DNA from: Shewanella sp. UCD-KL21
GTDB lineage: Bacteria > Pseudomonadota > Gammaproteobacteria > Enterobacterales > Shewanellaceae
Length of the DNA stretch: 64,000 nt
NCBI RefSeq assembly: GCF_001957135.1
Contig: NZ_MPHK01000008.1
Location: 1 to 64,000, forward strand
Direction: 5' to 3'
Shown: positions 1-64,000 of the stretch, in pieces
How positions within the stretch are numbered: the stretch's first letter is position 1
How the letters are laid out: each line of letters begins with the position of its first letter
Position numbers and translations under genes: made by a program
The notes under the pieces: generated by a model
Databases searched by the model: none
Told to the model about the DNA's origin: nothing
What the model saw: only the letters and a program-made list of their open reading frames with translations

Positions 1-182
1 GATAAGAACATGAACTTTCTTTGCACTGCTGCATCATTTACGGTGGCCATTAGATCACGTGGTTTCGTCGTCTTGTGCCAACTCACCTCTAGCCTACGCC
101 TCATATGATGTTCTTGTTCATCAGCTCGCAAATTTGCTAGCGGCTTCCTCTGGACAAAACCTCGCGGATAAGCCCTTGCCAT
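1..182 (-). CDS. partial unrecognised ORF at left window edge
   Basis: An ATG at 182 on the minus strand opens a frame that stays open for 60 codons until the window edge, so the 3' end is missing. The visible peptide is basic, starts MARAYPRGFVQRK and contains a run HHMRRRLEVSWHK. I recognise no family. It lies next to an integron cassette and points the opposite way from that cassette's gene, so it may be another cassette ORF, an adjacent chromosomal gene, or chance. No clear ribosome binding site precedes the ATG. Confidence 0.25.
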   Translation of the reverse strand, partial: MARAYPRGFVQRKPLANLRADEQEHHMRRRLEVSWHKTTKPRDLMATVNDAAVQRKFMFL

Positions 183-289
183 TCGCTAGTAGTTAACGTT
201 TAATAACAGTATGTTATTCTCTTTAAGAAAGAGTAACGGTGACCTTCCTACAGAGGACTTTCACCTCATTAGTTCATGCCCATGCTGGG

Positions 290-361
290 CGTACACAAAC
301 GCAATCAAAACGGGCTATCGCCCTCGACTCGCTCCGCTCGCGTTTGTTGCGGGCGTTATAC
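290..361 (+). repeat. attC-like integron recombination site 1
   Basis: The left arm has CAAACGCAATCAA and the right arm has TTGTTGCGGGCGTTATAC, with a short GC-rich hairpin between them (cgggct...; gactcgctccgctcgcg). The terminal GGGCGTTA core and the CAAACGC left arm match the layout of Vibrio/Shewanella chromosomal integron attC sites. About 70 bp long. It would form the upstream junction of the cassette that carries the gene at 373. Confidence 0.6.
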
Positions 362-372
362 AGCAAGGAACT

Positions 373-738
373 ATGAGCGAAATATTCAGGCAAAATAGCA
401 TCAATCTAGCCGTTTCATCGATAGCGATTTTATGCGCTTACCATTTTGGGTTTGGTGGTTTTTTGTTTTGGTTTGGTGGACTTTTAGTAATCCCTGCAGT
501 TGCTATTTGGTTTCAATTCAAGTTTGCACTTGGCCATTTCGTCTTGCGCTTATTCGTTTCTACAGTACCTTGGTTAGTTCTTTGTTTTATCGGTCTGTAC
601 AGGGCATCAAAAACTGAACATGACGGCCAGCGTACGATGAATATGTTGTTTTTTGAAATGCCTTTGTATTCGGTTCTTGCTGGTATTATTTTTGTAACTG
701 TCTGGTTTTTAATTAAACGATTGAAAAATCGGCGTTAA
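373..738 (+). CDS. integron-cassette small integral membrane protein
   Basis: A 121-residue hydrophobic protein starting MSEIFRQNSINLAV, with about four predicted membrane segments (roughly residues 10-30, 32-52, 58-80 and 97-115) and a basic C-terminal tail KRLKNRR. I recognise no domain. An in-frame ATG at 211 exists upstream, but that extension reads through the attC-like site at 290-361, so I prefer the ATG at 373, preceded by AAGGAAC. The gene sits alone between two attC-like sites with only 18 bp between the cassette boundary and the start, the usual one-gene cassette layout. Function unknown; an inner-membrane location is inferred from hydrophobicity only. Confidence 0.65.
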   Translation: MSEIFRQNSINLAVSSIAILCAYHFGFGGFLFWFGGLLVIPAVAIWFQFKFALGHFVLRLFVSTVPWLVLCFIGLYRASKTEHDGQRTMNMLFFEMPLYSVLAGIIFVTVWFLIKRLKNRR

Positions 739-743
739 TTGCT

Positions 744-847
744 GTATAACAAGGCAAATTAAAAACGGCGGACAAAAAACAGTTGGCTTTGTTCGTGCCT
801 CACAAATTGTAGCCAACTATTTTTTGCCGTTTATTTGCGGCGTTACG
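744..847 (+). repeat. attC-like integron recombination site 2
   Basis: Starts GTATAACAAGGCAAATTAA and ends TTTGCGGCGTTACG. The inner stem is AGTTGGCT (781-788) paired with AGCCAACT (811-818), extended by the outer CGGC...AAAAAA / TTTTTTGCCG pairing. The TAACAAGGCAA start, the ACAAAAAACAGTTGGC inner arm and the GGCGTTA end are the hallmark of the attC family common in Vibrio and Shewanella integrons. The cassette between G355 (site 1) and G842 (site 2) is about 490 bp. Confidence 0.8.
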
Positions 848-1098
848 ATATATACACTTGCCATACATTTCCTAATAGAACTCATCACTTTAAGAACTTC
901 AAATCCAACAAGCTTCTGTCCAAAAGTGAGTTTAAAAATGATCAAACTTTATTATCAGAAAATGGCATACTTCCTCAGATAAATTACAAACTATTGCGCT
1001 GTTATCCTTCATTTCAACCATAATTTCTTATCAAACCTTAATATAATCGTCCATGCGTGGCAGAGATTCGATATTTTGAAAACTGTGAAACCTTATAT
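848..1098. other. AT-rich spacer, no gene seen
   Basis: Between the last attC-like site and the DTW gene there is AT-rich sequence without a third attC-like site. A 62-codon frame from 835 overlaps the attC core and has no ribosome binding site, so I do not call it. If the array is oriented left to right, this is where it stops. Confidence 0.4.
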
Positions 1099-1644
1099 AT
1101 GAAAATAGTGTTATTAACCCATGAGCGAGAGTTAACCAGAGCAACCAATACTGGCCAATGGGTTACCCAAGTCTTAGCTGATGCTGCGCCGGTGATCACT
1201 TGGCAACGTAAATCCCCAAGTGATGAATTATTGCAAATGATCGCTTCAGAAAAAGTGGCTTTAGTGTTCCCATCTGAAGATGAACCAAACCCGTTAAAGG
1301 TTGATGAGGCTGTTTCAGAAAAATTGCCTACGGCTGCAGCTACTCCTTCACCTGCTAAACCTACACCGACAGCGTTATCTCAGTTTGATGCATTAATTAT
1401 TATCGATGCCACTTGGCAAGAAGCCCGCAAAATGTATAACCGCAGCCCTTATTTACAGGCGCTTGAAAAAGTCAGCTTAACGCCTAAACATGCATCTTTA
1501 TATCAATTAAGGCGTAATCAAGTCGAAGGTGGTTTATGCACTGCAGAATGTGCGATTGAAATACTCAATAAGATTGGAGAGCAGGATTTAGCTGATAAGA
1601 TTATGGCGCTACTGATGCAGCAACTTAAATTAAAATCCTCATAA
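1099..1644 (+). CDS. DTW domain protein, probable tRNA-uridine aminocarboxypropyltransferase
   Basis: The motif DATWQEARKMYNRSPYL in the middle is the signature of the DTW family (E. coli TapT/YfiP and relatives), which transfers an aminocarboxypropyl group from S-adenosylmethionine to uridine in tRNA. The N-terminal KIVLLTHERELTRATNTGQ segment and the late LRRNQVEGGLCTAECAIEIL segment are also family-typical. An Ala/Pro/Thr-rich insert (about residues 75-100, AAATPSPAKPTPTA) breaks the domain and is probably a flexible loop. An upstream GTG at 1057 is possible; I prefer ATG 1099 because the family resemblance begins there. It lacks the N-terminal Cys cluster of E. coli YfiP, so it is the shorter subtype. 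The gene is monocistronic. Confidence 0.8.
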   Translation: MKIVLLTHERELTRATNTGQWVTQVLADAAPVITWQRKSPSDELLQMIASEKVALVFPSEDEPNPLKVDEAVSEKLPTAAATPSPAKPTPTALSQFDALIIIDATWQEARKMYNRSPYLQALEKVSLTPKHASLYQLRRNQVEGGLCTAECAIEILNKIGEQDLADKIMALLMQQLKLKSS

Positions 1645-1733
1645 AACCGCTAATTTGTTAGCCTTAGGGTCGTTATCATAAGGTCATTCAACAATGATTT
1701 GATAAAGGTAGCTAAATTATCGCGCTAAGCTGG

Positions 1734-2519
1734 CTAGTCAATATTGATAAAAATATTGGCGGTTAGTCGACCTGTATCAGGATTACTGTCAATGTCAGTA
1801 TCAAGGTTTACCAAGGTCGAGTGTAATAGGTTACCAGGGTAAATCACTAGTCTATGCTGTTTGTATTCAATTTGATGATGCTGCTGATAATAGTCATTAC
1901 TTTCAACAAAATACTTGGCAGGCTCAGGTGCTATTTGTTGTAAATAGGGCTCGGCTGCATTGAAATATTGCTGCATATTTTGTTGAGTAATACGTTCAAA
2001 ACCACTGGGTTTATGGTTAAAAAAAGCCGTGGCGCCGTGGGGCTGGTCGTTCAAATATTGCAAAATGGCAAAATAGTAGGGCGCAGGAGTATCAAAATGG
2101 GGGATACGCTGCAAGGTGGTTAAGCTTTCTGGTTGACGGTTTATTAGCGAAAAATAGGTGGCTTGAGGCTTAATGCGTAAATTGGTTGGCACCTTGTACA
2201 CATCATAAATTAGCTGAAATACATGATTAAGCACTTCAATAACATAGTCTTTAGGTAATTTGGCCCGCACACCAGGGTAGTAAGACCCCATATCGAGATT
2301 GAAATCGATTTGGCGAGCACAGGCCTGAAGCTCAGATACATCAGCAGTAAAGTCATCAATCACAATCACCGGCGTTTTTAACTCACCGATATACACCACT
2401 TGTGGTTTGAGGGGCTTTTTGACCAGCACCATCGCATTTAAGGTATTACTGCCAGCTGACTTATGTTTATCTGGCATATGCTTATCTGGTTTAGGTGCTG
2501 CTGATGTTACATCGACCAT
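1734..2519 (-). CDS. DUF6445-like family protein of halogenase clusters (2OG-Fe(II) oxygenase-like)
   Basis: A 261-residue protein. An HFD triad (His141-Phe-Asp143) in RIPHFDTP and a distal His233 in GNLLHSTL follow the HxD...H order of Fe(II)/2-oxoglutarate dioxygenases, with an Arg223 ten residues before the distal His; these are seen. Family assignment to DUF6445 rests on resemblance and on the habit of such proteins to accompany 'tryptophan halogenases' near TonB-dependent receptors. The N-terminal 30 residues are low complexity (PDKHMPDKHK), and Met30 (2432) is an alternative start; neither has a strong ribosome binding site. It is the last gene of the minus-strand set, 45 bp after the halogenase. 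Substrate unknown. Confidence 0.65.
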   Translation of the reverse strand: MVDVTSAAPKPDKHMPDKHKSAGSNTLNAMVLVKKPLKPQVVYIGELKTPVIVIDDFTADVSELQACARQIDFNLDMGSYYPGVRAKLPKDYVIEVLNHVFQLIYDVYKVPTNLRIKPQATYFSLINRQPESLTTLQRIPHFDTPAPYYFAILQYLNDQPHGATAFFNHKPSGFERITQQNMQQYFNAAEPYLQQIAPEPAKYFVESNDYYQQHHQIEYKQHRLVIYPGNLLHSTLVNLDTDIDSNPDTGRLTANIFINID

Positions 2520-2564
2520 AATGTGCGGATCCGTTATCTATAGCTATCAAGCGATTAGTATGAG

Positions 2565-4085
2565 TTAAAGCATTTTTGATTTGCAGTAATGCTGCACAAA
2601 CTCATAATGATCAGGCAAATTAGCCACTTTGTGTTTCACTTTTGCTTTGATATTACCTAAAAAGCTTTCAAGCTCTGCATCTTCCATCATATCCACAATC
2701 GGGTGATATTGTTTCGGCACTAAGCCTTGACCCATCATCACTTGGATCCACGAGCTTTCGCCAAAGAGTTCATTACCATGTTTGTAGACTTTACCTGAAG
2801 CATCAAACATATCGATGCGGTGTTGCAATGACTCAGGCACACTCATACTTTTACAATGACGCCAAAAACGGGTATCGACTCTGTCAGTGACTTTATAATG
2901 CAAGATAATGAAGTCACGAATGTTTTCGGTTTCTGTGCGAGTCTGTTGGTTAAACTCATTGATATCTTCTTCAACAATGCCTTGTGAGGGGAACATTTGC
3001 AGTAAACGTACAATGCCGCGCTGAATTAAATGAATGCTGGTGGATTCTAATGGCTCTAAAAAGCCAGATGAAAGACCGATGGCAACGCAGTTTTTATCCC
3101 AAGTTTTACGGCGACTACCGGTGCGGAACTTTATCACTCGTGGTTCAGTTAATGGCTCACCTTCAATGTTTTCCATTAACGTAGCTTTTGCTTCATCATC
3201 ACTGATGTATTTACTGCAAAAAACAATACCATTGCCGGTACGGCTTTGTAGCGGGATGCGCCACTGCCAGCCCGATTCTCGGGCAATTGAACGAGTATAG
3301 GGAATGGGCTTGCTGGTGGTTTTTGTTTGCACAGCAATGGCGCTATCACAAGGTAACCAATGGCTCCAGTCATCAAAGCCGGCATTAAGGGTTTGCTCGA
3401 TTAATAAGGCCTTAAAACCAGTGCAATCAATAAATAAGTCACCTTCAATCACTTCACCTGACATCAGTGTTAAAGCGCTGATGTGGCCATTTTCATGGTT
3501 CTGCTGCACATCTGATATTTTGCCTTCAATACGCTTAATACCGTGCTGCTCTGCAATAACCCGCAAGAACTTAGCGTATAAGCTGGCATCCATATGATAG
3601 GCATGGTTGTAGTCTTGATTAGGTAACACGGCAAAGCGACCTTCACGAGCCGCTAAATGCTCAGTGCAATAATCACCAATTTCACTGACAATACCGCGCT
3701 GCTGACCTTTAAGCCAAAAATGCTGGAAACCACAAGCCCAGCAATCTTTGCCTAAAAAACCAAATGAGTGAATATAATCCTTGCCGACGTCATGCCAGTT
3801 TTCAAAAGAAATGCCCAGTTTAAACGTGGCGTTGGTGGCTGCCATGACATCTTGTTCTTTGATGCCTAATAAACGATGAAAAATATGTAAGGTAGGGATA
3901 GTGGCTTCACCTACACCAACCGTACCTATTTCATCTGATTCAACTAAAACGACTTCTAAGTTTTTACCTAGTAGTTTTGTTAATGCAGCAGCAGCCATCC
4001 AACCTGCGGTGCCACCGCCAGCGATGACGACTTTTTTGATTGGCTTGTTTGTAGCATTGGCTGTACTCGATGCTTGCTTTTGCAT
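2565..4085 (-). CDS. flavin-dependent tryptophan halogenase family protein (1)
   Basis: A 506-residue member of the PF04820 family, which uses FADH2, O2 and halide to halogenate indole-type substrates. The FAD motif GGGTAGW is at 23-29, the candidate catalytic Lys89 lies in FKLGISFENW, the WxWxIP motif (WQWRIP) is at 273-278, and Glu347 in EPLESTSIH matches the position of the second catalytic residue of PrnA-type enzymes (Lys79/Glu346). All key residues are therefore present. No signal peptide, so cytoplasmic. It lies between the cupin gene (90 bp away) and the DUF6445-like gene (45 bp). The true substrate of the copies that travel with TonB receptors and SapC is not established; free tryptophan should not be assumed. 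Confidence 0.88.
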   Translation of the reverse strand: MQKQASSTANATNKPIKKVVIAGGGTAGWMAAAALTKLLGKNLEVVLVESDEIGTVGVGEATIPTLHIFHRLLGIKEQDVMAATNATFKLGISFENWHDVGKDYIHSFGFLGKDCWACGFQHFWLKGQQRGIVSEIGDYCTEHLAAREGRFAVLPNQDYNHAYHMDASLYAKFLRVIAEQHGIKRIEGKISDVQQNHENGHISALTLMSGEVIEGDLFIDCTGFKALLIEQTLNAGFDDWSHWLPCDSAIAVQTKTTSKPIPYTRSIARESGWQWRIPLQSRTGNGIVFCSKYISDDEAKATLMENIEGEPLTEPRVIKFRTGSRRKTWDKNCVAIGLSSGFLEPLESTSIHLIQRGIVRLLQMFPSQGIVEEDINEFNQQTRTETENIRDFIILHYKVTDRVDTRFWRHCKSMSVPESLQHRIDMFDASGKVYKHGNELFGESSWIQVMMGQGLVPKQYHPIVDMMEDAELESFLGNIKAKVKHKVANLPDHYEFVQHYCKSKML

Positions 4086-4175
4086 AACTGAAATTCCTTA
4101 CATCATTTCACAGTATCGTGATTAACGTTGTTATTCGTATCTTGAATCATCAATGAACAAGGTGTTCACGTGACA

Positions 4176-5189
4176 CTATCGTTTTAGTTTATTAATTAAA
4201 TCAGCTCTTAATTTTCTAGCATTCAATTCATCTAGCGGCTTAGTTTGCATCCCTTGAGCTTCTATTGGGATATGACTCACGTCATCTTCATCATGATCAA
4301 AAACATAATGATCGAACATGGCTTTCCAAGCTTGTCTTTGCGCTTTGGGCAATGAACGAAGGCTTAACATGGCCATTGATAGCGCATTATTAGGTCTGCC
4401 TAGGTAGGCTGGCGTATCTCGCCACCAGTGGGTTATCAATACATTAAAAGCCTCAATACCACTGACTTGATGCCACCACATACTCGGAACATAAAGCACA
4501 TCACCAGGTTCTAGCTCTGCTTTTTTCGCTGCTGCCAAAGCATCTTTATATTTCGGATACTTTTCAAAATCAGGATTATCAAAATCGACCATACTGATTT
4601 CCTGGCCGCCAGGGGCAAATTCCATCGGGCCGATATACAAATTACTCACTTGTGCTGGCGGGAATAGTGTAAAGGTTCGTTTTCCGACAACATTACAAGC
4701 GAGGTTTTGTGGAAAATCAAAATGCGCAGCAATGCGCGATTGATTACCTAACCAAACACTGGTTAACGGTCTAATAGGTTCAATTTTTAAACTGTTTTCA
4801 TCAGCTAAACCCGGAAGAAATTGATTAATTTCAGTTGAGCCCATATAGATACTAGGTGGCAACTTATCGTCTTTATGAATAAATAACTTATCAATCACTT
4901 GATTCAGATTGAGCTGAGCTGCTTGATAATTAAAGCCGTTAACTTGTTCGTTATAAAACACTCTGCCTTTGTGTTTAGGCTCAACGTAGTAAGCCGTAAC
5001 TGGTGTGTTTTTATAGAACGTCAGCAGGTAATCAGCTGCAGTTTTTGCCGAATCTAACCCTGCTTGTACTATAGGCCAATTCAGACAAGCCCCTTTAAAA
5101 ATAATAGGCTCGTCAGTTTGCTCTATCATTGAGGGTATCTCTGATAAAGGGCAATTATCTATTACCTTAACTGACTGAATATGTTCCAT
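4176..5189 (-). CDS. cupin_8 / JmjC-like Fe(II) 2-oxoglutarate oxygenase
   Basis: A 337-residue cupin-like protein. The metal triad is visible as His156 and Asp158 in AAHFDFPQN and His240 in PSMWWHQVSG; LEPGDVLYVPSMWWH is the typical second cupin motif of the FIH/JmjC-like cupin_8 family. These enzymes hydroxylate proteins, peptides or small molecules. It is placed between the SapC gene (68 bp) and halogenase 1 (90 bp) on the same strand, an arrangement repeated in many Proteobacteria with TonB-dependent receptors. A C-terminal acidic/Leu-rich helix region (from about residue 295) is outside the cupin fold. Substrate unknown; a protein or peptide substrate shared with the halogenases is inference. 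Confidence 0.85.
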   Translation of the reverse strand: MEHIQSVKVIDNCPLSEIPSMIEQTDEPIIFKGACLNWPIVQAGLDSAKTAADYLLTFYKNTPVTAYYVEPKHKGRVFYNEQVNGFNYQAAQLNLNQVIDKLFIHKDDKLPPSIYMGSTEINQFLPGLADENSLKIEPIRPLTSVWLGNQSRIAAHFDFPQNLACNVVGKRTFTLFPPAQVSNLYIGPMEFAPGGQEISMVDFDNPDFEKYPKYKDALAAAKKAELEPGDVLYVPSMWWHQVSGIEAFNVLITHWWRDTPAYLGRPNNALSMAMLSLRSLPKAQRQAWKAMFDHYVFDHDEDDVSHIPIEAQGMQTKPLDELNARKLRADLINKLKR

Positions 5190-5257
5190 TACAACGACCT
5201 TGTTTACTGCGTTTCCACTTATACCATTAATTATTTACTTCATTTTTAAGGCAATGT

Positions 5258-5977
5258 TTATTGCGCATTTTTGAAGTTTAATAATTGCCTGATATTAGAA
5301 TGGGATGCCAGTGTCATATAAATTGCGTTGAGATAACCATGTTGATGTAATTCAGCAAGTGTTTCAGCAGGAAGGGCGGCAAGTGTTTCTTCATTGATGG
5401 TATAGAAACCAATCATTTGATGCTTTTCGCCATTATCTAATTCAATATCTAAAGTGAAGGATTCAAGCAACTCAAGCTTGATTAAGGTATCGATAAAGTT
5501 CTTACTATCGATCAATCCATGGTGAATCACTTCTAGCATTTCACCGACTTCATCAAGGTAGGGAGTATTACCACCATATGGAAAAAATAACGGCTCACCT
5601 TTAGCTTCATTGATCCTTGGATGTTTTGGATCTAAATGGATAACACGTTGAATTTGTTCAACACCATCTTCTTGAACCGTTTGCTGACCGATTAAAAAAG
5701 GCTGACGACGGACAGTTAGAGGGATATAGGCAGCCTGCCATTTACCCTCTTGAAGAAATAGGTTTTCTTTATGCTGAAAGCCAAACATTGCAATAGAATA
5801 AAATTGGCCTGTATTGCTGTCTTTTTGAAAAAAGATTGGATAATGAGCTTGTACACTTCTAAATTCGGCCGGAAAAGTCACCGTGTACCAAAGGTTGTCA
5901 CCGTATTTTTCAGAACGTTCGGTGATAATTTTTAAGTCTTTATGATCGACACTATTAAGTAATACTGGTTTGTTCAT
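5258..5977 (-). CDS. SapC family protein
   Basis: A 239-residue protein matching the SapC family, named after an S-layer-associated protein of Campylobacter: an N-terminal NKPVLLNSVDHKDLKI stretch, then LWYTVTFPAEFRSVQAHYPIFF, then YIPLTVRRQPFLIG. There is no signal peptide. SapC genes recur beside tryptophan-halogenase-family and cupin genes in glycan-uptake loci, but the biochemical role is not known. Here it lies between the cupin gene (68 bp) and halogenase 2 (75 bp), all on the minus strand, and is probably co-transcribed with them. Confidence 0.85.
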   Translation of the reverse strand: MNKPVLLNSVDHKDLKIITERSEKYGDNLWYTVTFPAEFRSVQAHYPIFFQKDSNTGQFYSIAMFGFQHKENLFLQEGKWQAAYIPLTVRRQPFLIGQQTVQEDGVEQIQRVIHLDPKHPRINEAKGEPLFFPYGGNTPYLDEVGEMLEVIHHGLIDSKNFIDTLIKLELLESFTLDIELDNGEKHQMIGFYTINEETLAALPAETLAELHQHGYLNAIYMTLASHSNIRQLLNFKNAQ

Positions 5978-6052
5978 GCTGACATCCTAATCAAGTACAG
6001 CTTTAGCTGTGTTATTTTTCTAGTGTTATTGGTGCTTATTATTGTGTTGGAG

Positions 6053-7639
6053 CTATATTTTAGGTAATCCGTACTGGGCTATTTTTGCTAACAACTCACG
6101 GTTGGTCGGTAAAAGCTGTTTTAAACCTTGTGTGCGTTTTATGTTTTCACTAAACAATTGTTGTGCTTTATTTTGTTGTGATGGCTTAACATGACTTGGA
6201 TTCATGGTTTGAAATTCCATGCCATAAAGCACAAATTGAAAGCTTGCCGCTGGAAATAGCACATCGGTATATTGAATATCATGCTTACTGGGCGTTTGAG
6301 TTCGCCATAATTCAATTTGCTGTTGCAGTGAATCAGGAATCGTTGATGATTCACGATGGTCGTGCCAATAGTCACTATCAGTTCTTTTACTGAGCACATA
6401 ATGCAGTTTTAAAAAGCTTATGATTTGTTGCCAATGCTGGCTAAATCTTTGGTTCACTCGAGCAGAAACAATATCCATGACGTCTCTGTTTGCTGGCAGT
6501 TGCTGCGCTAAGGTATTGGCGCTCCACTCAACTAAGGCTAACGCAGATGCTTCAAGCGGCTCTATAAAGCCTGATGCCATCCCAATGGCCATACAATTAT
6601 TCTTCCAACATACTTGGCGATGCCCTGGAGCGATAGCAAGCTTTCTGATTTCGAGGTTATCCACATCAATATTGACAGTGGGTTTTAGGTACTCAATCAA
6701 TTGTTGCTCAGCTTGACTTTGGTCAGTATGGCTAGATGAGTAAACATGACCAACTCCACGCCTTGTAGGCAAGCCAATATCCCAAATCCAACCATTTGTT
6801 TGTGCGGTTGAATGAGTGCAAGAAGCAATTTCTGTATCAGCTTGTGGGTAAGGGACTTGAACAGCTAAAGCTGAGTCATTAAACAACACTGATTTTTGAC
6901 AAATAAATGGCACGTCTAACTGCTCACCCAGCAATAACGATTTAACTCCGGTGCAATCAACAAAAAAGTCAGCTTTTAATTCACCCGAAAACTTAGTCGA
7001 TAAATGGCTAATATCGCCATCTTCAGTTTTGTGTATTCCTGTGACGTGGTCTTGGATATGGGTAACACCGAGCTTATTTGTGCAATGCTGTTGTAATAAC
7101 TGGCTGAACTTACCTGCGTTAAGGTGATATCCATAATTATTTTGAAATTGATACTCACCAGTAGTGATTTGCTTTGGCGCTAAACTGAATTCACTTAATT
7201 GATTTTGTTGGCCTACGGCATCAGCAAAGCTCACTTGCTCTCTGTGAGGCAACCAGAATGGACAAAGATCTAAGTCATTAGTCCCAATTGGTAAGCTAAA
7301 CGGGTGGAGATAGTTATCAGAAGAGCAATCTTGTTTGGCTTTTGGATTATGAGTCCAATTAAAAAAACGCGAGCCTTGTTTGAAACTTGCATCGCAGCTC
7401 AGTAAAAATTCAGTTTCACTAATGCCGATATTTTGTAACGTGGTGCGCATTGAAGGCCATGTACCTTCGCCGACACCAATGGTGGGCACATCAGGTGATT
7501 CTATTAAGGTTATATTGAGCTTAGGAGAGGGCGATAGTTTACCATTATCAGCGTTGTGCTGTGCAGCCAAAATACCTGCAGTTAACCAACCTGCAGTGCC
7601 GCCGCCAACAATAATAATATTTCGTATCGCTTGTGCCAT
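6053..7639 (-). CDS. flavin-dependent tryptophan halogenase family protein (2)
   Basis: A 528-residue PF04820 member, distinct from the first. The FAD motif GGGTAGW is at 12-18, the candidate catalytic Lys87 lies in FKQGSRFFNW, and Glu363 in EPLEASALALVEW matches the second catalytic residue. The WxWxIP motif is altered to WIWDIGLP (284-291): a residue is inserted before Leu-Pro and the usual Ser-Thr-Ser after the catalytic Glu is Ala-Ser-Ala. This suggests a different substrate pocket from halogenase 1. It is the first gene after the TonB receptor, but 263 bp and two terminator-like hairpins separate them, so it may have its own promoter or depend on read-through. Confidence 0.87.
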   Translation of the reverse strand: MAQAIRNIIIVGGGTAGWLTAGILAAQHNADNGKLSPSPKLNITLIESPDVPTIGVGEGTWPSMRTTLQNIGISETEFLLSCDASFKQGSRFFNWTHNPKAKQDCSSDNYLHPFSLPIGTNDLDLCPFWLPHREQVSFADAVGQQNQLSEFSLAPKQITTGEYQFQNNYGYHLNAGKFSQLLQQHCTNKLGVTHIQDHVTGIHKTEDGDISHLSTKFSGELKADFFVDCTGVKSLLLGEQLDVPFICQKSVLFNDSALAVQVPYPQADTEIASCTHSTAQTNGWIWDIGLPTRRGVGHVYSSSHTDQSQAEQQLIEYLKPTVNIDVDNLEIRKLAIAPGHRQVCWKNNCMAIGMASGFIEPLEASALALVEWSANTLAQQLPANRDVMDIVSARVNQRFSQHWQQIISFLKLHYVLSKRTDSDYWHDHRESSTIPDSLQQQIELWRTQTPSKHDIQYTDVLFPAASFQFVLYGMEFQTMNPSHVKPSQQNKAQQLFSENIKRTQGLKQLLPTNRELLAKIAQYGLPKI

Positions 7640-7794
7640 ATGACGCCTATTTTTTATTTTTAGTAAAGGCTAGTTTTCGTAAAGTAGATAAGACTACGCT
7701 AGCGAATGTTTAACTAGCATTGAATATTTTTCAATCGCTTACAAGTGTTTGTAAGTAATAATTTGTATTAATGAAATCAAAATGTGAATTCATA

Positions 7795-7866
7795 AAAAAA
7801 GGTGCAACGTCCTTGTTGCAAACGGATGTAGCTTAATAAAAAAGAGGTGACCAAAACGATCACCTC
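7795..7866 (-). terminator. two tandem intrinsic terminators after the TonB receptor gene
   Basis: Read on the minus strand: stem GAGGTGA/TCACCTC (7844-7866) followed by a run of six T (7838-7843), then a second stem TGCAAC/GTTGCA (7803-7820) followed by CC and six or more T (7795-7800). Both lie just downstream of the receptor stop codon at 7903 and before halogenase 2. Confidence 0.75.
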
Positions 7867-7902
7867 AAACGACCTTAGTTTAAGCAAGGTACTCAACACA
7901 CA

Positions 7903-10900
7903 TTAGAATGTGTAACGAGCACCTAAGCTGTAACGGGCTCCTGTTTGGGTATAGTTAAGGACTTCAGAATACGAACGACCATGAGTACGAGTATTTTCTT
8001 CAGTAATATTTAACCCTTCGAAGAATACCGTTAGGCCTTCAACTGCAGCGATGTCATAACCAATATTAAAGTCAACTTGTGAGTACTCTTCGGTATAAGT
8101 TGGGTTAGCACCAGTATCGTTACCTGTAGAGTTTAAGAACTCATCACGCCAGTTCCATGCGAGACGCGCCGAGAAACCGTAGTTTTCATAGATAGCGACA
8201 ATGTTTGCAGTATCACTGATATTGGTTAGTACATCTTGCTCTGCATCTGCAGGGCGATTATCAGTTGCTGCACGACCCAAATTGGTATTATCGAAACTGT
8301 CACCTGCATTTACTAAGGTGTAGTTCGCTTGTAGACCAAAACCTGTTTCACCAAAGAAGTGCTGAACTGCAAATTCCCAACCATCAATTACTGAGCTTTC
8401 ACTGCTGTTTGATGGTGTACTAATATTAAAGATTAAATCTGGGTCGGTTGCCGGATTACCTTGAATTTGAACGAAACCATTATCATCTTTATATACATTG
8501 GGGTCAGTTGCTCCATATTGAGCGTAAATCCAATCACGTTGCTCTTGGTCACCTACAATGCCAGCATCAATAGCAGCTTGGGCATAGGCACCTTGGGTTG
8601 GGTCTGCAATGTTATATATATTTGAATTTACAGGGTTACTATTAATAAAGTTTTCAACATCTTTACGGAAATAGCCGACAGAAACATAACTTGCGTCATC
8701 GTAATACCACTCGGTAGATAAGTCGTAGTTTGATGATTCTAAGGGTAATAAGCTTGGGTTACCTGTATTGCCACTTCCTCCACCTCGGTTTGCGAGAGTT
8801 CCGACAGTGGTACCACCTTGAATTGAGGTGTAGTCAGGACGACCAATGGTTTGGCTGTAAGCTGCACGCACATATACGCTGTCTACTACTTCAATATTAA
8901 AATTAAAGCTTGGTAAGAAATAATCGTATTCACCAGTTTGCGTTTGATAAACACGATTATCATTACCGAGCGAACTAGTTAAAGCCACTTCTGTTTCTGC
9001 AATCCAAGTCGCAGTATCATAACCAGATACAACTGACGTTGATTCTACATCAGTTTTTTCATAACGTACGCCGAAGTGAACGTCAAATGGCATATTGCCT
9101 ATATCACCTTCGTAGTTGTATTGAATGTAGGCAGATTGAGACTCTTCTTGCGTAAATCTATCGGTATCACGTGAATAATCAGTTGACGGGCAGAAAGCAT
9201 TTCCACAGTCTCCAGCTAATGCACTTGAAGAATATAGGCCAGCGGCTGCAGAACGAACAGCTTCAAAGTCCCAAAGGAAAATTACATCTTGTGGGTCAAT
9301 AGAGGCAGAACCTTCGTAATCTGAGAAGTCACCTTGTGAACCGTCAAATTTATCTTGAACGCTACCAGCAGGGAACCAAGAAGGGTCAAAGTCGCCTTCA
9401 GCACCCACACCACCCCAGTCATTGCGTTGAACATTAACTGATTGAGAGTGATTGTTTACGTCAGTTGCTGCGATACCAAAGTCAATGCTGCCTGCTTCTT
9501 CAAAGACGTAAGTACCATTGATTTGTAGTTGCTCGATTTCAGATTTATTGCGTGAATTACCAAATACAGAACCGGTTACTCGCATGTCTTCTGGACGAAC
9601 AGCATTACCACCACCTACAGCTAATACTGGTACATCGCCAGTGAAGTCGGTTGCTGCACTCGTACGAATAAATGCTGCTGTACTTAAATTACTGCTACTA
9701 CCATTTGGGCTATTTGGTGAACGCTCAGCTTCTGAAGTATGGTAATCCAATGATAAGAATAAGTTATCTGTCGCATCCCATTCTAAGTTAAAACCTAATG
9801 ACCCACTTTCATCACGGGTACCGTAATCGCCCGCAGCCATTGATAAATCAGCGCCACCGCCAGGGTAGGTTTCTGAATAAACAAGCGGAGAAGATACAGG
9901 GCCATCAGACCAAGTGCTTTCTTGAGTTGGCACAAAGTTAAACCATGCTGATACATCATGCGACTGGGTATCAACATCATTTTGCATGTAGGTGTAATCT
10001 AAAGTTGCACGTAACGAGTCAATTGGCTCGTATTGCAATACTAACTGACCGTTAGTACGGGTACGTTGCTGCTCTTCAAAACGGTAAACTGTGGTTTGTG
10101 GTACAGAGTAAATATCACCTTCACCTGCGCGGTTAATTTGGTTGTCATCTTTTGGAACACCACCCCATTCTGCATTATCGCCGCCCCAGTCTTGGTCAAC
10201 GATACCTGGGAAACTACGCCAGCCGGTGCCGACTTGTGCTTGCTGGTTACCACTTTCACGTTCTTGGTAACTTGCTGAAATAGAAATACCAAACTTGCCA
10301 TCAGCAAAGGTATTTGAGTATAAGCCTGATAATTCTGGTGTGACAGAGCCTTCATCAGTTGATTGATCATCAACAGCTTTGACTCCAAAACTGGCCTTAA
10401 GGCCAGGAGAGCTTAATGGGCGATGAGTAAGAACATTAATGGTTGCACCGATACCACCAGTTGAATTTTTCGCTTGACTGGTTTTTTCAACTTCAACAGC
10501 ACTAATCGCCTCAGAAGCGATATTGGCAAAGTCAAAAGAACGAGAACCGGTTGTTACTGGCATTTGACGGTTGTTGAGCATAACCAAGTTCTGGTCAGGA
10601 CCGAAACCACGAACAGATACACGGCTACCTTCACCATTTTGTCTGTCGATTGATACACCTGTAATACGTTGCAGTGATTCTGCTAGGTTACTGTCCGGGA
10701 ACTTACCAATGTCTTCAGCGTTAATGGCATCAACGATACCGTCAGAGCTACGTTTTAAATCCATAGATTTAATTAAGCTTCCGCGGATACCAGTAACTTG
10801 TAGTACCTCGATGTTTTCATCTGCTGCAACTTCGTCTGCTGCAATTGCTGGCATCATGGTACTTGCACTCAGTACTACCGACAAACTAGTGGCAATTCTG

Positions 10901-10926
10901 GTTTTTTTGAATGTTCTAAATTTCAT
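7903..10926 (-). CDS. TonB-dependent outer-membrane receptor for (oligo)saccharide, probably beta-glucan
   Basis: A 1007-residue protein. The N-terminus MKFRTFKKTRIATSLSVVL...PAIAAD is a signal peptide with cleavage near residue 30. It is followed by a TonB-box-like ENIEVLQVTG segment, then the plug domain (about 45-165; IGKFPDSNLAESLQRITGVSIDR and VRGFGPDQNLVMLNNRQMP are typical), then the 22-strand barrel ending in YSLGARYTF with the terminal aromatic residue needed for outer-membrane assembly. The plug sequence is of the large receptor class used by Xanthomonas, Caulobacter and alteromonads for plant and algal glycans rather than siderophores. Genes around it (GH16, GH3, GH1, LacI regulator) point to laminarin oligosaccharides. 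LacI-type operators lie upstream at 11017-11253. Confidence 0.92.
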   Translation of the reverse strand: MKFRTFKKTRIATSLSVVLSASTMMPAIAADEVAADENIEVLQVTGIRGSLIKSMDLKRSSDGIVDAINAEDIGKFPDSNLAESLQRITGVSIDRQNGEGSRVSVRGFGPDQNLVMLNNRQMPVTTGSRSFDFANIASEAISAVEVEKTSQAKNSTGGIGATINVLTHRPLSSPGLKASFGVKAVDDQSTDEGSVTPELSGLYSNTFADGKFGISISASYQERESGNQQAQVGTGWRSFPGIVDQDWGGDNAEWGGVPKDDNQINRAGEGDIYSVPQTTVYRFEEQQRTRTNGQLVLQYEPIDSLRATLDYTYMQNDVDTQSHDVSAWFNFVPTQESTWSDGPVSSPLVYSETYPGGGADLSMAAGDYGTRDESGSLGFNLEWDATDNLFLSLDYHTSEAERSPNSPNGSSSNLSTAAFIRTSAATDFTGDVPVLAVGGGNAVRPEDMRVTGSVFGNSRNKSEIEQLQINGTYVFEEAGSIDFGIAATDVNNHSQSVNVQRNDWGGVGAEGDFDPSWFPAGSVQDKFDGSQGDFSDYEGSASIDPQDVIFLWDFEAVRSAAAGLYSSSALAGDCGNAFCPSTDYSRDTDRFTQEESQSAYIQYNYEGDIGNMPFDVHFGVRYEKTDVESTSVVSGYDTATWIAETEVALTSSLGNDNRVYQTQTGEYDYFLPSFNFNIEVVDSVYVRAAYSQTIGRPDYTSIQGGTTVGTLANRGGGSGNTGNPSLLPLESSNYDLSTEWYYDDASYVSVGYFRKDVENFINSNPVNSNIYNIADPTQGAYAQAAIDAGIVGDQEQRDWIYAQYGATDPNVYKDDNGFVQIQGNPATDPDLIFNISTPSNSSESSVIDGWEFAVQHFFGETGFGLQANYTLVNAGDSFDNTNLGRAATDNRPADAEQDVLTNISDTANIVAIYENYGFSARLAWNWRDEFLNSTGNDTGANPTYTEEYSQVDFNIGYDIAAVEGLTVFFEGLNITEENTRTHGRSYSEVLNYTQTGARYSLGARYTF

Positions 10927-11016
10927 CTAAGTCTCCCCTCGACTAGATCTCAGGCTACTACTCTCTGATTTTTTTATTCGGATTACGTTTTCACGTAATG
11001 TGTTTTATTCATCATT

Positions 11017-11030
11017 TGTAAACGCTTTTA
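11017..11030. promoter_or_regulatory. weak LacI-type operator upstream of the TonB receptor
   Basis: TGTAAACGCTTTTA resembles the LacI/GalR consensus with a central CG; the right half is degenerate. It lies 90 bp upstream of the receptor start and 22 bp from the perfect palindrome at 11052. Confidence 0.45.
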
Positions 11031-11051
11031 AAAGCCTTTATGTAAAAGTTA

Positions 11052-11067
11052 ATGTAAGCGCTTACAT
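11052..11067. promoter_or_regulatory. perfect LacI-family operator palindrome
   Basis: ATGTAAGCGCTTACAT is a perfect 16-bp palindrome with the central CG of LacI-family operators, 125 bp upstream of the receptor start. Near-identical sites occur at 11238-11253 and 15856-15871, so one regulator (most simply the LacI-family protein encoded at 11695-12702) probably controls receptor and glycosidase/transporter genes together. Confidence 0.8.
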
Positions 11068-11237
11068 AAAACTAGATTAATTTGTTAACAGCGTCAACAA
11101 TAATTACTGCAAATAATTACAATTCATTAACCTTGTTTTGAGTTGAAAACAATGGGAGTGATTTTAAGTTGCTGATTTAAAAAGTTAATAAACTTTATTT
11201 CTGTTTATTAAATAAAAATAAAAAATGAAATATTTTT

Positions 11238-11253
11238 GTGATAGCGCTTACAT
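11238..11253. promoter_or_regulatory. second LacI-family operator upstream of the TonB receptor
   Basis: GTGATAGCGCTTACAT keeps the right half-site GCTTACAT exactly and the left half with three changes from the perfect palindrome at 11052. Centre-to-centre spacing is 186 bp, so looping between the two is possible. The remaining intergenic sequence to the regulator gene (11254-11620) is AT-rich and I see no gene in it. Confidence 0.6.
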
Positions 11254-11626
11254 TTTTTTTAAAATTTTTGCGCTAGGAAGGTGTGTTGTTGCTGATTGAG
11301 AAAGCTGATTTTATTTGATGGACAGTTTCATCATGTTACATGTCAGTTTTTATTGGTTTTGTATGACAAATGAACGAGGATTCAGATAGTTAATTAACAT
11401 CTTTATTAAAGAAAACTAGGCTGAGTTTTTCACCTGAATGTTTCATGGAAGAAATATGAAATTGGTCTTCAGAAGGAAGACGACTATTGGGTTATTTGTT
11501 GATTGAATAAACGGTAGAGCTCGATTATTGCTGCAATGAATAGAATATCAGACCCAAGTCAGCTATCTGAACGGTTACCTCAGTGAGGAGTTTCTTAGCT
11601 AACGCTTGTCGAAATAGGTAATATAA

Positions 11627-11654
11627 AACCGCTATTAAATTAATAATAGCGGTT
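11627..11654 (-). terminator. hairpin after the LacI-family regulator gene
   Basis: Arms AACCGCTATTA (11627-11637) and TAATAGCGGTT (11644-11654) form a perfect 11-bp stem with a six-base loop; on the minus strand it is followed by TTTTAT. Located 40 bp past the regulator stop codon. Confidence 0.7.
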
Positions 11655-11694
11655 AGATTAATTATATAGCTGCTTATTGTTAACTAGGTAATTA

Positions 11695-12702
11695 TTACTG
11701 CTTAAAAGGCTCTGTGGCTGAGTCTCTAACAATCAATTGAGGTGTAAAGGTATTTTCGACTAATGGTTTGGGGTCGTTATAAACATGTTTAAGCACCCAA
11801 AATGCTGCCATTTTACCCATCTCATGGATTGGGTTATTAACCGTGGTGAGCTTTGGCGAGATATACTGTGGGAAAGGAATATTATCGTAACCAACAAATG
11901 AAAGTTGTTCAGGAATTTTCATACCTTTTTCAAGACAAACTGCAATTGCCCCTGATGCCATTTGATCATTGGCACACACCACTGCTGTAAACGGCTTATT
12001 TGCACTAAAAAAAGCATTCATGGCTTCGCTGCCACCCAGTTCTTTATAGTTTCCTTCATAAAAAAGCTGTTGATCAAATTCAATGTCAAATTCTGCTAAA
12101 GCGCGCTTATGACCGAGTAAACGATCTTGGGAGTCAAGCTTAAACAGTGGGCCAGAAATGTAGGCTAGATCTTTATGGCCATGAGTTAGAATATGTTTAG
12201 TTGCGAGGTAACCACCAAGTTCATTATCAAGATAAACACAGCGTTCACTTATTTCATCAATATAACGGTTGATAAGAACAATAGGCGTATTACCTTGGTG
12301 GAGTTTTATTAAATATTCATCGTCCACAGCTTCAACATCAAGAATTAACGCATCACAACCACGGCTAATTAAAAAATCAACACCGTCTCTTTCTTGGTTT
12401 TCATCACTGTGGCCTGCAGCAATAATGACATGTTTATTACCAGCTCGTAGAGCGGTTTCAATTTCGGTCATCATAGGGCCGTAATAGGGGCCATCTAGTT
12501 GGGAAACTAATACCCCAATACTGTTTGAGCGGTTAGATGCTAATGACTGCGCGATAGAATTAGGTCGATAACCCAATTGCTCCATTGCGCTTAATACTTT
12601 CTGTTTGGTCTTGTCGCTGACTTTGGTGTTGTTATTCATCACTCGCGACACAGTCGCAAGTGAAACACCCGCCAAGACAGATACATCATATATTGTTGCC
12701 AT
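11695..12702 (-). CDS. LacI-family transcriptional regulator of the beta-glucan locus
   Basis: A 335-residue repressor-type protein. The LacI helix-turn-helix is at residues 3-22 (IYDVSVLAGVSLATVSRVMN) with the hinge helix YRPNSIAQSLASNRSNSIG, followed by a periplasmic-binding-protein-like sensor domain with NDQMASGAIAVCLEKG and FVGYDNIPFPQYISPKLTTV. Transcribed with the GPH permease and GH1 genes upstream on the same strand. Operators with the LacI-type central CG lie in front of the receptor gene and between GH1 and the FHS transporter. In Shewanella a LacI-family BglR controls beta-glucoside use; that this is the same regulator is inference. The inducer is likely a gluco-oligosaccharide or glucose derivative. 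Confidence 0.88.
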   Translation of the reverse strand: MATIYDVSVLAGVSLATVSRVMNNNTKVSDKTKQKVLSAMEQLGYRPNSIAQSLASNRSNSIGVLVSQLDGPYYGPMMTEIETALRAGNKHVIIAAGHSDENQERDGVDFLISRGCDALILDVEAVDDEYLIKLHQGNTPIVLINRYIDEISERCVYLDNELGGYLATKHILTHGHKDLAYISGPLFKLDSQDRLLGHKRALAEFDIEFDQQLFYEGNYKELGGSEAMNAFFSANKPFTAVVCANDQMASGAIAVCLEKGMKIPEQLSFVGYDNIPFPQYISPKLTTVNNPIHEMGKMAAFWVLKHVYNDPKPLVENTFTPQLIVRDSATEPFKQ

Positions 12703-12915
12703 ACATCCCTATTTAAGCTTTCCGTATTAGATAATCATTTAAGCGGCGATTAGCCTAACATGAACTATTTAGTATAATCACTAAAAAAACCTTTATTTGG
12801 CACTGAATTGTTTATTTTATGTGGCATTAAGGCGTTAAACCTTCAGCAATACGGATTTTATATTGATAATTGTATTTATCATTATCAAGAACCGATTAAC
12901 GATTTTCAATATCTC

Positions 12916-12941
12916 GAAGTAGTTAATTAGTTAACTACTTC
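12916..12941 (-). terminator. perfect hairpin between permease and regulator genes
   Basis: Arms GAAGTAGTTAA (12916-12926) and TTAACTACTTC (12931-12941) with loop TTAG. There is no T-run on either side, so it may act as an mRNA stabiliser or weak attenuator between the permease and the regulator rather than a strong terminator. Confidence 0.5.
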
Positions 12942-12962
12942 TTCTGGCATTATATTAGCTAG

Positions 12963-14282
12963 CTATTTAGTTATGGCTAAATGTACTCTTTCAACTTGTT
13001 GATTATCAAGAGTGTACCAGCGCATAACCACAGCCACGATAATTGAGCCAATAGCAGGGTATAAGGTAAATGAGATTAAAATACCCTGTTTAGTGGTTTC
13101 GGTTAATTCAACATCAGCTTGATAGCCATACATTGCCAGTAACCAACCCGCAGCAGCGCCGCCAATGGCCACCCCTAATTTGATGAAGAATATCACCGAT
13201 GAATAAATCATCCCGGTAATTCTTACCCCAGTTTTGAATTGACCATAATCAACCGCATCAGCCATTTTGGCCCACAGTAGTGGGGTCCCCATATTAAAGG
13301 TAAAGCCCCATAGGATATAAAGCGCAAAGGCGAGTTCCACTTGCTCACTTGAGACAAAATACGCGGCGACACACAAAATGGCGGCAATGATTTGAATGGT
13401 GATATAGGCTTTTACTTTACACACTCTTTTCGCCAGTGGTTGCGCCAAAATACAGCCGAAAATATTACCAATCATGCCTAAGGTAATAAACCAGGTGATC
13501 ATGTCAGGTAAGTTGAGGTAATACTTAACGTAATAAATAGCTAAACTGGTTTTTAAAACCATGCCAGATAATAAGCAAATTGCCGCCACAGAAAGCACGC
13601 GCCATTGGTCATTTTTTAACAGGTTTTTGAAATCTGCTTTAAACGTAGAATTTTGATCTTGCGGAGGATGTAAGCGCTCTTTAGTGCCGACAAAGCACAG
13701 TAAGAACATGATCACCCCTAAAAAGCTCATGGCGGCAATGGTCAGCTGATAACCCTTGGCTTGATCGCCTTGGCCGAAAAACTCCACTAATGGTAGCGTC
13801 AATCCTGACACCATTAAGCCGCCTAGCATGGCAAAAACAAAACGATAAGATTGTACTGACACACGCTCTTTAGGATCGGCAGTTAACACTCCGCCTAAAG
13901 CGCAGTAGGGGATATTAATGGCGGTGTAGACCATCATTAACGCAGTGTAAGTGATGAAGGCATAGATCATTTTACCTTCTTCAGCTAAATCAGGGGTGGT
14001 AAACGCTAGCACACTGATTAAGCCAAAGGGCAGTGCAAACCATAATAGATAAGGTCTAAATTTGCCCCAGCGGGTATGGGTTCTGTCGGTTAAGGCGCCC
14101 ATCAAAGGGTCAGTAATCGCATCGATAACCCTAACCGCAAGGAACATGGTGCCGACAAAGGCCGGTGAAATGCCAAAAATATCAGTATAGAAAAAAGTTA
14201 AAAATAGCATTACTGTTTGAAACACAATATTGCTGGCGGTATCACCTAATCCATAGGCTATTTTTTCTTTAACGCTAATCAT
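12963..14282 (-). CDS. GPH-family sugar:cation symporter (MelB-like)
   Basis: A 439-residue inner-membrane transporter with about 12 membrane segments. The N-terminal KIAYGLGDTASNIVFQTVMLFLTFFYTDIFG and AVRVIDAITDPLMGALTDRTHTRWGKFRPYLLW blocks are diagnostic of the glycoside-pentoside-hexuronide symporter family, including the Asp residues of the DPxxG motif that bind the coupling cation. Transcribed with GH1 (104 bp upstream), whose product would hydrolyse the imported sugar, so a beta-glucoside or short laminari-oligosaccharide is the likely cargo. The start ATG at 14282 gives the family's usual N-terminus. Confidence 0.9.
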   Translation of the reverse strand: MISVKEKIAYGLGDTASNIVFQTVMLFLTFFYTDIFGISPAFVGTMFLAVRVIDAITDPLMGALTDRTHTRWGKFRPYLLWFALPFGLISVLAFTTPDLAEEGKMIYAFITYTALMMVYTAINIPYCALGGVLTADPKERVSVQSYRFVFAMLGGLMVSGLTLPLVEFFGQGDQAKGYQLTIAAMSFLGVIMFLLCFVGTKERLHPPQDQNSTFKADFKNLLKNDQWRVLSVAAICLLSGMVLKTSLAIYYVKYYLNLPDMITWFITLGMIGNIFGCILAQPLAKRVCKVKAYITIQIIAAILCVAAYFVSSEQVELAFALYILWGFTFNMGTPLLWAKMADAVDYGQFKTGVRITGMIYSSVIFFIKLGVAIGGAAAGWLLAMYGYQADVELTETTKQGILISFTLYPAIGSIIVAVVMRWYTLDNQQVERVHLAITK

Positions 14283-14386
14283 GCGAACCTCTTCCGGGTC
14301 ATTATTATGGTTATGCTGTCTTTAGTCATCGGCTTTAAATATTGTTCTAGTTAACTTAGATGAGGTTTAAAGTTAACCCACAGTTA

Positions 14387-15727
14387 TTATTGACGTTGAC
14401 TGATAAAGTCTCGATAAGCTAAGCCACTTCTTTTAATGGTGCGCTGCTGAGTTTGATAATCAACATACACGATTCCAAAGCGTTTTAAATAGCCTTCTGC
14501 CCACTCAAAATTATCCATTAAACTCCAAGCGAAATAACCGACGACATTAACGCCTTGGTTGATAGCATCATTCACCGCATTTAAATGAGCTTGGTAATAC
14601 TCAAGGCGATCTAAATCATCAACTTGGTTATTAACTAGTTTATCGTCCATGGCAGCGCCGTTTTCGGTGATGTACACAGGCGGTAATGTATAGGTGTTAT
14701 TTAAACTCGTAAGCAGATCAGTAAATGCACTTGGGTAAATCTCCCAACCGATATCGGTTTTAGGGGCATCTTTCATATCAACTTGAAAAAACTCATTGTT
14801 ATCGCAGGCGCTATAGACTGCGCGGGTATAAAAGTTAATCCCTAAAAAGTCCAGTGGCTGGTTAATGATCTCCATGTCACCGGCTTGAATGTCAGGTTTA
14901 TCGGCCTCAGCAAAATCATGAATAATTGCAGGGTATTCGCCATCCATTATTGGCTTCATATACCACTGGTTAAAATAATCATCGGCGATTTGAGCGGCTT
15001 TTATATCGGCATCTGTTGCCGTTAATGGATAGCAAGGGGTGAAATTAAGCACGATACCGTTTAACGCATTAGGGCAATTTTTTTGAATGACCTTTAAAGC
15101 CAAGCCATGGGCCAGTAATAAATGGTGGGCTGATTGACGGCCAAATGCTTTGCTGGCAAGCCCCGGCGCATGTATGCCTACTTCATAACCAAGATACGAG
15201 CTACAAAAAGGCTCGTTTAAGGTGGCATAAGAATAGACTTTATCACCTAACGCTTGGGTGATTTTATCAGCGTAATCAGCAAATAAATACGCGGTTTGTC
15301 GGTTGAGCCAGCCACCTTGATCTTCAATATGCTGTGGTAAGTCCCAATGATACAAGGTGGCGTAGACCTTTATACCGCGGCTATTTAGCTCATCAATCAA
15401 ATTGACATAAAAGTCGACACCTTGTTGATTGAGGCTACCATCTTGCTTAATGACTCGCGGCCAAGAAATTGATAATCGATAGGCATCAACGCCTAAAGAT
15501 TCGATTAATTGCACATCATCTTTCCATAATGCCACATGCTCACAAGCTTGCTTTCCGTCTGAACCATCACGAATTTTACCGGCCGTTGCACAGAAGGTAT
15601 CCCATATACATGGGAGGCGGCTATCAGCTGCCCCTTCAATTTGAAAAGAGGCGGTTGCCACCCCAAAAGTGAACTCTTTGGTGTGCATTTTAGAACTTGA
15701 TGGTAAAGATATTTTCATATTTTTCAT
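14387..15727 (-). CDS. GH1 beta-glucosidase
   Basis: A 446-residue glycoside hydrolase family 1 enzyme. The acid/base Glu172 is in TLNEPF, the nucleophile Glu355 in YITENG, and FGVATASFQIEGA near the N-terminus and YFAWSLMDNFEWAEGY near the C-terminus complete the TIM-barrel signature. No signal peptide, so it acts in the cytoplasm on imported beta-glucosides. The first ATG (15727) gives about a dozen residues before the conserved FTFGVATASFQ; later Met residues at 4 and 14 are alternatives. It heads the minus-strand GH1-GPH-LacI group and is divergent from the FHS transporter, with a LacI-type operator between. Confidence 0.93.
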   Translation of the reverse strand: MKNMKISLPSSSKMHTKEFTFGVATASFQIEGAADSRLPCIWDTFCATAGKIRDGSDGKQACEHVALWKDDVQLIESLGVDAYRLSISWPRVIKQDGSLNQQGVDFYVNLIDELNSRGIKVYATLYHWDLPQHIEDQGGWLNRQTAYLFADYADKITQALGDKVYSYATLNEPFCSSYLGYEVGIHAPGLASKAFGRQSAHHLLLAHGLALKVIQKNCPNALNGIVLNFTPCYPLTATDADIKAAQIADDYFNQWYMKPIMDGEYPAIIHDFAEADKPDIQAGDMEIINQPLDFLGINFYTRAVYSACDNNEFFQVDMKDAPKTDIGWEIYPSAFTDLLTSLNNTYTLPPVYITENGAAMDDKLVNNQVDDLDRLEYYQAHLNAVNDAINQGVNVVGYFAWSLMDNFEWAEGYLKRFGIVYVDYQTQQRTIKRSGLAYRDFISQRQ

Positions 15728-15855
15728 TCGCTTAATAAGTTGTTCGCGTGTTTAGAATTAACTGACTAAAGCGTGCGAGTCTCAGTGTGCTTAGCAGATT
15801 AAAATCCGATTTTTACTGCGAAAAATCGTTGACATTCGTTATCGGTATGTTAAAA

Positions 15856-15871
15856 ATGAAAGCGCTTACAT
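15856..15871. promoter_or_regulatory. LacI-family operator in the divergent GH1/FHS promoter region
   Basis: ATGAAAGCGCTTACAT differs by one base from the perfect palindrome at 11052. It lies 129 bp upstream of the GH1 start and 131 bp upstream of the transporter start. A weaker similar motif, GTGAAAGCGTTAAG, follows at 15937-15950. Confidence 0.75.
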
Positions 15872-16001
15872 CGAGGTTAGTGATTAATTAACAAAAGGTC
15901 AATAATTGATTTACATAATCTTCAATGTGTCAATCAGTGAAAGCGTTAAGCTAATTGATAGCGATTTACCTAAAATAAATAACAATAAATGAGGAAAGGT
16001 T

Positions 16002-17288
16002 ATGGCGAGTGCACCTTCAAATGGGGTTGCTGAACCAATCAATAGTGATATTGGCAGTGTTCATCAAACTGGAAATTTTCGTTTTGCGCTGGTGGCATTA
16101 ACGTCATTATTTTTTATGTGGGGCTTTTTAACTTGCCTCAATGATATTCTCATTCCTTATCTGAAAGATATGTTCGAGCTTAACTACACCCAAGCCATGT
16201 TGGTGCAGTTTTGTTTCTTCGGCGCCTATTTTATTGTCTCAATTCCCGCAGGGCATCTGGTGGGTAAAATTGGTTATCAAAAAGGCATTGTTACCGGCTT
16301 AACGATTGCTTGTATCGGCTGTTTAATGTTTTACCCTTCAGCAAGTTATGCATCTTACTGGATGTTTTTAACTGCCTTTTTCGTGTTAGCGTCAGGCATT
16401 ACCATTTTACAGGTTGCAGCCAACCCTTATGTGAGCGCTTTAGGCCCTGCTGAAACCGCCTCATCACGTTTAACCATGACTCAAGCCTTTAACTCGCTTG
16501 GTACTACAGTGGCGCCATTTTTTGGTAGTTGGTTAATTTTAAGTAGCTTAACTCACAATAGCGATCCAGCCGTTGAAGCAGTGCATCATGCCAGCACCGT
16601 TCAGGTGCCTTACTTGATGTTAGCGGGCGCCTTATGTGTGTTAGCAGTTATTTTTATGATTTTAAAATTGCCGGTTTTAGGTATTAAACCCGTCAACACC
16701 TCAGGGACAAGTAGCGGCAGTGCGTGGAAGTATCCTCATTTAGTTTTGGGAGCTGTGGGTATTTTTGTTTATGTCGGCGCAGAAGTGGGTATTGGCAGCT
16801 TTTTAATTAACTTTTTAACTCAGCCAGATATTGGCGGTTTTACTGAAGCTGAAGCGGCTAACTATATTGCTTACTATTTTGGCGGCGCTATGGTGGGACG
16901 CTTTATTGGCGCACTGGTAATGCAAAAAGTCTCTGCCGGTAAAGTGCTGGCCTTTAATGCCACTTGCGCCGTGTTATTGGTGGCCGTGGCCATGTTTGCA
17001 GAAGGCACCACGGCAATGTGGGCCTTGTTATTGGTAGGTTTATGTAACTCGATTATGTTCCCAACCATCTTTAGCTTAGCGCTACAAGATTTAAAGCAAT
17101 ATACCAGCCAAGGCTCAGGGGTGTTGTGTCTTGCTATTGTCGGCGGCGCGATAGTGCCATTACTGCAGGGCATTATGGCTGACAGCTTAGGTATTCAATT
17201 AGCATTTGCATTGCCGTTAATTTGTTATGCATTTATTGCTTATTACGGCTTAGTGGGCAGCAAGGCTAAACGACCACAAAGCGTTTGA
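16002..17288 (+). CDS. FHS-family glucose/galactose-type MFS transporter
   Basis: A 428-residue, 12-segment major facilitator of the fucose-galactose-glucose:H+ symporter (FHS) family. [19 protein letters not shown] in the first membrane segment and [21 protein letters not shown] are typical of FucP/GluP/NagP transporters. It starts at ATG 16002 with GAGGAAAGG just upstream. It leads a plus-strand set with GH3 (74 bp) and GH16, so the cargo is most simply the glucose released by those enzymes. GluP is the usual Shewanella name for such a glucose carrier, but specificity cannot be read from sequence. Confidence 0.88.
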
Positions 17289-17362
17289 TTTTAGAACTGC
17301 CTAATTTGTATTAAAAAACTTATATAAAACTTACATAAAAAACGATTTTAAAAGGCGTGATT

Positions 17363-20020
17363 ATGAGAACAGTAAACCCAATGAATACATTTAAGCGATT
17401 AACGCTACCAGCCCAAGTATTGGCGGTGTTGGTTGGTTTAAGTGCGTGTGGTCAAGATGAAGCCAAACCCGTAACGACAGAGTCTAACAGCGAAGTTACT
17501 AGCGCAGCGGAAACTGTGGCACAAGTTTCTATCACAAAAGAAACTTCGGCAACCAATATTGATATTTGGCCAACACTTGCTATTCCATTTGCTAAAGATG
17601 TTGCCCTTGAATCGCGTATCGATAAGCTGATGGCGACCATGACCTTAGAGCAAAAAGTCGCGCAAATGATCCAGCCTGAAATTCGCGATATTACTGTTGA
17701 AGATATGCGTAAATACGGTTTCGGCTCTTATTTAAACGGCGGCGGTGGTTACCCAAATAATGATAAACATGCCACGCCAGCAGATTGGATTGAGCTGGCA
17801 GAATCTATGTACCAAGCGTCGATGGATGACAGTCTCGATGGCATTGCCATTCCGACAATGTGGGGCACAGATGCGGTCCATGGCCACAACAATGTCATTG
17901 GCGCGACTTTATTCCCGCACAATATTGGTTTAGGCGCAGCCAATAACCCTGAGTTAATTAAGCAAATTGCCGCTATTACCGCTAAAGAAGTGATGGTAAC
18001 GGGTATTGATTGGGTATTTGCCCCGACTGTGGCGGTTGTCAGGGATGACCGCTGGGGCCGAACTTATGAAGGTTATTCTGAAGACCCACAAATCGTAAAA
18101 TCATACTCCCATTCAATTGTTGAAGGCCTGCAGGGCGCCGTTGGCGATGACTTCTTATCAGATCAACATGTTATTTCAACGGTGAAGCATTTCCTTGGCG
18201 ATGGCGGCACAGAAAAAGGCATTGACCAAGGCGATAACCTAGCTACTGAGCAAGCGTTATTTGACATTCATGCCCAAGGCTATGTCGGCGGCTTAACTGC
18301 TGGTGCACAAACGGTTATGGCATCATTTAATAGTTGGCATGGCACCAAAATCCATGGCGATAAATATCTATTAAACGATGTATTAAAAGACAAAATGGGC
18401 TTTGATGGTTTTGTGGTTGGTGACTGGAATGGTCACGGACAAGTGGCAGGTTGTACCAATGAGTCTTGCGCGCAAGCGGTGAATGCAGGCTTAGATGTGT
18501 ACATGGTACCAACCAGTGCTTGGAAGTCTTTGTATGAAAATACCATTGCCCAAGTCAAAGACGGCGTGATTGCCCAGTCACGTATCGATGATGCGGTGCG
18601 CCGTATTTTACGGGTAAAAATCCGCGCCGGTTTATTTGAAAAACCAAGCCCTGCGAATCGTGCCATTTCAGGTAAAACTGAGTTGATTGGCGCAAAAGCG
18701 CATCGCGACGTGGCCAGACAGGCAGTGCGTGAATCCTTAGTGTTGTTGAAAAACAATAATAACATTTTACCTATCGCGCCTAGTGCCAAAATCTTAGTGG
18801 CAGGTGATGCGGCAGATAACATCGGTAAGCAATCTGGTGGCTGGAGTATTACTTGGCAGGGCACAGATAACTTAAATGAAGACTTTCCCGGTGCCACTTC
18901 CATTTATGCTGGTATTGAGCAAACGGTTAAAGCTGCAGGCGGTCAAACTTGGTTAAGTGTTGATGGCACATTTGAGGCGGCGAATAAGCCCGATGTAGCG
19001 ATTGTGGTATTTGGTGAAGAGCCTTATGCCGAAGGCAATGGTGATATTGATAACCTTGAATATCAGCGCGGCGATAAACGTGATTTAGCCTTACTAAAGT
19101 CGCTTAAAGCCCAAGGTATTCCTGTGGTAGCTGTGTTTATCAGTGGCCGCCCAATGTGGGTCAATGCTGAGTTAAATGCATCCGATGCGTTTGTAGCTGC
19201 TTGGCTTCCTGGTACTGAAGGTGACGGCGTGGCTCAAGTGTTATTGAGCCAAGCCAACGGCGAGGTTAATGAAAACTTTGCTGGTAAATTATCTTTCTCT
19301 TGGCCGACTCGCCCGCAGCAAACCAAAGTGAATGTGTTTGATAAAGACTACGCGCCTTTATTTAGCTATGGCTATGGTTTGCGCTATGGCGCTGACATGA
19401 AAGCTGAGGTGCCGAGTAATGTGGTTGCTAACACCTTATCTGAAGATAACTTTGCTACCGAGGATAAGCTTGAAGCATTACCATTATTTGAACGTGCGGT
19501 TAAAGCGCCTTGGCGCTTGATGATGGGCACAGAAACATCAATGGACACAGTGAGTAGCAGTATTCAGTCTAACGATGTGGTGACCCTGCGCACCTTTGAT
19601 AAGCAAGTTCAAGAAGATGCTCGCTTAATTAGCTTTAATGGCTCTGGTTTAGGCTTTGTGGGCTTAATTAGTAACTTCCCGCGGGATTTACGCGCTTACT
19701 CGAATAGCAATGCCGCGCTGAGCGTAATGATTAAAACCGCAAGCAAACTTGAGCAGCCATTATTACTGGGTATGGCATGTGATAGAGATTGCCGTGCAGA
19801 TGTAGATATTACCGAGCAGCTTAATAGCGTCGCCATTGATACTTGGCAAACCATCAGTGTTGATTTGCAATGTTTTAAAGAGCAGCAACTGGACTTTGGT
19901 AAAATAAATACACCGTTTTACCTGTCAACTATAGGTGCAGCAGAAGTGAGTTTTAGTGATTTAGTTATAGTGCCAAATGGCGCTGAACAAGCCACTATTT
20001 CATGTGCCACTAACGAATAG
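17363..20020 (+). CDS. GH3 exo-beta-glucosidase/glucanase lipoprotein
   Basis: An 885-residue protein from ATG 17363 (AAAAGG at 17350-17355 favours it over the GTG at 17357). Lipoprotein signal peptide with lipobox LSAC, Cys29. GH3 N-terminal barrel follows with the nucleophile Asp354 in GFVVGDWNGHGQ and the KHFLGDGG motif, then the GH3 C-terminal alpha/beta domain (to about residue 680). A C-terminal beta-sandwich of about 160 residues (KAPWRLMM... to FSDLVIVP) resembles the ExoP-type domain of marine GH3 exo-1,3/1,4-beta-glucanases. It would release glucose from beta-glucan oligosaccharides in the periplasm or at the outer membrane. Second gene of the FHS-GH3-GH16 set. Confidence 0.92.
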   Translation: MRTVNPMNTFKRLTLPAQVLAVLVGLSACGQDEAKPVTTESNSEVTSAAETVAQVSITKETSATNIDIWPTLAIPFAKDVALESRIDKLMATMTLEQKVAQMIQPEIRDITVEDMRKYGFGSYLNGGGGYPNNDKHATPADWIELAESMYQASMDDSLDGIAIPTMWGTDAVHGHNNVIGATLFPHNIGLGAANNPELIKQIAAITAKEVMVTGIDWVFAPTVAVVRDDRWGRTYEGYSEDPQIVKSYSHSIVEGLQGAVGDDFLSDQHVISTVKHFLGDGGTEKGIDQGDNLATEQALFDIHAQGYVGGLTAGAQTVMASFNSWHGTKIHGDKYLLNDVLKDKMGFDGFVVGDWNGHGQVAGCTNESCAQAVNAGLDVYMVPTSAWKSLYENTIAQVKDGVIAQSRIDDAVRRILRVKIRAGLFEKPSPANRAISGKTELIGAKAHRDVARQAVRESLVLLKNNNNILPIAPSAKILVAGDAADNIGKQSGGWSITWQGTDNLNEDFPGATSIYAGIEQTVKAAGGQTWLSVDGTFEAANKPDVAIVVFGEEPYAEGNGDIDNLEYQRGDKRDLALLKSLKAQGIPVVAVFISGRPMWVNAELNASDAFVAAWLPGTEGDGVAQVLLSQANGEVNENFAGKLSFSWPTRPQQTKVNVFDKDYAPLFSYGYGLRYGADMKAEVPSNVVANTLSEDNFATEDKLEALPLFERAVKAPWRLMMGTETSMDTVSSSIQSNDVVTLRTFDKQVQEDARLISFNGSGLGFVGLISNFPRDLRAYSNSNAALSVMIKTASKLEQPLLLGMACDRDCRADVDITEQLNSVAIDTWQTISVDLQCFKEQQLDFGKINTPFYLSTIGAAEVSFSDLVIVPNGAEQATISCATNE

Positions 20021-20078
20021 TCATCGTTAGCGGCAGTAGTATTCAAGTTTAAGTATTTATTAAACCTGAATGAGTTGA

Positions 20079-20101
20079 CCCGCTAAGGTTCTCTTAGCGG
20101 G
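20079..20101 (+). terminator. hairpin between GH3 and GH16 genes
   Basis: Arms CCCGCTAAG and CTTAGCGGG with a five-base loop, preceded by a weaker GTTTAA/TTAAAC hairpin (20047-20065). No T-run follows, so this may lower rather than stop transcription into GH16. Confidence 0.5.
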
Positions 20102-20194
20102 CATGTTAATCCACCAATGACGTTGAGCTTACAATTAAGTTTGTAGGGCATTTTGCTGGCATTTTTTAGATATTTTGCGATTTGGGGATCAAGA

Positions 20195-22357
20195 ATGTTC
20201 AATAGAAAAATACCGTTAAATCTGACATCAAACCAGGCTTTTTCAGCTGCGAAAGTGATTAGTGCTGCGAGTTTAACTGCGCTGCTGCTAATAGGCTGCG
20301 GCTCAGAGAGTGAGACTGAAACTGAGCCTGAAGTTGAACAAGCGCCAGTAGACTCTGACTCTGATGCAGGCTCTAATTCAGATACTGATTCAGACACGGG
20401 TTCAGGGCAAGAAAACGCAAGCTGGTCATTGGTATGGAGTGATGAATTTGATGGCGCTGAGATTGATGCCACTAAATGGAATTTAGCCCATAACTGTTAT
20501 GGCGGCGGCAACCAAGAATTACAATGTTATACCCAGCGCCCTGATAACAGCCAAGTGGTTGATGGTAAGTTAGTGATTACCGCTTTACGGGAGGACTTTA
20601 ATGGCCCAGCGCTAGCATTGGGCGATCCTAATTACGATGCCAACGATACTTCAAAACAGCAGCCTTACACTTCGGCGCGGTTAGATTCGACCCATAAAGG
20701 CGATTGGAAATATGGCCGCTTTGAAATCAAAGCCAAAATGCCACAAGGTCAGGGCACTTGGCCGGCCATTTGGATGTTGCCCACTGACTGGGTTTATGGT
20801 CCTTGGGCAGGCTCTGGCGAAATCGATATTATGGAAGCGGTTAATCTGAAAGTGATCACCAATGGCGATGAGTCGCAGACACCTGAAAGCCGGATTCATG
20901 GCACTTTGCATTATGGTAAAGCCTGGCCAGGCAATGTCTATTCCGGCGCTGAGTACAGTTTGCCACAAGGCGCAAACCCTGCTGATGATTTTCATGTCTA
21001 TGCCCTTGAATGGGAGCAAGATGAAATTCGCTGGTATGTGGATGGTGTGCATTATGCTACTCAGCGCTCAACGGCTTGGTACAGTCAATACACAGATGCT
21101 GATGGGTCATTACAACAAGCCCCTGAAGATGCACCTTACAATCAAGCATTTCATATGATCCTCAACTTTGCCGTAGGCGGTACTTGGGCGGGTAATGTCA
21201 ACAACAGTGGGGTGGATGAGTCGGTCTTTCCACAAACCATGGAAGTAGATTATGTTCGCGTGTATGAATGCAGCGTCGCGCCAACAACAGGTAGTGGTTG
21301 TGCCACTATTGATGAAGCTGCAGAAGTGGTCGAAGGCCATCAGCCGCCAGCGATCACGACCCCCAGCACTGATATTGGCGCAGGGCCAGAATTTATCATG
21401 TTTGACGATGCACTAGCCCAAGGGTTAGCGCTTGATAGCTATAACCCCGATGGCAGTATTACCTTGCAGACGCTGACAGTCGCAGGTCGCGGTGAGGTGC
21501 TGCAAATGGATAAAGCCGGCGCGACGGGTAATGCTTATTTCTCTTACCCTCCCACAGCAGATTTGTCTCACTGGGCCAATAATGGCTATTTAGTTTTTGA
21601 TATTAACCTGTTATCTATCGACGACAATGTCGAGCTGCTGGTTAAAATTGACAGTGGTTGGCCAAATGTCAGTGATATTAACGTCACACTGCCAGAGCTT
21701 AATACTTGGACTGAAGTCAAAATATCTATCGCAGCATTAGTCGCCAGTGGCAATCGATTCTCGCCCGGCAGCGTGGCTAACTTAGCTGCAGTAGTGAACC
21801 CATTTGTGATTGAAGCGCTAGGTGACATCAGCCTGCAAATTGATAATGTGCGCTATGAATATCAACTTACAGAAGTTGATGAACTGGTTATTTATGATGA
21901 TGAAGTAAAAGCGCCATATAGCTTGGGGCATTATGCTGCATCGGGCGCGGTTGATATCACTGAGGTTGAGGCTGGTGGTGATTATGGCACTGTGACTCAA
22001 TTTAGTTTTAATACCGATGAAGCCGTGGTGTATTACCAAAGCACAGGGTTAGCGCAAGATGTTAGCCAATTTAGCTTTGTTGAATTTGATCTCAATGTGC
22101 TGACAGATCCACGAAGTCAGCGTGAGTTTAATATCAAGGTCGATTGTGGTCATCCCTGTAGCTCAGGTGACTTTGCCATTACTACGCCCGATATCGCCAC
22201 TTGGACCCATTATAAGTTAGCGCTTGCAGACCTTGTTAGCCATGCAGGCTCAAGTTTAGATTTAACCCAAGTTGATACCCCATTAGTGATTTTTCCGGCT
22301 TGGGGCAATCAAAATGGGGTGGTTATGCAAGTGGATAATGTGCAGCTAACTAAATAA
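20195..22357 (+). CDS. GH16 endo-1,3-beta-glucanase (laminarinase) lipoprotein
   Basis: A 720-residue protein from ATG 20195, with GGGGATC eight bases upstream. Lipobox LIGC, Cys35, so lipid-anchored. A Ser/Asp/Glu-rich linker (residues 39-74) precedes the GH16 jelly-roll (about 77-350) with the catalytic motif EIDIME (nucleophile Glu209, Asp211, acid/base Glu214) and laminarinase-type GTWPAIWMLP. The C-terminus holds two related beta-sandwich domains (about 390-550 and 560-720), each ending in a LQIDNVRY / MQVDNVQL motif, resembling ExoP-C-like carbohydrate-binding modules. It would cut laminarin at the cell surface to feed the TonB receptor. Confidence 0.92.
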   Translation: MFNRKIPLNLTSNQAFSAAKVISAASLTALLLIGCGSESETETEPEVEQAPVDSDSDAGSNSDTDSDTGSGQENASWSLVWSDEFDGAEIDATKWNLAHNCYGGGNQELQCYTQRPDNSQVVDGKLVITALREDFNGPALALGDPNYDANDTSKQQPYTSARLDSTHKGDWKYGRFEIKAKMPQGQGTWPAIWMLPTDWVYGPWAGSGEIDIMEAVNLKVITNGDESQTPESRIHGTLHYGKAWPGNVYSGAEYSLPQGANPADDFHVYALEWEQDEIRWYVDGVHYATQRSTAWYSQYTDADGSLQQAPEDAPYNQAFHMILNFAVGGTWAGNVNNSGVDESVFPQTMEVDYVRVYECSVAPTTGSGCATIDEAAEVVEGHQPPAITTPSTDIGAGPEFIMFDDALAQGLALDSYNPDGSITLQTLTVAGRGEVLQMDKAGATGNAYFSYPPTADLSHWANNGYLVFDINLLSIDDNVELLVKIDSGWPNVSDINVTLPELNTWTEVKISIAALVASGNRFSPGSVANLAAVVNPFVIEALGDISLQIDNVRYEYQLTEVDELVIYDDEVKAPYSLGHYAASGAVDITEVEAGGDYGTVTQFSFNTDEAVVYYQSTGLAQDVSQFSFVEFDLNVLTDPRSQREFNIKVDCGHPCSSGDFAITTPDIATWTHYKLALADLVSHAGSSLDLTQVDTPLVIFPAWGNQNGVVMQVDNVQLTK

Positions 22358-22638
22358 CATTGTTTTAAATCAGTTTGAATACGAATGCAGCTAAGCCATT
22401 GTGCCTTTTATGCAAAGGGCTCTTGGCTTACTATCTGTAAATGATGTTGCATATTAGTAGCAAAAATCAACTTACAGACCTGCCAGAGCTATGTTGATAT
22501 TTATGGTGCTGAAAAGTTAACTAACATTGTTATTTCTAAGACAAACTAAATAGTTATAAATCATCTTGCGAGCAACTGGCATAATAGCGCTAAGTGATTT
22601 GAGTTAACCGCAGGTTAACGTATTCATAAGGATGAACC

Positions 22639-23469
22639 TTGAAGGTATTTAGTTTTTCAACGGCAGATGATTTAACCCAGCAGCTGTTTACCCAGCAACA
22701 TCTGACCCAAGTGGTTGAGATTGCCAAGTTAGCTGGTGATGCAATTATGCAAGTGTATGCAGACACCGACTTGCAAGTAACGCAAAAACAAGATGATAGC
22801 CCAGTGACCGCTGCGGATATTGCCAGTCATAATGTGATTGTTAACGCATTAGCTCAGCAATTTGCTGGCATTAAGATCATGAGCGAAGAAGCCGCTGATA
22901 TCCCATGGTTAGAACGTAAACAATGGCAAAGCTATTGGTTAATTGACCCACTAGATGGCACCAAAGAGTTTATTAAGCGCAACGGTGAATTTACCGTCAA
23001 TATCGCCTTAGTTCATCAAGGCCGCGCCATTGTTGGAGTGGTATATGCGCCAGTATTAAACAAATGTTATTCCGCCATTGTGGGTCAAGGCGCATGGCTT
23101 GAGCACCAAGGGCAACAGCAGTTGTTAAATATAACAACGCAAGCGGTTCGAGAAGTGCCTGTTGTTGTAGGCAGTCGCTCCCATATAAGCCCTGGGCTTG
23201 AGCAGTACCTTCAAGATGTGGGCGAGCACCAAATGCAAAGCGTTGGTAGCTCCTTAAAGTTTTGTATGGTGGCAGAAGGCATCGCCGATGTGTACCCAAG
23301 ACTGGGATTAACCAGTGAGTGGGATACTGCAGCAGCGCAAGCGGTAGTTGAAGGCGCAGGAGGTAAGGTGGTGCGATACCCTGAGCTTACGCCCCTTGAT
23401 TACAACCAAAAAGAAAATATTTTAAATCCGTATTTTATTGCGGCGTCACCAGCATGGTTTGCAAGGTAG
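22639..23469 (+). CDS. cysQ: 3'(2'),5'-bisphosphate nucleotidase CysQ
   Basis: A 276-residue inositol-monophosphatase-superfamily enzyme that hydrolyses PAP, a by-product of sulfate assimilation. The metal-binding motifs are clear: SEE at 82-84, WLIDPLDGTKEF (Asp103, Asp106), and the late WDTAAAQAVVEGAGG. The frame has no ATG before residue 36, so the TTG at 22639, preceded by AAGGAT, is the likely start; this gives about 20 extra residues compared with the E. coli protein. It stands alone, 280 bp after the GH16 gene. Confidence 0.9.
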   Translation: MKVFSFSTADDLTQQLFTQQHLTQVVEIAKLAGDAIMQVYADTDLQVTQKQDDSPVTAADIASHNVIVNALAQQFAGIKIMSEEAADIPWLERKQWQSYWLIDPLDGTKEFIKRNGEFTVNIALVHQGRAIVGVVYAPVLNKCYSAIVGQGAWLEHQGQQQLLNITTQAVREVPVVVGSRSHISPGLEQYLQDVGEHQMQSVGSSLKFCMVAEGIADVYPRLGLTSEWDTAAAQAVVEGAGGKVVRYPELTPLDYNQKENILNPYFIAASPAWFAR

Positions 23470-23596
23470 CTATATAAACGAGTATTCGCAAAAGCGTCTA
23501 ACTTTAAACTGGTAGCCTTTTATTAGCTCAATAATAGCTATTGCTACAAGCTCATGTTGGTGAATAACAGATTCTAACGATATGGAGAGAGTTACT

Positions 23597-24502
23597 ATGA
23601 TGCGCATGGGTATTGACCTTGGCGGGACAAAGATTGAAGTGGTGGCGCTAGCCCAAGATAGTTCAGAGCTATTTCGTAAACGTATTCCAACACCCAAAAA
23701 CTACCCTGAAACCCTTGATGCCATAGTAGGTTTAGTTAATGATGCTGAAGCCGAAACTAAGCAAACAGGCAGTGTGGGTGTGGGTATTCCTGGGGTGGTA
23801 TCACCATTAACGGGCTTGGTTAAAAATTCCAACTCAACTTGGATTAATGGCCATCCACTTGATAAAGATTTAAGTGCTCGTCTTGATAGAGAAGTGCGGG
23901 TGGCAAACGATGCCAACTGTTTTGCAGTATCAGAAGCCGTTGATGGCGCAGCCGCAGGCAAAGGCGTGGTTTTTGGGGTGATTATTGGTACTGGTTGCGG
24001 TGGCGGTTTAGCGATAAATGGTAAAGTTCATGGCGGCGGAAATGGCATTGGTGGTGAATGGGGTCATAATCCATTGCCGTGGATGACTTCGGATGAATTT
24101 AATTCTACATCGTGTTTTTGTGGCAATAAAGATTGCATCGAGACCTTTATTTCAGGCACAGGCTTTGTACGTGATTTCCGCCGTGCTGGTGGTGAAGCTG
24201 ACAGTGGTATTCAAATTTCGCAAATGATGGCAGAAGGCCATCCGTTAGCGACCCAAGCGTTTGTGCGCTTTATCGATCGTTTAGCGCGCTCATTGGCACA
24301 CTTGATTAATATGCTCGACCCTGATGTGATTGTTTTAGGTGGCGGCGTGTCTAATATTGATGCGATATACACTGAATTGCCAAAAGTATTACCTAAGTAT
24401 GTGGTTGGCCGCGAATGTGACACCTTGGTGGTTAAAAACGAATATGGCGCATCATCTGGGGTGCGCGGCGCAGCATGGCTGTGGGGTAAAAACGACCACT
24501 AG
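23597..24502 (+). CDS. mak: ROK-family fructokinase (Mak)
   Basis: A 301-residue sugar kinase very like E. coli Mak (YajF): [14 protein letters not shown] phosphate loop, [43 protein letters not shown], the [11 protein letters not shown] zinc/sugar segment and the [18 protein letters not shown] zinc cluster. It phosphorylates fructose; other hexoses such as glucose may also be accepted. The start at 23597 follows GGAGAGAG at 23584-23591; an ATG at 23582 lies within that ribosome binding region. A strong terminator follows. It could phosphorylate glucose released by the adjacent glucan locus, but that is only inference from proximity. Confidence 0.9.
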
Positions 24503-24530
24503 GTCGATGAGTTAAGCCTTGAGTATAACA

Positions 24531-24559
24531 ACGGCGCTATCAGCGCCGTTTTTTTTTTC
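24531..24559 (+). terminator. intrinsic terminator after mak
   Basis: Stem ACGGCGCT/AGCGCCGT (24531-24538 and 24542-24549) with a three-base loop followed by ten T. Confidence 0.9.
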
Positions 24560-24577
24560 AAATCGAGCGTGAGGACG

Positions 24578-25432
24578 TTAAACCTCATCTGGCTCACTAA
24601 TACGTTCGCGGCGCTCTTGTTCTTCTTCAAAGGCCGCTTGGATTTCTTCTAGCACTGAATTGACATCTGCAGCGCTGGTATCCTCTTCAAACTCACCGCT
24701 AAGCTCGGTATCAGGCAGTAAGTCGCCTTTCTCGTATAAGCTCCACATTTCCTTAGCGTACTTGGTTAAAGCAAGCTCAGGTGCAAACTGCGAGTAATAG
24801 CGAGTCATATTGTTAACGTCACGTTCTAGCATGACTTTGGCATTATTATTGGCTGAGGCATCGACCGCTTGAGGCAGATCGATAATCACAGGACCATGGT
24901 CATCTTGCAGTACGTTAAATTCTGATAAGTCACCATGGACGATGCCGGCACATAACATACGAGTGACATAGCCCATCATGGTGGCGTGATCTTGTAGCGC
25001 TTGCTGTGCGCTTAACACAATATCATTTAAACGCGGAGCCACATCACCTTGACCATCAGTGATCAGTTCCATCAGCAACACGCCCTCAAAGCAGCCATAA
25101 GGAATGGGCACACGAATAGCGGCATCTGCACACTTATACAGGGCATCGACTTCGGCATTTTGCCAGGCATTTTCTTGCTGCTCACGGCCGTAGCTGGAGC
25201 CTTTTTCCATTGCTCGGCTGCGACGGCTATTGCGACTTTTTCTGCCTTCTTGATATTGCGCTGCTTTTTTAAAGCTACGCTTATTTGCCTCTTTGTACAC
25301 TTTCGCACAGCGGATTTCATTACCGCTACGGACCATGTAAACGGTGGCTTCTTTGCCACTCATTAATTGGCTAATGACTTCGTCAATCAGGCCATCATTG
25401 AGCAGGGGTTGTATTCGTTTAGGAGTTTTCAT
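24578..25432 (-). CDS. RIO1-like serine protein kinase
   Basis: A 284-residue atypical kinase. RIO signatures are present in order: SGKEATVY phosphate loop (25-32), RCAKVYKE with catalytic Lys44, HGDLSEFNVL with Asp168 and Asn173, and IIDLPQAV with the metal-binding Asp185. A basic stretch (RKSRNSRRSR, 64-73) lies in the kinase N-lobe insertion. The C-terminal tail after residue 230 is strongly acidic (EFEEDTSAADV, AFEEEQERRER). In archaea and eukaryotes RIO kinases act in ribosome maturation; the bacterial role is not settled. Convergent with mak across a shared terminator region. Confidence 0.88.
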   Translation of the reverse strand: MKTPKRIQPLLNDGLIDEVISQLMSGKEATVYMVRSGNEIRCAKVYKEANKRSFKKAAQYQEGRKSRNSRRSRAMEKGSSYGREQQENAWQNAEVDALYKCADAAIRVPIPYGCFEGVLLMELITDGQGDVAPRLNDIVLSAQQALQDHATMMGYVTRMLCAGIVHGDLSEFNVLQDDHGPVIIDLPQAVDASANNNAKVMLERDVNNMTRYYSQFAPELALTKYAKEMWSLYEKGDLLPDTELSGEFEEDTSAADVNSVLEEIQAAFEEEQERRERISEPDEV

Positions 25433-25635
25433 GGCGCCGTTATACCTTACTTAGGCAAAGGATGGTAGCGATTGGCTGAGTTAATGTCATATTATTGCAG
25501 CTTGATGACGGCTAGCGGTTACTTTGGTACTCACTAAAGCAAATTTTAATCGCGTTAAATGATAAGATAGCCTGCAATTATCCAGTGTTTTAAATGGTTT
25601 GGATTTTGTTAATGGCCATAAATAGGAGTCAACAG

Positions 25636-26169
25636 GTGAAGATAAATTTTCAAACATCGAGGCTGCTAATAAAGGAAATATCTTCTGATATGACCTTGTC
25701 AGATCCAGCATCAGAATTAACATCAGAGTCATCAGCATTCTTGATACAGCTTATGGCGTTGTTGACACCTGCAGTGGTTAACCATCTTCCTGCTAATTTC
25801 CAGCAGCTAAACTCACTAGCGGCCGCCGAGCACTGGCTTGATGAAATGCTAACTCAAAGCCGTGTATGTCGGGTTGATGCGACTGATACAGGCTTAATGA
25901 TGGGACTCGTCTTTATGTATATTGCAGATGATCAAACTGCCCATATCGGCTATTTACTGGGTGAACAGTATTGGAAAAAAGGTTATGGAAGCGAGTTACT
26001 CACAGGAGTGATTGAATTTGCCCGCGATCAACTTCAATGGCGCAAATTAATCGCTGGGGTAGACATAAACAACCAAGCATCAACTAAGTTACTTTTAAAG
26101 CTGGGCTTTACCCAGCAAGCCATTACAGAGCAGAGCGTGATTTTTTATGAGTATTTGCTAGATAGCTAA
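25636..26169 (+). CDS. GNAT-family N-acetyltransferase
   Basis: A 177-residue acetyltransferase. The acetyl-CoA-binding motif A reads YLLGEQYWKKGYGSELLTGVIEFA, followed by NNQASTKLLLKLGFTQQ, both typical of the RimJ/RimL-like branch. The N-terminal KINFQTSRLLIKEIS matches the usual first strand of the fold. I take the GTG at 25636 as start because AGGAG lies seven bases before it (25624-25628); in-frame starts at 25594 and 25612 lack a ribosome binding site. Substrate unknown. Confidence 0.8.
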   Translation: MKINFQTSRLLIKEISSDMTLSDPASELTSESSAFLIQLMALLTPAVVNHLPANFQQLNSLAAAEHWLDEMLTQSRVCRVDATDTGLMMGLVFMYIADDQTAHIGYLLGEQYWKKGYGSELLTGVIEFARDQLQWRKLIAGVDINNQASTKLLLKLGFTQQAITEQSVIFYEYLLDS

Positions 26170-26185
26170 GCGAAATTTAACTGTA

Positions 26186-26845
26186 CTAACTCTCTCTTGA
26201 AAAGCGCAAAATATGGCCTTTAAATTTTTGTTCTAAATAATCAGTGTGAATGGGTTTTATATGATTATGACTAAAGCCATATTCATCCATTTTGTTGGTC
26301 AGTTTGTTTTTTCGGCCTCGACCGGGATCGACGATAATGATTTCGCATTGGCGGTTGGCATGGCTTTGAATAAAGTATGCCAGCAGGGCAATATGTTCAT
26401 CTTCATACAATAAATCACTGCCGATGATTAAATCAAACTGGCCTAAATCACTGTTGTCATCGGCCCAGTCTACACGTTCAAAGTTTATCGATTTGTCGTT
26501 ATTTAACTGGGTATTTCTTAACAGAAATCCTTCAACCTCAGGGTGGTAATCGGTGGCGGTAATATCATCGGCTCTTTGGTTTAACAGTAAGCTTGAAAGG
26601 GCTATCCCACAACCAATTTCTAATATTCGTTTACCTTGTGTTTGATAATCGAGCATGTGGTTTGCCAGTACCATACTGGAAGGCCAGACCACCCCAAAAA
26701 TGGGCCATAGCGCCGAAGAAATACCTAAGTCTTTAGCTGTGTCGTTATCGTCACTAAATTGCTGTTTATCTCGAAGGGTACATAAGTGAATATCGTTGTC
26801 ACCAATTTCAATGGTGTGATAGCGAACGCGTACAGGGGTCGTCAT
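26186..26845 (-). CDS. class I SAM-dependent methyltransferase (METTL21/Methyltransf_16-like)
   Basis: A 219-residue Rossmann methyltransferase. ILEIGCGIALSSLLL is the SAM motif I, ITATDYHPEV motif II, and FDLIIGSDLLYEDEHIALL resembles motif post-II of the protein-lysine methyltransferase-like family PF10294. GVVWPSSMVLANHML before motif I fits the same family. Convergent with the GNAT gene, with 16 bp between stop codons. Substrate not predictable. Confidence 0.8.
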   Translation of the reverse strand: MTTPVRVRYHTIEIGDNDIHLCTLRDKQQFSDDNDTAKDLGISSALWPIFGVVWPSSMVLANHMLDYQTQGKRILEIGCGIALSSLLLNQRADDITATDYHPEVEGFLLRNTQLNNDKSINFERVDWADDNSDLGQFDLIIGSDLLYEDEHIALLAYFIQSHANRQCEIIIVDPGRGRKNKLTNKMDEYGFSHNHIKPIHTDYLEQKFKGHILRFSRES

Positions 26846-27038
26846 TATTTGTCCTAGTTGGGGTAGCTAAAGCTAAGCCAAATATCTACAAAAATATAAA
26901 TGACGAAACAATTTAATAACCACACTATAGTAATTTTCGATTAGCGCAAAGGATATAATCAGTTAATTAGAATAAAATATTGCAGCGCTGTGGTTACAAT
27001 GATTATCTTATAATTGATTTAAATAAACTGGAGCTATT

Positions 27039-27347
27039 ATGAAAGGACTCATCACAGCTGCGTTACTCTCTTTTGCATCGTCAGATTGCGTAGTTGCGCC
27101 GCAAGATTCGCTCGCTTTAGCCCCTGCGCAGCGCCAACAACTTAAGCATATTGTTGTAAATAACGCATTTGTATCTGGCTGTGTTACCGAGCAATTAACT
27201 GATATCACCGAAAAGATGTGTCCAAAGGACGACGCTTACTGTTGTGACAGTGAAATTGACAGTGAAATTGCAATTAAAAGTCACGAGAGTATTGAGCTCA
27301 CTTACCAGCAATGGGTGAACATTTACCTGCATTGTATGGTGAAGTAG
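27039..27347 (+). CDS. small Cys-rich exported-type hypothetical protein
   Basis: A 102-residue protein with a short hydrophobic N-terminus (MKGLITAALLSFASSDCVVA) that could be a signal peptide. Six cysteines follow in a regular scatter (Cys17, one in VSGC, one in MCPKDD, two in YCCDSE, one in HCMVK), suggesting disulfides outside the cytoplasm. The start is supported by GGAG at 27030-27033. A short internal repeat GACAGTGAAATT occurs twice around 27246-27270. No family recognised. The gene ends 68 bp before the left end of the Tn7-type element. Confidence 0.6.
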   Translation: MKGLITAALLSFASSDCVVAPQDSLALAPAQRQQLKHIVVNNAFVSGCVTEQLTDITEKMCPKDDAYCCDSEIDSEIAIKSHESIELTYQQWVNIYLHCMVK

Positions 27348-27415
27348 GGAGACTGCGGATAATCCCAAACCAAGGCTCTTATTTGCAAAAGCGTGCAGGG
27401 TGTTATTCATTTCCA

Positions 27416-27483
27416 TGTGGATGTACATTAAAGTCTGAAACTAGACAATAAAGATTGAAACTAAGGCAACAAAGTTCGAAACG
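27416..27483 (+). repeat. left terminus with three tandem TnsB-like sites (Tn7 right-end-like)
   Basis: Sites of 19 bp: TACATTAAAGTCTGAAACT (27424-27442), GACAATAAAGATTGAAACT (27444-27462) and GGCAACAAAGTTCGAAACG (27465-27483). The shared core is A-x-AAAG-xx-GAAAC. Close packing resembles the Tn7 right end. Confidence 0.7.
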
Positions 27484-27560
27484 TCATGAGTCGTTTAGGT
27501 TAGTAAAACTCACAAGGCAAACTTCTCTAACGATTTTGTGACCCAAAGCTAGTTTGCCAG

Positions 27561-28282
27561 TTTGAACAAATCAAAGTCGTGGTGCTTATCTAATATTAGT
27601 TTTAGACATATGGATTTCACACTGCATTTCCAAACTCCGTTTGGATTAACATCGTGGGTTTTCCACCCACACCCGGCCAAAAGGGTATCAACAGCAATAC
27701 CCTCTATATTCCTTGTTAAAGAATTAGGCCCTGCCACCCCTAACGAAAAATGCAGAAAAGCGCATGATTTTCGATGGTGATTGATCCAGCTTTTAACTTC
27801 GTTTGTATCCGTCTTCGGTCATTGTCGAAAAGCCCTAACGCTTCTGATAGGCCATCCGTGGCCTAACGAAAGCTAGCTTGGCATCCATGCCAAGCTCACG
27901 GTCTTTTCTCGATGACCTCAATTCAAATTGAGCCTTTTAGACTTTTACTTTCTTAGATTTATAGATTGTCTAGCTTTTGATATTTGGCTTTTACTTGTTG
28001 CAATATATAAGGCTAAATCGAAGGGATGAAAATTCCGGTGTAGATGCGTTCAAGACCTTCGAAAACAGGGACGTTTTCGCAGAGCCCACAGGGATGTGTT
28101 CACGGCGTGTCTTGGATGCATCTGCACATAAGGTCGCTCTTTCACATCCATGTGATCACGACATTCGTATATCCTATACAGCACCTGCGGCAGGCAATTG
28201 GTTGGATTGAAGTCATGGCCTACTGTAACTCAGCCAATTTAAATGAAGTGTAAAGTTAGTGGTCGTAACACATTTATGCCCC
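27561..28282. repeat. hairpin-rich structured repeat, copy 1
   Basis: A 722-bp unit from TTTGAACAAATCAAAGTCGT to the shared end GTAACACATTTATGCCCC. Hairpins: GGCCA-tccg-TGGCC (27850-27863), AGCTTGGCAT-cc-ATGCCAAGCT (27875-27896), CTCAATT-ca-AATTGAG (27917-27932), an outer pairing CAAGAC (28051-28056) with GTCTTG (28109-28114) enclosing CGAAAAC/GTTTTCG (28060-28079) and CACA-ggga-TGTG (28087-28098), and CACAT-cc-ATGTG (28143-28154). Copy 2 keeps the same plan with different paired bases. Small minus-strand frames through the unit are probably incidental. Confidence 0.75.
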
Positions 28283-28298
28283 AAATCTAGATTGCCAT

Positions 28299-28883
28299 TT
28301 TGAACAAATCAAAGTCGTGGCGCTTCGCCCACACCAAACCAAAAGGGTATCAACAGCAATACCCTCTATATTCCTTGTTAAAGAATTAGGCCCTGCCGCC
28401 CCTAACGAAAAATGCTGAAAAGCGCATAATTTTCGATGGGGATCGATCCAGCTTTTAACTTCGTATGTCGCTAACTTCGGCCCCTGTTTATTATAAAGAG
28501 TGAAAATGCTAACGCTTCCGATGGTGCATCCATGCACCGCGAAAGCTAGCCTGACGTCCTGTCAGGCTCACGCTATTTTCTTCAACGTCCTCAATTCAAA
28601 TTGAGCCTTTTAGCAGATTAGATTCTTGGTCTTTTTAGCTTTATTTTAATTGTCACAAATACAGTCAAATCGAAGATATGAAAATTCCGGTGTAAGCGCG
28701 GCTGTGACCGTCCATGACATGGACGTCATGGCCGAGCTTTCAGGGATGAACTTGCAGCGTGTCACAGTCGTGCTTGCACATAAGCCTGCGGCAGGCAATG
28801 GGTTAGATTGAAGTCATGGCCTGCTGTAACTGAGCCAATTTAAATGAAGTATAAAGTTAGTGCTCGTAACACATTTATGCCCC
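28299..28883. repeat. hairpin-rich structured repeat, copy 2
   Basis: A 585-bp tandem relative of copy 1. Corresponding hairpins: GGTGCAT-cc-ATGCACC (28523-28538), AGCCTGAC-gtcct-GTCAGGCT (28548-28568), identical CTCAATT-ca-AATTGAG (28590-28605), and an outer pairing CTGTGAC (28702-28708) with GTCACAG (28761-28767) enclosing GTCCA/TGGAC (28710-28724) and TTCA-ggga-TGAA (28739-28750). The linkers are well conserved, for example AAAGGGTATCAACAGCAATA and ATGAAAATTCCGGTGTA. Copy 1 is longer mainly because of two extra stretches, near 27585-27670 and 28130-28185. Confidence 0.75.
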
Positions 28884-29362
28884 ATAACGAGCTAGCAAGA
28901 GTAACTCTTGTGGCGGAGAACAGAAATATCCCCTTATATTTTCTAATGTATTGCGCACTATATCTGACTTTGAAGTACTAGATAGATATACAGTTATAAT
29001 TGTACGCAGATGAATTGTGAGTATAGTGAGCAAAAAATCGGGTGATTTATGCTCGATAAACTTCTAGTTTTTTGATAAGTTGTTGAATATAAAGTTATTG
29101 ATAAAAGGTTGTAGAGACCTCTACATCAAAGCGCTCACTTTTGCGGGCTTGATATTAATAAAACAGGTCTTACATTTTCATTGTATCTTTACTAAACAGT
29201 CGCTTGGCTTGGTATCGTTGCTACTAAGTTGAATTTTAACAGGAACATTATCGAGCAACTATATAATAAGCTGTTATATTTCGATGTTAAATTTTCGAAA
29301 CCGACTAGGTTTTTCTTACTTTTCGATACCTAAATACATATTAAAAATTAAGGAATATTACT

Positions 29363-29548
29363 ATGTGGGAACTTGTTTCATTTATGTTGGCTATGGGTGT
29401 GTTCATGCTTATCTTAAATTACTGGATGGAGCCCAAGAAGCTAATTGAAGATATTAGGTCTTTAAAAGGTTCAAGCTCAAAAGTTGAGGAGCTTGAAATT
29501 AGAGTTGAAGAATTGGAGAGGCTTGTTAAATCCCTTAGTCAAAAGTAG
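29363..29548 (+). CDS. small single-pass membrane protein with C-terminal coiled coil
   Basis: A 61-residue protein: a hydrophobic N-terminal segment (WELVSFMLAMGVFMLILNYWM, residues 2-22), then KKLIEDIRSLKG and a heptad-patterned VEELEIRVEELERLVKSL coiled coil. AAGGAAT 8-14 bases before the ATG supports the start. The layout resembles the phage-shock protein PspB (N-terminal membrane anchor, C-terminal coiled coil) but I cannot claim homology. It is the only credible ORF inside the Tn7-type element. About 480 bp of AT-rich non-coding sequence separates it from the structured repeats. The stretch 29549-29903 holds the right-end sites and no gene. Confidence 0.55.
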   Translation: MWELVSFMLAMGVFMLILNYWMEPKKLIEDIRSLKGSSSKVEELEIRVEELERLVKSLSQK

Positions 29549-29647
29549 CTTCTCAATATAACAAGCGCTTAAGGTTTCAAGATACTTTTTCTAATCTCTC
29601 ATCGTCAAGCTAGGACTTAACTCCTAGCTCATTTCTGTCCAAAAATG

Positions 29648-29797
29648 AATTTCGGTCTTTATTGTCTCGTTTGTTCGCTGTGGCGTCATGCGGTAAAGCA
29701 AAAATTTAAATCTTTATTGTGTTTTGCGGCCTTACTGAGTTACAAGTTAATGCAGTTTTAAGTCGATAAAAGTTTCAAACTTTAATGTAAGGCGACA
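29648..29797 (-). repeat. right terminus with three spaced TnsB-like sites (Tn7 left-end-like)
   Basis: Read on the minus strand: TACATTAAAGTTTGAAACT (29789-29771), CACAATAAAGATTTAAATT (29721-29703) and GACAATAAAGACCGAAATT (29666-29648), preceded by TGTCGCCT at the tip (29797-29790). Start-to-start spacing is 68 and 55 bp, the wide spacing expected for a Tn7 left end of about 150 bp. Confidence 0.65.
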
Positions 29798-29903
29798 TCC
29801 CTTAAGCCAACACGCTGGCTTAATTGCAGCTTACTTGCACTTCAAATAGTAATCTTGGCTGCGACAAGTTAAAATATCGTTTCATTTAAAACTGGGTATC
29901 TCG

Positions 29904-30704
29904 ATGTTTTGGCTTAAAAAAATCTTATCTCAATTGGTTATGCCTATTCCGCTGACGTTATTATTGCTGCTAATAGCGATATTGATGTGCCGCAGCCAAT
30001 CACAGCGACTTAAAACCTTAGGGCAAAGCGGCTTAATTGCGGCTTTTGCTATTTTACTGTTACTGAGTAATTCGCAATTTAGTGCAGGGTTAGCAGCCAG
30101 TTTAGAGTCCCAACACCCAGTGAATAACTCCCCGTTAACCCAAGTTTATCAATCGGGTGCAGTCCCTAATGCGCAGCAAGCCTGTTATGTGATGGTGCTG
30201 GGTTCGGGGCATACTGAAAATGCTCATCGAACTGCAGTGCAGCAGTTATCATCGACAGCATTAGCAAGATTATCTGAGGGCGTTAGGCAGCTAAAACTTG
30301 CAGATAATCGTTGCCAGTTGGTGGTCAGTGGTTGGAGTGGCGGCTTAACGCCAACCCCCCATGCTGAAATTATGCAGCAAGCGGCCATTGAGTTGGGCGT
30401 ACCAACAAGGCAAATAGTGACCTTTCCTGATGCGCTAGATACCATTGAAGAAGCTAAATCTATGGCTGAGTTAATTGCCAATAAGCCTTTTATATTGGTC
30501 ACCTCAGCGACCCATATGCCGCGATCAATAAAGATTTTTACCACACTTGATTTAACCCCCATCGCCGCGCCGACTAATTTTATCAGCTCGCCGGGTTATT
30601 GGTGGCGCTTTAGTGCTGAAAATCTGTATATATCCCAACGTGCAATTCACGAATATGTGGGCATGTTATGGCTAACCGTAAAAGGATTATTAACCGATGT
30701 CTGA
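29904..30704 (+). CDS. elyC: ElyC/SanA/YdcF-family envelope protein (DUF218)
   Basis: A 266-residue inner-membrane protein. Two N-terminal membrane segments (about 14-30 and 42-58) are followed by a DUF218 domain: YVMVLGSGHT, LARLSEGVRQLK, LVVSGWSGG, TIEEAKSMAELI, and PFILVTSATHMPRSIKIF. Order and length match E. coli ElyC (YcbC), which affects peptidoglycan precursor metabolism through the undecaprenyl-phosphate carrier. It overlaps the DUF2982 gene by eight bases, so the two are translationally coupled. It begins 107 bp outside the Tn7-type right end. Confidence 0.85.
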   Translation: MFWLKKILSQLVMPIPLTLLLLLIAILMCRSQSQRLKTLGQSGLIAAFAILLLLSNSQFSAGLAASLESQHPVNNSPLTQVYQSGAVPNAQQACYVMVLGSGHTENAHRTAVQQLSSTALARLSEGVRQLKLADNRCQLVVSGWSGGLTPTPHAEIMQQAAIELGVPTRQIVTFPDALDTIEEAKSMAELIANKPFILVTSATHMPRSIKIFTTLDLTPIAAPTNFISSPGYWWRFSAENLYISQRAIHEYVGMLWLTVKGLLTDV

Positions 30705-31389
30705 ACCCAGCCAACATGAGCGCTCAGAGCCATTATTTATCGCGCCGCACAATAAGCGGAACGGCATCAGTTTGACCATTGCTGGTGGCATAGCGGTATT
30801 TATCAGCTTGATACTATTTATCAACAGCAAAAGCTTATTTGGTGTCGGAATGGTGTTTTTTGCCGTTGGCAGTGTTGGGCTGGTACTCGGGGTTGCCAAA
30901 ATGAATCAGCCCAAGGCCAGTTTTAAATTATCTGCAGTGGGGTTTGATTATTATCATGGCCGCGGCACAGTGCACGTAGCTTGGGATAATGTGCAGCGTA
31001 TTGATGTATCACGGGTGACCCAAAACCTTGAGTTAATTGAACTGCCGTATATTGGCATTAAACTCAAACACATTAGTCCGATTTTAGATTGTATCTCCCC
31101 AAGGTTAGCCACTGGGTTATTGACTGAGCAGCGGCCGTTACTTATGACAGCCGCGACTCAAGATGAAGACTTACAAAGCCTTGAAACCTATGTCGGCGCT
31201 GAATTTACCCCACTAGTGGTTAATGGTGAGCGATATCGCGGTGTATTAGCCATGTTTGGCCATCGCTGCCAAACCCTAGATTCTCAACTAGGGTTTCACC
31301 TGTATTTATCTATTGATAGCCTAGATAGAGCGCCAACAGAGTTTGTCAGCTTACTGCGCCAATGGCAGCAGCAATCTATTAAACCCTAG
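30697..31389 (+). CDS. DUF2982 domain membrane protein with duplicated 3' end
   Basis: A 230-residue protein with two membrane segments near the N-terminus (about 25-42 and 48-66) and a cytoplasmic domain beginning KASFKLSAVGFDYYHGRGTVHVAWDNVQRI, which matches the DUF2982 family known from Shewanella and Vibrio. Function unknown. The start overlaps elyC by eight bases. The last 110 bp are duplicated in tandem immediately downstream (31381-31490): the stop codon used now comes from the start of the second copy, and the second copy ends the ancestral frame as LLRQWR-stop, so the present C-terminus QQSIKP is probably new. Confidence 0.8.
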   Translation: MSEPSQHERSEPLFIAPHNKRNGISLTIAGGIAVFISLILFINSKSLFGVGMVFFAVGSVGLVLGVAKMNQPKASFKLSAVGFDYYHGRGTVHVAWDNVQRIDVSRVTQNLELIELPYIGIKLKHISPILDCISPRLATGLLTEQRPLLMTAATQDEDLQSLETYVGAEFTPLVVNGERYRGVLAMFGHRCQTLDSQLGFHLYLSIDSLDRAPTEFVSLLRQWQQQSIKP

Positions 31390-31490
31390 ATTCTCAACTA
31401 GGGTTTCACCTGTATTTATCTATTGATAGCTTAGATAGAGCGCCAACAGAATTTGTCAGCTTACTGCGACAATGGCGGTAGCAATCTATA
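31271..31490 (+). repeat. 110-bp tandem duplication across the DUF2982 gene end
   Basis: 31271-31380 and 31381-31490 are nearly identical (a few substitutions such as agcCtag/agcTtag, caGag/caGaa, gcGcc/gcGac). 110 is not a multiple of three, so the second copy is out of frame with the first. Each copy begins with a small inverted repeat AAACCCTAG...CTAGGGTTT. Few differences imply a recent event. Confidence 0.9.
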
Positions 31491-31621
31491 AACCCTAAAG
31501 CGACTATTTGCAGATATTGCGAAATATATAGCCAAAGCGCTAATTAAAAGTGCCAATCAACAGTGTGAGTCAACAGTGCTTACAAAAAGAGATGTGTTTA
31601 ATTATTGAATAATAATTGATT

Positions 31622-31657
31622 AAACGAATGCCAAACGTCGATGTTTGGCATTCGTTT
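31622..31657. terminator. bidirectional terminator hairpin
   Basis: Perfect 15-bp arms AAACGAATGCCAAAC and GTTTGGCATTCGTTT around loop gtcgat, between the DUF2982 gene (+) and the bactofilin gene (-), with a short T-run on the plus side. Confidence 0.85.
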
Positions 31658-31695
31658 TAGGTATTCGGGAAGGATTAGCTAAGAGTTGAAATTAA

Positions 31696-32124
31696 CTATG
31701 CCGATACAGCGGCGGTGAGTTGAGGATTTTCTTTGTCAGTTTCAACAGTGGAAACCAATTTTTCATTATTTTCTAATGCTTTGCTTTGTTTATCGTAAGC
31801 TTTTCGATAGCCAAGGAACTGGCCGTTATCTAAAATTTCCATACGCTTACTGTACACTTCACCATCAAAAGTTCCAGTATTGGTAATGGTGAGTTTTTCG
31901 CAATTAATATGACCAGTCATTAAGCCAGAAACGGTCGCTTCAACACAAACAACACCACCGGTGACAACCCCAGTAGCTTCAACAGTAATGTTACCAGAAG
32001 CGCGAATTTCGCCATCAACTTTCCCTGCAATAAGTACGTCGCCGTTAACTTTGATATTTCCACTTAATTCACAATCATTGGCAATAAAACTCAGGTTACT
32101 TGTGGGACTTTTTTTACTAAACAT
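31696..32124 (-). CDS. bactofilin (polymer-forming cytoskeletal protein)
   Basis: A 142-residue bactofilin. The beta-helical repeat region (about residues 12-110) shows the family pattern: GNIKVNGDVLIAGKVDGEIRASGNITVEATGVVTGGVVCVEATVSGLMTGHI and so on, with short flexible tails. Bactofilins assemble without nucleotide into membrane-associated filaments that place cell-wall or motility machinery. No M23 peptidase gene, the common partner, is adjacent. Convergent with DUF2982 across a shared terminator. Confidence 0.9.
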   Translation of the reverse strand: MFSKKSPTSNLSFIANDCELSGNIKVNGDVLIAGKVDGEIRASGNITVEATGVVTGGVVCVEATVSGLMTGHINCEKLTITNTGTFDGEVYSKRMEILDNGQFLGYRKAYDKQSKALENNEKLVSTVETDKENPQLTAAVSA

Positions 32125-32318
32125 ATTCGCTCTCTTTTACATTTTTACCGTAATTACCAAGATAATTATGCGGTTAAATTTATTTTGTTGTTAGTATTTA
32201 ACATTTAATATAGCGACAATTAATCGCAAAAAAAACAATTAAATTTTGACTATTAAGACTTTTTTGACTACCCCGACTTTTTAACACAGCTTTTTGATAC
32301 AGCTTAGCTAAAACAGCA

Positions 32319-32813
32319 TTAATCGGTAACATTAAGCTCAATGACACTGATAGAAGCCGATGGGCAGGGGGCTACACAAGCGCCGCAGCCGGTACAAGCC
32401 TCAATATCAATCATAGGTTTAGGTACTTGGCCAATGGCCATTTTAAAGCTAATCGCAGCGGGATCGCAGGCATCTTTACAACTTTGACACCATACACCTT
32501 GATAGGTTAAACAGCTGTCATTGACACTGGCTTTTATGTCCCAAGGCGTGAGTTGAGAAAGATCAAAAATGGGCTCTTTGCATACGGTGGCGCATTGCTG
32601 ACAGAATGTGCACTCGTTGTTTGTGAATGATATTTCAGGAAACCCCCCATCACCTTTAATAAGTACGTTAGTCTCGCAGGCATCGATGCAGGCATTACAG
32701 CGACTACATTCGTCAGTGAACTCAATATCAGACTTAACCCAAGGAGGTCTTTGGGCATCAAGTTTACGTCTGCGAAACAGGTTTCTGCGGCTGTGATTGA
32801 CTGACTGACTCAT
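32319..32813 (-). CDS. napF: ferredoxin-type protein NapF
   Basis: A 164-residue iron-sulfur protein from ATG 32813, which has GGAAGAAG just upstream (a longer frame from 32855 has none). Three Cys clusters for [4Fe-4S] centres: CSRCNACIDAC (about residue 36), CTFCQQCATVC (about 68), and CTGCGACVAPC (about 140). RRNLFRRRK at the N-terminus is NapF-typical. The extra cysteines between clusters 2 and 3 (CLTYQGVWCQSCKDAC) also match NapF. NapF helps mature or deliver electrons to periplasmic nitrate reductase; no other nap gene is nearby, so here it stands alone. Confidence 0.88.
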   Translation of the reverse strand: MSQSVNHSRRNLFRRRKLDAQRPPWVKSDIEFTDECSRCNACIDACETNVLIKGDGGFPEISFTNNECTFCQQCATVCKEPIFDLSQLTPWDIKASVNDSCLTYQGVWCQSCKDACDPAAISFKMAIGQVPKPMIDIEACTGCGACVAPCPSASISVIELNVTD

Positions 32814-32919
32814 ACTTCTTCCACTATTTGGGACTAACAATAACAAGGCTAACATTAATGAGGTTAACTGTCATAAGGACTGACATTGATGAAGCTGCGA
32901 CTAGCCCGTATATATCGAC

Positions 32920-33933
32920 TTAGTTTCGATAGCCGTTAGGGTTTTTAGACTGCCAATGCCAACTCGATTCAATCATGGTTTCAAGGGACAGCTCCGCGTG
33001 CCAATCTAATGCCGTTTTCGCGTGAGAAACGTCGGCAAAGTATGCCGCAAGATCGCCATCTCTACGAGCACTGAAGCGATAAGGAATGGCTTTACCGGTT
33101 ATTTGCTCAAAGGTATTAATAATTTCGATAACGCTGTAACCACGGCCAGTGCCCAAATTGTAGGTGGCAATAGCAGAATTACTGCTGAGCTTAGCTAATG
33201 CTTTAAGGTGGCCTTGGGCTAAATCAACCACATGGATGTAATCTCGCACGCCTGTGCCGTCAGGAGTAAGATAATCATTACCAAAAACCTGTAACTCTTT
33301 CAGCTTGCCCACAGCGACTTGGCAAATATAAGCCATAAGGTTATTCGGAATGTCACAAGGGTCTTCACCGATCAGTCCGCTTGGGTGGGCACCCACAGGG
33401 TTGAAGTAGCGTAAAATAGTGATATCCCATTGATTATCAGCAGTATGTAAGTCAGCCAATAGTTGTTCTACCATCAGTTTTGACTGCCCATAAGGGGTCG
33501 TGGCTCCAGTTGAATCGGTTTCTTTAATAGGCAGTCCATCGGGGACGCCGTACACAGTGGCTGAAGAGCTAAAAACTAACTTTTTCACCTGATGTTCCGC
33601 CATGACTTGGCACAAAATTATTGTGCCGGTGACATTGGTTTCATAATACTGCAATGGCTTACACACTGAATCTGCTTCTGCTTTTAAACCAGCCAAATGA
33701 ATCACTGCTTCAATGGCATGATCAGTAAATATTTTATGTAATAGCGCTTTATTTAGCACACTACCTTGATAAAAAATGCAGCTTTTAGCGGTGATTTTTT
33801 CAATGCGCGATAAGGCGATGACATTGGCGTTGGATAAATTGTCGACGATGATAACCTGCTGATTAGCATTTAACAGCTCAACAACCGTGTGGCTTCCTAT
33901 ATATCCGGCTCCGCCAGTGACTAAAATTGCCAT
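32920..33933 (-). CDS. galE: UDP-glucose 4-epimerase GalE
   Basis: A 337-residue extended SDR. NAD motif TGGAGYIG at 6-13, FSSSATVYG with the catalytic Ser/Thr, YGQSKLMVEQL with the Tyr-x-x-x-Lys pair, and RYFNPVGAHPSGLIGEDP, all standard GalE blocks. It interconverts UDP-glucose and UDP-galactose for surface polysaccharide synthesis and galactose use. Not linked to other sugar genes here. Divergent from phhA. Confidence 0.95.
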   Translation of the reverse strand: MAILVTGGAGYIGSHTVVELLNANQQVIIVDNLSNANVIALSRIEKITAKSCIFYQGSVLNKALLHKIFTDHAIEAVIHLAGLKAEADSVCKPLQYYETNVTGTIILCQVMAEHQVKKLVFSSSATVYGVPDGLPIKETDSTGATTPYGQSKLMVEQLLADLHTADNQWDITILRYFNPVGAHPSGLIGEDPCDIPNNLMAYICQVAVGKLKELQVFGNDYLTPDGTGVRDYIHVVDLAQGHLKALAKLSSNSAIATYNLGTGRGYSVIEIINTFEQITGKAIPYRFSARRDGDLAAYFADVSHAKTALDWHAELSLETMIESSWHWQSKNPNGYRN

Positions 33934-34288
33934 GAAATGTCCTTATCAGTGGTAGAACTAAAATTGAATGCAAAGATGACCGCCTGCTTAAAAGTTTAAG
34001 TATAACGTCAAACTAAAGCGAGTTAATTGCTTGGATTTTATTGCACTTAAGTTATCAAGCGCATTAAAACGGTTATTTAGCTTTAATCTGTTGAAAGCTT
34101 AAAAGTGCTATCTATTAACTTAAAACGCCATAGGGAGATGAAATGTTGACTACTTTGTCATTTAAAGTATGCAGTTTATATGATTGATTTTATTAAGTTA
34201 AGTTTAACATAAATTGCTAATGTAGCGTTTTGTTTACGAATTGTACTGTCACATCACTGAAGAATAAAACCCCAAGCAGTTAACAAAA

Positions 34289-34304
34289 TGTGATCCTTAG
34301 CACA
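34289..34304. promoter_or_regulatory. CRP-like site upstream of phhA
   Basis: TGTGATCCTTAGCACA has the CRP pattern TGTGA-N6-TCACA with one mismatch. The surrounding TAACAAAATGTGAT and CAC-x-CTAT are shared with the site before the FAH-family gene at 37466. The rest of the 33934-34340 intergenic region is AT-rich and shows no gene. Confidence 0.6.
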
Positions 34305-34340
34305 CTATGAAGGGAGTGAAGTTTACGTAAAGTGGCACTT

Positions 34341-35144
34341 ATGAGCAAAGCAACAAATTACACCGCAAAGATCCCTGATAGTCAGGGCTATATTCAATAT
34401 ACTGATGAAGAGCATGACATTTGGCATCAGTTATATCAGCGCCAAGTGAACAATATGCCAGGCAGAGCTTGCGAGGCATATATGCATGGCCTTGATGCTT
34501 TAGCTATGCCCACGAATCGGGTCCCGCAATTAAAAGAAATCGATAAGGTATTACTCGCATCTACAGGCTGGAAAACTTCAGGTGTACCGGCACTCATTTC
34601 ATTCGGTAAATTTTTTGAATTGTTGGCCAATAAGCAGTTTCCAGTGGCGACCTTTATTCGCTCAAAAGAAGAATTCGATTACCTGCAAGAGCCTGATATT
34701 TTTCATGAAATATTTGGCCATTGCCCGTTATTGACCAATCCGTCATTTGCACATTTTTCGCATATTTATGGCCAATTAGGTTTGGCGGCATCTAAAGAAG
34801 AACGGGTGTTTTTAGCGAGATTATATTGGTTTACGGTCGAGTTTGGTTTAATGAAAGCCAAGGATGATCAACTTAATATCTATGGTGGCGGTATATTAAG
34901 CTCGCCGGGTGAAACCTTATACGCATTAAGTGATAAACCAGAGCGTAAGCCTTTTGAGCTACTGGATGTGCTGAGAACCCCATATCGAATAGATATTATG
35001 CAGCCGATTTATTACGTTATCGACAATATCGACTTTTTAGATGAAATCACTCGAATGGATATTATGGCTGAAGTCACGAAAGCACGGCAGCTAGGTTTGT
35101 TTGCGGCTAAATTTGCCCCAAAACCCAGACCAATAGCCGTTTAG
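34341..35144 (+). CDS. phhA: phenylalanine 4-monooxygenase PhhA
   Basis: A 267-residue pterin-dependent hydroxylase converting phenylalanine to tyrosine. Iron ligands are seen: His122 and His127 in FHEIFGHCPLL and Glu167 in WFTVEFGL. Length matches bacterial single-domain enzymes. Two starts are possible: GTG 34332 and ATG 34341; AGGGAG at 34311-34316 is rather far from both, so the choice is uncertain. It is followed by phhB (82 bp), which regenerates the pterin cofactor, and then by tyrR. A CRP-like box lies upstream. Confidence 0.95.
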   Translation: MSKATNYTAKIPDSQGYIQYTDEEHDIWHQLYQRQVNNMPGRACEAYMHGLDALAMPTNRVPQLKEIDKVLLASTGWKTSGVPALISFGKFFELLANKQFPVATFIRSKEEFDYLQEPDIFHEIFGHCPLLTNPSFAHFSHIYGQLGLAASKEERVFLARLYWFTVEFGLMKAKDDQLNIYGGGILSSPGETLYALSDKPERKPFELLDVLRTPYRIDIMQPIYYVIDNIDFLDEITRMDIMAEVTKARQLGLFAAKFAPKPRPIAV

Positions 35145-35226
35145 GGACTCGTTAAAATTAGTCATTCATTTATACATTAATAATATAAACGCTAGAGTAA
35201 ACTAGTGTGATGATACAGGAGCTGTT

Positions 35227-35565
35227 ATGTCAGATTTATCCGAACTAAAATGTGAGGCTTGCCAAATAGATGCCCCAAAAGTAACCGAGCAAGAGCTAGT
35301 TGAATTTAGTCAAATGGTACCCCAGTGGACCGTTGAAAACCGTGATGGTATTAATCAATTAGAGCGAGTTTTTAAGTTTAAAAACTTCAAACTGGCGATG
35401 GAATTTACTAATAAACTCGCTGACGTTGCTGAAGCTGATTTTCACCATCCAGGCATTTTAACTGAATGGGGCAAAGTGACAGTGACTTGGTGGTCACATT
35501 CCATTAAAGGTCTTCACAAGAATGATTTCATTATGGCGGCGAAAACCAACCAGTTAATTAACTAA
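35227..35565 (+). CDS. phhB: pterin-4a-carbinolamine dehydratase PhhB
   Basis: A 112-residue dehydratase that recycles the pterin 4a-carbinolamine made by PhhA. The active-site histidines are present: His73-His74 in ADFHHPGI and His91 in [10 protein letters not shown]. The ribosome binding site CAGGAG precedes the ATG. Forms an operon with phhA. Confidence 0.95.
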
Positions 35566-35584
35566 AATCTTAGTTAATCATATC

Positions 35585-35610
35585 AGCAGGTTACGTTAAC
35601 GTAACCTGCT
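35585..35610 (+). terminator. 26-bp perfect palindrome after phhB
   Basis: Arms AGCAGGTTACGTT and AACGTAACCTGCT meet without a spacer, so an RNA hairpin would lose the central few pairs to the loop. Only TTTAG follows, so it may be a weak terminator or a processing or operator site 20 bp past phhB. Confidence 0.6.
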
Positions 35611-35768
35611 TTAGTACGTCCTCTGTTACAATTATGCTGTAAACAACACTTGCCACGCGCTCGATAACCTTTTAACGTATCGCTCACAAATTAAGAAGGG
35701 CACCCTGACATGGTCAGAATCGAGTCCTCGGATATTCCAGAAAACAATATAATAGGGAATAGTTGTTT

Positions 35769-37307
35769 ATGCGTTTGGAAGTCAGTTGTTTAGATCGTAT
35801 CGGCCTTGCGAAAGATATTCTAGAAGTGTTAGAAAACTATGGCATTAATTTAATTGCAATTGATGCCAGCAATAGAGGCTTTTTGTACCTACAGTTTGCC
35901 GAAATTGGCTTTGAAACCTTAAGTGAATTAATGCCTTTAATTCGCAAAGTAGAAAGCGTCCATGATGTTCGTACCGTATCGTTTATGCCCTCTGAGCAAG
36001 AACATTACGCGCTCAAAACCTTATTACAAACCCTGCCAGACTCCGTTTTTTCAATTAATGCTAAAGGGCGCATTCGTATTGTTAATGAATCCGCGTTATT
36101 AACCCTTAATATGCAAGAGCATGAAGTCATTGATGAATCGCTTAATCATTGGGTGCAAGGATTTAACTTTTCTCGCTGGCTAACTGAAGCCCCAGTATTA
36201 GCGCAAGCCACTCGGGTGCAAATTGGCAGTAATGAATATTTAGCCGAAATGCTGCCTATCTATTTACCTGATGAAAACAATGCCAGTATTTTAGCGGGCG
36301 CAGTGGTATCACTTAAATCACCAGCCCGTGTCGGTAAGCAATTTAATGCGCTGCAAAATCAAACCACAGGCTTTGATAATGTGTTGGCCGTTAGCGATAA
36401 AATGAAAGATGTGCTTAAACAAGCTAAGCGCATGGCGCAACTTGACGCACCGTTATTAATTACCGGCGAGACAGGCACTGGTAAAGAATTAATGGCCAAA
36501 GCCAGCCATGATGCCAGTATGCGCCGAGAGCACGCCTTTATTGCCATTAACTGCGCTGCATTACCCGATAGCGTGGCAGAAGAAGAATTGTTTGGCTTTG
36601 TGTCAAATGGCCAAGTGGTAAAACGTGGCTTATTTGAAGAGGCCAAAGGCGGCACGGTTTTCTTAGATGAAATTGCCGAAATGTCAAAAGCGGCCCAAGT
36701 AAAACTATTGCGTTTACTGCAAGATGGCACTTTTAGACGCATTGGCGGCGATGAAGAAGTGCGCGCCGATGTACGTATCATTTGTTCTACCCAAAAGAAC
36801 TTAGCTGAGCTGTGCCAATCAGGTGAATTTAGAGAAGACCTTTATTACCGCATTCATGTACTCAGTTATCACATGCCGTCGCTACGAGAGCGTAAAGTGG
36901 ATGTTATTCCGCTTACTGAAATGTTTTTAGAGCATTATAGTCAGCAGTTATCGAGTCCATTACGACGTATTTCAGCATCATGTCGGGACTACTTGTTCAC
37001 CTATGCGTGGCCAGGTAATGTGCGTCAGCTTAAAAACGCTATTTTTAGAGCGGTATCGATGTGGGATGGCTCAGCAGAACTGACCGTTGAGCAACTTAAG
37101 TTACCTTCTTATGCTGAAGGCTTTGGTTACTTTGATGAAGAGTTTGAAGGCAGCTTAGATCAAGCAATGAAAGAATATGAGGCGAGCTTATTAAGGCGTT
37201 TATATCCAGCTTATCCAAGTACCCGTCAATTAGCTAAAAAGCTGGGGGTTTCTCACACAGCTATTGCTAACAAGCTTCGCGACTACAAGATATCTAAAAA
37301 ACGCTAA
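35769..37307 (+). CDS. tyrR: TyrR, transcriptional regulator of aromatic amino acid genes
   Basis: A 512-residue regulator from ATG 35769. Domains in order: ACT (about 1-72, RLEVSCLDRIGLAKDILEVL), PAS (about 80-180), AAA+ sigma-54-type domain (about 195-425; Walker A GETGTGKE, Walker B GGTVFLDEIAEM), and a C-terminal Fis-type helix-turn-helix (TRQLAKKLGVSHTAIANKLRDY). The GAFTGA loop needed to contact sigma-54 is absent, replaced by FVSNGQVVKRG, as in E. coli TyrR, which works with sigma-70. Placed between phhAB and the FAH-family/maiA genes, so control of phenylalanine/tyrosine catabolism is the likely job. An in-frame TTG at 35763 is less likely than the ATG. Confidence 0.94.
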   Translation: MRLEVSCLDRIGLAKDILEVLENYGINLIAIDASNRGFLYLQFAEIGFETLSELMPLIRKVESVHDVRTVSFMPSEQEHYALKTLLQTLPDSVFSINAKGRIRIVNESALLTLNMQEHEVIDESLNHWVQGFNFSRWLTEAPVLAQATRVQIGSNEYLAEMLPIYLPDENNASILAGAVVSLKSPARVGKQFNALQNQTTGFDNVLAVSDKMKDVLKQAKRMAQLDAPLLITGETGTGKELMAKASHDASMRREHAFIAINCAALPDSVAEEELFGFVSNGQVVKRGLFEEAKGGTVFLDEIAEMSKAAQVKLLRLLQDGTFRRIGGDEEVRADVRIICSTQKNLAELCQSGEFREDLYYRIHVLSYHMPSLRERKVDVIPLTEMFLEHYSQQLSSPLRRISASCRDYLFTYAWPGNVRQLKNAIFRAVSMWDGSAELTVEQLKLPSYAEGFGYFDEEFEGSLDQAMKEYEASLLRRLYPAYPSTRQLAKKLGVSHTAIANKLRDYKISKKR

Positions 37308-37465
37308 TTAATCGTAACTGTTATTTTTAGTGTAACGATTTCATGCCATCAAAATGTCAGTAAACCACTGGCATTTTGAGGTTTACCAGCCTGAGATCCG
37401 CATTATGACACTGGGATCTCATTCTGTATTGAAAGCTTTACAATTTAACCCTCAGGCTAACAAAA

Positions 37466-37481
37466 TGTGATTTATCTCACG
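37466..37481. promoter_or_regulatory. CRP-like site upstream of the FAH-family gene
   Basis: TGTGATTTATCTCACG matches TGTGA-N6-TCACA with one mismatch. The context TAACAAAATGTGAT...CAC-x-CTAT is shared with the phhA site. The intergenic 37308-37669 also has two mRNA hairpins just after tyrR (37349-37379 and GAGATCC/GGATCTC near 37392-37417). Confidence 0.65.
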
Positions 37482-37669
37482 CTATATTAATTCGGTTAAG
37501 CTTAGGGTATTTGTATCGTTAACAACGCTATTTTAGTTGTTATTGCTCAACATAGACGCCTTACCGTTGGCATATTTGATTTTATCGAATGGCCAAAGCT
37601 GTTAGCACGTCTTGTAATCAAATTTTCTTGAGTAGTAGCAACATTATTTGTACCCATCTAGGAGTCAAA

Positions 37670-38656
37670 ATGAAACTTGCAAGTTATAACAACGGTCGCC
37701 GTGATGGCCAACTGATGTTGGTTAGTAAAGATTTAACTAAAGCCGTTGCCGTACCTGCAATTGCGCATACTATGCAGCAATTATTAGATGCTTGGGATTT
37801 ATTAAACCCGCAATTACAAGAATTATATGAAGCATTAAATGCCGGTATGATGGACAACGCCGTTGATTTTGATGAAGCTAAATGTTTATCGCCATTGCCT
37901 CGTGCATATCAATGGGCTGATGGCAGTGCATACGTCAACCACGTTGAATTGGTTCGTAAAGCGCGCGGCGCAGAAATGCCGGCAACGTTTTGGACTGATC
38001 CATTAGTATATCAAGGTGGCTCAGATTGCTTTATTGCGCCCAAAGCCGATATCGAAATGGCCAGTGAAGAATACGGTATTGATTTTGAGTCAGAAATCGC
38101 TGTGGTTACTGACGACGTTAAAATGGGCGTAGATGCAGATAACGCTGCCCAGCACATCAAATTATTGATGCTAGTCAATGACGTATCGTTACGTAATCTT
38201 ATTCCTGGTGAGTTAGCGAAAGGGTTTGGTTTTTTCCAATCAAAGCCTTCAAGTGCGTTTTCGCCAGTGGCGATTACCCCTGATGAATTGGGCGACAGAT
38301 GGCAAGATAGCAAAGTGCACTTACCCTTAGTGACTCATTTAAATGGTGATTTATTTGGACGTCCTAATGCAGGCGTAGATATGACCTTTAACTTTAGTCA
38401 ATTGGTCGCTCATGTGGCTAAGACCCGCCCATTGGCGGCTGGCGCTGTGATTGGCTCTGGCACTATTTCAAATTATGATCGCAGTGCAGGTTCTAGCTGT
38501 TTAGCTGAAAAACGCATGCTAGAAATCATTGCAGATGGTAAAGCTTCAACGCCATTTATGCGTTTTGGCGATACAGTAAGAATTGAAATGTTTGATGATC
38601 AAGATAACTCAATCTTTGGTTCTATCGATCAAAAAGTGGTTGAATACAAAGCTTAA
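37670..38656 (+). CDS. fumarylacetoacetate hydrolase family protein
   Basis: A 328-residue FAH-family hydrolase from ATG 37670, where TAGGAG at 37659-37664 fixes the start; an upstream in-frame start at 37589 lacks a ribosome binding site. The metal-binding acidic pattern is seen in YGIDFESEIAVVTDDV, with the later SAFSPVAITPDELG and GSGTISNYDRSAGSSCLAEKR characteristic of this branch. With maiA next door it should catalyse the last step of tyrosine degradation, splitting fumarylacetoacetate to fumarate and acetoacetate. hppD and hmgA are not in the window. Confidence 0.88.
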   Translation: MKLASYNNGRRDGQLMLVSKDLTKAVAVPAIAHTMQQLLDAWDLLNPQLQELYEALNAGMMDNAVDFDEAKCLSPLPRAYQWADGSAYVNHVELVRKARGAEMPATFWTDPLVYQGGSDCFIAPKADIEMASEEYGIDFESEIAVVTDDVKMGVDADNAAQHIKLLMLVNDVSLRNLIPGELAKGFGFFQSKPSSAFSPVAITPDELGDRWQDSKVHLPLVTHLNGDLFGRPNAGVDMTFNFSQLVAHVAKTRPLAAGAVIGSGTISNYDRSAGSSCLAEKRMLEIIADGKASTPFMRFGDTVRIEMFDDQDNSIFGSIDQKVVEYKA

Positions 38657-38674
38657 ATAAGTGTTTGCTGTGAT

Positions 38675-38708
38675 AAAAAGCAATAGCGTCTAACGTTATT
38701 GCTTTTTT
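38675..38708 (+). terminator. intrinsic terminator between the FAH-family gene and maiA
   Basis: Arms AAAAAGCAATA and TATTGCTTTTT with inner CG/CG pairing and a run of seven T. It would make maiA expression depend on read-through or its own promoter. Confidence 0.8.
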
Positions 38709-38751
38709 TATATCATCAATGCTAACTCAGTTAATTTGATAAGGATATACA

Positions 38752-39402
38752 ATGAAATTATATGGTTATTGGCGCTCCAGTGCGGCGTATCGGGTGCGTA
38801 TCGCGCTTAATCTTAAGCAACTGGATGCAGAGCAAATTTCAGTGCATTTAGTCAAAAATGGCGGCGAGCAGCATAGTGATATGTTTGCCCAATTGAACCC
38901 ACAGCATTTGGTTCCGGCATTGGTTGATGAAGATGACCATGGAGCGTTTAATTTAACCCAGTCATTGGCAATTATTGAGTATTTAGAAGAGCAATATCCG
39001 CAATATAGTTTATTGCCACAAGGGGCTAAAAATAGAGCCATAGTCAGAGCCATGGCGCAATTGATCGCTTGTGAAGTCCACCCTTTAGACAACTTACGGG
39101 TATTACAATATCTGGTTAAAGACATGGCAGTATCTGAAGAAGATAAAATGAAATGGTATCATCATTGGATCCATTTAGGTTTTGCGGCGCTAGAAAAGCA
39201 ATTAGCTGTTCACTCAGGTAAATTTAGTTTTGGCGACAGCCCAAGCTTGGCAGATATTTGTCTTATCCCTCAGATTTACAATGCCTATCGTTTCAACGTA
39301 GATTTATCTGCATACCCTAATATTGTGCGAATTTGGCACACATGTCAGGCTCACCCAGCCTTTGCTGCAGCTGCGCCTGAGCAGCAAGATGATGCCAGTT
39401 AA
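38752..39402 (+). CDS. maiA: maleylacetoacetate isomerase MaiA (zeta-class GST)
   Basis: A 216-residue glutathione transferase fold. MKLYGYWRSSAAYRVRIALNLK carries the zeta-class SSxxxRVRIAL active-site motif; NLTQSLAIIEYLEEQYP binds glutathione; the C-terminal helical domain ends DICLIPQIYNAYRFNVDL. It isomerises maleylacetoacetate to fumarylacetoacetate, feeding the enzyme encoded just upstream. The ribosome binding site AAGGAT precedes the ATG. Confidence 0.94.
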   Translation: MKLYGYWRSSAAYRVRIALNLKQLDAEQISVHLVKNGGEQHSDMFAQLNPQHLVPALVDEDDHGAFNLTQSLAIIEYLEEQYPQYSLLPQGAKNRAIVRAMAQLIACEVHPLDNLRVLQYLVKDMAVSEEDKMKWYHHWIHLGFAALEKQLAVHSGKFSFGDSPSLADICLIPQIYNAYRFNVDLSAYPNIVRIWHTCQAHPAFAAAAPEQQDDAS

Positions 39403-39434
39403 ACCAGCATTTTTTAGATAAGCTCGAGTAAAAT

Positions 39435-39986
39435 ATGGACTATGAAGCTCAGTTAAAAAGTTGGATTGTAGCAGACAAGATGCGCATGACTGCCTTGCAG
39501 CAAGTTGCAGCGCTTTTTACTGAGCTCAATATTACAGATTGGTACATTGCTGCAGGGTTTGTGCGTAATTTAGTGTGGGATAAACAGCATCAAATAGCGC
39601 CAAGCCCGTTAACTGACATTGATGTGATTTATTATTGCAGCAAACAAACCAGTGCCTATCGTGATAAGTTAATCGAAAAGGCATTATTAGAGCAAATAAA
39701 GCTACCTTGGTCAGTGAAAAACCAAGCCAGAATGCATAAAAGGAATCATCACCCAGCCTATACATCAACCCTTGATGCGATGTCTTATTGGCCTGAGCAA
39801 CAAACGGCGGTAGCAGTGAAGCTAGATAATAATGGTGAACTAGTCCTACAAGTATTATTTGGCTATGAAAACTTATTTAGCCTAACAGTGAGCTATAACC
39901 CTAATGCCGATAAACAGGTGTTTATGGCGCGAGTTGCCAGTAAACCCTGGTTTACGTTATATCCCAAGCTATCCCTTGAGTGCTAA
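39435..39986 (+). CDS. nucleotidyltransferase family protein (DUF925-like)
   Basis: A 183-residue protein. IAAGFVRNLVWD and PLTDIDVIYYC resemble the nucleotidyltransferase fold in the NTase-like DUF925 family (GxxR and DxD-type metal residues Asp-Ile-Asp). The C-terminal FMARVASKPWFTLYPKL block is also typical of the family. Lies 32 bp after maiA and may be co-transcribed, but no link with tyrosine metabolism is known. The target is unknown. Confidence 0.75.
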   Translation: MDYEAQLKSWIVADKMRMTALQQVAALFTELNITDWYIAAGFVRNLVWDKQHQIAPSPLTDIDVIYYCSKQTSAYRDKLIEKALLEQIKLPWSVKNQARMHKRNHHPAYTSTLDAMSYWPEQQTAVAVKLDNNGELVLQVLFGYENLFSLTVSYNPNADKQVFMARVASKPWFTLYPKLSLEC

Positions 39987-40448
39987 TCGTTAATCTATAC
40001 CTTGTACGCGTCAATAAAAATGCTGAAACACCGAGTCTAGTAATACGGGGAAGACACTTCCCGTTTGTTGACTGTTCATGAGTTGCTGAAATATCAAAGT
40101 AAATTAAGTACATCTTGTTAGTAATGCTGTCGTTAATGTTGGCGCTAATGTTGCGAAAAAGGAGGGGCGCAGAGCTTTGATTACAACAAAGCAAAATAAT
40201 TGCAATTAAGATTGCTCCGTCCTTGTTAATCATCTGCGATGACTCAAGCCGTATTTACTGGTGGTTACTTTCAATTAAACTGATGATTACCAAGACTCAA
40301 ATCAAGCTGCAAAGTGAGTCTAACTTCTATTTTTACTTAATTTCTGCCTGTACATAGCTTAAGTGAACGTTAACTTTATAGATAAATGTCATCTAAATTT
40401 TATTAGTTTGTTATAGATCCCATTTCTTAAGAAGATTTATCAATTAAC

Positions 40449-40490
40449 TTTATAGCGGCATTGAGTTTCTAGCTTCAATGCCGCTATAAA
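40449..40490. promoter_or_regulatory. long perfect hairpin 5' of the chemoreceptor gene
   Basis: Perfect 16-bp arms TTTATAGCGGCATTGA and TCAATGCCGCTATAAA with a ten-base loop, ending 36 bp before the chemoreceptor ATG. No T-run follows, so it is not a standard terminator; it could be a leader-RNA structure. The remainder of 39987-40526 is AT-rich with no credible gene. Confidence 0.6.
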
Positions 40491-40526
40491 AACGAATCTT
40501 TATAAAAACAACAAATGGTGAAAACA

Positions 40527-40640
40527 ATGAATAATAATTCTACAGGTACTTTTGACCGTCTAAAATCAATTCGATTGCAGCTAAAACTTGCCATGTTTAT
40601 TATTGTAGTTTCGTTCAGTTTTATCGCTATAAAGGGGTGA
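40527..40640 (+). pseudogene. N-terminal fragment of the chemoreceptor gene, cut off by a frameshift
   Basis: ATG 40527 opens 37 codons, [20 protein letters not shown] then the first membrane segment [17 protein letters not shown], and stops at TGA 40638-40640 inside AAAGGGGTGA. The rest of the receptor continues in the frame starting at GTG 40637. One extra G in the GGGG run (40634-40637) would join the two into a normal receptor. Either a real frameshift, a slippage-prone switch, or a sequencing error. Confidence 0.7.
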
Positions 40641-42202
40641 GTGGTGCGTTAGAATCTGAGACCTCAATTGCTGAGCTCTATCAAGGTAGTTTACAGCAGA
40701 GTATTGCCACTGGTGACCTACTTCATGAATTAGAAAAGGCTCGCAGTGGTTTGTTGTTGGGTTTTCAACACGATCCCACAAGTCCGTTTTCTGACTTACA
40801 TGATCACCACCTGAGTTTCCACGTAAAAGCGACGCAAAACAGTTTAAATCGAATCAATACTATTTTATCTGATGAATTAAATGACACGCATCTTGATAGT
40901 CATGAACAGATAACTATCAACCACCTTAGAGCCCTAATCGATAATGTAAATAAGCATGGTTTCACCCCATCGATTGATGCTCTAAATCGTGGTGACTATC
41001 TTAAATCAAATGAAATTTTACTAACCCATATTAATCCGGCGTTTACCGATATTAATGAAACCGCAGTCGAGTTTTTAACTTATGAATTAAATCACGCTCG
41101 ATCGTCTTATGATGTGGCGCAAGATAATTCTAACTCCTTGATTTGGATTGTATCGGTATTTTCTACACTCAGTGTAATCCTGATAAGTATCTGGTCGAGC
41201 GTGTTGATCAGAAGGGTTAGCCATTCATTGCTTCAACTAGAAACGACTTCTGTTGATATTGCCAAAGGCGATCTTACGAAGCGTATTCAACTCGAAGGTA
41301 ATGACGAATTTACACATATTTCCGAATATGTTAATGACATCGTTAGTAATTTTCAAAAAGCAGTATCTAGCACTCACGACTCTACAGCTCGACTGTCATC
41401 GTCTGCGGAAGAAAATGCGGTTATTACTCATCAAACTCAGCAAAACGTACTACAACAACAAGAACAAACACAATTAATTGCTACAGCTATTCATCAATTT
41501 ACTGTAACTGTCCGTGAAGTTGCACAAAATGCTTCACTTGCGGCTAATGTGTCTGACACAGCAAATACTTCAGCTCACGCAGCCCAGCGGATCGTAAATG
41601 AAAGCATTGATGTAATCGAGTCATTAGCGACTGATTTAACCAATGCTAGCGAAGCGATGACCGATCTTGCAAAATCTTCAGATGAAATAGGGTCCGTGAT
41701 AGACGTAATACAATCAATCTCAGAGCAAACAAACCTACTGGCCTTGAATGCAGCTATTGAAGCAGCAAGAGCAGGTGAGCAAGGCCGAGGCTTTGCGGTT
41801 GTTGCTGACGAAGTTAGAACGCTAGCTAAACGTACTCAAGATTCGACTAAAGAGATTCTGGAAATGATTCAGCGCGTTCAGGGCGGTGCGCAAGAATCAA
41901 TGAAAATGATGCAAAGTGGGGTTAATCAAGCCGGGTTAAGTGTTGATAAATCAACACAGGTTCGTGCTGCATTAAATGAAATAATGACCAGCATAGAAGA
42001 TATAAATAACCTTAATGCTCAAATCGCTACAGCTTCAGAAGAACAAAGTGCGGTAACGGAGGAAATTAATATTAATATTACAAATATTAGTGACATTTCA
42101 GATCAAACTGCAGAGGGCGCTAATCAAAGTAGTGTTGCAACATCTGATTTAGCAAAACTCGCGGTAACAATGGAAGCAGATATTTCATCTTTTAAGGTTT
42201 AG
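40637..42202 (+). CDS. methyl-accepting chemotaxis protein (lacks in-frame first membrane segment)
   Basis: 521 residues in this frame. Periplasmic four-helix-bundle sensor (about 1-165), second membrane segment ([24 protein letters not shown], about 168-191), HAMP domain (about 192-245), then the cytoplasmic signalling domain with the invariant tip [35 protein letters not shown]. The first membrane segment is encoded just upstream in another frame (40527-40640). As written, the sensor would not be anchored normally at its N-terminus unless translation shifts frame. Ligand unknown. Confidence 0.85.
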
Positions 42203-42224
42203 ACATTACCGAAAGCATGATGCT

Positions 42225-42253
42225 ATAAAGCTCAGCCAATGGTTGAGCTTTAT
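42225..42253 (+). terminator. hairpin after the chemoreceptor gene
   Basis: Arms ATAAAGCTCA and TGAGCTTTAT around GCC...GGT, 22 bp past the stop codon. No long T-run. The following 42254-42461 region shows no gene. Confidence 0.6.
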
Positions 42254-42461
42254 TGGAAATTTATCAAGTTCTATTTAATTTATCCCGTTACTCTACAAAT
42301 GGTTAGCCGAGCGTATTTAATACTAGTTAGTGGTGATTAAGCTATGCAGCTTGTAGTAACAATTGCTGATTTGAAGCATTCAGAATTAATTGATTGTGGC
42401 TTGCGTGGTTTTATATGCAATAGATGCTAGATTAAATAAATTCAATAGGTTAACAGTGCCT

Positions 42462-42707
42462 TTATGTCAGCTTTAACACTTGTGAATGTTTTGCAGTGGC
42501 ATTTTCATGGAAAATATCATCAAGATAACCTGCAAGTTCTGTTTCTTTAAGCTCAGCTGGAATGATGACTTCATGGATGCGCGATCTAAGCCCGGAGCCT
42601 GAATCACGAAACAGTAACCATTGGGGCTGATCACTTTGTCCATCTTGGCGCTTAATTGACAAAGACTTACCAAAAACATCAAATTTTATAAATTTTTCCT
42701 TCATCAT
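42462..42707 (-). CDS. conserved small protein, unrecognised (possibly DUF7661-like)
   Basis: 81 residues, soluble, with no signal peptide or membrane segment: EKFIKFDVFGKSLSIKRQDGQ, then WLLFRDSGSGLRSRIHEVIIPAEL, then an acidic helix ELAGYLDDIFHENA. The pattern of a short beta-rich N-terminus, then 'I-P' and an acidic helix, recalls the small DUF7661 proteins of gammaproteobacteria, but I am not sure. It starts ATGATG at 42707, following AGAGGACAAA. It lies 39 bp downstream of the barrel-protein gene on the same strand and may be co-transcribed. Confidence 0.6.
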   Translation of the reverse strand: MMKEKFIKFDVFGKSLSIKRQDGQSDQPQWLLFRDSGSGLRSRIHEVIIPAELKETELAGYLDDIFHENATAKHSQVLKLT

Positions 42708-42746
42708 TTTGTCCTCTTAGCAGTGGTTTAGCTAATAGGCATAGAG

Positions 42747-43838
42747 TTAAATATTTTGAAATAAAAACTCTATGGTAAAGGTTAGCACCACTTGATTGAT
42801 GCGCGCTTCATCATTCTCTTTAGTCCAAGTGTATTCTGGCGTGATGGCAAAAAACAACCAATCTCGAATAAAGTTTTGTCGGTAAGTTAAGCCAATTTTT
42901 GCACTATCAATATATTTATAGGGCTGGTCGACGCCGTGTATGTGGGCTTGATAACTAATGGCTTGTTTATCGCTGATATATTGATATAACTGCAGACCTG
43001 AGCCTAGTTCCCAACCGTTATCGTTAGTCTCATATTGGAATGCAGCACTCCAGCGCAATAAAAAATCATCGTTAAAAGAGTGTTCAATATCGAATTCAGT
43101 GGACTCACCAGTGAGATTTTTCTCTTGATACAGTTTTTGGGTGATACGGCTGATGGTATTTTCTGAAATAGGATAGGTATAGCGATAACGAGCTTCGATT
43201 TTAGGCTTAAAACTGAGCTTTATATTAAAACTACTTCTATTTCGAGCTAGCCAGTCATAGCGTAAGCTAAATTCCCTGTCGTTGTTATCGTCAGGGCTGC
43301 GTATAAATGAAAATGGATCATCTTCTCCAGTTGAATCAAAAATGAGTTTTAGTTTTTTAGTGATCCCAGGTAAGTTTACTCGTGCATTGACGTTGGCATG
43401 GTATTTAAAACCTTCTTTTTCATAATAAGAAAAATCATTATACCAACGGACAACTGTGCCTGCTCTGGCATCATCTTCAATCCGATCATCGACAAAAAAG
43501 CTGTCAAACCAAATGGCAGGTTGGCAAAATTTGCTGTTGAGATAGTCAAAAGCCTTATCAATTTTTTCATCAGTTTGCGAACGGCTATAACAAGCTGATG
43601 GCTCGACTTCATCATCTGGCAGGGGTTCATTTAAAGGCGCTTTATTGTCGCTTATGGGCTGAATCTCAGATTTGGGTGTAACAGATTTGGGGTTAACAAT
43701 ACCATTGTGCTCTGATGCCGTTAAATCAGCTGCGATAAATAGCATGAAGCTAAAGAATGATGTTATCCATATTGGTGTCATTGAAAAATAATTACAGCCT
43801 ATAAACAAAGGTAAAGGTATTTCACTCAAGGGTAACAC
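42747..43838 (-). CDS. predicted outer-membrane beta-barrel protein, unrecognised
   Basis: Up to 363 residues. After a hydrophobic export signal (ITSFFSFMLFIAADLTASEH) comes a Pro/Glu-rich linker, then a region rich in alternating aromatic and polar strands (YNDFSYYEKEGFKYHANVNARVNL, FSLRYDWLARNRSSFNIKLSF, WLFFAITPEYTWTKENDEAR) ending VVLTFTIEFLFQNI, typical of outer-membrane barrels. The start is uncertain: GTG 43838, TTG 43829 (AAAGG eight bases before) or ATG 43781. No family recognised. A five-unit tandem repeat lies 63 bp upstream, near the promoter region. Confidence 0.6.
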   Translation of the reverse strand: MLPLSEIPLPLFIGCNYFSMTPIWITSFFSFMLFIAADLTASEHNGIVNPKSVTPKSEIQPISDNKAPLNEPLPDDEVEPSACYSRSQTDEKIDKAFDYLNSKFCQPAIWFDSFFVDDRIEDDARAGTVVRWYNDFSYYEKEGFKYHANVNARVNLPGITKKLKLIFDSTGEDDPFSFIRSPDDNNDREFSLRYDWLARNRSSFNIKLSFKPKIEARYRYTYPISENTISRITQKLYQEKNLTGESTEFDIEHSFNDDFLLRWSAAFQYETNDNGWELGSGLQLYQYISDKQAISYQAHIHGVDQPYKYIDSAKIGLTYRQNFIRDWLFFAITPEYTWTKENDEARINQVVLTFTIEFLFQNI

Positions 43839-43900
43839 CTTTGTAAGGACAAATAAGGGGGGTTATCTTTTAATCATTGGCAGCGGCGTTTATTTTATGA

Positions 43901-43970
43901 GGCTTTTTATAGACAGGCTTTTTATAGACAGGCTTTCATAGGCAGGCTGTTATAGACAGGCTTTTTATAG
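43901..43970. repeat. tandem 14-15 bp repeat (about 4.8 units) upstream of the barrel-protein gene
   Basis: Units GGCTTTTTATAGACA (43901-43915), the same (43916-43930), GGCTTTCATAGGCA (43931-43944), GGCTGTTATAGACA (43945-43958), and GGCTTTTTATAG (43959-43970). The repeat lies in the 43839-44300 intergenic region between divergent genes for two envelope proteins. Confidence 0.9.
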
Positions 43971-44144
43971 GATTGCTTATCAAGTAACACCGCCATTGAA
44001 TGTTATAAAAAGGTAAAAAAATCATTACTTAGTGAATATCAGGCTGATGCTTTACTCATGAAAGTGTCTGGTTAAAAAATCAACGTTTTCATTAGTTAAA
44101 CTGGCATTTTAAAAGCTCCTTAGTCGACAAAGTCCAAGCTAAAC

Positions 44145-44158
44145 GTGATCTAAGTCAA
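44145..44158. promoter_or_regulatory. weaker FNR/CRP-like box upstream of ompW
   Basis: GTGATCTAAGTCAA is two bases off the TTGAT-N4-ATCAA consensus and lies 50 bp upstream of the perfect box. Confidence 0.45.
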
Positions 44159-44194
44159 TAAAGCGTTATACCTAGTTTGATATAAATAGCTTTG

Positions 44195-44208
44195 TTGATC
44201 TGGATCAA
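44195..44208. promoter_or_regulatory. perfect FNR (EtrA/Anr-type) box upstream of ompW
   Basis: TTGATCTGGATCAA is an exact TTGAT-N4-ATCAA palindrome, 93 bp upstream of the ompW start. E. coli ompW is also under FNR control, so oxygen-dependent expression is likely. Confidence 0.8.
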
Positions 44209-44300
44209 GATTGTTAAGGGTTTTATCTGGCAGTGTGGCGGCAATTGTTAAAAGTGTTTATCGAAAGCGCTAATTATGTTGTACACATGGAGTTGTCATA

Positions 44301-44945
44301 ATGAATAAAAAAATAGCCCTTAGCCTAGTTGCTGCCAGTTTATTATCTGCAGGTGTTTCTTCAACTGCGGTTGCTCATCAAGCTGGTGATTTTATCTTTC
44401 GTGTTGGTGCGGTAGCGGTTGTGCCAAATGAGTCTAGTCCAGTTGTTGCAGATGTTGCAGAGTTTACAGTCGATGATAATACACAAGTCGGCTTAAATTT
44501 CGGTTACATGCTAACTGATAATTGGGGTTTAGAATTATTGGCTGCGACACCTTTTAGTCATGATGTTTCTCTAGGTGAGTTAGGTAAAATTGCTGAAACT
44601 AAGCATTTACCACCAACCTTAGTGGCGCAGTATTACTTTGGTAATAGCCAATCTAAATTACGTCCTTACATTGGTGTTGGTGTTAACTTTACTAACTTTT
44701 TTGATAATGAATTTACCAATGACTTAGACGGTGCATTAACTGATTTAAGCATGAGTAACTCATGGGGCTTAGCGGCTCAAGTGGGGCTTGATTATCAGTT
44801 TAATGATAACTGGTTAGTGAATGCATCGGTTTGGTACGCAGATATCTCAACGGATGTTAAATTCAATTTAGGTGAAAATGCTGTTTCAGTTGAAACAGAT
44901 ATTGACCCATGGGTATACATGGTCAGCATTGGTTACACCTTCTAA
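44301..44945 (+). CDS. ompW: OmpW-family outer-membrane protein
   Basis: A 214-residue eight-stranded barrel protein. Signal peptide MNKKIALSLVAASLLSAGVSSTAVAH, mature protein starting near HQAGDFIFRVGAVAVVPNESS, and family blocks NWGLELLAATPFSHD, LPPTLVAQYYFG, KLRPYIGVGVNFTNFF and the final DIDPWVYMVSIGYTF with terminal Phe. OmpW forms a narrow hydrophobic channel for small molecules. A perfect FNR box lies upstream and a bidirectional terminator downstream. Transcribed alone. Confidence 0.93.
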   Translation: MNKKIALSLVAASLLSAGVSSTAVAHQAGDFIFRVGAVAVVPNESSPVVADVAEFTVDDNTQVGLNFGYMLTDNWGLELLAATPFSHDVSLGELGKIAETKHLPPTLVAQYYFGNSQSKLRPYIGVGVNFTNFFDNEFTNDLDGALTDLSMSNSWGLAAQVGLDYQFNDNWLVNASVWYADISTDVKFNLGENAVSVETDIDPWVYMVSIGYTF

Positions 44946-44966
44946 TATTTGAATAAAATTTAGAGC

Positions 44967-44997
44967 AAAAAAACAGGAGCTCTGCTCCTGTTTTTTT
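44967..44997. terminator. bidirectional terminator between ompW and the SDR gene
   Basis: CAGGAGC-tct-GCTCCTG flanked by seven A on the left and seven T on the right, serving both convergent genes. Confidence 0.92.
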
Positions 44998-45030
44998 ATG
45001 GGTAACGTTAAATAACTTGAAAATGACAGA

Positions 45031-45771
45031 CTATTTTTTCTTTTTAGTCTTCCAATGGCGAGTGTTATAAATAAACTCAGGTAAAAGTAAGGTTAACCAA
45101 GCCACTAAGCGCCAGCGTTTAGTGACATAGACTTTACGTTTACCTTTTTGCATCGCGCAGACAATTTGTTTAGCTACTTTTGGCAATGGCGGTAACCACA
45201 GCTTACTTTTCTGCATTGCCGCTTTATCCAATAGGCCTAATTGGATATCGGTAATGGTGATTGGTAACTTTAAACGTTGTGCATGCATGCTTAAGCCTTC
45301 AAGATAATTTTCGGCAAAGGCTTTTGATGCATGATAGGCCACACTCGGGCCGCCACGTAAACCGGCAATAGAGTTGATTGCGGCAATTTGACCATAGCCT
45401 TGCTCGCGCATTAATCGGAAGGTGGTATTACAAATTGCGGCAAAACCACGCACATTGACGTCAATGATATCTTGTTCGATTTCCCAAGGCAGTGCTTCAC
45501 TGTAGCCATTCAGTCCAGTGTTCACTAACACTAAATGCGCGCCTTCAAGGCTTAACCATACTTTTTCAAGCTGGCTGATAATGGCTGTTGGATTTTCAAT
45601 ATCTAACGGTAGCACATCAACTTTTGTTGGTAAGCTTGCGGCAAACTCGGCCATGGCATCGGGATCTTGTACAAATAGCACTAGAGAAACTTTCTGTTCG
45701 GCTAATTGGCGTGCGATTTCTTTACTAAGGTGTGAGCTAGCGCCCACTATTATTGCGTTTGCTGTAGTCAT
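45031..45771 (-). CDS. SDR-family short-chain dehydrogenase, membrane-anchored
   Basis: A 246-residue classical SDR with NAD(P) motif AIIVGASSHLSKEIA (the usual GIG is HLS), active-site AAINSIAGLRGGPSVAYHASKAF with Tyr-x-x-x-Lys, and a short hydrophobic C-terminal segment (WRLVAWLTLLLPEFIYN) followed by a KKKK tail, so probably membrane-associated. Substrate unknown. Divergent from the ybaY-metA pair. Confidence 0.85.
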   Translation of the reverse strand: MTTANAIIVGASSHLSKEIARQLAEQKVSLVLFVQDPDAMAEFAASLPTKVDVLPLDIENPTAIISQLEKVWLSLEGAHLVLVNTGLNGYSEALPWEIEQDIIDVNVRGFAAICNTTFRLMREQGYGQIAAINSIAGLRGGPSVAYHASKAFAENYLEGLSMHAQRLKLPITITDIQLGLLDKAAMQKSKLWLPPLPKVAKQIVCAMQKGKRKVYVTKRWRLVAWLTLLLPEFIYNTRHWKTKKKK

Positions 45772-45849
45772 GTGCTTTTAGACGACGAAGTGATGGCCTA
45801 TGATAAAAACAACTGCGGGGGATAACAAGCAAGAATATTATTCAACATG

Positions 45850-45873
45850 AGACGTATAGACTTCTAGAAGTCT
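45850..45873. promoter_or_regulatory. MetJ operator: three adjacent met boxes
   Basis: Three contiguous 8-mers AGACGTAT, AGACTTCT and AGAAGTCT each resemble the met box AGACGTCT (two mismatches, one and one). The set ends 24 bp before the lipoprotein gene that precedes metA, so SAM-MetJ repression of the pair is likely. Confidence 0.85.
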
Positions 45874-45897
45874 TAATGTATTATAAGGACAGAATAT

Positions 45898-46311
45898 ATG
45901 AACATCACTATCAAAGCATTTATCAGCAAAGCATGTATTTCATTAATGCTGTTAGGCGGGTTAATGGGCTGCGCTTCAGTAGATCAATTAGTGACCATCA
46001 GCGGTGACGTGAGTTATCGCGAGCGCATAGCATTACCAGATAACGCCAGGCTCACAGTGCAAGTGAAGGATGTGTCATTACAAGATACCAAAGCGATTGT
46101 TGTCGCTGAAAAAGTGTACCAACAAGTGAACACGCCGCAGTCTTTTGAGTTTCAAATAGCAGGGGATCAGTTTATTGCTGGTCATCGCTACTCAATTGGG
46201 GCGCGAATAGAAGTAAATGGCAAGCTGTGGTTTATCAATACGCAAGCGTATAGCATTGATGTCAATGAGACACAGCCCATAAATGTGATTGTTAATAAAG
46301 TCGGTGGCTAG
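45898..46311 (+). CDS. YbaY-family lipoprotein
   Basis: A 137-residue lipoprotein: signal peptide with lipobox LMGC (Cys25), then VTISGDVSYRERIALPDNARLTVQVKDVSLQD and PQSFEFQIAGDQFIAGHRYSIGARIEVNGKLWF, the YbaY/PF09619 type-III secretion-pilotin-like beta domain. Function unknown. It is the first gene after the MetJ boxes and is followed by metA after 49 bp, so it is probably the leader gene of a methionine-regulated operon. Confidence 0.85.
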   Translation: MNITIKAFISKACISLMLLGGLMGCASVDQLVTISGDVSYRERIALPDNARLTVQVKDVSLQDTKAIVVAEKVYQQVNTPQSFEFQIAGDQFIAGHRYSIGARIEVNGKLWFINTQAYSIDVNETQPINVIVNKVGG

Positions 46312-46360
46312 TCGTTTCATGGCTATGCACTGGGTTATTTTGTATTAAAAAGGTGCTCCT

Positions 46361-47305
46361 ATGCCGGTTAGAATTCCAGATGATTTACCTGCAGCTGAAA
46401 TCTTAGAGTCTGAAAATATCTTTGTAATGTCAGAAACTCGCGCTGCAAATCAAGATATTCGACCTATGCGGGTATTAATATTAAATTTAATGCCCAATAA
46501 AATTGAAACTGAAACCCAGCTATTGCGCTTATTAGGTAATACTCCGCTGCAAGTGGATGTTGACCTATTGCGTATTCATGACAAAGCATCTAAGCATACT
46601 TCTGTGGATCATATGAATGCTTTTTATCGGGATTTTGAAGCGGTTAAAACGAACAATTATGATGGATTAATTATTACCGGTGCGCCACTTGGACAGCTTG
46701 ATTTTGAAGATGTGGTGTATTGGGAGCACATTAAAGAAATTATTGATTGGTCTCAGCGCCATGTCACCTCAGTGTTATTTTTGTGCTGGGCAGGTCACGC
46801 GGGGTTATTTCATCTTTATGATTTACACCGAAAACTATTAGCCAAAAAACGCTCTGGGGTGTTCAAACATAGCCGCTCATTAACGCCGCATCCGCTACTT
46901 AGGGGCTTTGATGACGAATTTTATGCGCCCCATTCACGCTTTGCTGAAATGGATGTTGAGTTAATTAAGCAGCACCCTGACTTAGAAGTGTTAGCAGAAT
47001 CTGCCGAGGCAGGGGCCTATATTGTCCTTAGCCGTAATAACAGAAACTTATTTGTGATGGGTCATCCTGAATATCAAAAATCGACCCTTAATGACGAGTA
47101 TCAGCGGGATTTAGCGCAAAACTTAAACCCTGATGTGCCGCAAAACTATTATCGAAATGATGATCCAAGCCAAGAGGCCATTGCTCGCTGGCACAGTCAT
47201 GGCAGCTTATTAGTCAGTAATTGGCTTAACTACTATGTTTACCAGCTTACGCCTTATGATTTATCCGATATGAGCGCACGAACGCCGTGGGAACTGAAAA
47301 GTTAA
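46361..47305 (+). CDS. metA: homoserine O-succinyltransferase MetA
   Basis: A 314-residue enzyme for the first committed step of methionine synthesis. Catalytic Cys142 in [13 protein letters not shown] and the His/Glu pair in FVMGHPEYQ match the E. coli triad positions. The start [11 protein letters not shown] is family-standard. Whether it uses succinyl- or acetyl-CoA cannot be read safely from sequence alone. Transcribed after the ybaY-type gene, under the MetJ boxes at 45850. Confidence 0.93.
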
Positions 47306-47382
47306 TCACAGATTGATTAAGGTGTTTTAAGCAAATATGGCGTAAATTCAGCCAAACATCATGCTACCAGTAATAATAAACA

Positions 47383-47414
47383 GGGCGATATCGTTTTCGA
47401 TATCGCCCTTTTTT
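47383..47414 (+). terminator. intrinsic terminator after metA
   Basis: Arms GGGCGATATCG and CGATATCGCCC with loop TTTT and six T after the stem. Confidence 0.92.
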
Positions 47415-47581
47415 ATGGCAAATTTCTTCATAAATAGCTTGATAATTTAACGCTAGCTATAACTTTTTTAGTGGAATTTATTACATTTTAGCTATTTAAA
47501 ATCATGACTTTACGCTTGATGTAAATCTTCACTGACACTCATAAACTATTCACAATTGATAATCACATTCAAACTACTTGC

Positions 47582-47597
47582 TTTACGTTAGCGTAAA
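47582..47597. promoter_or_regulatory. LiuR-like palindrome upstream of the ivd operon
   Basis: TTTACGTTAGCGTAAA is an inverted repeat TTTACG-N4-CGTAAA, close to the LiuR (MerR-family) operator described for branched-chain amino acid genes in Shewanella. It lies 94 bp upstream of the thiolase start. No liuR gene is in the window. Confidence 0.65.
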
Positions 47598-47690
47598 CGT
47601 CAGAGTGTAACTATTATTTTATAGTTGAGCTTGATCACATTTTTGTGGATTTTGTCGGCTTATTTACCAGCAGTTTAGACCGGAGAAGTT

Positions 47691-48893
47691 ATGAGTACAG
47701 ACCAATCACCCCAAGATATTGTTATTGTTGCTGCTAAACGTACCCCAATGGGTGGCTTTCAAGGCGCATTATCAGCCGTGGCATCGCCAACTTTAGCAGC
47801 CAGTGCAATTAAAGGCTTAGTGAATCAAACTCAAATCAATACAGATTTAATTGATGAAGTGCTAATGGGCTGTGTATTACCGGCAGGCTTAGGACAAGCA
47901 CCAGCAAGGCAAGCGACATTGGGTGCTGACTTGCCTTTAAGTGTTGGCGCAACAACTGTCAACAAGGTGTGTGGCTCAGGCATGAAAACTGTGATGCTGG
48001 CTCATGATGCAATTAAGTCTGGCAGCAGCGAAGTGGTTATTGCTGGTGGTATGGAAAGCATGAGCCAAGCGCCATACTTATTAGACAAAGCTCGCGGCGG
48101 CATGCGTATGGGCCATGGCAAAGTGTTAGATCATATGTTTCTTGATGGATTAGAAGATGCCTACACTGGCGGCGCTATGGGCACATTTGCACAAAAAACT
48201 GCAGATGATTTCGGTCTCACCCGCGAGCAGATGGATAACTTTGCCTTAAGCTCACTTGAAAAAGCCAACAAAGCCATTGATTCAGGTGCGTTTAAAGCGG
48301 AAATTGTGCCAGTTACCATTGCTAATCGCCGTGGTGATGTGACTATTGATACCGATGAGCAACCGGGCAATGCCCGCCCTGAAAAAATCCCGACATTGCG
48401 CCCTGCATTTACTAAAGACGGCACCATTACCGCTGCCAACTCAAGCTCGATTTCTGATGGCGCTGCGGCATTAATGCTAATGACCCGTGAAAAAGCAGCG
48501 TCACTTGGCTTAGAGGTTATGGCGACAATTAAAGGCCATAGCACTCACTCACAAGAGCCATCAATGTTTACCACAGCGCCAGTGGGCGCGATGAACAAAT
48601 TATTCGATAAGGTTAACTGGGCAAAAGCAGATGTTGATTTATTTGAAATCAATGAAGCCTTTGCCATGGTGACCATGTTAGCCATCCAAGAGCTGCAACT
48701 TGATGCCAATAAAGTGAACATTTATGGCGGTGCGTGTGCATTAGGTCATCCAATCGGTTGTTCTGGCGCCCGTGTATTAGTGACCCTTATCCATGCGCTA
48801 CAAGCCAAAGGTTTGGCTAAAGGCACAGCAAAAGGTGTGGCGTCATTATGTATTGGCGGCGGCGAAGCGACTGCAATGGCGATTGAAGTTTAA
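47691..48893 (+). CDS. acetyl-CoA C-acyltransferase (thiolase, IvdA-type)
   Basis: A 400-residue thiolase. Nucleophile Cys94 in NKVCGSGMK, the His in NEAFAMVTML context, and the C-terminal GHPIGCSGARV with the second catalytic Cys. Heading the valine/isoleucine operon, it probably cleaves 2-methylacetoacetyl-CoA to acetyl- and propionyl-CoA. The name ivdA is used for the corresponding Shewanella gene. Preceded by GGAGAAG. Confidence 0.92.
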   Translation: MSTDQSPQDIVIVAAKRTPMGGFQGALSAVASPTLAASAIKGLVNQTQINTDLIDEVLMGCVLPAGLGQAPARQATLGADLPLSVGATTVNKVCGSGMKTVMLAHDAIKSGSSEVVIAGGMESMSQAPYLLDKARGGMRMGHGKVLDHMFLDGLEDAYTGGAMGTFAQKTADDFGLTREQMDNFALSSLEKANKAIDSGAFKAEIVPVTIANRRGDVTIDTDEQPGNARPEKIPTLRPAFTKDGTITAANSSSISDGAAALMLMTREKAASLGLEVMATIKGHSTHSQEPSMFTTAPVGAMNKLFDKVNWAKADVDLFEINEAFAMVTMLAIQELQLDANKVNIYGGACALGHPIGCSGARVLVTLIHALQAKGLAKGTAKGVASLCIGGGEATAMAIEV

Positions 48894-48966
48894 TCTCGCG
48901 GTAATTGATTAAGATTTAACAAGACTCGTTGTTAATTACGTCACTTTATTCGATGGATTAACAACA

Positions 48967-49043
48967 AATAAGCACCAGTAAAGGCTATGGCAAATAATCA
49001 CCTTAGAGTGAAGCCAATAATAACAGCTTGGCTGGTGCTTATT
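48967..49043. repeat. 12-bp inverted repeat enclosing 53 bp, between thiolase and mmsA genes
   Basis: AATAAGCACCAG (48967-48978) pairs perfectly with CTGGTGCTTATT (49032-49043). The 206-bp gap is long for an operon, and the pairing could form an mRNA processing or attenuation structure. Adjacent sequences also show a GGCT/AGCC pairing inside the loop. Confidence 0.55.
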
Positions 49044-49099
49044 ATTACTCAAGAGCTTTGGGGCTCAACAATAATCTGTAACAGGATTTAGGAAGCAAG

Positions 49100-50593
49100 A
49101 TGACCATACAAGTTAAACATTATATTGCTGGTGAGTTTAGCGAAGGTACAGGTACACAAAATATCGACGTCACTAACCCTGCTAATAACAGTGTTATTGC
49201 GAATATTAATGCCGCTACAGTTGCTGAAGTTAATCAAGCCATCGACAGTGCAAAACAAGCATTCACCACTTGGAAAGAAGTACCAGTGTCAGAACGTGCT
49301 CGCGTAATGCTCCGTTATCAGCACCTTTTGAAAGAACATCACGATGAAATCGCCACCATTCTTGCTCAAGAAACCGGTAAAACCTTTGAAGATGCAAAAG
49401 GTGATGTTTGGCGTGGTATTGAAGTGGCAGAGCATGCTTGTAATATCGCTTCAATGTTAATGGGCGAAACGGTTGAGAATGTGGCGCGTAATATTGATAC
49501 CTACAGCTACACCCAGCCATTAGGTGTATGTGCGGGTATTACCCCGTTTAACTTCCCGGCGATGATCCCGTTATGGATGTTCCCGTTAGCGATTGCTTGC
49601 GGTAATACCTTTATTTTAAAGCCTTCAGAGCAAGATCCTATGACGCCGCAGCGTCTAGTTGAATTGTTTGTTGAAGCGGGCGCTCCCAAAGGCGTGCTGC
49701 AGCTTATTCATGGTGATAAAACCGCAGTGGATATTTTATTGGCAGATCCTGCCATTAAAGCGATTTCATTTGTGGGCTCAGTCGCTGTTGGGCAATACAT
49801 TTACAAAACCGGCACTGATAACTTAAAGCGTGTACAAGCTTTTGCTGGCGCTAAAAACCACTGCGTGATCATGCCTGATGCTAACAAGCAACAAGTGATC
49901 AATAACATGGTGGGTGCATCAGTAGGCGCAGCAGGACAACGTTGTATGGCGATTTCGGTTGCAGTGTTTGTTGGCGCGGCGAAAGAGTGGATCCCTGAGC
50001 TTAAAGAAGCACTAGCAAAAGTGCGCCCAGGTTTATGGAATGATGACAATGCCGCCTATGGCCCAGTTATTAGCCCCGCTGCTAAAGAGCGAGTGCTTAA
50101 GCTTATTGCCCAAGGTAAAGCTGAAGGCGCTGACTGTTTACTCGATGGTAGTGACTTTACGGTTGAAGGCTATGAGTCAGGCAACTGGATTGGTCCAACC
50201 ATGTTCGACAAAGTCACCACCGATATGAGCATTTATAAAGAAGAGATCTTCGGCCCTGTTTTGTGCTGCATGGAAGCTGACAACCTTGACGACGCCATTG
50301 AGTTAGTCAATAACAGTCCTTATGGCAACGGCACGTCAATCTTTACCGCATCAGGCGGCGCAGCGCGTAAGTATCAACACCACATCGAAGTGGGCCAAGT
50401 GGGCATTAACGTGCCGATCCCTGTGCCATTACCGTTTTTCTCGTTTACCGGTTGGAAAGGCAGTTTTTATGGTGATCAACACGCTTATGGTAAACAAGCG
50501 GTGCGTTTTTACACTGAAACGAAAACCATCACTTCACGATGGTTTGATGACGAAGTGGTAAGTGGCCCGAATATGAGCATCAACCTCAAATAA
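49100..50593 (+). CDS. mmsA: CoA-acylating methylmalonate-semialdehyde dehydrogenase MmsA
   Basis: A 497-residue aldehyde dehydrogenase superfamily member. Catalytic Cys282 lies in [11 protein letters not shown], the NAD-binding [25 protein letters not shown] and the late [23 protein letters not shown] are specific to MMSDH. Oxidises methylmalonate semialdehyde to propionyl-CoA in valine breakdown. The Shewanella operon name is ivdB. Preceded by AGGAAGC. Confidence 0.95.
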
Positions 50594-50847
50594 ATCTACT
50601 GGTCTTCTGATGGGAGAAGGCCAGTTAATTATTTAGACAAACAACAAGACTCACTTAATGATCACTGTGCGTGTAACCAGGTAGCGTGGAACCAAATAGC
50701 GTTTAACTAAGGTGCGGTTAGCTATAAGCGTTTAGTAAAAATCAGCTTGCAAAAGTCACTCAGCTTTTGCAAACACGCTTACATAAACGCGCAGGATTAT
50801 TTAGCCATAAAATGACCTTAAGAGTCATAGTAAAAAGGATTAACACC

Positions 50848-52005
50848 ATGGACTTTAATTTAACTGAAGACCAACGCCAATTCGCAGAATTAGCCCGTCA
50901 ATTTGCCGCAGATGAGCTGGCACCCTTTGCCGCAAAATGGGATGAAGAGCATCACTTTCCAAAAGATGTTATTCACAAGGCTGGCGAGCTGGGTTTTTGC
51001 TCTTTGTATTCGCCTGAGTCAGAAGGTGGCATGGGGCTAAGCCGATTAGATTCGTCGATTATTTTTGAAGAGTTATCACAAGGCTGCACTGCCACTACCG
51101 CCATGTTAACTATTCATAATATGGCCACATGGATGGTCACCACTTGGGGCAGTGAAACATTGCGCCAGCAGTGGTCTGAAGGTCTAACCACAGGTCGATT
51201 ATTAGCATCATATTGCTTAACTGAACCGGGTGCTGGCAGCGACGCGGCATCACTTGCGACTAAAGCGGTACGTGATGGTGATGATTACATCATTAATGGC
51301 TCAAAAATGTTTATTTCTGGTGCGGGTGAAACTGAGCTATTAGTGGTGATGTGCCGTACCGGCGAAGCGGGCGCAAAAGGTATTTCAGCCATTGCTATTC
51401 CAGCTGATACTGCCGGTGTAAGCTACGGAAAAGCGGAAGATAAAATGGGCTGGAATGCCCAGCCAACTCGTTCAATAACCTTTGAAAATGTCCGCGTACC
51501 CGTGGCTAATTTGCTCGGTGAAGAAGGCCAAGGTTTCACTTTTGCCATGAAGGGTCTTGATGGCGGTCGTATTAATATCGCCACTTGTTCTATCGGTACC
51601 GCGCAAGCCGCGCTAACCCGCGCCACAGAATACTTGAATGAGCGTAAGCAATTTGGTAAGCCCATTGCGGCTTTTCAAGGTTTACAGTTTAAGCTAGCCG
51701 ATATGGCGACTGAGTTAGTCGCTGCAAGGCAGTTAGTGCGCTTGGCTGCTTTCAAATTAGATTCAAAAGATCCTGAAGCCACTGCTTATTGCGCCATGGC
51801 AAAACGATTTGCCACCGATATTGGTTTTCAAGTATGTGATAACGCGCTGCAACTTCACGGCGGTTATGGCTATATTCGTGAATACCCATTAGAGCGTCAT
51901 TTTAGAGATGTACGGGTGCATCAAATTCTTGAAGGCACGAATGAAATTATGCGCTTAATCATTGCGCGTCGTTTGCTGGATGAAAATGCGCACGCTATTT
52001 TGTAA
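50848..52005 (+). CDS. acyl-CoA dehydrogenase (isobutyryl-CoA type, IvdC)
   Basis: A 385-residue flavoenzyme from ATG 50848 (AAAAGGAT upstream); a longer frame back to 50767 has no ribosome binding site. Family blocks: YCLTEPGAGSDAASL, FISGAGETELLVVM, GYGYIREYPLERHFRDVRVHQILEGTNEIMR. Expected substrate isobutyryl-CoA and/or 2-methylbutyryl-CoA from valine and isoleucine. The 254-bp gap after mmsA holds no gene. Confidence 0.92.
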   Translation: MDFNLTEDQRQFAELARQFAADELAPFAAKWDEEHHFPKDVIHKAGELGFCSLYSPESEGGMGLSRLDSSIIFEELSQGCTATTAMLTIHNMATWMVTTWGSETLRQQWSEGLTTGRLLASYCLTEPGAGSDAASLATKAVRDGDDYIINGSKMFISGAGETELLVVMCRTGEAGAKGISAIAIPADTAGVSYGKAEDKMGWNAQPTRSITFENVRVPVANLLGEEGQGFTFAMKGLDGGRINIATCSIGTAQAALTRATEYLNERKQFGKPIAAFQGLQFKLADMATELVAARQLVRLAAFKLDSKDPEATAYCAMAKRFATDIGFQVCDNALQLHGGYGYIREYPLERHFRDVRVHQILEGTNEIMRLIIARRLLDENAHAIL

Positions 52006-52145
52006 CTGTCATTAGGTGAGGTCTTCAAGCTGGCTAATTAAGTTAGCCGCTTGGGCATCCCCCTAGTCGCAATGATAGCTTGGATTACCTGTAATAAAGC
52101 CTTAATAAGCTTTAAAAACAATAAACTGAATTGGAATAATGGCGA

Positions 52146-53261
52146 ATGACTCAAGATGTAATATTTCAAACCTTAGGGACCCTGTCTGGTAAATCAATTG
52201 GGGTGGTCACCCTTAACATTGAAAAGGCCCTAAATGCCTTGAATTTGGACATGGTCAAGGCCATGACCAAGCAGCTGCTTGCTTGGCAGCAAAATGATGA
52301 TATTGCTTTTGTTGTGCTAGATGGCGCTGGGGATAAAGCCTTTTGCGCCGGTGGTGATGTCAGGGCGATTTACCATGCATCAGTTGCTAATCCTAATACC
52401 ATGACAGCAGAAGCGTGCGATTTTTTCACCCAAGAGTATCAATTGGATTATTTACTACATCAGTATGGTAAACCTGTGCTGGTGTGGGGCGATGGCATTG
52501 TTATGGGCGGCGGTTTAGGGCTTATGGCGGGTGGCAGTCACCGAGTGGTGACTGAGCGAAGCCGCATTGCCATGCCTGAAATTTCCATAGGTTTGTACCC
52601 TGATGTAGGCGGCAGTTATTTCTTAAATCGTATGCCGGGTAAATTAGGGCTATTTTTAGGCTTAACCGCTTATAACATGAACGCCGCCGATGCTTTGCAT
52701 GTTGGACTGGGTAATCACTTTTTAGCAAGTGATGATAAACAGCCGTTATTTGATGCCCTTGCAGATGTGAGTTGGAGTGATGATACTGAGTTAAATCATC
52801 AGCAGTTAACTTCGGTGTTAAACACCCTACAACACAATACCACCGCTGAAATAGCTCAAAGCCCACTTATGCAATTTCAAACTGAGATTGACCAATTAAT
52901 GGCGGGTGAAATTGAAGAGGTGCATTATCAACTTAGCAGTTTAGATACTGAATTAGATTGGCTTAAACGGGCGCAAAAAACGGCTTTAAAAGGCAGCCCA
53001 TTAAGTTGGTTTTTAATTTTTGCCCAAGCCAATTTAGGTACGAATAAAACATTAGCAGAGTGCTTTAAGTGGGAGCTAGGCATTAGCGTCAATTGCTGCT
53101 CCTATGGTGATTTCTGTGAAGGGGTAAGGGCGTTACTCATTGATAAAGATCGTAATCCACAATGGCGATTTAGTCATGCCAGTGAAGTGACCGCAGAAGC
53201 TGTGACTCAATTGCTGACATCACCTTGGCAAGCTGATGAGCATCCGTTAAAAGGCATTTAA
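52146..53261 (+). CDS. 3-hydroxyisobutyryl-CoA hydrolase (IvdE-type crotonase)
   Basis: A 371-residue crotonase-superfamily protein of the HIBYL-CoA hydrolase branch: FVVLDGAGDKAFCAGGDVRAIYH, GDGIVMGGGLGLMAGGSHRVVTERSRIAMPEISIGLYPDVGGSYFLNRM (oxyanion hole Gly and catalytic Glu), and the typical 110-residue C-terminal extension. Hydrolyses 3-hydroxyisobutyryl-CoA in valine degradation. No separate short enoyl-CoA hydratase gene sits between it and the acyl-CoA dehydrogenase; only 140 bp lie there. Confidence 0.9.
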   Translation: MTQDVIFQTLGTLSGKSIGVVTLNIEKALNALNLDMVKAMTKQLLAWQQNDDIAFVVLDGAGDKAFCAGGDVRAIYHASVANPNTMTAEACDFFTQEYQLDYLLHQYGKPVLVWGDGIVMGGGLGLMAGGSHRVVTERSRIAMPEISIGLYPDVGGSYFLNRMPGKLGLFLGLTAYNMNAADALHVGLGNHFLASDDKQPLFDALADVSWSDDTELNHQQLTSVLNTLQHNTTAEIAQSPLMQFQTEIDQLMAGEIEEVHYQLSSLDTELDWLKRAQKTALKGSPLSWFLIFAQANLGTNKTLAECFKWELGISVNCCSYGDFCEGVRALLIDKDRNPQWRFSHASEVTAEAVTQLLTSPWQADEHPLKGI

Positions 53262-53307
53262 CTAAAAGGCATCTAGCTAAATGGCATCTAGCAAACAGAC
53301 ATCTAAA
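53247..53307 (+). repeat. four imperfect 15-bp tandem units across the end of the hydrolase gene
   Basis: TTAAAAGGCATTTAAC, TAAAAGGCATCTAGC, TAAATGGCATCTAGC and AAACAGACATCTAAA in a row. The first unit contains the hydrolase stop codon; the last abuts the ribosome binding site of mmsB. Confidence 0.8.
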
Positions 53308-53318
53308 AGGAACTTATC

Positions 53319-54227
53319 ATGGCAACAGTAGCATTTATTGGTTTAGGTAATATGGGCGGCCCAATGGCAGCCAATTTAATTAAAGCAGGCATGACAGTCA
53401 CGGTATTTGATTTAGTACCCGCGGCGGTCGAGGCATTAACTAAGCAAGGCGCGTTAAGCGCAAAAACCGCTTGCGGCGCAGCGGCAGCAGCAGATTATGT
53501 GATTACCATGTTGCCTGCAGGTAAGCATGTACATAGTTTGTATATTGGCGATGATGACAACAAAGGCTTGCTGGATGTGGTCGCTAAAGATGCCATCTTA
53601 ATTGATTGCTCCACCATAGATGCTGGCACGGCGCAAACGGTTGGGGCACAAGCTGCAGCCAAAGGCATTGAGTTTATGGATGCGCCAGTGTCGGGCGGCA
53701 CAGCGGGCGCTGCAGCAGGCACGCTGACCTTTATTTGTGGTGGCAGTGACAACGCCTTTGAGAAAGCGCAAACCGTATTAACGGTTATGGGGGCAAATAT
53801 ATTCCATGCAGGCGCGACTGGTGCCGGTCAAATTGCCAAAATCTGTAATAATATGCTGTTATCCGTATTAATGGTGGGCACCAGTGAATCTTTGCAGTTA
53901 GGTATTGATAATGGTTTAGACCCTAAAGTGTTATCTGATATCATGAAAGTCAGTAGCGGCGGCAACTGGACCCTCGAAAAATACAACCCGTGTCCTGATG
54001 TGATGGATAATGTGCCAGCTTCAAATGATTATCAGGGCGGGTTTATGGTTGATTTGATGGTAAAAGATTTAGGCTTGTCACAGCAAGCATCGCTAGCATC
54101 GAACTCCAGTACGCCAATGGGCGCATTAGCACGCAGTTTATATGTTAACCACGCCCGTCAAGGCAATGGTCGCCGTGATTTTTCGAGTATTTTTGAACAG
54201 TTTGCTAAAGCAGATGAAGATAAATAG
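53319..54227 (+). CDS. mmsB: 3-hydroxyisobutyrate dehydrogenase MmsB
   Basis: A 302-residue beta-hydroxyacid dehydrogenase. NAD motif FIGLGNMGGPMAANL (7-21), substrate-binding DAPVSGGTAGAAAGTLTF, catalytic Lys174 in GAGQIAKICNNM. Oxidises 3-hydroxyisobutyrate to methylmalonate semialdehyde, the substrate of MmsA. AAAAGGAAC precedes the ATG. Called ivdF in Shewanella. Confidence 0.95.
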   Translation: MATVAFIGLGNMGGPMAANLIKAGMTVTVFDLVPAAVEALTKQGALSAKTACGAAAAADYVITMLPAGKHVHSLYIGDDDNKGLLDVVAKDAILIDCSTIDAGTAQTVGAQAAAKGIEFMDAPVSGGTAGAAAGTLTFICGGSDNAFEKAQTVLTVMGANIFHAGATGAGQIAKICNNMLLSVLMVGTSESLQLGIDNGLDPKVLSDIMKVSSGGNWTLEKYNPCPDVMDNVPASNDYQGGFMVDLMVKDLGLSQQASLASNSSTPMGALARSLYVNHARQGNGRRDFSSIFEQFAKADEDK

Positions 54228-54317
54228 CAGCAGCTTGAAGGTTGGCTGAATGATATTCAGCTGGGGCTTAGATTGAGCATGGCTGAACACTAAATAAATA
54301 AAGAAAGGATCCAGTTA

Positions 54318-55076
54318 ATGGAAATTAAAGATAAAGTTGTTGTCATTACTGGCGGTGCAGGTGGGTTAGGTCTGGCTATGGCGCAAGAGTTCGCCGCCCA
54401 AGGCGCAAGATTAGCACTTATCGATGTTGATCAAGAAAAACTAGAACGTGCTTGTGCTGATTTAGGTGCAAGTACTGAAGTTCAAGGCTATGCCTTAGAT
54501 ATCACCGATGAAGAAGATGTGGTGGCAGGGTTTAATTTCATCCGTGAAGATTTTGGTCAGGTTAATATTCTTATCAACAACGCAGGTATCTTGCGTGATG
54601 GTTTAATGGTTAAGGCAAAAGATGGCAAGGTTACTGACCGTATGTCATATGAGCAATTCCAGTCAGTTATCAATGTCAACTTAACCGGTACCTTCCTATG
54701 TGGTCGTGAAGCCGCGGCTGTGATGATTGAAACCGCGCAGCCTGGGGTGATTATTAATATCTCAAGTGTCGCTAAAGCTGGCAACATGGGTCAGTCTAAC
54801 TACTCAGCTTCTAAAGCGGGTGTGGCTGCCATGAGTGTAGGTTGGGCGAAAGAGCTAGCTCGTTATAATATTCGTAGCGCAGCGGTAGCACCTGGTGTAA
54901 TAGCAACCGAAATGACCGCAGCGATGAAACCTGAAGCCTTAGAGCGAATGGAGAAAATGGTGCCAGTTGGGCGTTTAGGTCAAGCTGAAGAAATCGCATC
55001 AACGGTTAAATTTATCGTTGAGAATGATTACGTTAATGGCCGTGTGTTTGAAATTGATGGCGGCATTCGCCTTTAA
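54318..55076 (+). CDS. SDR dehydrogenase (3-hydroxyacyl-CoA type, IvdG)
   Basis: A 252-residue classical SDR: VVITGGAGGLGLAMAQEF, NNAG, SSVAKAGNMGQSNYSASKAGVAAM with Ser, Tyr-x-x-x-Lys, and VNGRVFEIDGGIRL end. As the last gene of the operon it fits 3-hydroxy-2-methylbutyryl-CoA dehydrogenase of the isoleucine pathway (ivdG). AAAGGA lies 9 bp before the ATG. A terminator follows at 55142. Confidence 0.9.
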   Translation: MEIKDKVVVITGGAGGLGLAMAQEFAAQGARLALIDVDQEKLERACADLGASTEVQGYALDITDEEDVVAGFNFIREDFGQVNILINNAGILRDGLMVKAKDGKVTDRMSYEQFQSVINVNLTGTFLCGREAAAVMIETAQPGVIINISSVAKAGNMGQSNYSASKAGVAAMSVGWAKELARYNIRSAAVAPGVIATEMTAAMKPEALERMEKMVPVGRLGQAEEIASTVKFIVENDYVNGRVFEIDGGIRL

Positions 55077-55141
55077 GTCGTATTAGCAATAACAATATTA
55101 GTCGCACTAGCGATGATAATATTGGCTCATTAATAGTATTA

Positions 55142-55172
55142 ATCCCTACTGGTTTTCCGGTAGGGATTTTTT
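55142..55172 (+). terminator. intrinsic terminator of the ivd operon
   Basis: ATCCCTAC and GTAGGGAT arms, a GGttttCC-containing loop, and six T. Confidence 0.88.
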
Positions 55173-55415
55173 GTCTTTGAATCGCAAATATACGCACACA
55201 AGATTATAAGCGTTTATTTATATTGGTTAATCTAGGCGGGGCGTTACAGCTTAGGCGAGCACAAAAGCAAAGGGATAAGTTTTTCTGGGTGAGTAATAAT
55301 GTTACCCTGTGGTTATATTTTTGCCTTAGTTTATTTCAATCGAAATAAAGTTGCACCTCGGCAGTGCTTAATGACAGTAAGGATAGTTGTGAATATTGTA
55401 CGCTTAGAAAGTTTG

Positions 55416-55628
55416 ATGAAAAAAGTCATGTTAGTGGTGGGCATTATTGGGGTTATCGTCATGTATGGCGGCTTTTTGTATTTCTTTTTTAGTGGCGTAC
55501 CAACAGCAGCATTACCTTGGTTTTTATTAATTTGCCCATGGGTTTGTATTTACTTTGGCCTAACCCAAACACAGCAAATTGCCAGTCTTAGTTGGCTTAA
55601 AAACAAATTTACCTTTACCAGTAAATAA
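55416..55628 (+). CDS. small two-pass membrane protein, unrecognised
   Basis: 70 residues from ATG 55416: MKKVMLVVGIIGVIVMYGGFLYFFF and ALPWFLLICPWVCIYFGLTQ are two membrane segments, followed by a short basic tail. A longer frame back to 55299 adds 39 residues without a good ribosome binding site. No family recognised. The preceding 55173-55415 stretch has no other gene. Confidence 0.5.
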   Translation: MKKVMLVVGIIGVIVMYGGFLYFFFSGVPTAALPWFLLICPWVCIYFGLTQTQQIASLSWLKNKFTFTSK

Positions 55629-55853
55629 CTCCTCGATTTATAACCGCAACAGGTAGATGTCTGATTTTAGCGGCGACGTTGGGTATTTAGCCCTAATGGC
55701 AGTTTTTTGTTACTGACGTTTACGGCTATCATTTACCTAGCTGCGAACATCCTGTTATCCACAAATGAACCATCGCTTAGATAGAAATTACACTAGCGTT
55801 GCGGTAGGATTCGAAACAATTAATAAGAGAAAGACAGCAAATAAGGTATTTTT

Positions 55854-56768
55854 ATGTCAACTTTCCCCATTGGCACCCCAGGCCAACCTTGGAATACACA
55901 AGAAAAAGCGCAGTGGCTTGCCCAAGTGACCATTAAACGTAGTTACCAACAAGAAGTACTAACTAAATTAGCGCCTTTAGCCTCACGCTTTGAGCAAGTG
56001 CAATATGGCGCTTTAGCTTATGATGCTGACAAATATCCGCTATTTGCATTTAAAACTAAACACTGGGACAGCAGTAAAAAAACGATCTTAGTGACTGGCG
56101 GCGTTCATGGTTACGAAACCAGTGGCGTACATGGCGCGATTCAATTTTTAGCGACCAAAGCAGAGCATTACAGCCAATATTTTAATATTGCGGTAGCGCC
56201 GTGTGTGAGCCCATGGGGTTATGAAACCATTAATCGTTGGAATCCTTATGCGGTAGACCCTAATCGCTCTTTCTATGCTGACAGCCCAGCCAATGAAGCC
56301 GCAGCGGTAATGGCATTTGTTGCAAGTCTTGGTGAAGTCTATGCTCACATCGATTTGCATGAAACCACAGATACTGACGAGCTAGAATTTCGCCCCGCAT
56401 TATCAGCCCGAGATGGCAAAGATTATGAAAAAGGGGTCATACCTGATGGGTTTTATTTAGTGGGTGATAGTGACAACCCAACCCCTGATTTTCAAAAGGC
56501 GATTATTGAGTCGGTGGCTAAAGTGACCCATATTGCCCCAGACGATGACGGTCAGTTAATTGGCGTTGATATTGAGCAGTTTGGGGTCATTAACTACCCA
56601 ACCAAAAAGCTTGGCTTGTGCGCGGGTATGACAAACAATCACTATAACACCACCACTGAAGTGTATCCTGATAGCCCATTGGTCAATGACCAAGAATGTA
56701 ACGATGCCCAAGTGGCGGCGATTACTGGTGGGTTGGATTATATATTAACCCAGTTAAACTTAATCTAA
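55854..56768 (+). CDS. M14-family metallocarboxypeptidase-like protein
   Basis: A 304-residue zinc peptidase-like protein. Zinc ligands His85 and Glu88 in GGVHGYETSG and His169 in IDLHETTD are seen; DPNRSF supplies the substrate-binding Asn-Arg, and TTTEVYPDS carries the likely catalytic Glu. No signal peptide, so cytoplasmic. It resembles the M14/succinylglutamate-desuccinylase superfamily; substrate not predictable. Monocistronic with a terminator at 56785. Confidence 0.8.
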   Translation: MSTFPIGTPGQPWNTQEKAQWLAQVTIKRSYQQEVLTKLAPLASRFEQVQYGALAYDADKYPLFAFKTKHWDSSKKTILVTGGVHGYETSGVHGAIQFLATKAEHYSQYFNIAVAPCVSPWGYETINRWNPYAVDPNRSFYADSPANEAAAVMAFVASLGEVYAHIDLHETTDTDELEFRPALSARDGKDYEKGVIPDGFYLVGDSDNPTPDFQKAIIESVAKVTHIAPDDDGQLIGVDIEQFGVINYPTKKLGLCAGMTNNHYNTTTEVYPDSPLVNDQECNDAQVAAITGGLDYILTQLNLI

Positions 56769-56784
56769 GTCAGTGATTTATATC

Positions 56785-56815
56785 TAAGCCTCGAACGAAA
56801 CTTCGGGGCTTTTTG
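56785..56815 (+). terminator. intrinsic terminator after the M14 gene
   Basis: AAGCC-t-CGAA paired with TTCG-g-GGCTT, then TTTT. Confidence 0.75.
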
Positions 56816-56865
56816 TTTATTTGGCATTACAGTTAACATAATGACCCTTACAACCGAGTGAAACA

Positions 56866-57231
56866 ATGAATATAAGCCAAGATGACATGCGTACGGCGTT
56901 AAATGAATTAGAGTGTCGCACCAATTTTACCATTAGTAATGTCACCGAATACATGTTGCCTAAGCTTAAAGAAGCACTGTATTTGCACATTGAAAATAAC
57001 ACGCCGGTGCTGATTATTCGCCCGGCTTTTGAAGTGTTCTCAGGTGAGCTTGCCACCTTAGACGGGGTACATGCACAATATGACTACCATCATAATGCGC
57101 AAATGACCCGTTTCCCGACTCGTCGCCATAAAAGCTTAAAAGAAAGCCATTATGGTTTAGCTTTTAAGTTTGAAACGGCAGAATCAGTTAAGTTGTTTAT
57201 TACAAGATTAATTGAAATTGTGAAAGGCTAA
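56866..57231 (+). CDS. conserved hypothetical protein
   Basis: 121 residues, soluble, with no signal or membrane segment. MNISQDDMRTALNELECRTNFT, then ALYLHIENNTPVLIIRPAFEVFSGEL, then a basic QMTRFPTRRHKSLKESHYGLAFKFE and a closing amphipathic helix. No family I can name. The preceding sequence lacks a strong ribosome binding site (CCGAGTGAAACA), but the ATG is the only reasonable one. Confidence 0.65.
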   Translation: MNISQDDMRTALNELECRTNFTISNVTEYMLPKLKEALYLHIENNTPVLIIRPAFEVFSGELATLDGVHAQYDYHHNAQMTRFPTRRHKSLKESHYGLAFKFETAESVKLFITRLIEIVKG

Positions 57232-57397
57232 CGTTAGCTCAGTTTTGATTATATCTTGAGTTAATCATGGGTATAGTTACTGCAACAATCTGACAAATAA
57301 GCAAAAATAAACCAATCAATATTCTGGCTGTAAAGCTTGAGTCGAATAATGTATAATCGCGACAATTTTTCGTCCAAAAACTAATGGAATCTCCTAC

Positions 57398-58990
57398 GTG
57401 ATATACAGCAACAACATCACCATGCAGTTCGGCAGCAAGCCGTTATTTGAAAATATCTCTGTCAAATTCGGTGGCGGTAATCGTTACGGTCTAATTGGTG
57501 CAAACGGTTGTGGTAAGTCAACCTTCATGAAGATCCTTACAGGCGATCTTGAGCCAACAAGCGGCAATGTATCAATTGATCCGGGTGAACGTTTTGGTAA
57601 ATTGAATCAAGATCAATTTGCTTATGAAGAGTTCTCAGTGGTTGATACCGTTATCATGGGCCACAAAGAGTTGTGGGAAGTGAAGCAAGAACGTGACCGC
57701 ATTTATTCACTCGCAGAAATGAGTGAAGAAGACGGCATTAAAGTCGCTGAGCTTGAAATGGAATTTGCTGAGATGGACGGTTATACCGCTGAATCTCGCG
57801 CGGGTGATTTATTAATGGGCGTAGGTATTGGTGTAGACCAGCACTTTGGCCTAATGAGTGAAATCGCACCAGGTTTTAAACTGCGTGTACTTTTGGCTCA
57901 AGCCTTGTTCTCTGATCCAGATATTTTGCTACTTGACGAACCAACCAACAACTTGGACATCGACACCATTCGTTGGTTACAAGAAATGCTTAACCAACGT
58001 AACAGTACCATGGTAATTATTTCCCATGACCGTTACTTCTTGAACTCAGTTTGTACTCATATGGCTGACATCGATTACGGTGAACTACGTGTTTACCCTG
58101 GTAACTACGATGAATACATGATGGCAGCGCAGCAAGCTCGTGAGCGTTTACAGTCTGATAATGCTAAGAAAAAAGCTCAAATTGCTGAGCTACAAGGTTT
58201 CGTTGCTCGTTTCTCTGCTAACGCTTCAAAAGCTAAGCAAGCAACATCACGTGCCAAGCAAATTGACAAGATTAAGCTTGATGATATCAAGGCTTCAAGC
58301 CGTGTGAACCCGTTCATTCGTTTTGAGCAAGAAAAGAAATTATTCCGTAATGCCTTAGTGGTTGAGCAATTAGCGAAAGGCTTTGATAAGCCATTATTCA
58401 GCAAACTTGACCTGATGGTTGAAGTTGGCGAGCGTGTTGCTATCTTAGGTGATAACGGTGTGGGTAAAACCACCTTATTACGTACCTTAGTACATGACAT
58501 TCCACAAGATGCGGGTACTGTTCAATGGTCTGAAAATAGTAACATTGGTTATTACGCGCAGGATCATGAAGCTGATTTTGCCAATGACATGACCTTATTT
58601 GACTGGATGAGCCAATGGCGTAAGCCAGAAGATGACGATCAATCAGTTCGTGGCATCTTAGGCCGTATGTTATTTGGTTCAGATGACATTAAAAAATCAG
58701 TTAAAGTGTTATCTGGTGGTGAAAAAGGGCGTATGTACTTTGGTAAGCTCATCATGCAAAAGCCAAACATCTTATTGCTTGATGAACCAACTAACCACAT
58801 GGATATGGAATCAATCGAGTCATTAAACAATGCATTAGAATTGTACGAAGGTACATTAATGTTTGTTTCTCATGACCGTGCATTTGTATCGTCACTAGCA
58901 ACACGCATCATTGAAATTACTGCTGATGGCATCAATGACTTTAAAGGTACTTATGATGAGTTCCTTGCGAGTAAAGGTGTTGAAGGATAA
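57398..58990 (+). CDS. ybiT: ABC-F ATPase YbiT
   Basis: A 530-residue ABC-F protein nearly collinear with E. coli YbiT. Two ATPase domains: Walker [10 protein letters not shown] (34-42) and GDNGVGKTT, signatures with [11 protein letters not shown] and [11 protein letters not shown] (Walker B), and the basic inter-domain linker ([21 protein letters not shown]). ABC-F proteins bind the ribosomal E site and affect elongation. Start is GTG 57398 (product [12 protein letters not shown]). A strong terminator follows. Confidence 0.95.
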
Positions 58991-59052
58991 TTAATGTTCT
59001 GCATTTGCTGTTAGCAATGTAACTCCATTTTTATCGATATCGTTATTTAAAC

Positions 59053-59091
59053 AAGCCGACAATTTTTATTGTCGGCTTTTTTTTTTTTTTT
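59053..59091 (+). terminator. intrinsic terminator after ybiT
   Basis: Arms AAGCCGACAAT and ATTGTCGGCTT, loop TTTT, and more than ten T. Confidence 0.93.
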
Positions 59092-59238
59092 ATATCCGCA
59101 AGATACATTTTTAGGCATAATGTTTATCATTTGTTTGCTAACTGTGGCCTATTTGGTTGTAGGTTAAGCAGGCGCTAATTATAAAATTGTATATTTATAA
59201 AATACACAATATTAATAATGACTTACAAGGCTTTAGTA

Positions 59239-60069
59239 ATGGATTATGTTTCAGTTAATAAGCATGCTTGGAATGAAAGAGCAAAAGTGCATTTTGATTC
59301 GTCATTTTATGATGTGGCCGGTTTTTTGGCGGGGAAGTCGTCATTAACCGAAATTGAAACTGCAGAGCTTACCGATGTTGACGGTAAGACATTGCTGCAT
59401 CTTCAATGTCATTTTGGTCTTGATAGCTTATCTTGGGCCCGTAAAGGCGCCATAGTTACAGCAGTTGATTTATCGGATGTTGCCATTGCTAAAGCTAATG
59501 AGCTGGCATTGCAATGTGAGCTAAAAACCGAGTTTATTTGCGCCGATGTGTATCAATTTGGCGATCAAAGTTTACCTCAATTTACCGATAAGCAGGTCAC
59601 TGATTTTGAAATTATATTTACCTCATACGGCACCATTTGTTGGCTGCCTTGTCTCGATCGTTGGGCAAATATCATTGCCAAGAGTTTAAAGCAGGGTGGC
59701 TGTTTTTATATGGCTGAATTTCATCCGCTACAGGATGTTTTAGAGGGCTATTCATATTTCCATAAAGCAGAGGCTGACGTCGTGGTTGAGGGCAGTTATA
59801 CCGAATCACACGGTAATTCCGCGTCTGCATCTTCACCGCAATCAACAGCTTCGACACCACAAACTATGCTGACTTGGCCGCATTCATTAAGTGATGTTAT
59901 TAATGCGCTAATCAAAGCAGGGATCAGAATTGATAGTCTTAACGAGTATCCATTTAGCCCCTATAACTGCTTTGAAAATTTGATAGAGCAAGCGCCTAAT
60001 CAGTTTCATTCTATTGTTAAAGGTAACTCAGTGCCGTTAGTGTTTACAGTGAAAGGAACCAAAGTCTAA
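59239..60069 (+). CDS. class I SAM-dependent methyltransferase
   Basis: A 276-residue methyltransferase from ATG 59239 (AAGG nine bases upstream; an ATG at 59218 has none). SAM motif I LLHLQCHFGLDSLSWARKGA, VTAVDLSDVAIAKANEL, and FICADVYQF are typical of the UbiE/COQ5-like fold. The N-terminal NKHAWNERAKVHFDSSFYDV is shared by a family of unknown substrate. Stop codon and the next gene's ATG touch (no gap), so the two are translationally coupled. Confidence 0.85.
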   Translation: MDYVSVNKHAWNERAKVHFDSSFYDVAGFLAGKSSLTEIETAELTDVDGKTLLHLQCHFGLDSLSWARKGAIVTAVDLSDVAIAKANELALQCELKTEFICADVYQFGDQSLPQFTDKQVTDFEIIFTSYGTICWLPCLDRWANIIAKSLKQGGCFYMAEFHPLQDVLEGYSYFHKAEADVVVEGSYTESHGNSASASSPQSTASTPQTMLTWPHSLSDVINALIKAGIRIDSLNEYPFSPYNCFENLIEQAPNQFHSIVKGNSVPLVFTVKGTKV

Positions 60070-60471
60070 ATGGTTTTTGCAAAGGGTAATAAACTTAAGG
60101 TCGTTACTGGATGGAGGGCACTATTTGCCAAAGTGTCGATATTATTATGCGGGCTTATTTTATTAATATATTGGTCGTACTTATATCTCAGTCCCAGTTT
60201 GACCATCAGTAATCAATCAGCTCAAGGTGTTGAATCCGCAGTGGTAAAACTTCCCCATAGCCGCTTAGACTTTGGTGACATTGCCGCGATGCATACTAAC
60301 ACCCTGTATTATGATTTAGCGCAGTTAGATGGCGCATATCGCTATCACATTGAGTTTGATAGTGGCGAGATCATCGCGGGTGAGTGCGGTTATATTACTA
60401 ATTTTGAAATTCATAAAAGGGTGGTAATTACAATTTCAGAGGCTACGACAATGAGTTGCAGCGTTAATTAA
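60070..60471 (+). CDS. single-pass membrane protein, unrecognised
   Basis: 133 residues with one membrane segment (VSILLCGLILLIYWSYLYLS, about 22-41) and a small periplasmic domain beginning SLTISNQSAQGVESAVVKLP and containing two cysteines (GECGYI and MSCSVN) that could pair. The ATG directly follows the stop codon of the methyltransferase. No family recognised. Confidence 0.6.
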   Translation: MVFAKGNKLKVVTGWRALFAKVSILLCGLILLIYWSYLYLSPSLTISNQSAQGVESAVVKLPHSRLDFGDIAAMHTNTLYYDLAQLDGAYRYHIEFDSGEIIAGECGYITNFEIHKRVVITISEATTMSCSVN

Positions 60472-60783
60472 TAGCCATTTCTAACCATCGCGTCTCAACA
60501 AGGTTATTAGGTTTGTTACAGGTTTGTTTGTTTCTATGTTCAAAAACATTATGACTGTAAACCTGATGGAGAAATTGCGTATTAAGTGCTTATCTTTAAA
60601 TGAATTTATTTTTATATTGAGTTTTTTTAATATAAATTTCAGTTTTCGTCTCTACTATGCGCAGCTTGCTATTTTTTGTACAAAATATCAACGCTTTATT
60701 GTCAATACACTATAATAGCTAAAGTTGAATTTATTCAGTTTATAGACTATTAATGAATCATGGTCATTTAAGGATATCCCTAC
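60472..60783. other. AT-rich intergenic stretch, no gene seen
   Basis: Contains a 63-codon frame (60524-60715) without ribosome binding site, rich in Phe/Ile/Asn as expected from AT-rich DNA. No clear terminator or operator is visible. Confidence 0.4.
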
Positions 60784-61680
60784 ATGATGTTAAGAGTTTT
60801 ATCAGGAATTTTTTTAGGTATTACCGCTTTTGCCACTCAAGCAAACGTTAATGAGTCAGCAAATGAGTCGGTTAAAGAGTCTACGGATGAAGCTATCGAA
60901 ATTCAGCCTAAATATGACCGCGTTTTTCCTATTTGGGCACAAGATGCCATTGATTTAGGCTATGAGTTACCTAAGCCGTATGGCATAGGGGTGACCTATA
61001 TGAATATGGATCAGCCATTAGTGGTAGAAAATGTCAGTTTTTCGGGATTAGATCTGCTTGATGAAATTGTCTCAATTAAAGGCAGTGAAGCGATTCAAGA
61101 GTCAGAAACAATTACCTTTCGTGCTGATATGTGGGTGCTACCTTTTTTAAATTTATACGGCATTATTGGTAAAACCTCAGGCAGTAGTATTGCCAATGTC
61201 ACGGTCAACTTAGATCTTCCACCTCCTTTTAAGCCCGTGGAAACAGCTCCTTTTGACTTCGCGTTAAATTTTGAAGGCTTAACCTATGGCGCCGGTGGCA
61301 CCATTGTTGGCGGCATAGGTAATTGGTTTGCCTTACTTGATGTTAACTACACCAATACCGATTTAGATATTTTAGAAGGTGAAATCAGTTCAATTGTGGT
61401 TTCACCGAGAGTTGGCTACCGTTTTGATATCCGTGGTCACGACACTCAAGTTTGGATTGGTGGTATGTATCAAAATGTTGAGCAAACCTTCAGTGGTTTT
61501 TTACAAGATATTGGCGTGCCTATTGCTGGTGCTAAATTTGAAGTTAACCAGCATTTAGCCGATAAATGGAATGGCTTAATTGGTGGTCAAATCGAGTTGG
61601 GTAAAGGCTTTGATTTACTGCTTGAGGGCGGTATTGGTACCCGTACTAGTTTTATGGCCGGTATTGGATATAGGTTTTAA
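60784..61680 (+). CDS. predicted outer-membrane beta-barrel protein, unrecognised
   Basis: 298 residues. Signal peptide MMLRVLSGIFLGITAFATQANVN, then a Ser/Glu-rich linker, then barrel-like strands (FRADMWVLPFLNLYGIIGKTSG, YGAGGTIVGGIGNWFALLDVNY, PRVGYRFDIRGHDTQVWIGGMYQNV) and a final FMAGIGYRF. Preceded by AAGGAT. Followed by a lipoprotein hydrolase gene after three bases, so co-translated. The role is unknown; the neighbours suggest an envelope lipid or polymer function. Confidence 0.7.
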   Translation: MMLRVLSGIFLGITAFATQANVNESANESVKESTDEAIEIQPKYDRVFPIWAQDAIDLGYELPKPYGIGVTYMNMDQPLVVENVSFSGLDLLDEIVSIKGSEAIQESETITFRADMWVLPFLNLYGIIGKTSGSSIANVTVNLDLPPPFKPVETAPFDFALNFEGLTYGAGGTIVGGIGNWFALLDVNYTNTDLDILEGEISSIVVSPRVGYRFDIRGHDTQVWIGGMYQNVEQTFSGFLQDIGVPIAGAKFEVNQHLADKWNGLIGGQIELGKGFDLLLEGGIGTRTSFMAGIGYRF

Positions 61681-61685
61681 TATTG

Positions 61686-62600
61686 ATGAGACTCATAACC
61701 CTCAGTTTTTTTGCGCTATTGCTTAGTGGCTGCAGCATTGTTGCCATGGTAGATGATCACCAACAAAACAATTTGCTCAAAAACGGTTTTGAGCGTCATC
61801 AAATGTCATTGACTGAGGGAGGCGAGTTACATTACTGGCAAGGGGGAGATGCATCTAAGCCCACATTATTAATGCTACACGGTTTTGGCGGTAACGGCAT
61901 GACCAGTTGGTATGAAATGATGCTTGACTTGAGCACTGACTATCAAGTGATAGTGCCAGATCTATTGTGGTTTGGAGACTCATATAGTTTTGCCCCCGTT
62001 AACATCAGCAGTGAAACCCAAGCCATGCAGGAATTAATCCGCCAACTAGAATTGAGCAGCGTTAATCTGGTGGGTATTTCCTTTGGTGGTTTTGTGACTT
62101 TTGATTTGATGATCCACGAGCCCAAAGTGAATCAGGTGGTGATGCTGGCAAGTCCAGGACTGATATTTTCAGATGAGGATATGCTAGCAATGACTAAGCG
62201 TTTTGGCGCCGATGCGCCTGAAGCGGTGTTTGTGCCTAAAAATGGCCCTGAAGTAAGACGCTTACTTGAAAAAACTTTCGTTGATTATCCATGGATGCCA
62301 GCGTTCATTGATCAGCAGGTTTATGAATATTACTTTGCCGACTCTTTGCCACAAAAAGAATCTCTTATTACCACCTTGCCGGCTTATCGGGATCAATTAA
62401 ACCCCGACGAATTTGCCGACTCTTTACCGTCAACCATTTTAATCTGGGGGGAAAAGGACGTGGTGTTCCCATTAGATAATGGGCGTCGTTTTGCTGAGTT
62501 TTTAAATGCACCTATCATAGTTATACCTAACGGTGTTCACGGATTGAGTAATGACTTTCCTAAACAAATTAATAAAGAAATCAGGGCTTTTATTCAATGA
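61686..62600 (+). CDS. alpha/beta-hydrolase lipoprotein
   Basis: 304 residues from ATG 61686. Lipobox LLSGC (Cys16). The alpha/beta-hydrolase fold shows the oxyanion LLMLHGFGGNGMTSW, PDLLWFGDS, nucleophile elbow VGISFGGF, TILIWGEKDVVFP with the catalytic Asp, and IVIPNGVHGLSND with the catalytic His: the triad is complete. It is likely an esterase or lipase anchored to the envelope. It overlaps the next gene by four bases (ATGA). Confidence 0.9.
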   Translation: MRLITLSFFALLLSGCSIVAMVDDHQQNNLLKNGFERHQMSLTEGGELHYWQGGDASKPTLLMLHGFGGNGMTSWYEMMLDLSTDYQVIVPDLLWFGDSYSFAPVNISSETQAMQELIRQLELSSVNLVGISFGGFVTFDLMIHEPKVNQVVMLASPGLIFSDEDMLAMTKRFGADAPEAVFVPKNGPEVRRLLEKTFVDYPWMPAFIDQQVYEYYFADSLPQKESLITTLPAYRDQLNPDEFADSLPSTILIWGEKDVVFPLDNGRRFAEFLNAPIIVIPNGVHGLSNDFPKQINKEIRAFIQ

Positions 62601-64000
62601 AAATCATAAAAATTCCCCTAGCGATATCATTTTTAGGCTTAGTTATGACCTTAGGCGCTTGCTCCAGTAATGAGTGGCAAGTGCGCGCATTACCCACAGA
62701 TATTGCGGTCAGTGCCGCTTTAGATGATATACCTGATAATGCGTTAGTCAGAGATATTACCCTTCCTGAAAATGCAGCACTTTCAATGCCCGCCAGTGTC
62801 AGACCTTGTTGTGCTTTTGGTTTTGACCAAAAAGTCGCTATGGGGTTATTACCGATCCCTTTTTATCGTCACGCTAACACAGTAGCACTTGAGGATATTG
62901 GCGCACATGCATTTGATGCCGGTACATTTAGTTATGAAAAAGGCTCACCTGATAGCGGTAAAAGCATGGAAAACAATGGCATGCTTTATACCCGTAAAGG
63001 CGGCTTTATTGATTTAGCCCATGTGCGTGATACCGCTGATAATGCAATTGCGCTGTTTTATCTTATTCAGCCTAAACTGGGTCAGGCACAGTCTATTGAA
63101 TTACCATTAGAAATTGGCCATAGAACCATTGAACTCGCCGCTTTTGATGTGAGCCATTTATCGGCAGATGACCGTTGGGAGTTAGCGGCGGCCATGGCGG
63201 TACGCTTAGCCTTTACTATGGCTGAAGCCCATGAAATATCCCAGTGGCATGGTTATCGCAGCTTTGCCTTATGGACAGAAGCGGTATCGGCTTACTCGTT
63301 AGAAGATTTATATTCAAACATGCTGGGAGCCAAAATTGCGTTAGCAATACTGACCAATAATTTAGCCATGACCAAGCAGCAATATGATTATCATATGACG
63401 GGTTGGTTAGCGGCAACATTGGCTTGGTTAGAGCCTTTATCTAAAGAACAAACCAATGCACTCTTTAGGGCAATCGATGGTGACTGGTGGGACTCAAACG
63501 AGCCACTACCAAATAAATTCGTATTACTTAAACGTCATTACCTACTCGGCGACAAACAATCACCTTATTTGGTCAGTAAAGCGCAAGCTCAGGCAAGTGA
63601 GCAATGGAACAAGGTTGCAGCAGTTTACGACGCGCCAGCATCAGCGCAACACTTGTCATTAGCCGTTGAGCTTTTTGGGATTAACTTCGATGAAGTGGCA
63701 GTGCAGCACATTAGTGTAGATAAAAAGTTTGCAGGCTCATTTAGCCACGTACCAGAAGAATTATGGCTTGATGGCTTTACCCATTTGCAGTTTGTAGAGA
63801 TTGCTAAATATGATGAGCGTGAGGATTATAAGTTGTTAAAGCAGCATTTAGCTGAAAAGCCTCATTTGACCCATCAACAAGCGCCGCTAGCTGACTTACC
63901 AGACACTCGCGAACAAACAGAGCCTCAAGGTAATGCAGCAGAAACTGGTGCAGCTATTAATGATGCTGCCACAATTGAACCAGCAATAGGTGCGCTGTTA
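62597..64000 (+). CDS. DUF4056-type lipoprotein, 3' end outside the window
   Basis: Open from ATG 62597 to the window edge (468 codons, no stop). Signal peptide with lipobox LGAC: MKIIKIPLAISFLGLVMTLGACSS. The mature part starts with a SVRPCCAFGFDQKV segment and contains RKGGFIDLAHVRDTADNAI and RLAFTMAEAHEISQWHGYRSF, as in DUF4056 proteins, which are often encoded beside barrel proteins and hydrolases. The last visible part (TREQTEPQGNAAETGAA) is a low-complexity tail. It overlaps the hydrolase gene by four bases, so the three genes form one translational unit. Function unknown. Confidence 0.8.
   Translation, partial: MKIIKIPLAISFLGLVMTLGACSSNEWQVRALPTDIAVSAALDDIPDNALVRDITLPENAALSMPASVRPCCAFGFDQKVAMGLLPIPFYRHANTVALEDIGAHAFDAGTFSYEKGSPDSGKSMENNGMLYTRKGGFIDLAHVRDTADNAIALFYLIQPKLGQAQSIELPLEIGHRTIELAAFDVSHLSADDRWELAAAMAVRLAFTMAEAHEISQWHGYRSFALWTEAVSAYSLEDLYSNMLGAKIALAILTNNLAMTKQQYDYHMTGWLAATLAWLEPLSKEQTNALFRAIDGDWWDSNEPLPNKFVLLKRHYLLGDKQSPYLVSKAQAQASEQWNKVAAVYDAPASAQHLSLAVELFGINFDEVAVQHISVDKKFAGSFSHVPEELWLDGFTHLQFVEIAKYDEREDYKLLKQHLAEKPHLTHQQAPLADLPDTREQTEPQGNAAETGAAINDAATIEPAIGALL

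Follow-up and report, generated by a model that had tools for sequence, protein, structure and literature searches.

Among the systems closest to the locus described here are the indole halogenases Xcc4156 (PDB 6y1w) and BrvH (PDB 6frl). According to the available part of its description, BrvH brominates C3 of free indole, which in tryptophan is a blocked position, and does not brominate tryptophan itself, while exchanging its Lys83 for Ala abolished activity (PMC5945002). In the same partly available literature, the native substrates of BrvH and of the Xanthomonas halogenases are stated as unknown, and the accessible text on Xcc4156 and BrvH makes no mention of TonB, cupin or SapC, the gene neighbourhood of BrvH being given as a figure. 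Both enzymes belong to group C, which lacks the Trp4 motifs by which known tryptophan halogenases bind free tryptophan; so does MibH, which acts on tryptophan within a peptide (PMC8269204, available sections). Another flavoenzyme, QhpG, dihydroxylates tryptophan within a protein (PMC7876137, available sections), and a further halogenase structure, 2pyx, is called unpublished (PMC7336383, available sections).

The window, a stretch of 64,000 nucleotides from the marine bacterium Shewanella sp. UCD-KL21, carries between 7639 and 1734 on its minus strand the gene set HalB, SapC, Cup8, HalA and DUF6445, directly behind a TonB-dependent receptor (TBDR) of the TIGR01782 family (Table 1). HalA and HalB are of an enzyme type that couples bromine or chlorine to its substrates. 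HalA resembles Xcc4156 and BrvH in its Lys/Glu/WxWxIP set and its lack of a Trp4 motif, and a second halogenase gene adjoins that of BrvH as well, as far as the available description goes. Unlike what is recounted for those two enzymes, however, HalA lies within a fixed cassette that is locked to a TBDR clade. The first-pass annotation had listed five genes on the same strand, and all five reading frames are indeed open from start to stop at these positions. Their Pfam scores are far above the cut-offs (DUF6445, 221 bits; HalA Trp_halogenase, 642; Cupin_8, 219; SapC, 241; HalB Trp_halogenase, 371). Among the TBDR and the five cassette proteins, only the TBDR has a signal peptide evident by eye. 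We propose that the five genes form an oxidative maturation cassette dedicated to the receptor and acting before its export, a tentative reading to which we give about one chance in three.

Table 1. Features of the receptor, cassette and sugar-utilisation genes in the window.
Feature	Position	Strand	Basis
DUF6445, predicted Fe(II)/2-oxoglutarate oxygenase	1734..2519	-	Pfam; H141-x-D143, H233, R251
HalA, flavin-dependent halogenase, Xcc4156/BrvH type	2565..4085	-	Pfam, solved-chain matches; K89, E344, WQWRIP
Cup8, cupin_8/JmjC oxygenase related to FIH and JMJD5	4176..5189	-	Pfam; H156-x-D158, H240
SapC family protein	5258..5977	-	Pfam, confident structure model
HalB, second halogenase, WIWDIG subfamily, nearest solved chain 2pyx	6053..7639	-	Pfam, chain match
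Hairpin then T run, second candidate attenuator	7803..7820	-	Scan; matching hairpin by eye in relatives L157, L158, L160
Terminator-like hairpin, TBDR-HalB gap	7844..7866	-	Scan; comparable hairpin by eye in relatives L157, L158, L160, L162
TonB-dependent receptor, TIGR01782	7903..10926	-	Pfam, NCBIfam; model pLDDT 85.9
LacI-type operator TGTAAGCGCTTACA, upstream of TBDR	11053..11066	.	Operator scan
Weaker operator copy, 2 mismatches	11239..11252	.	Operator scan
LacI/GalR-type regulator	11695..12702	-	Pfam, NCBIfam
GPH-family sugar:cation symporter	12963..14282	-	Pfam, NCBIfam
GH1 beta-glucosidase	14387..15727	-	TIGR03356 above cut-off
Second LacI-type operator TGAAAGCGCTTACA, between GH1 and divergent MFS/GH3/GH16 genes	15857..15870	.	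Operator scan
MFS transporter	16002..17288	+	Family scan
GH3 glycosidase	17357..20020	+	Scan of first 881/887 residues
GH16 protein, candidate beta-1,3-glucanase	20153..22357	+	Family scan
ROK-family protein, candidate sugar kinase	23582..24502	+	Family scan

By its closest solved relatives, HalA is of the Xcc4156/BrvH type (group C), with 6y1w ranking first (682 bits) and 6frl third (513 bits). HalB is instead nearest to 2pyx (823 bits over the whole length), an unnamed halogenase from the Joint Center for Structural Genomics, which we take to come from Shewanella frigidimarina. By the PF04820 criteria, GxGxxG and the catalytic Lys and Glu are present in both proteins, as had been claimed for the two catalytic residues; the WxWxIP motif is exact in HalA (WQWRIP) and inexact in HalB (WIWDIG). 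Trp4 motifs are absent from HalA (at best 5/17 and 4/9 positions) and HalB (5/17 and 3/9), and equally from 70 rows of the 200-genome draw and 148 named-locus rows (maximum 7/17 and 5/9). For want of this motif, the assignment of either protein as a free-tryptophan halogenase of the PrnA/RebH/PyrH type (groups A and B) was rejected. This lack, together with the MibH precedent, means that peptide-sized substrates fit. In its available description, however, MibH has a lanthipeptide substrate, whereas the TBDR-HalB gap of the window holds no precursor peptide, with stops in all three forward frames; its likeness to the cassette enzymes is one of group.

The best NCBIfam match of HalB is QhpG, at a weak score. 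LodB and GoxB are likewise flavoenzymes that modify tryptophan in proteins. Membership of the cassette proteins in the QhpG, LodB or GoxB equivalog families was rejected: the scores of 22-42 bits fall far under the cut-offs of 240-400 and are little or no stronger than those of other flavoproteins, which counts against the maturation reading. None of the genes scanned was recognised as coding for a quinone-cofactor enzyme. QhpG is also the precedent for a quite improbable alternative, in which the flavin proteins have lost halogenation in vivo and act on the receptor or a partner as monooxygenases or as oxygen/halide-dependent redox components. The departure of the second HalB motif from WxWxIP would suit this, as would the degenerate halogenase-like partners found beside clade III TBDRs, but HalA and HalB both retain the Lys and Glu, and BrvH, which does halogenate, depends on its Lys83.

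FIH and JMJD5 are protein hydroxylases, and they are the nearest solved relatives of Cup8, which shares their HxD...H triad; the likeness is one of sequence, the FIH match (3.6e-18) extending over just 114 residues. Since the triad is invariant in 77/77 Cup8 rows and 27/27 aligned DUF6445 rows, the earlier assignment of two Fe(II)/2-oxoglutarate-type proteins is borne out at the residue level, and H141, D143, H233 and R251 of DUF6445, all four invariant in those 27 rows, are predicted to be its metal and 2-oxoglutarate ligands. SapC (PF07277) exceeds a cut-off of 28.9 bits and gives a predicted model with a pLDDT of 95.4. Foldseek found no PDB match for this model at E 0.001, and the best VIA-align Z was 2.1 over 59 residues, which does not imply a new fold.

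The window TBDR scores 617 bits against the TIGR01782 cut-off of 310 (Xanthomonas-Caulobacter type). Throughout the 4.6 Mb genome, all five Trp_halogenase genes lie on the same strand behind one of nine TIGR01782 TBDRs that pass this cut-off, a linkage beyond chance. Among the best 80 of at least 500 confirmed loci chosen by HalA, a selection biased to its near relatives, the TBDR occurs in 73, SapC in 74, Cup8 in 73, HalB in 67 and DUF6445 in 26, counting the whole locus on either strand. In most of these 80, a single strand carries the genes in the order TBDR-HalB-SapC-Cup8-HalA(-DUF6445), and intergenic gaps within the cassettes of relatives are short or overlapping. In the 200-genome draw, where at most seven halogenase and four TIGR01782 candidates were scored per genome so that counts are lower bounds, 56 of the 63 listed halogenase genes share the fetched region (up to 20 kb) with such a TBDR. 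The other seven have none in the region fetched, which counts against the maturation reading. The control genome of Caulobacter vibrioides gave matches for PF04820, SapC, Cupin_8 and TIGR01782. Halogenase, SapC and Pass1 genes are presumably also part of the TonB-dependent sugar-uptake loci nix of Xanthomonas and mal of Caulobacter. The available text of Blanvillain 2007 (PMC1790865) does not mention halogenase, SapC, Pass1 or cupin, a term search in that of PMC3400609 gave no match, and no description of the halogenase-SapC-TBDR set was found among the top-listed titles and abstract openings of the open-access literature.

Three clades take in 37 of the 39 halogenase-linked TBDRs in the tree, and in 46 of 47 cases the distance from a halogenase to a same-clade partner of a different genome is smaller than that to an other-clade halogenase of its own genome. 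The halogenase tree requires 6 changes by TBDR clade (59 rows, those of its 70 with a clade I-III partner) versus 51 by genome (70 rows, L142 being omitted). Both trees were built with FastTree and have several weak branches; of 87 TBDRs, one has a distance lying between the two limits used, and the 82-row tree omits four more (two distant, one short and one a second TBDR on the far side). Halogenase lineages track the TBDR clade and not the host genome. Together with the fixed gene order, this supports the view that the set travels with TBDRs, and the co-occurrence with receptor subfamilies that had been put forward as a check is indeed seen. The recurrence of this gene set behind this receptor class in many bacteria suggests, short of proof, a chemical finishing of the receptor or of something tied to it. 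Matched lineages without physical contact would also result if the operon were passed on as a single block, and this counts against the maturation reading.

The distribution of the individual genes is wider. In the 200-genome draw SapC is found in 72 genomes versus at least 17 for the halogenase at the stricter limit used, and the neighbours of standalone SapC are mixed, without a clear common partner among the 10 proteins and part of the others scanned, of 110 listed. Away from TBDRs, SapC at L151 is flanked on one side by a protein with HlyD domains and on the other by a giant RTX protein, while at L132 the neighbour of HalA and DUF6445 is a giant protein carrying DUF11 repeats and RTX-like matches. 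These cases favour another explanation, that the cassette modifies some other cytosolic or exported protein, or an RNA, and adjoins the TBDR because both are needed under the same condition. With most listed halogenase genes near such a TBDR and their lineages locked to its clades, we think this unlikely.

With GH16, GH3, GH1, GPH, MFS, ROK and LacI genes and operators beside the TBDR, the window locus looks like a beta-glucan (laminarin-type) utilisation locus under LacI-type operators. It is this context that upholds the earlier naming of a glucan receptor, and the TBDR probably imports an algal sugar. The LacI/GalR-type regulator likely binds the LacI-type operator, and the hairpin at 7844..7866 probably lets only part of the transcripts enter the cassette. 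The scan found 11 terminator-like sites versus 12.5 expected from shuffles, and thus is by itself no evidence for this hairpin; the promoter scan was likewise not above shuffles. The length of the TBDR-HalB gap is very variable among relatives. Within it, an operator-like palindrome, CTTACAAGTGTTTGTAAG (7738-7755), was rejected, since it has one exact copy and, when up to 3 mismatches are allowed, the pattern is no commoner than expected by chance. The four halogenase loci of the genome have differing sugar genes (GH1/GH3/GH16; galactokinase; GH20; GH13), which makes the sugar an unlikely substrate.

No residue is common to all halogenase-linked TBDRs when 40 of them are compared with 43 others. 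R120 and D394, the strongest marks (each in 36/40 halogenase-linked versus 11/43 other TBDRs), were set aside as they look like clade markers and have no support from independent pairs. The best candidate, W504, is invariant in 84/84 TBDRs of the full-cassette set but is missing in 11 of the 12 halogenase-linked clade II receptors and in L037, L082 and L121, and receptors that lack a halogenase also have it in each of clades I, II and III (L081; L041; L089 twice). DUF6445 is associated with N677 (26/30 versus 5/54), a link discarded on independent pairs (2.8 versus 1.0, p 0.625), where other residues score higher. The tree of 84 TBDRs implies at least 10 changes for HalB. Of the 1,941 TBDR residue states, not one stands out as tracking it; the best is non-aromatic (4.0 versus 0 pairs) and the best aromatic one reaches 3.1 versus 0.1. 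About nine independent pairs underlie these paired tests, whose power is low. Nevertheless, the absence of a shared residue and of any that clearly tracks HalB or DUF6445 counts against receptor maturation. From the first-pass interpretation, the TBDR linkage stands, as do, by context, the glucan locus and its sugar-type regulation. Its modified receptor-linked or surface protein drew no support from the two low-power target-residue tests, and the modification of a receptor-linked protein or peptide is still plausible.

The lack of clear target-residue tracking would fit a different product, a halogenated and hydroxylated small molecule that cells growing on glucan would derive from indole, some other aromatic or a peptide, and that would serve for signalling, as an antimicrobial, or as a ligand imported or sensed by the TBDR. 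In their available descriptions, BrvH and Xcc4156 act in vitro on free indole-type compounds, and the bromination by BrvH of free indole and not of tryptophan also counts against the maturation reading. However, no biosynthetic or carrier-protein gene is present among the six labelled genes or the 25 most frequent of 74 flank families, a split of halogenase lineages by TBDR clade would be needless for a common metabolite, and the same compound would be required in each differing sugar context. This makes a small molecule rather unlikely.

The receptor-maturation reading is built on the gene order, the catalytic residues, the TBDR linkage, the lineage lock, the co-location with varied sugar genes, the operator sites and the absence of a free-tryptophan motif. 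The QhpG and MibH precedents, the weak QhpG match of HalB, the protein-hydroxylase relatives of Cup8 and the lack of a precursor peptide in the TBDR-HalB gap also speak for it. In the model that we infer, beta-glucan would bring the LacI-type repressor off its operator and the TBDR would be made in quantity, a smaller share of transcripts continuing past the hairpin into HalB-SapC-Cup8-HalA-DUF6445. The two flavin enzymes would then, in the cytosol, halogenate side chains of the cognate TBDR before it folds, or those of a TBDR-bound protein, or would hydroxylate them as QhpG does; the two 2-oxoglutarate oxygenases would hydroxylate side chains of the same targets. SapC may act as a scaffold or substrate-presenting subunit, and the receptor would be exported after modification.

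It is possible, if unlikely, that sugar TBDRs of a widespread class owe their maturation to dedicated halogenases and 2-oxoglutarate oxygenases, one halogenase lineage per receptor clade, and that such halogenated, hydroxylated outer-membrane receptors reflect the natural role of BrvH/Xcc4156-type enzymes. The lineage lock opens the native-substrate question to a direct test, in which the cognate receptor comes first. Should the receptor prove unmodified, cassette knock-outs might still bring a small molecule to light. If dedicated TBDR maturation is true, it would supply the long-missing natural role of the BrvH- and Xcc4156-type enzymes, and a modified receptor would mean a source of protein-acting enzymes and, for marine and soil Proteobacteria, a new level at which the uptake of sugars is controlled.

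The first-pass annotation had read five same-strand ORFs at 1734-7639, and their positions are exact, all on the minus strand. From low to high coordinates, Pfam assigns them to DUF6445, Trp_halogenase (HalA), Cupin_8 (Cup8), SapC and Trp_halogenase (HalB). The key catalytic Lys and Glu, said to be intact in both halogenases, are indeed found in HalA (K89 and E344) and in HalB. The HxD...H triad is invariant in Cup8 (77 of 77 aligned rows) and in DUF6445 (27/27). Among the five cassette proteins and the neighboring TonB-dependent receptor (TBDR), only the latter has a signal peptide, as judged by eye. The predicted model of SapC is confident (pLDDT 95.4). With Foldseek, no PDB entry matches it at E 0.001, and VIA-align gives the candidates that Foldseek itself proposed a Z of 2.1 at best. 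By sequence, there is no PDB match at E 1.

Co-occurrence was followed in 200 genomes drawn from the phylum (limits of E 1e-20 for halogenases and E 1e-85 for the TIGR01782 receptor family). SapC is present in 72 genomes, Trp_halogenase in at least 17 (63 genes listed) and TIGR01782 in at least 22, the last two counts being lower bounds because few candidates were scored per genome. With both totals understood in that way, the halogenase and receptor sets have 14 genomes in common. The claim that the set travels with TBDRs is borne out, since a TIGR01782-type receptor lies in the same fetched region (at most 20 kb) as 56 of the 63 listed halogenase genes (it is absent from the regions of the other 7), and a TBDR in 73 of the 80 named loci described below. 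Conversely, a halogenase is found within 6 kb of 41 of 87 TBDRs, the nearest one being on the same strand in 31. Mapped on a tree of 82 TBDRs, linkage to a halogenase requires 9 changes, versus about 27 in shuffles (none of 500 as low). The association with receptor subfamilies that the first-pass annotation had proposed to check is seen on this tree, where three clades (I-III) take 37 of the 39 halogenase-linked TBDRs, plus 11 of the 43 unlabelled ones. Cassette genes also occur apart from such receptors (see table), and in one locus (L048:112-2208) a Mu-like phage portal gene adjoins the SapC gene.

The named loci are the best 80 of 500 confirmed when genome contigs were scanned with an alignment of HalA. 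The nearest of them, from Shewanella olleyana, has a HalA that is 90 percent identical, and the set extends to Rheinheimera, Colwellia, Microbulbifer, Alteromonas, Lysobacter, Massilia and one alphaproteobacterial MAG. Besides HalA, present in all 80 by selection, SapC is found in 74, the TBDR and Cup8 in 73 each, HalB in 67 and DUF6445 in 26. The prevailing order is TBDR-HalB-SapC-Cup8-HalA-DUF6445 on one strand, with genes that frequently overlap or nearly adjoin; departures from it include loci that lack HalB, such as the alphaproteobacterial one, DUF6445 before HalB (n=2) and HalB on the opposite strand (n=2). Of 110 flank proteins taken from some of the loci, 104 were scanned; sugar genes, MFS, GH3 and LacI included, are the commonest among them. 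HalA relatives are also carried by plasmid records (H1-H15), for example in Catenovulum adriaticum at 60 percent identity.

Features of the window and of related loci (L numbers denote loci in other genomes or in this one)
Feature	Position	Strand	Remarks
HalA	2565-4085	-	WQWRIP
HalB	6053-7639	-	WIWDIG instead
CTTACAAGTGTTTGTAAG, exact palindrome	7738-7755		TBDR-HalB gap; near-identical in S. olleyana (L157)
Hairpin and T run	7866-7844		behind TBDR
TBDR	7903-10926	-	TIGR01782; upstream of cassette in transcription
TGTAAGCGCTTACA, palindrome	11053-11066		about 130 bases before TBDR start
TGTAAGCGCTTACA with one change	15857-15870		
Third operator copy	L237 (this genome, contig C12), 1500-14500		before MFS_2 sugar-transporter gene, then GH94 gene
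HalB-SapC-DUF6445, no such TBDR	L117:9112-13992		then FecR-family gene
HalA and DUF6445, no such TBDR	L132:8389-19800		beside protein of at least 2,715 residues (DUF11 repeats, weak RTX-type matches)
SapC, no halogenase	L151:7944-19899		between HlyD-domain protein and RTX-repeat protein of at least 3,009 residues
GEGSTP halogenase	L077:399-1985		beside clade II TBDR
GEGSTP halogenase	L079:8235-9734		beside clade II TBDR
GEGSTP halogenase	L119:8331-9890		beside clade II TBDR
GEGSTP halogenase	L131:17589-19082		beside clade II TBDR
Degenerate, no catalytic Lys	L084:9094-10581		adjoins intact halogenase (clade III)
Degenerate, no catalytic Lys	L096:12228-13724		adjoins intact halogenase (clade III)
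Degenerate, no catalytic Lys	L113:6207-7844		adjoins intact halogenase (clade III)
Degenerate, no catalytic Lys	L123:6072-7559		adjoins intact halogenase (clade III)
Degenerate, no catalytic Lys	L128:5884-7617		adjoins intact halogenase (clade III)
Degenerate, no catalytic Lys	L145:7690-9150		adjoins intact halogenase (clade III)

Halogenase lineages are locked to the TBDR clade rather than to the host genome. On a tree of 70 halogenases, TBDR clade costs 6 changes over the 59 rows that have one, and genome costs 51 over all 70. In eight genomes with halogenases beside at least two TBDR clades, 46 of 47 halogenases are closer to a same-clade row elsewhere than to an other-clade row in their own genome, the sole exception being a degenerate row without any match. 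The companion of HalA also tends to differ by clade. In clade I it is mainly HalB; clade II has four rows of a distinct halogenase subfamily with GEGSTP, and clade III six rows of degenerate halogenase-like proteins that lack the Lys. Adjoining intact halogenases, these last resemble inactive partner subunits.

The window locus further contains a LacI/GalR-type regulator, a GPH symporter, a GH1 beta-glucosidase, a GH3 protein, an MFS transporter, a GH16 protein and a ROK-family protein. At up to two mismatches, TGTAAGCGCTTACA has 3 matches in the window versus 0.27 expected, and TGWAAGCGCTTWCA occurs in only 3 places genome-wide, 2 of them in this locus; an arylsulfotransferase gene lies on the other side of the third operator copy. 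Among relatives, 31 of 69 loci have TGWAANCGNTTWCA in the 600 bases ahead of the TBDR, and 50 of its 76 sites fall inside these pre-TBDR stretches, which make up 43,470 of 1,418,848 bases. Because of these sugar genes and of the operator sites in the window, genome and relatives, a beta-glucan function with LacI-type control is likely. The hairpin behind the TBDR, which has counterparts in the four relatives compared by eye, would attenuate transcription there, and the CTTACAAGTGTTTGTAAG palindrome is possibly the cassette's own operator.

Among solved structures, the nearest to HalA is Xcc4156 (6y1w), followed by 9luq and BrvH (6frl); for HalB it is 2pyx, followed by 9ltb and 9lu2. BrvH brominates C3 of indole but does not brominate tryptophan, and a second halogenase gene adjoins its own (PMC5945002); for BrvH and three Xanthomonas enzymes, the native substrates are stated to be unknown (PMC7336383). 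That the cassette yields a small-molecule product is the second most likely of the readings weighed, though less likely than not. Replacing Lys83 of BrvH abolishes activity (PMC5945002), and a non-halogenating redox role for the cassette flavoproteins is the least likely of the readings weighed. The Trp4 motif, which holds free tryptophan in known tryptophan halogenases, is missing from a group C that includes MibH, a peptide halogenase, together with BrvH and Xcc4156 (PMC8269204). By best partial match, HalA and HalB do not carry it either, nor do any of the 70 draw and 148 named-locus rows scanned. Because of this absence, shared with a group that includes a peptide halogenase, free tryptophan is an unlikely substrate of HalA and HalB, and a peptide may be one. 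QhpG, a flavoenzyme acting on tryptophan within a protein (PMC7876137), offers a precedent for the protein-modifying chemistry proposed for the cassette.

Candidate target residues were sought in the TBDR itself. R120, in the plug, and D394 set off the clades linked to halogenases: an Arg paired with Asp or Glu occurs in 36/39 halogenase-linked receptors vs 11/43 others, but the pair behaves as a clade marker on the tree. W504, at a strand end leading into a long, presumably extracellular, loop of the predicted model, is invariant in all 84 TBDRs of the full-cassette set; among the 12 clade II receptors linked to a halogenase, however, 11 lack it, as do L037, L082 and L121, and some TBDRs without a halogenase have it. 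N677 accompanies DUF6445 in raw counts (26/30 vs 5/54), an association unsupported by independent pairs. For HalB (at least 10 changes), no TBDR residue clearly tracks it among 1,941 residue states scanned. Residue tests of a simple one-enzyme, one-residue model are thus negative, with low power. Action on another protein or an RNA target is unlikely and ranks third. Receptor-specific oxidative maturation ranks as the most likely role, held tentatively, at roughly one chance in three, because of the negative residue tests.

In its own genome, the strain has five Trp_halogenase genes and nine TBDRs above the TIGR01782 cut-off. All five halogenase genes sit in four of the nine TBDR loci, the first about 60-260 bases behind the receptor on the same strand. 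All three SapC genes and the sole Cupin_8 gene are inside these loci; a second, weaker DUF6445 match is on another contig. The sugar context is made of beta-glucan genes in the window locus, and in the others of a galactokinase and sodium:solute symporter, a GH20 hexosaminidase, or three alpha-amylase-family (GH13) proteins. Across these four loci the receptor, not the sugar, is the constant partner of the halogenases. The cassette is genuine and recurs, with a clear tie to one class of receptor.
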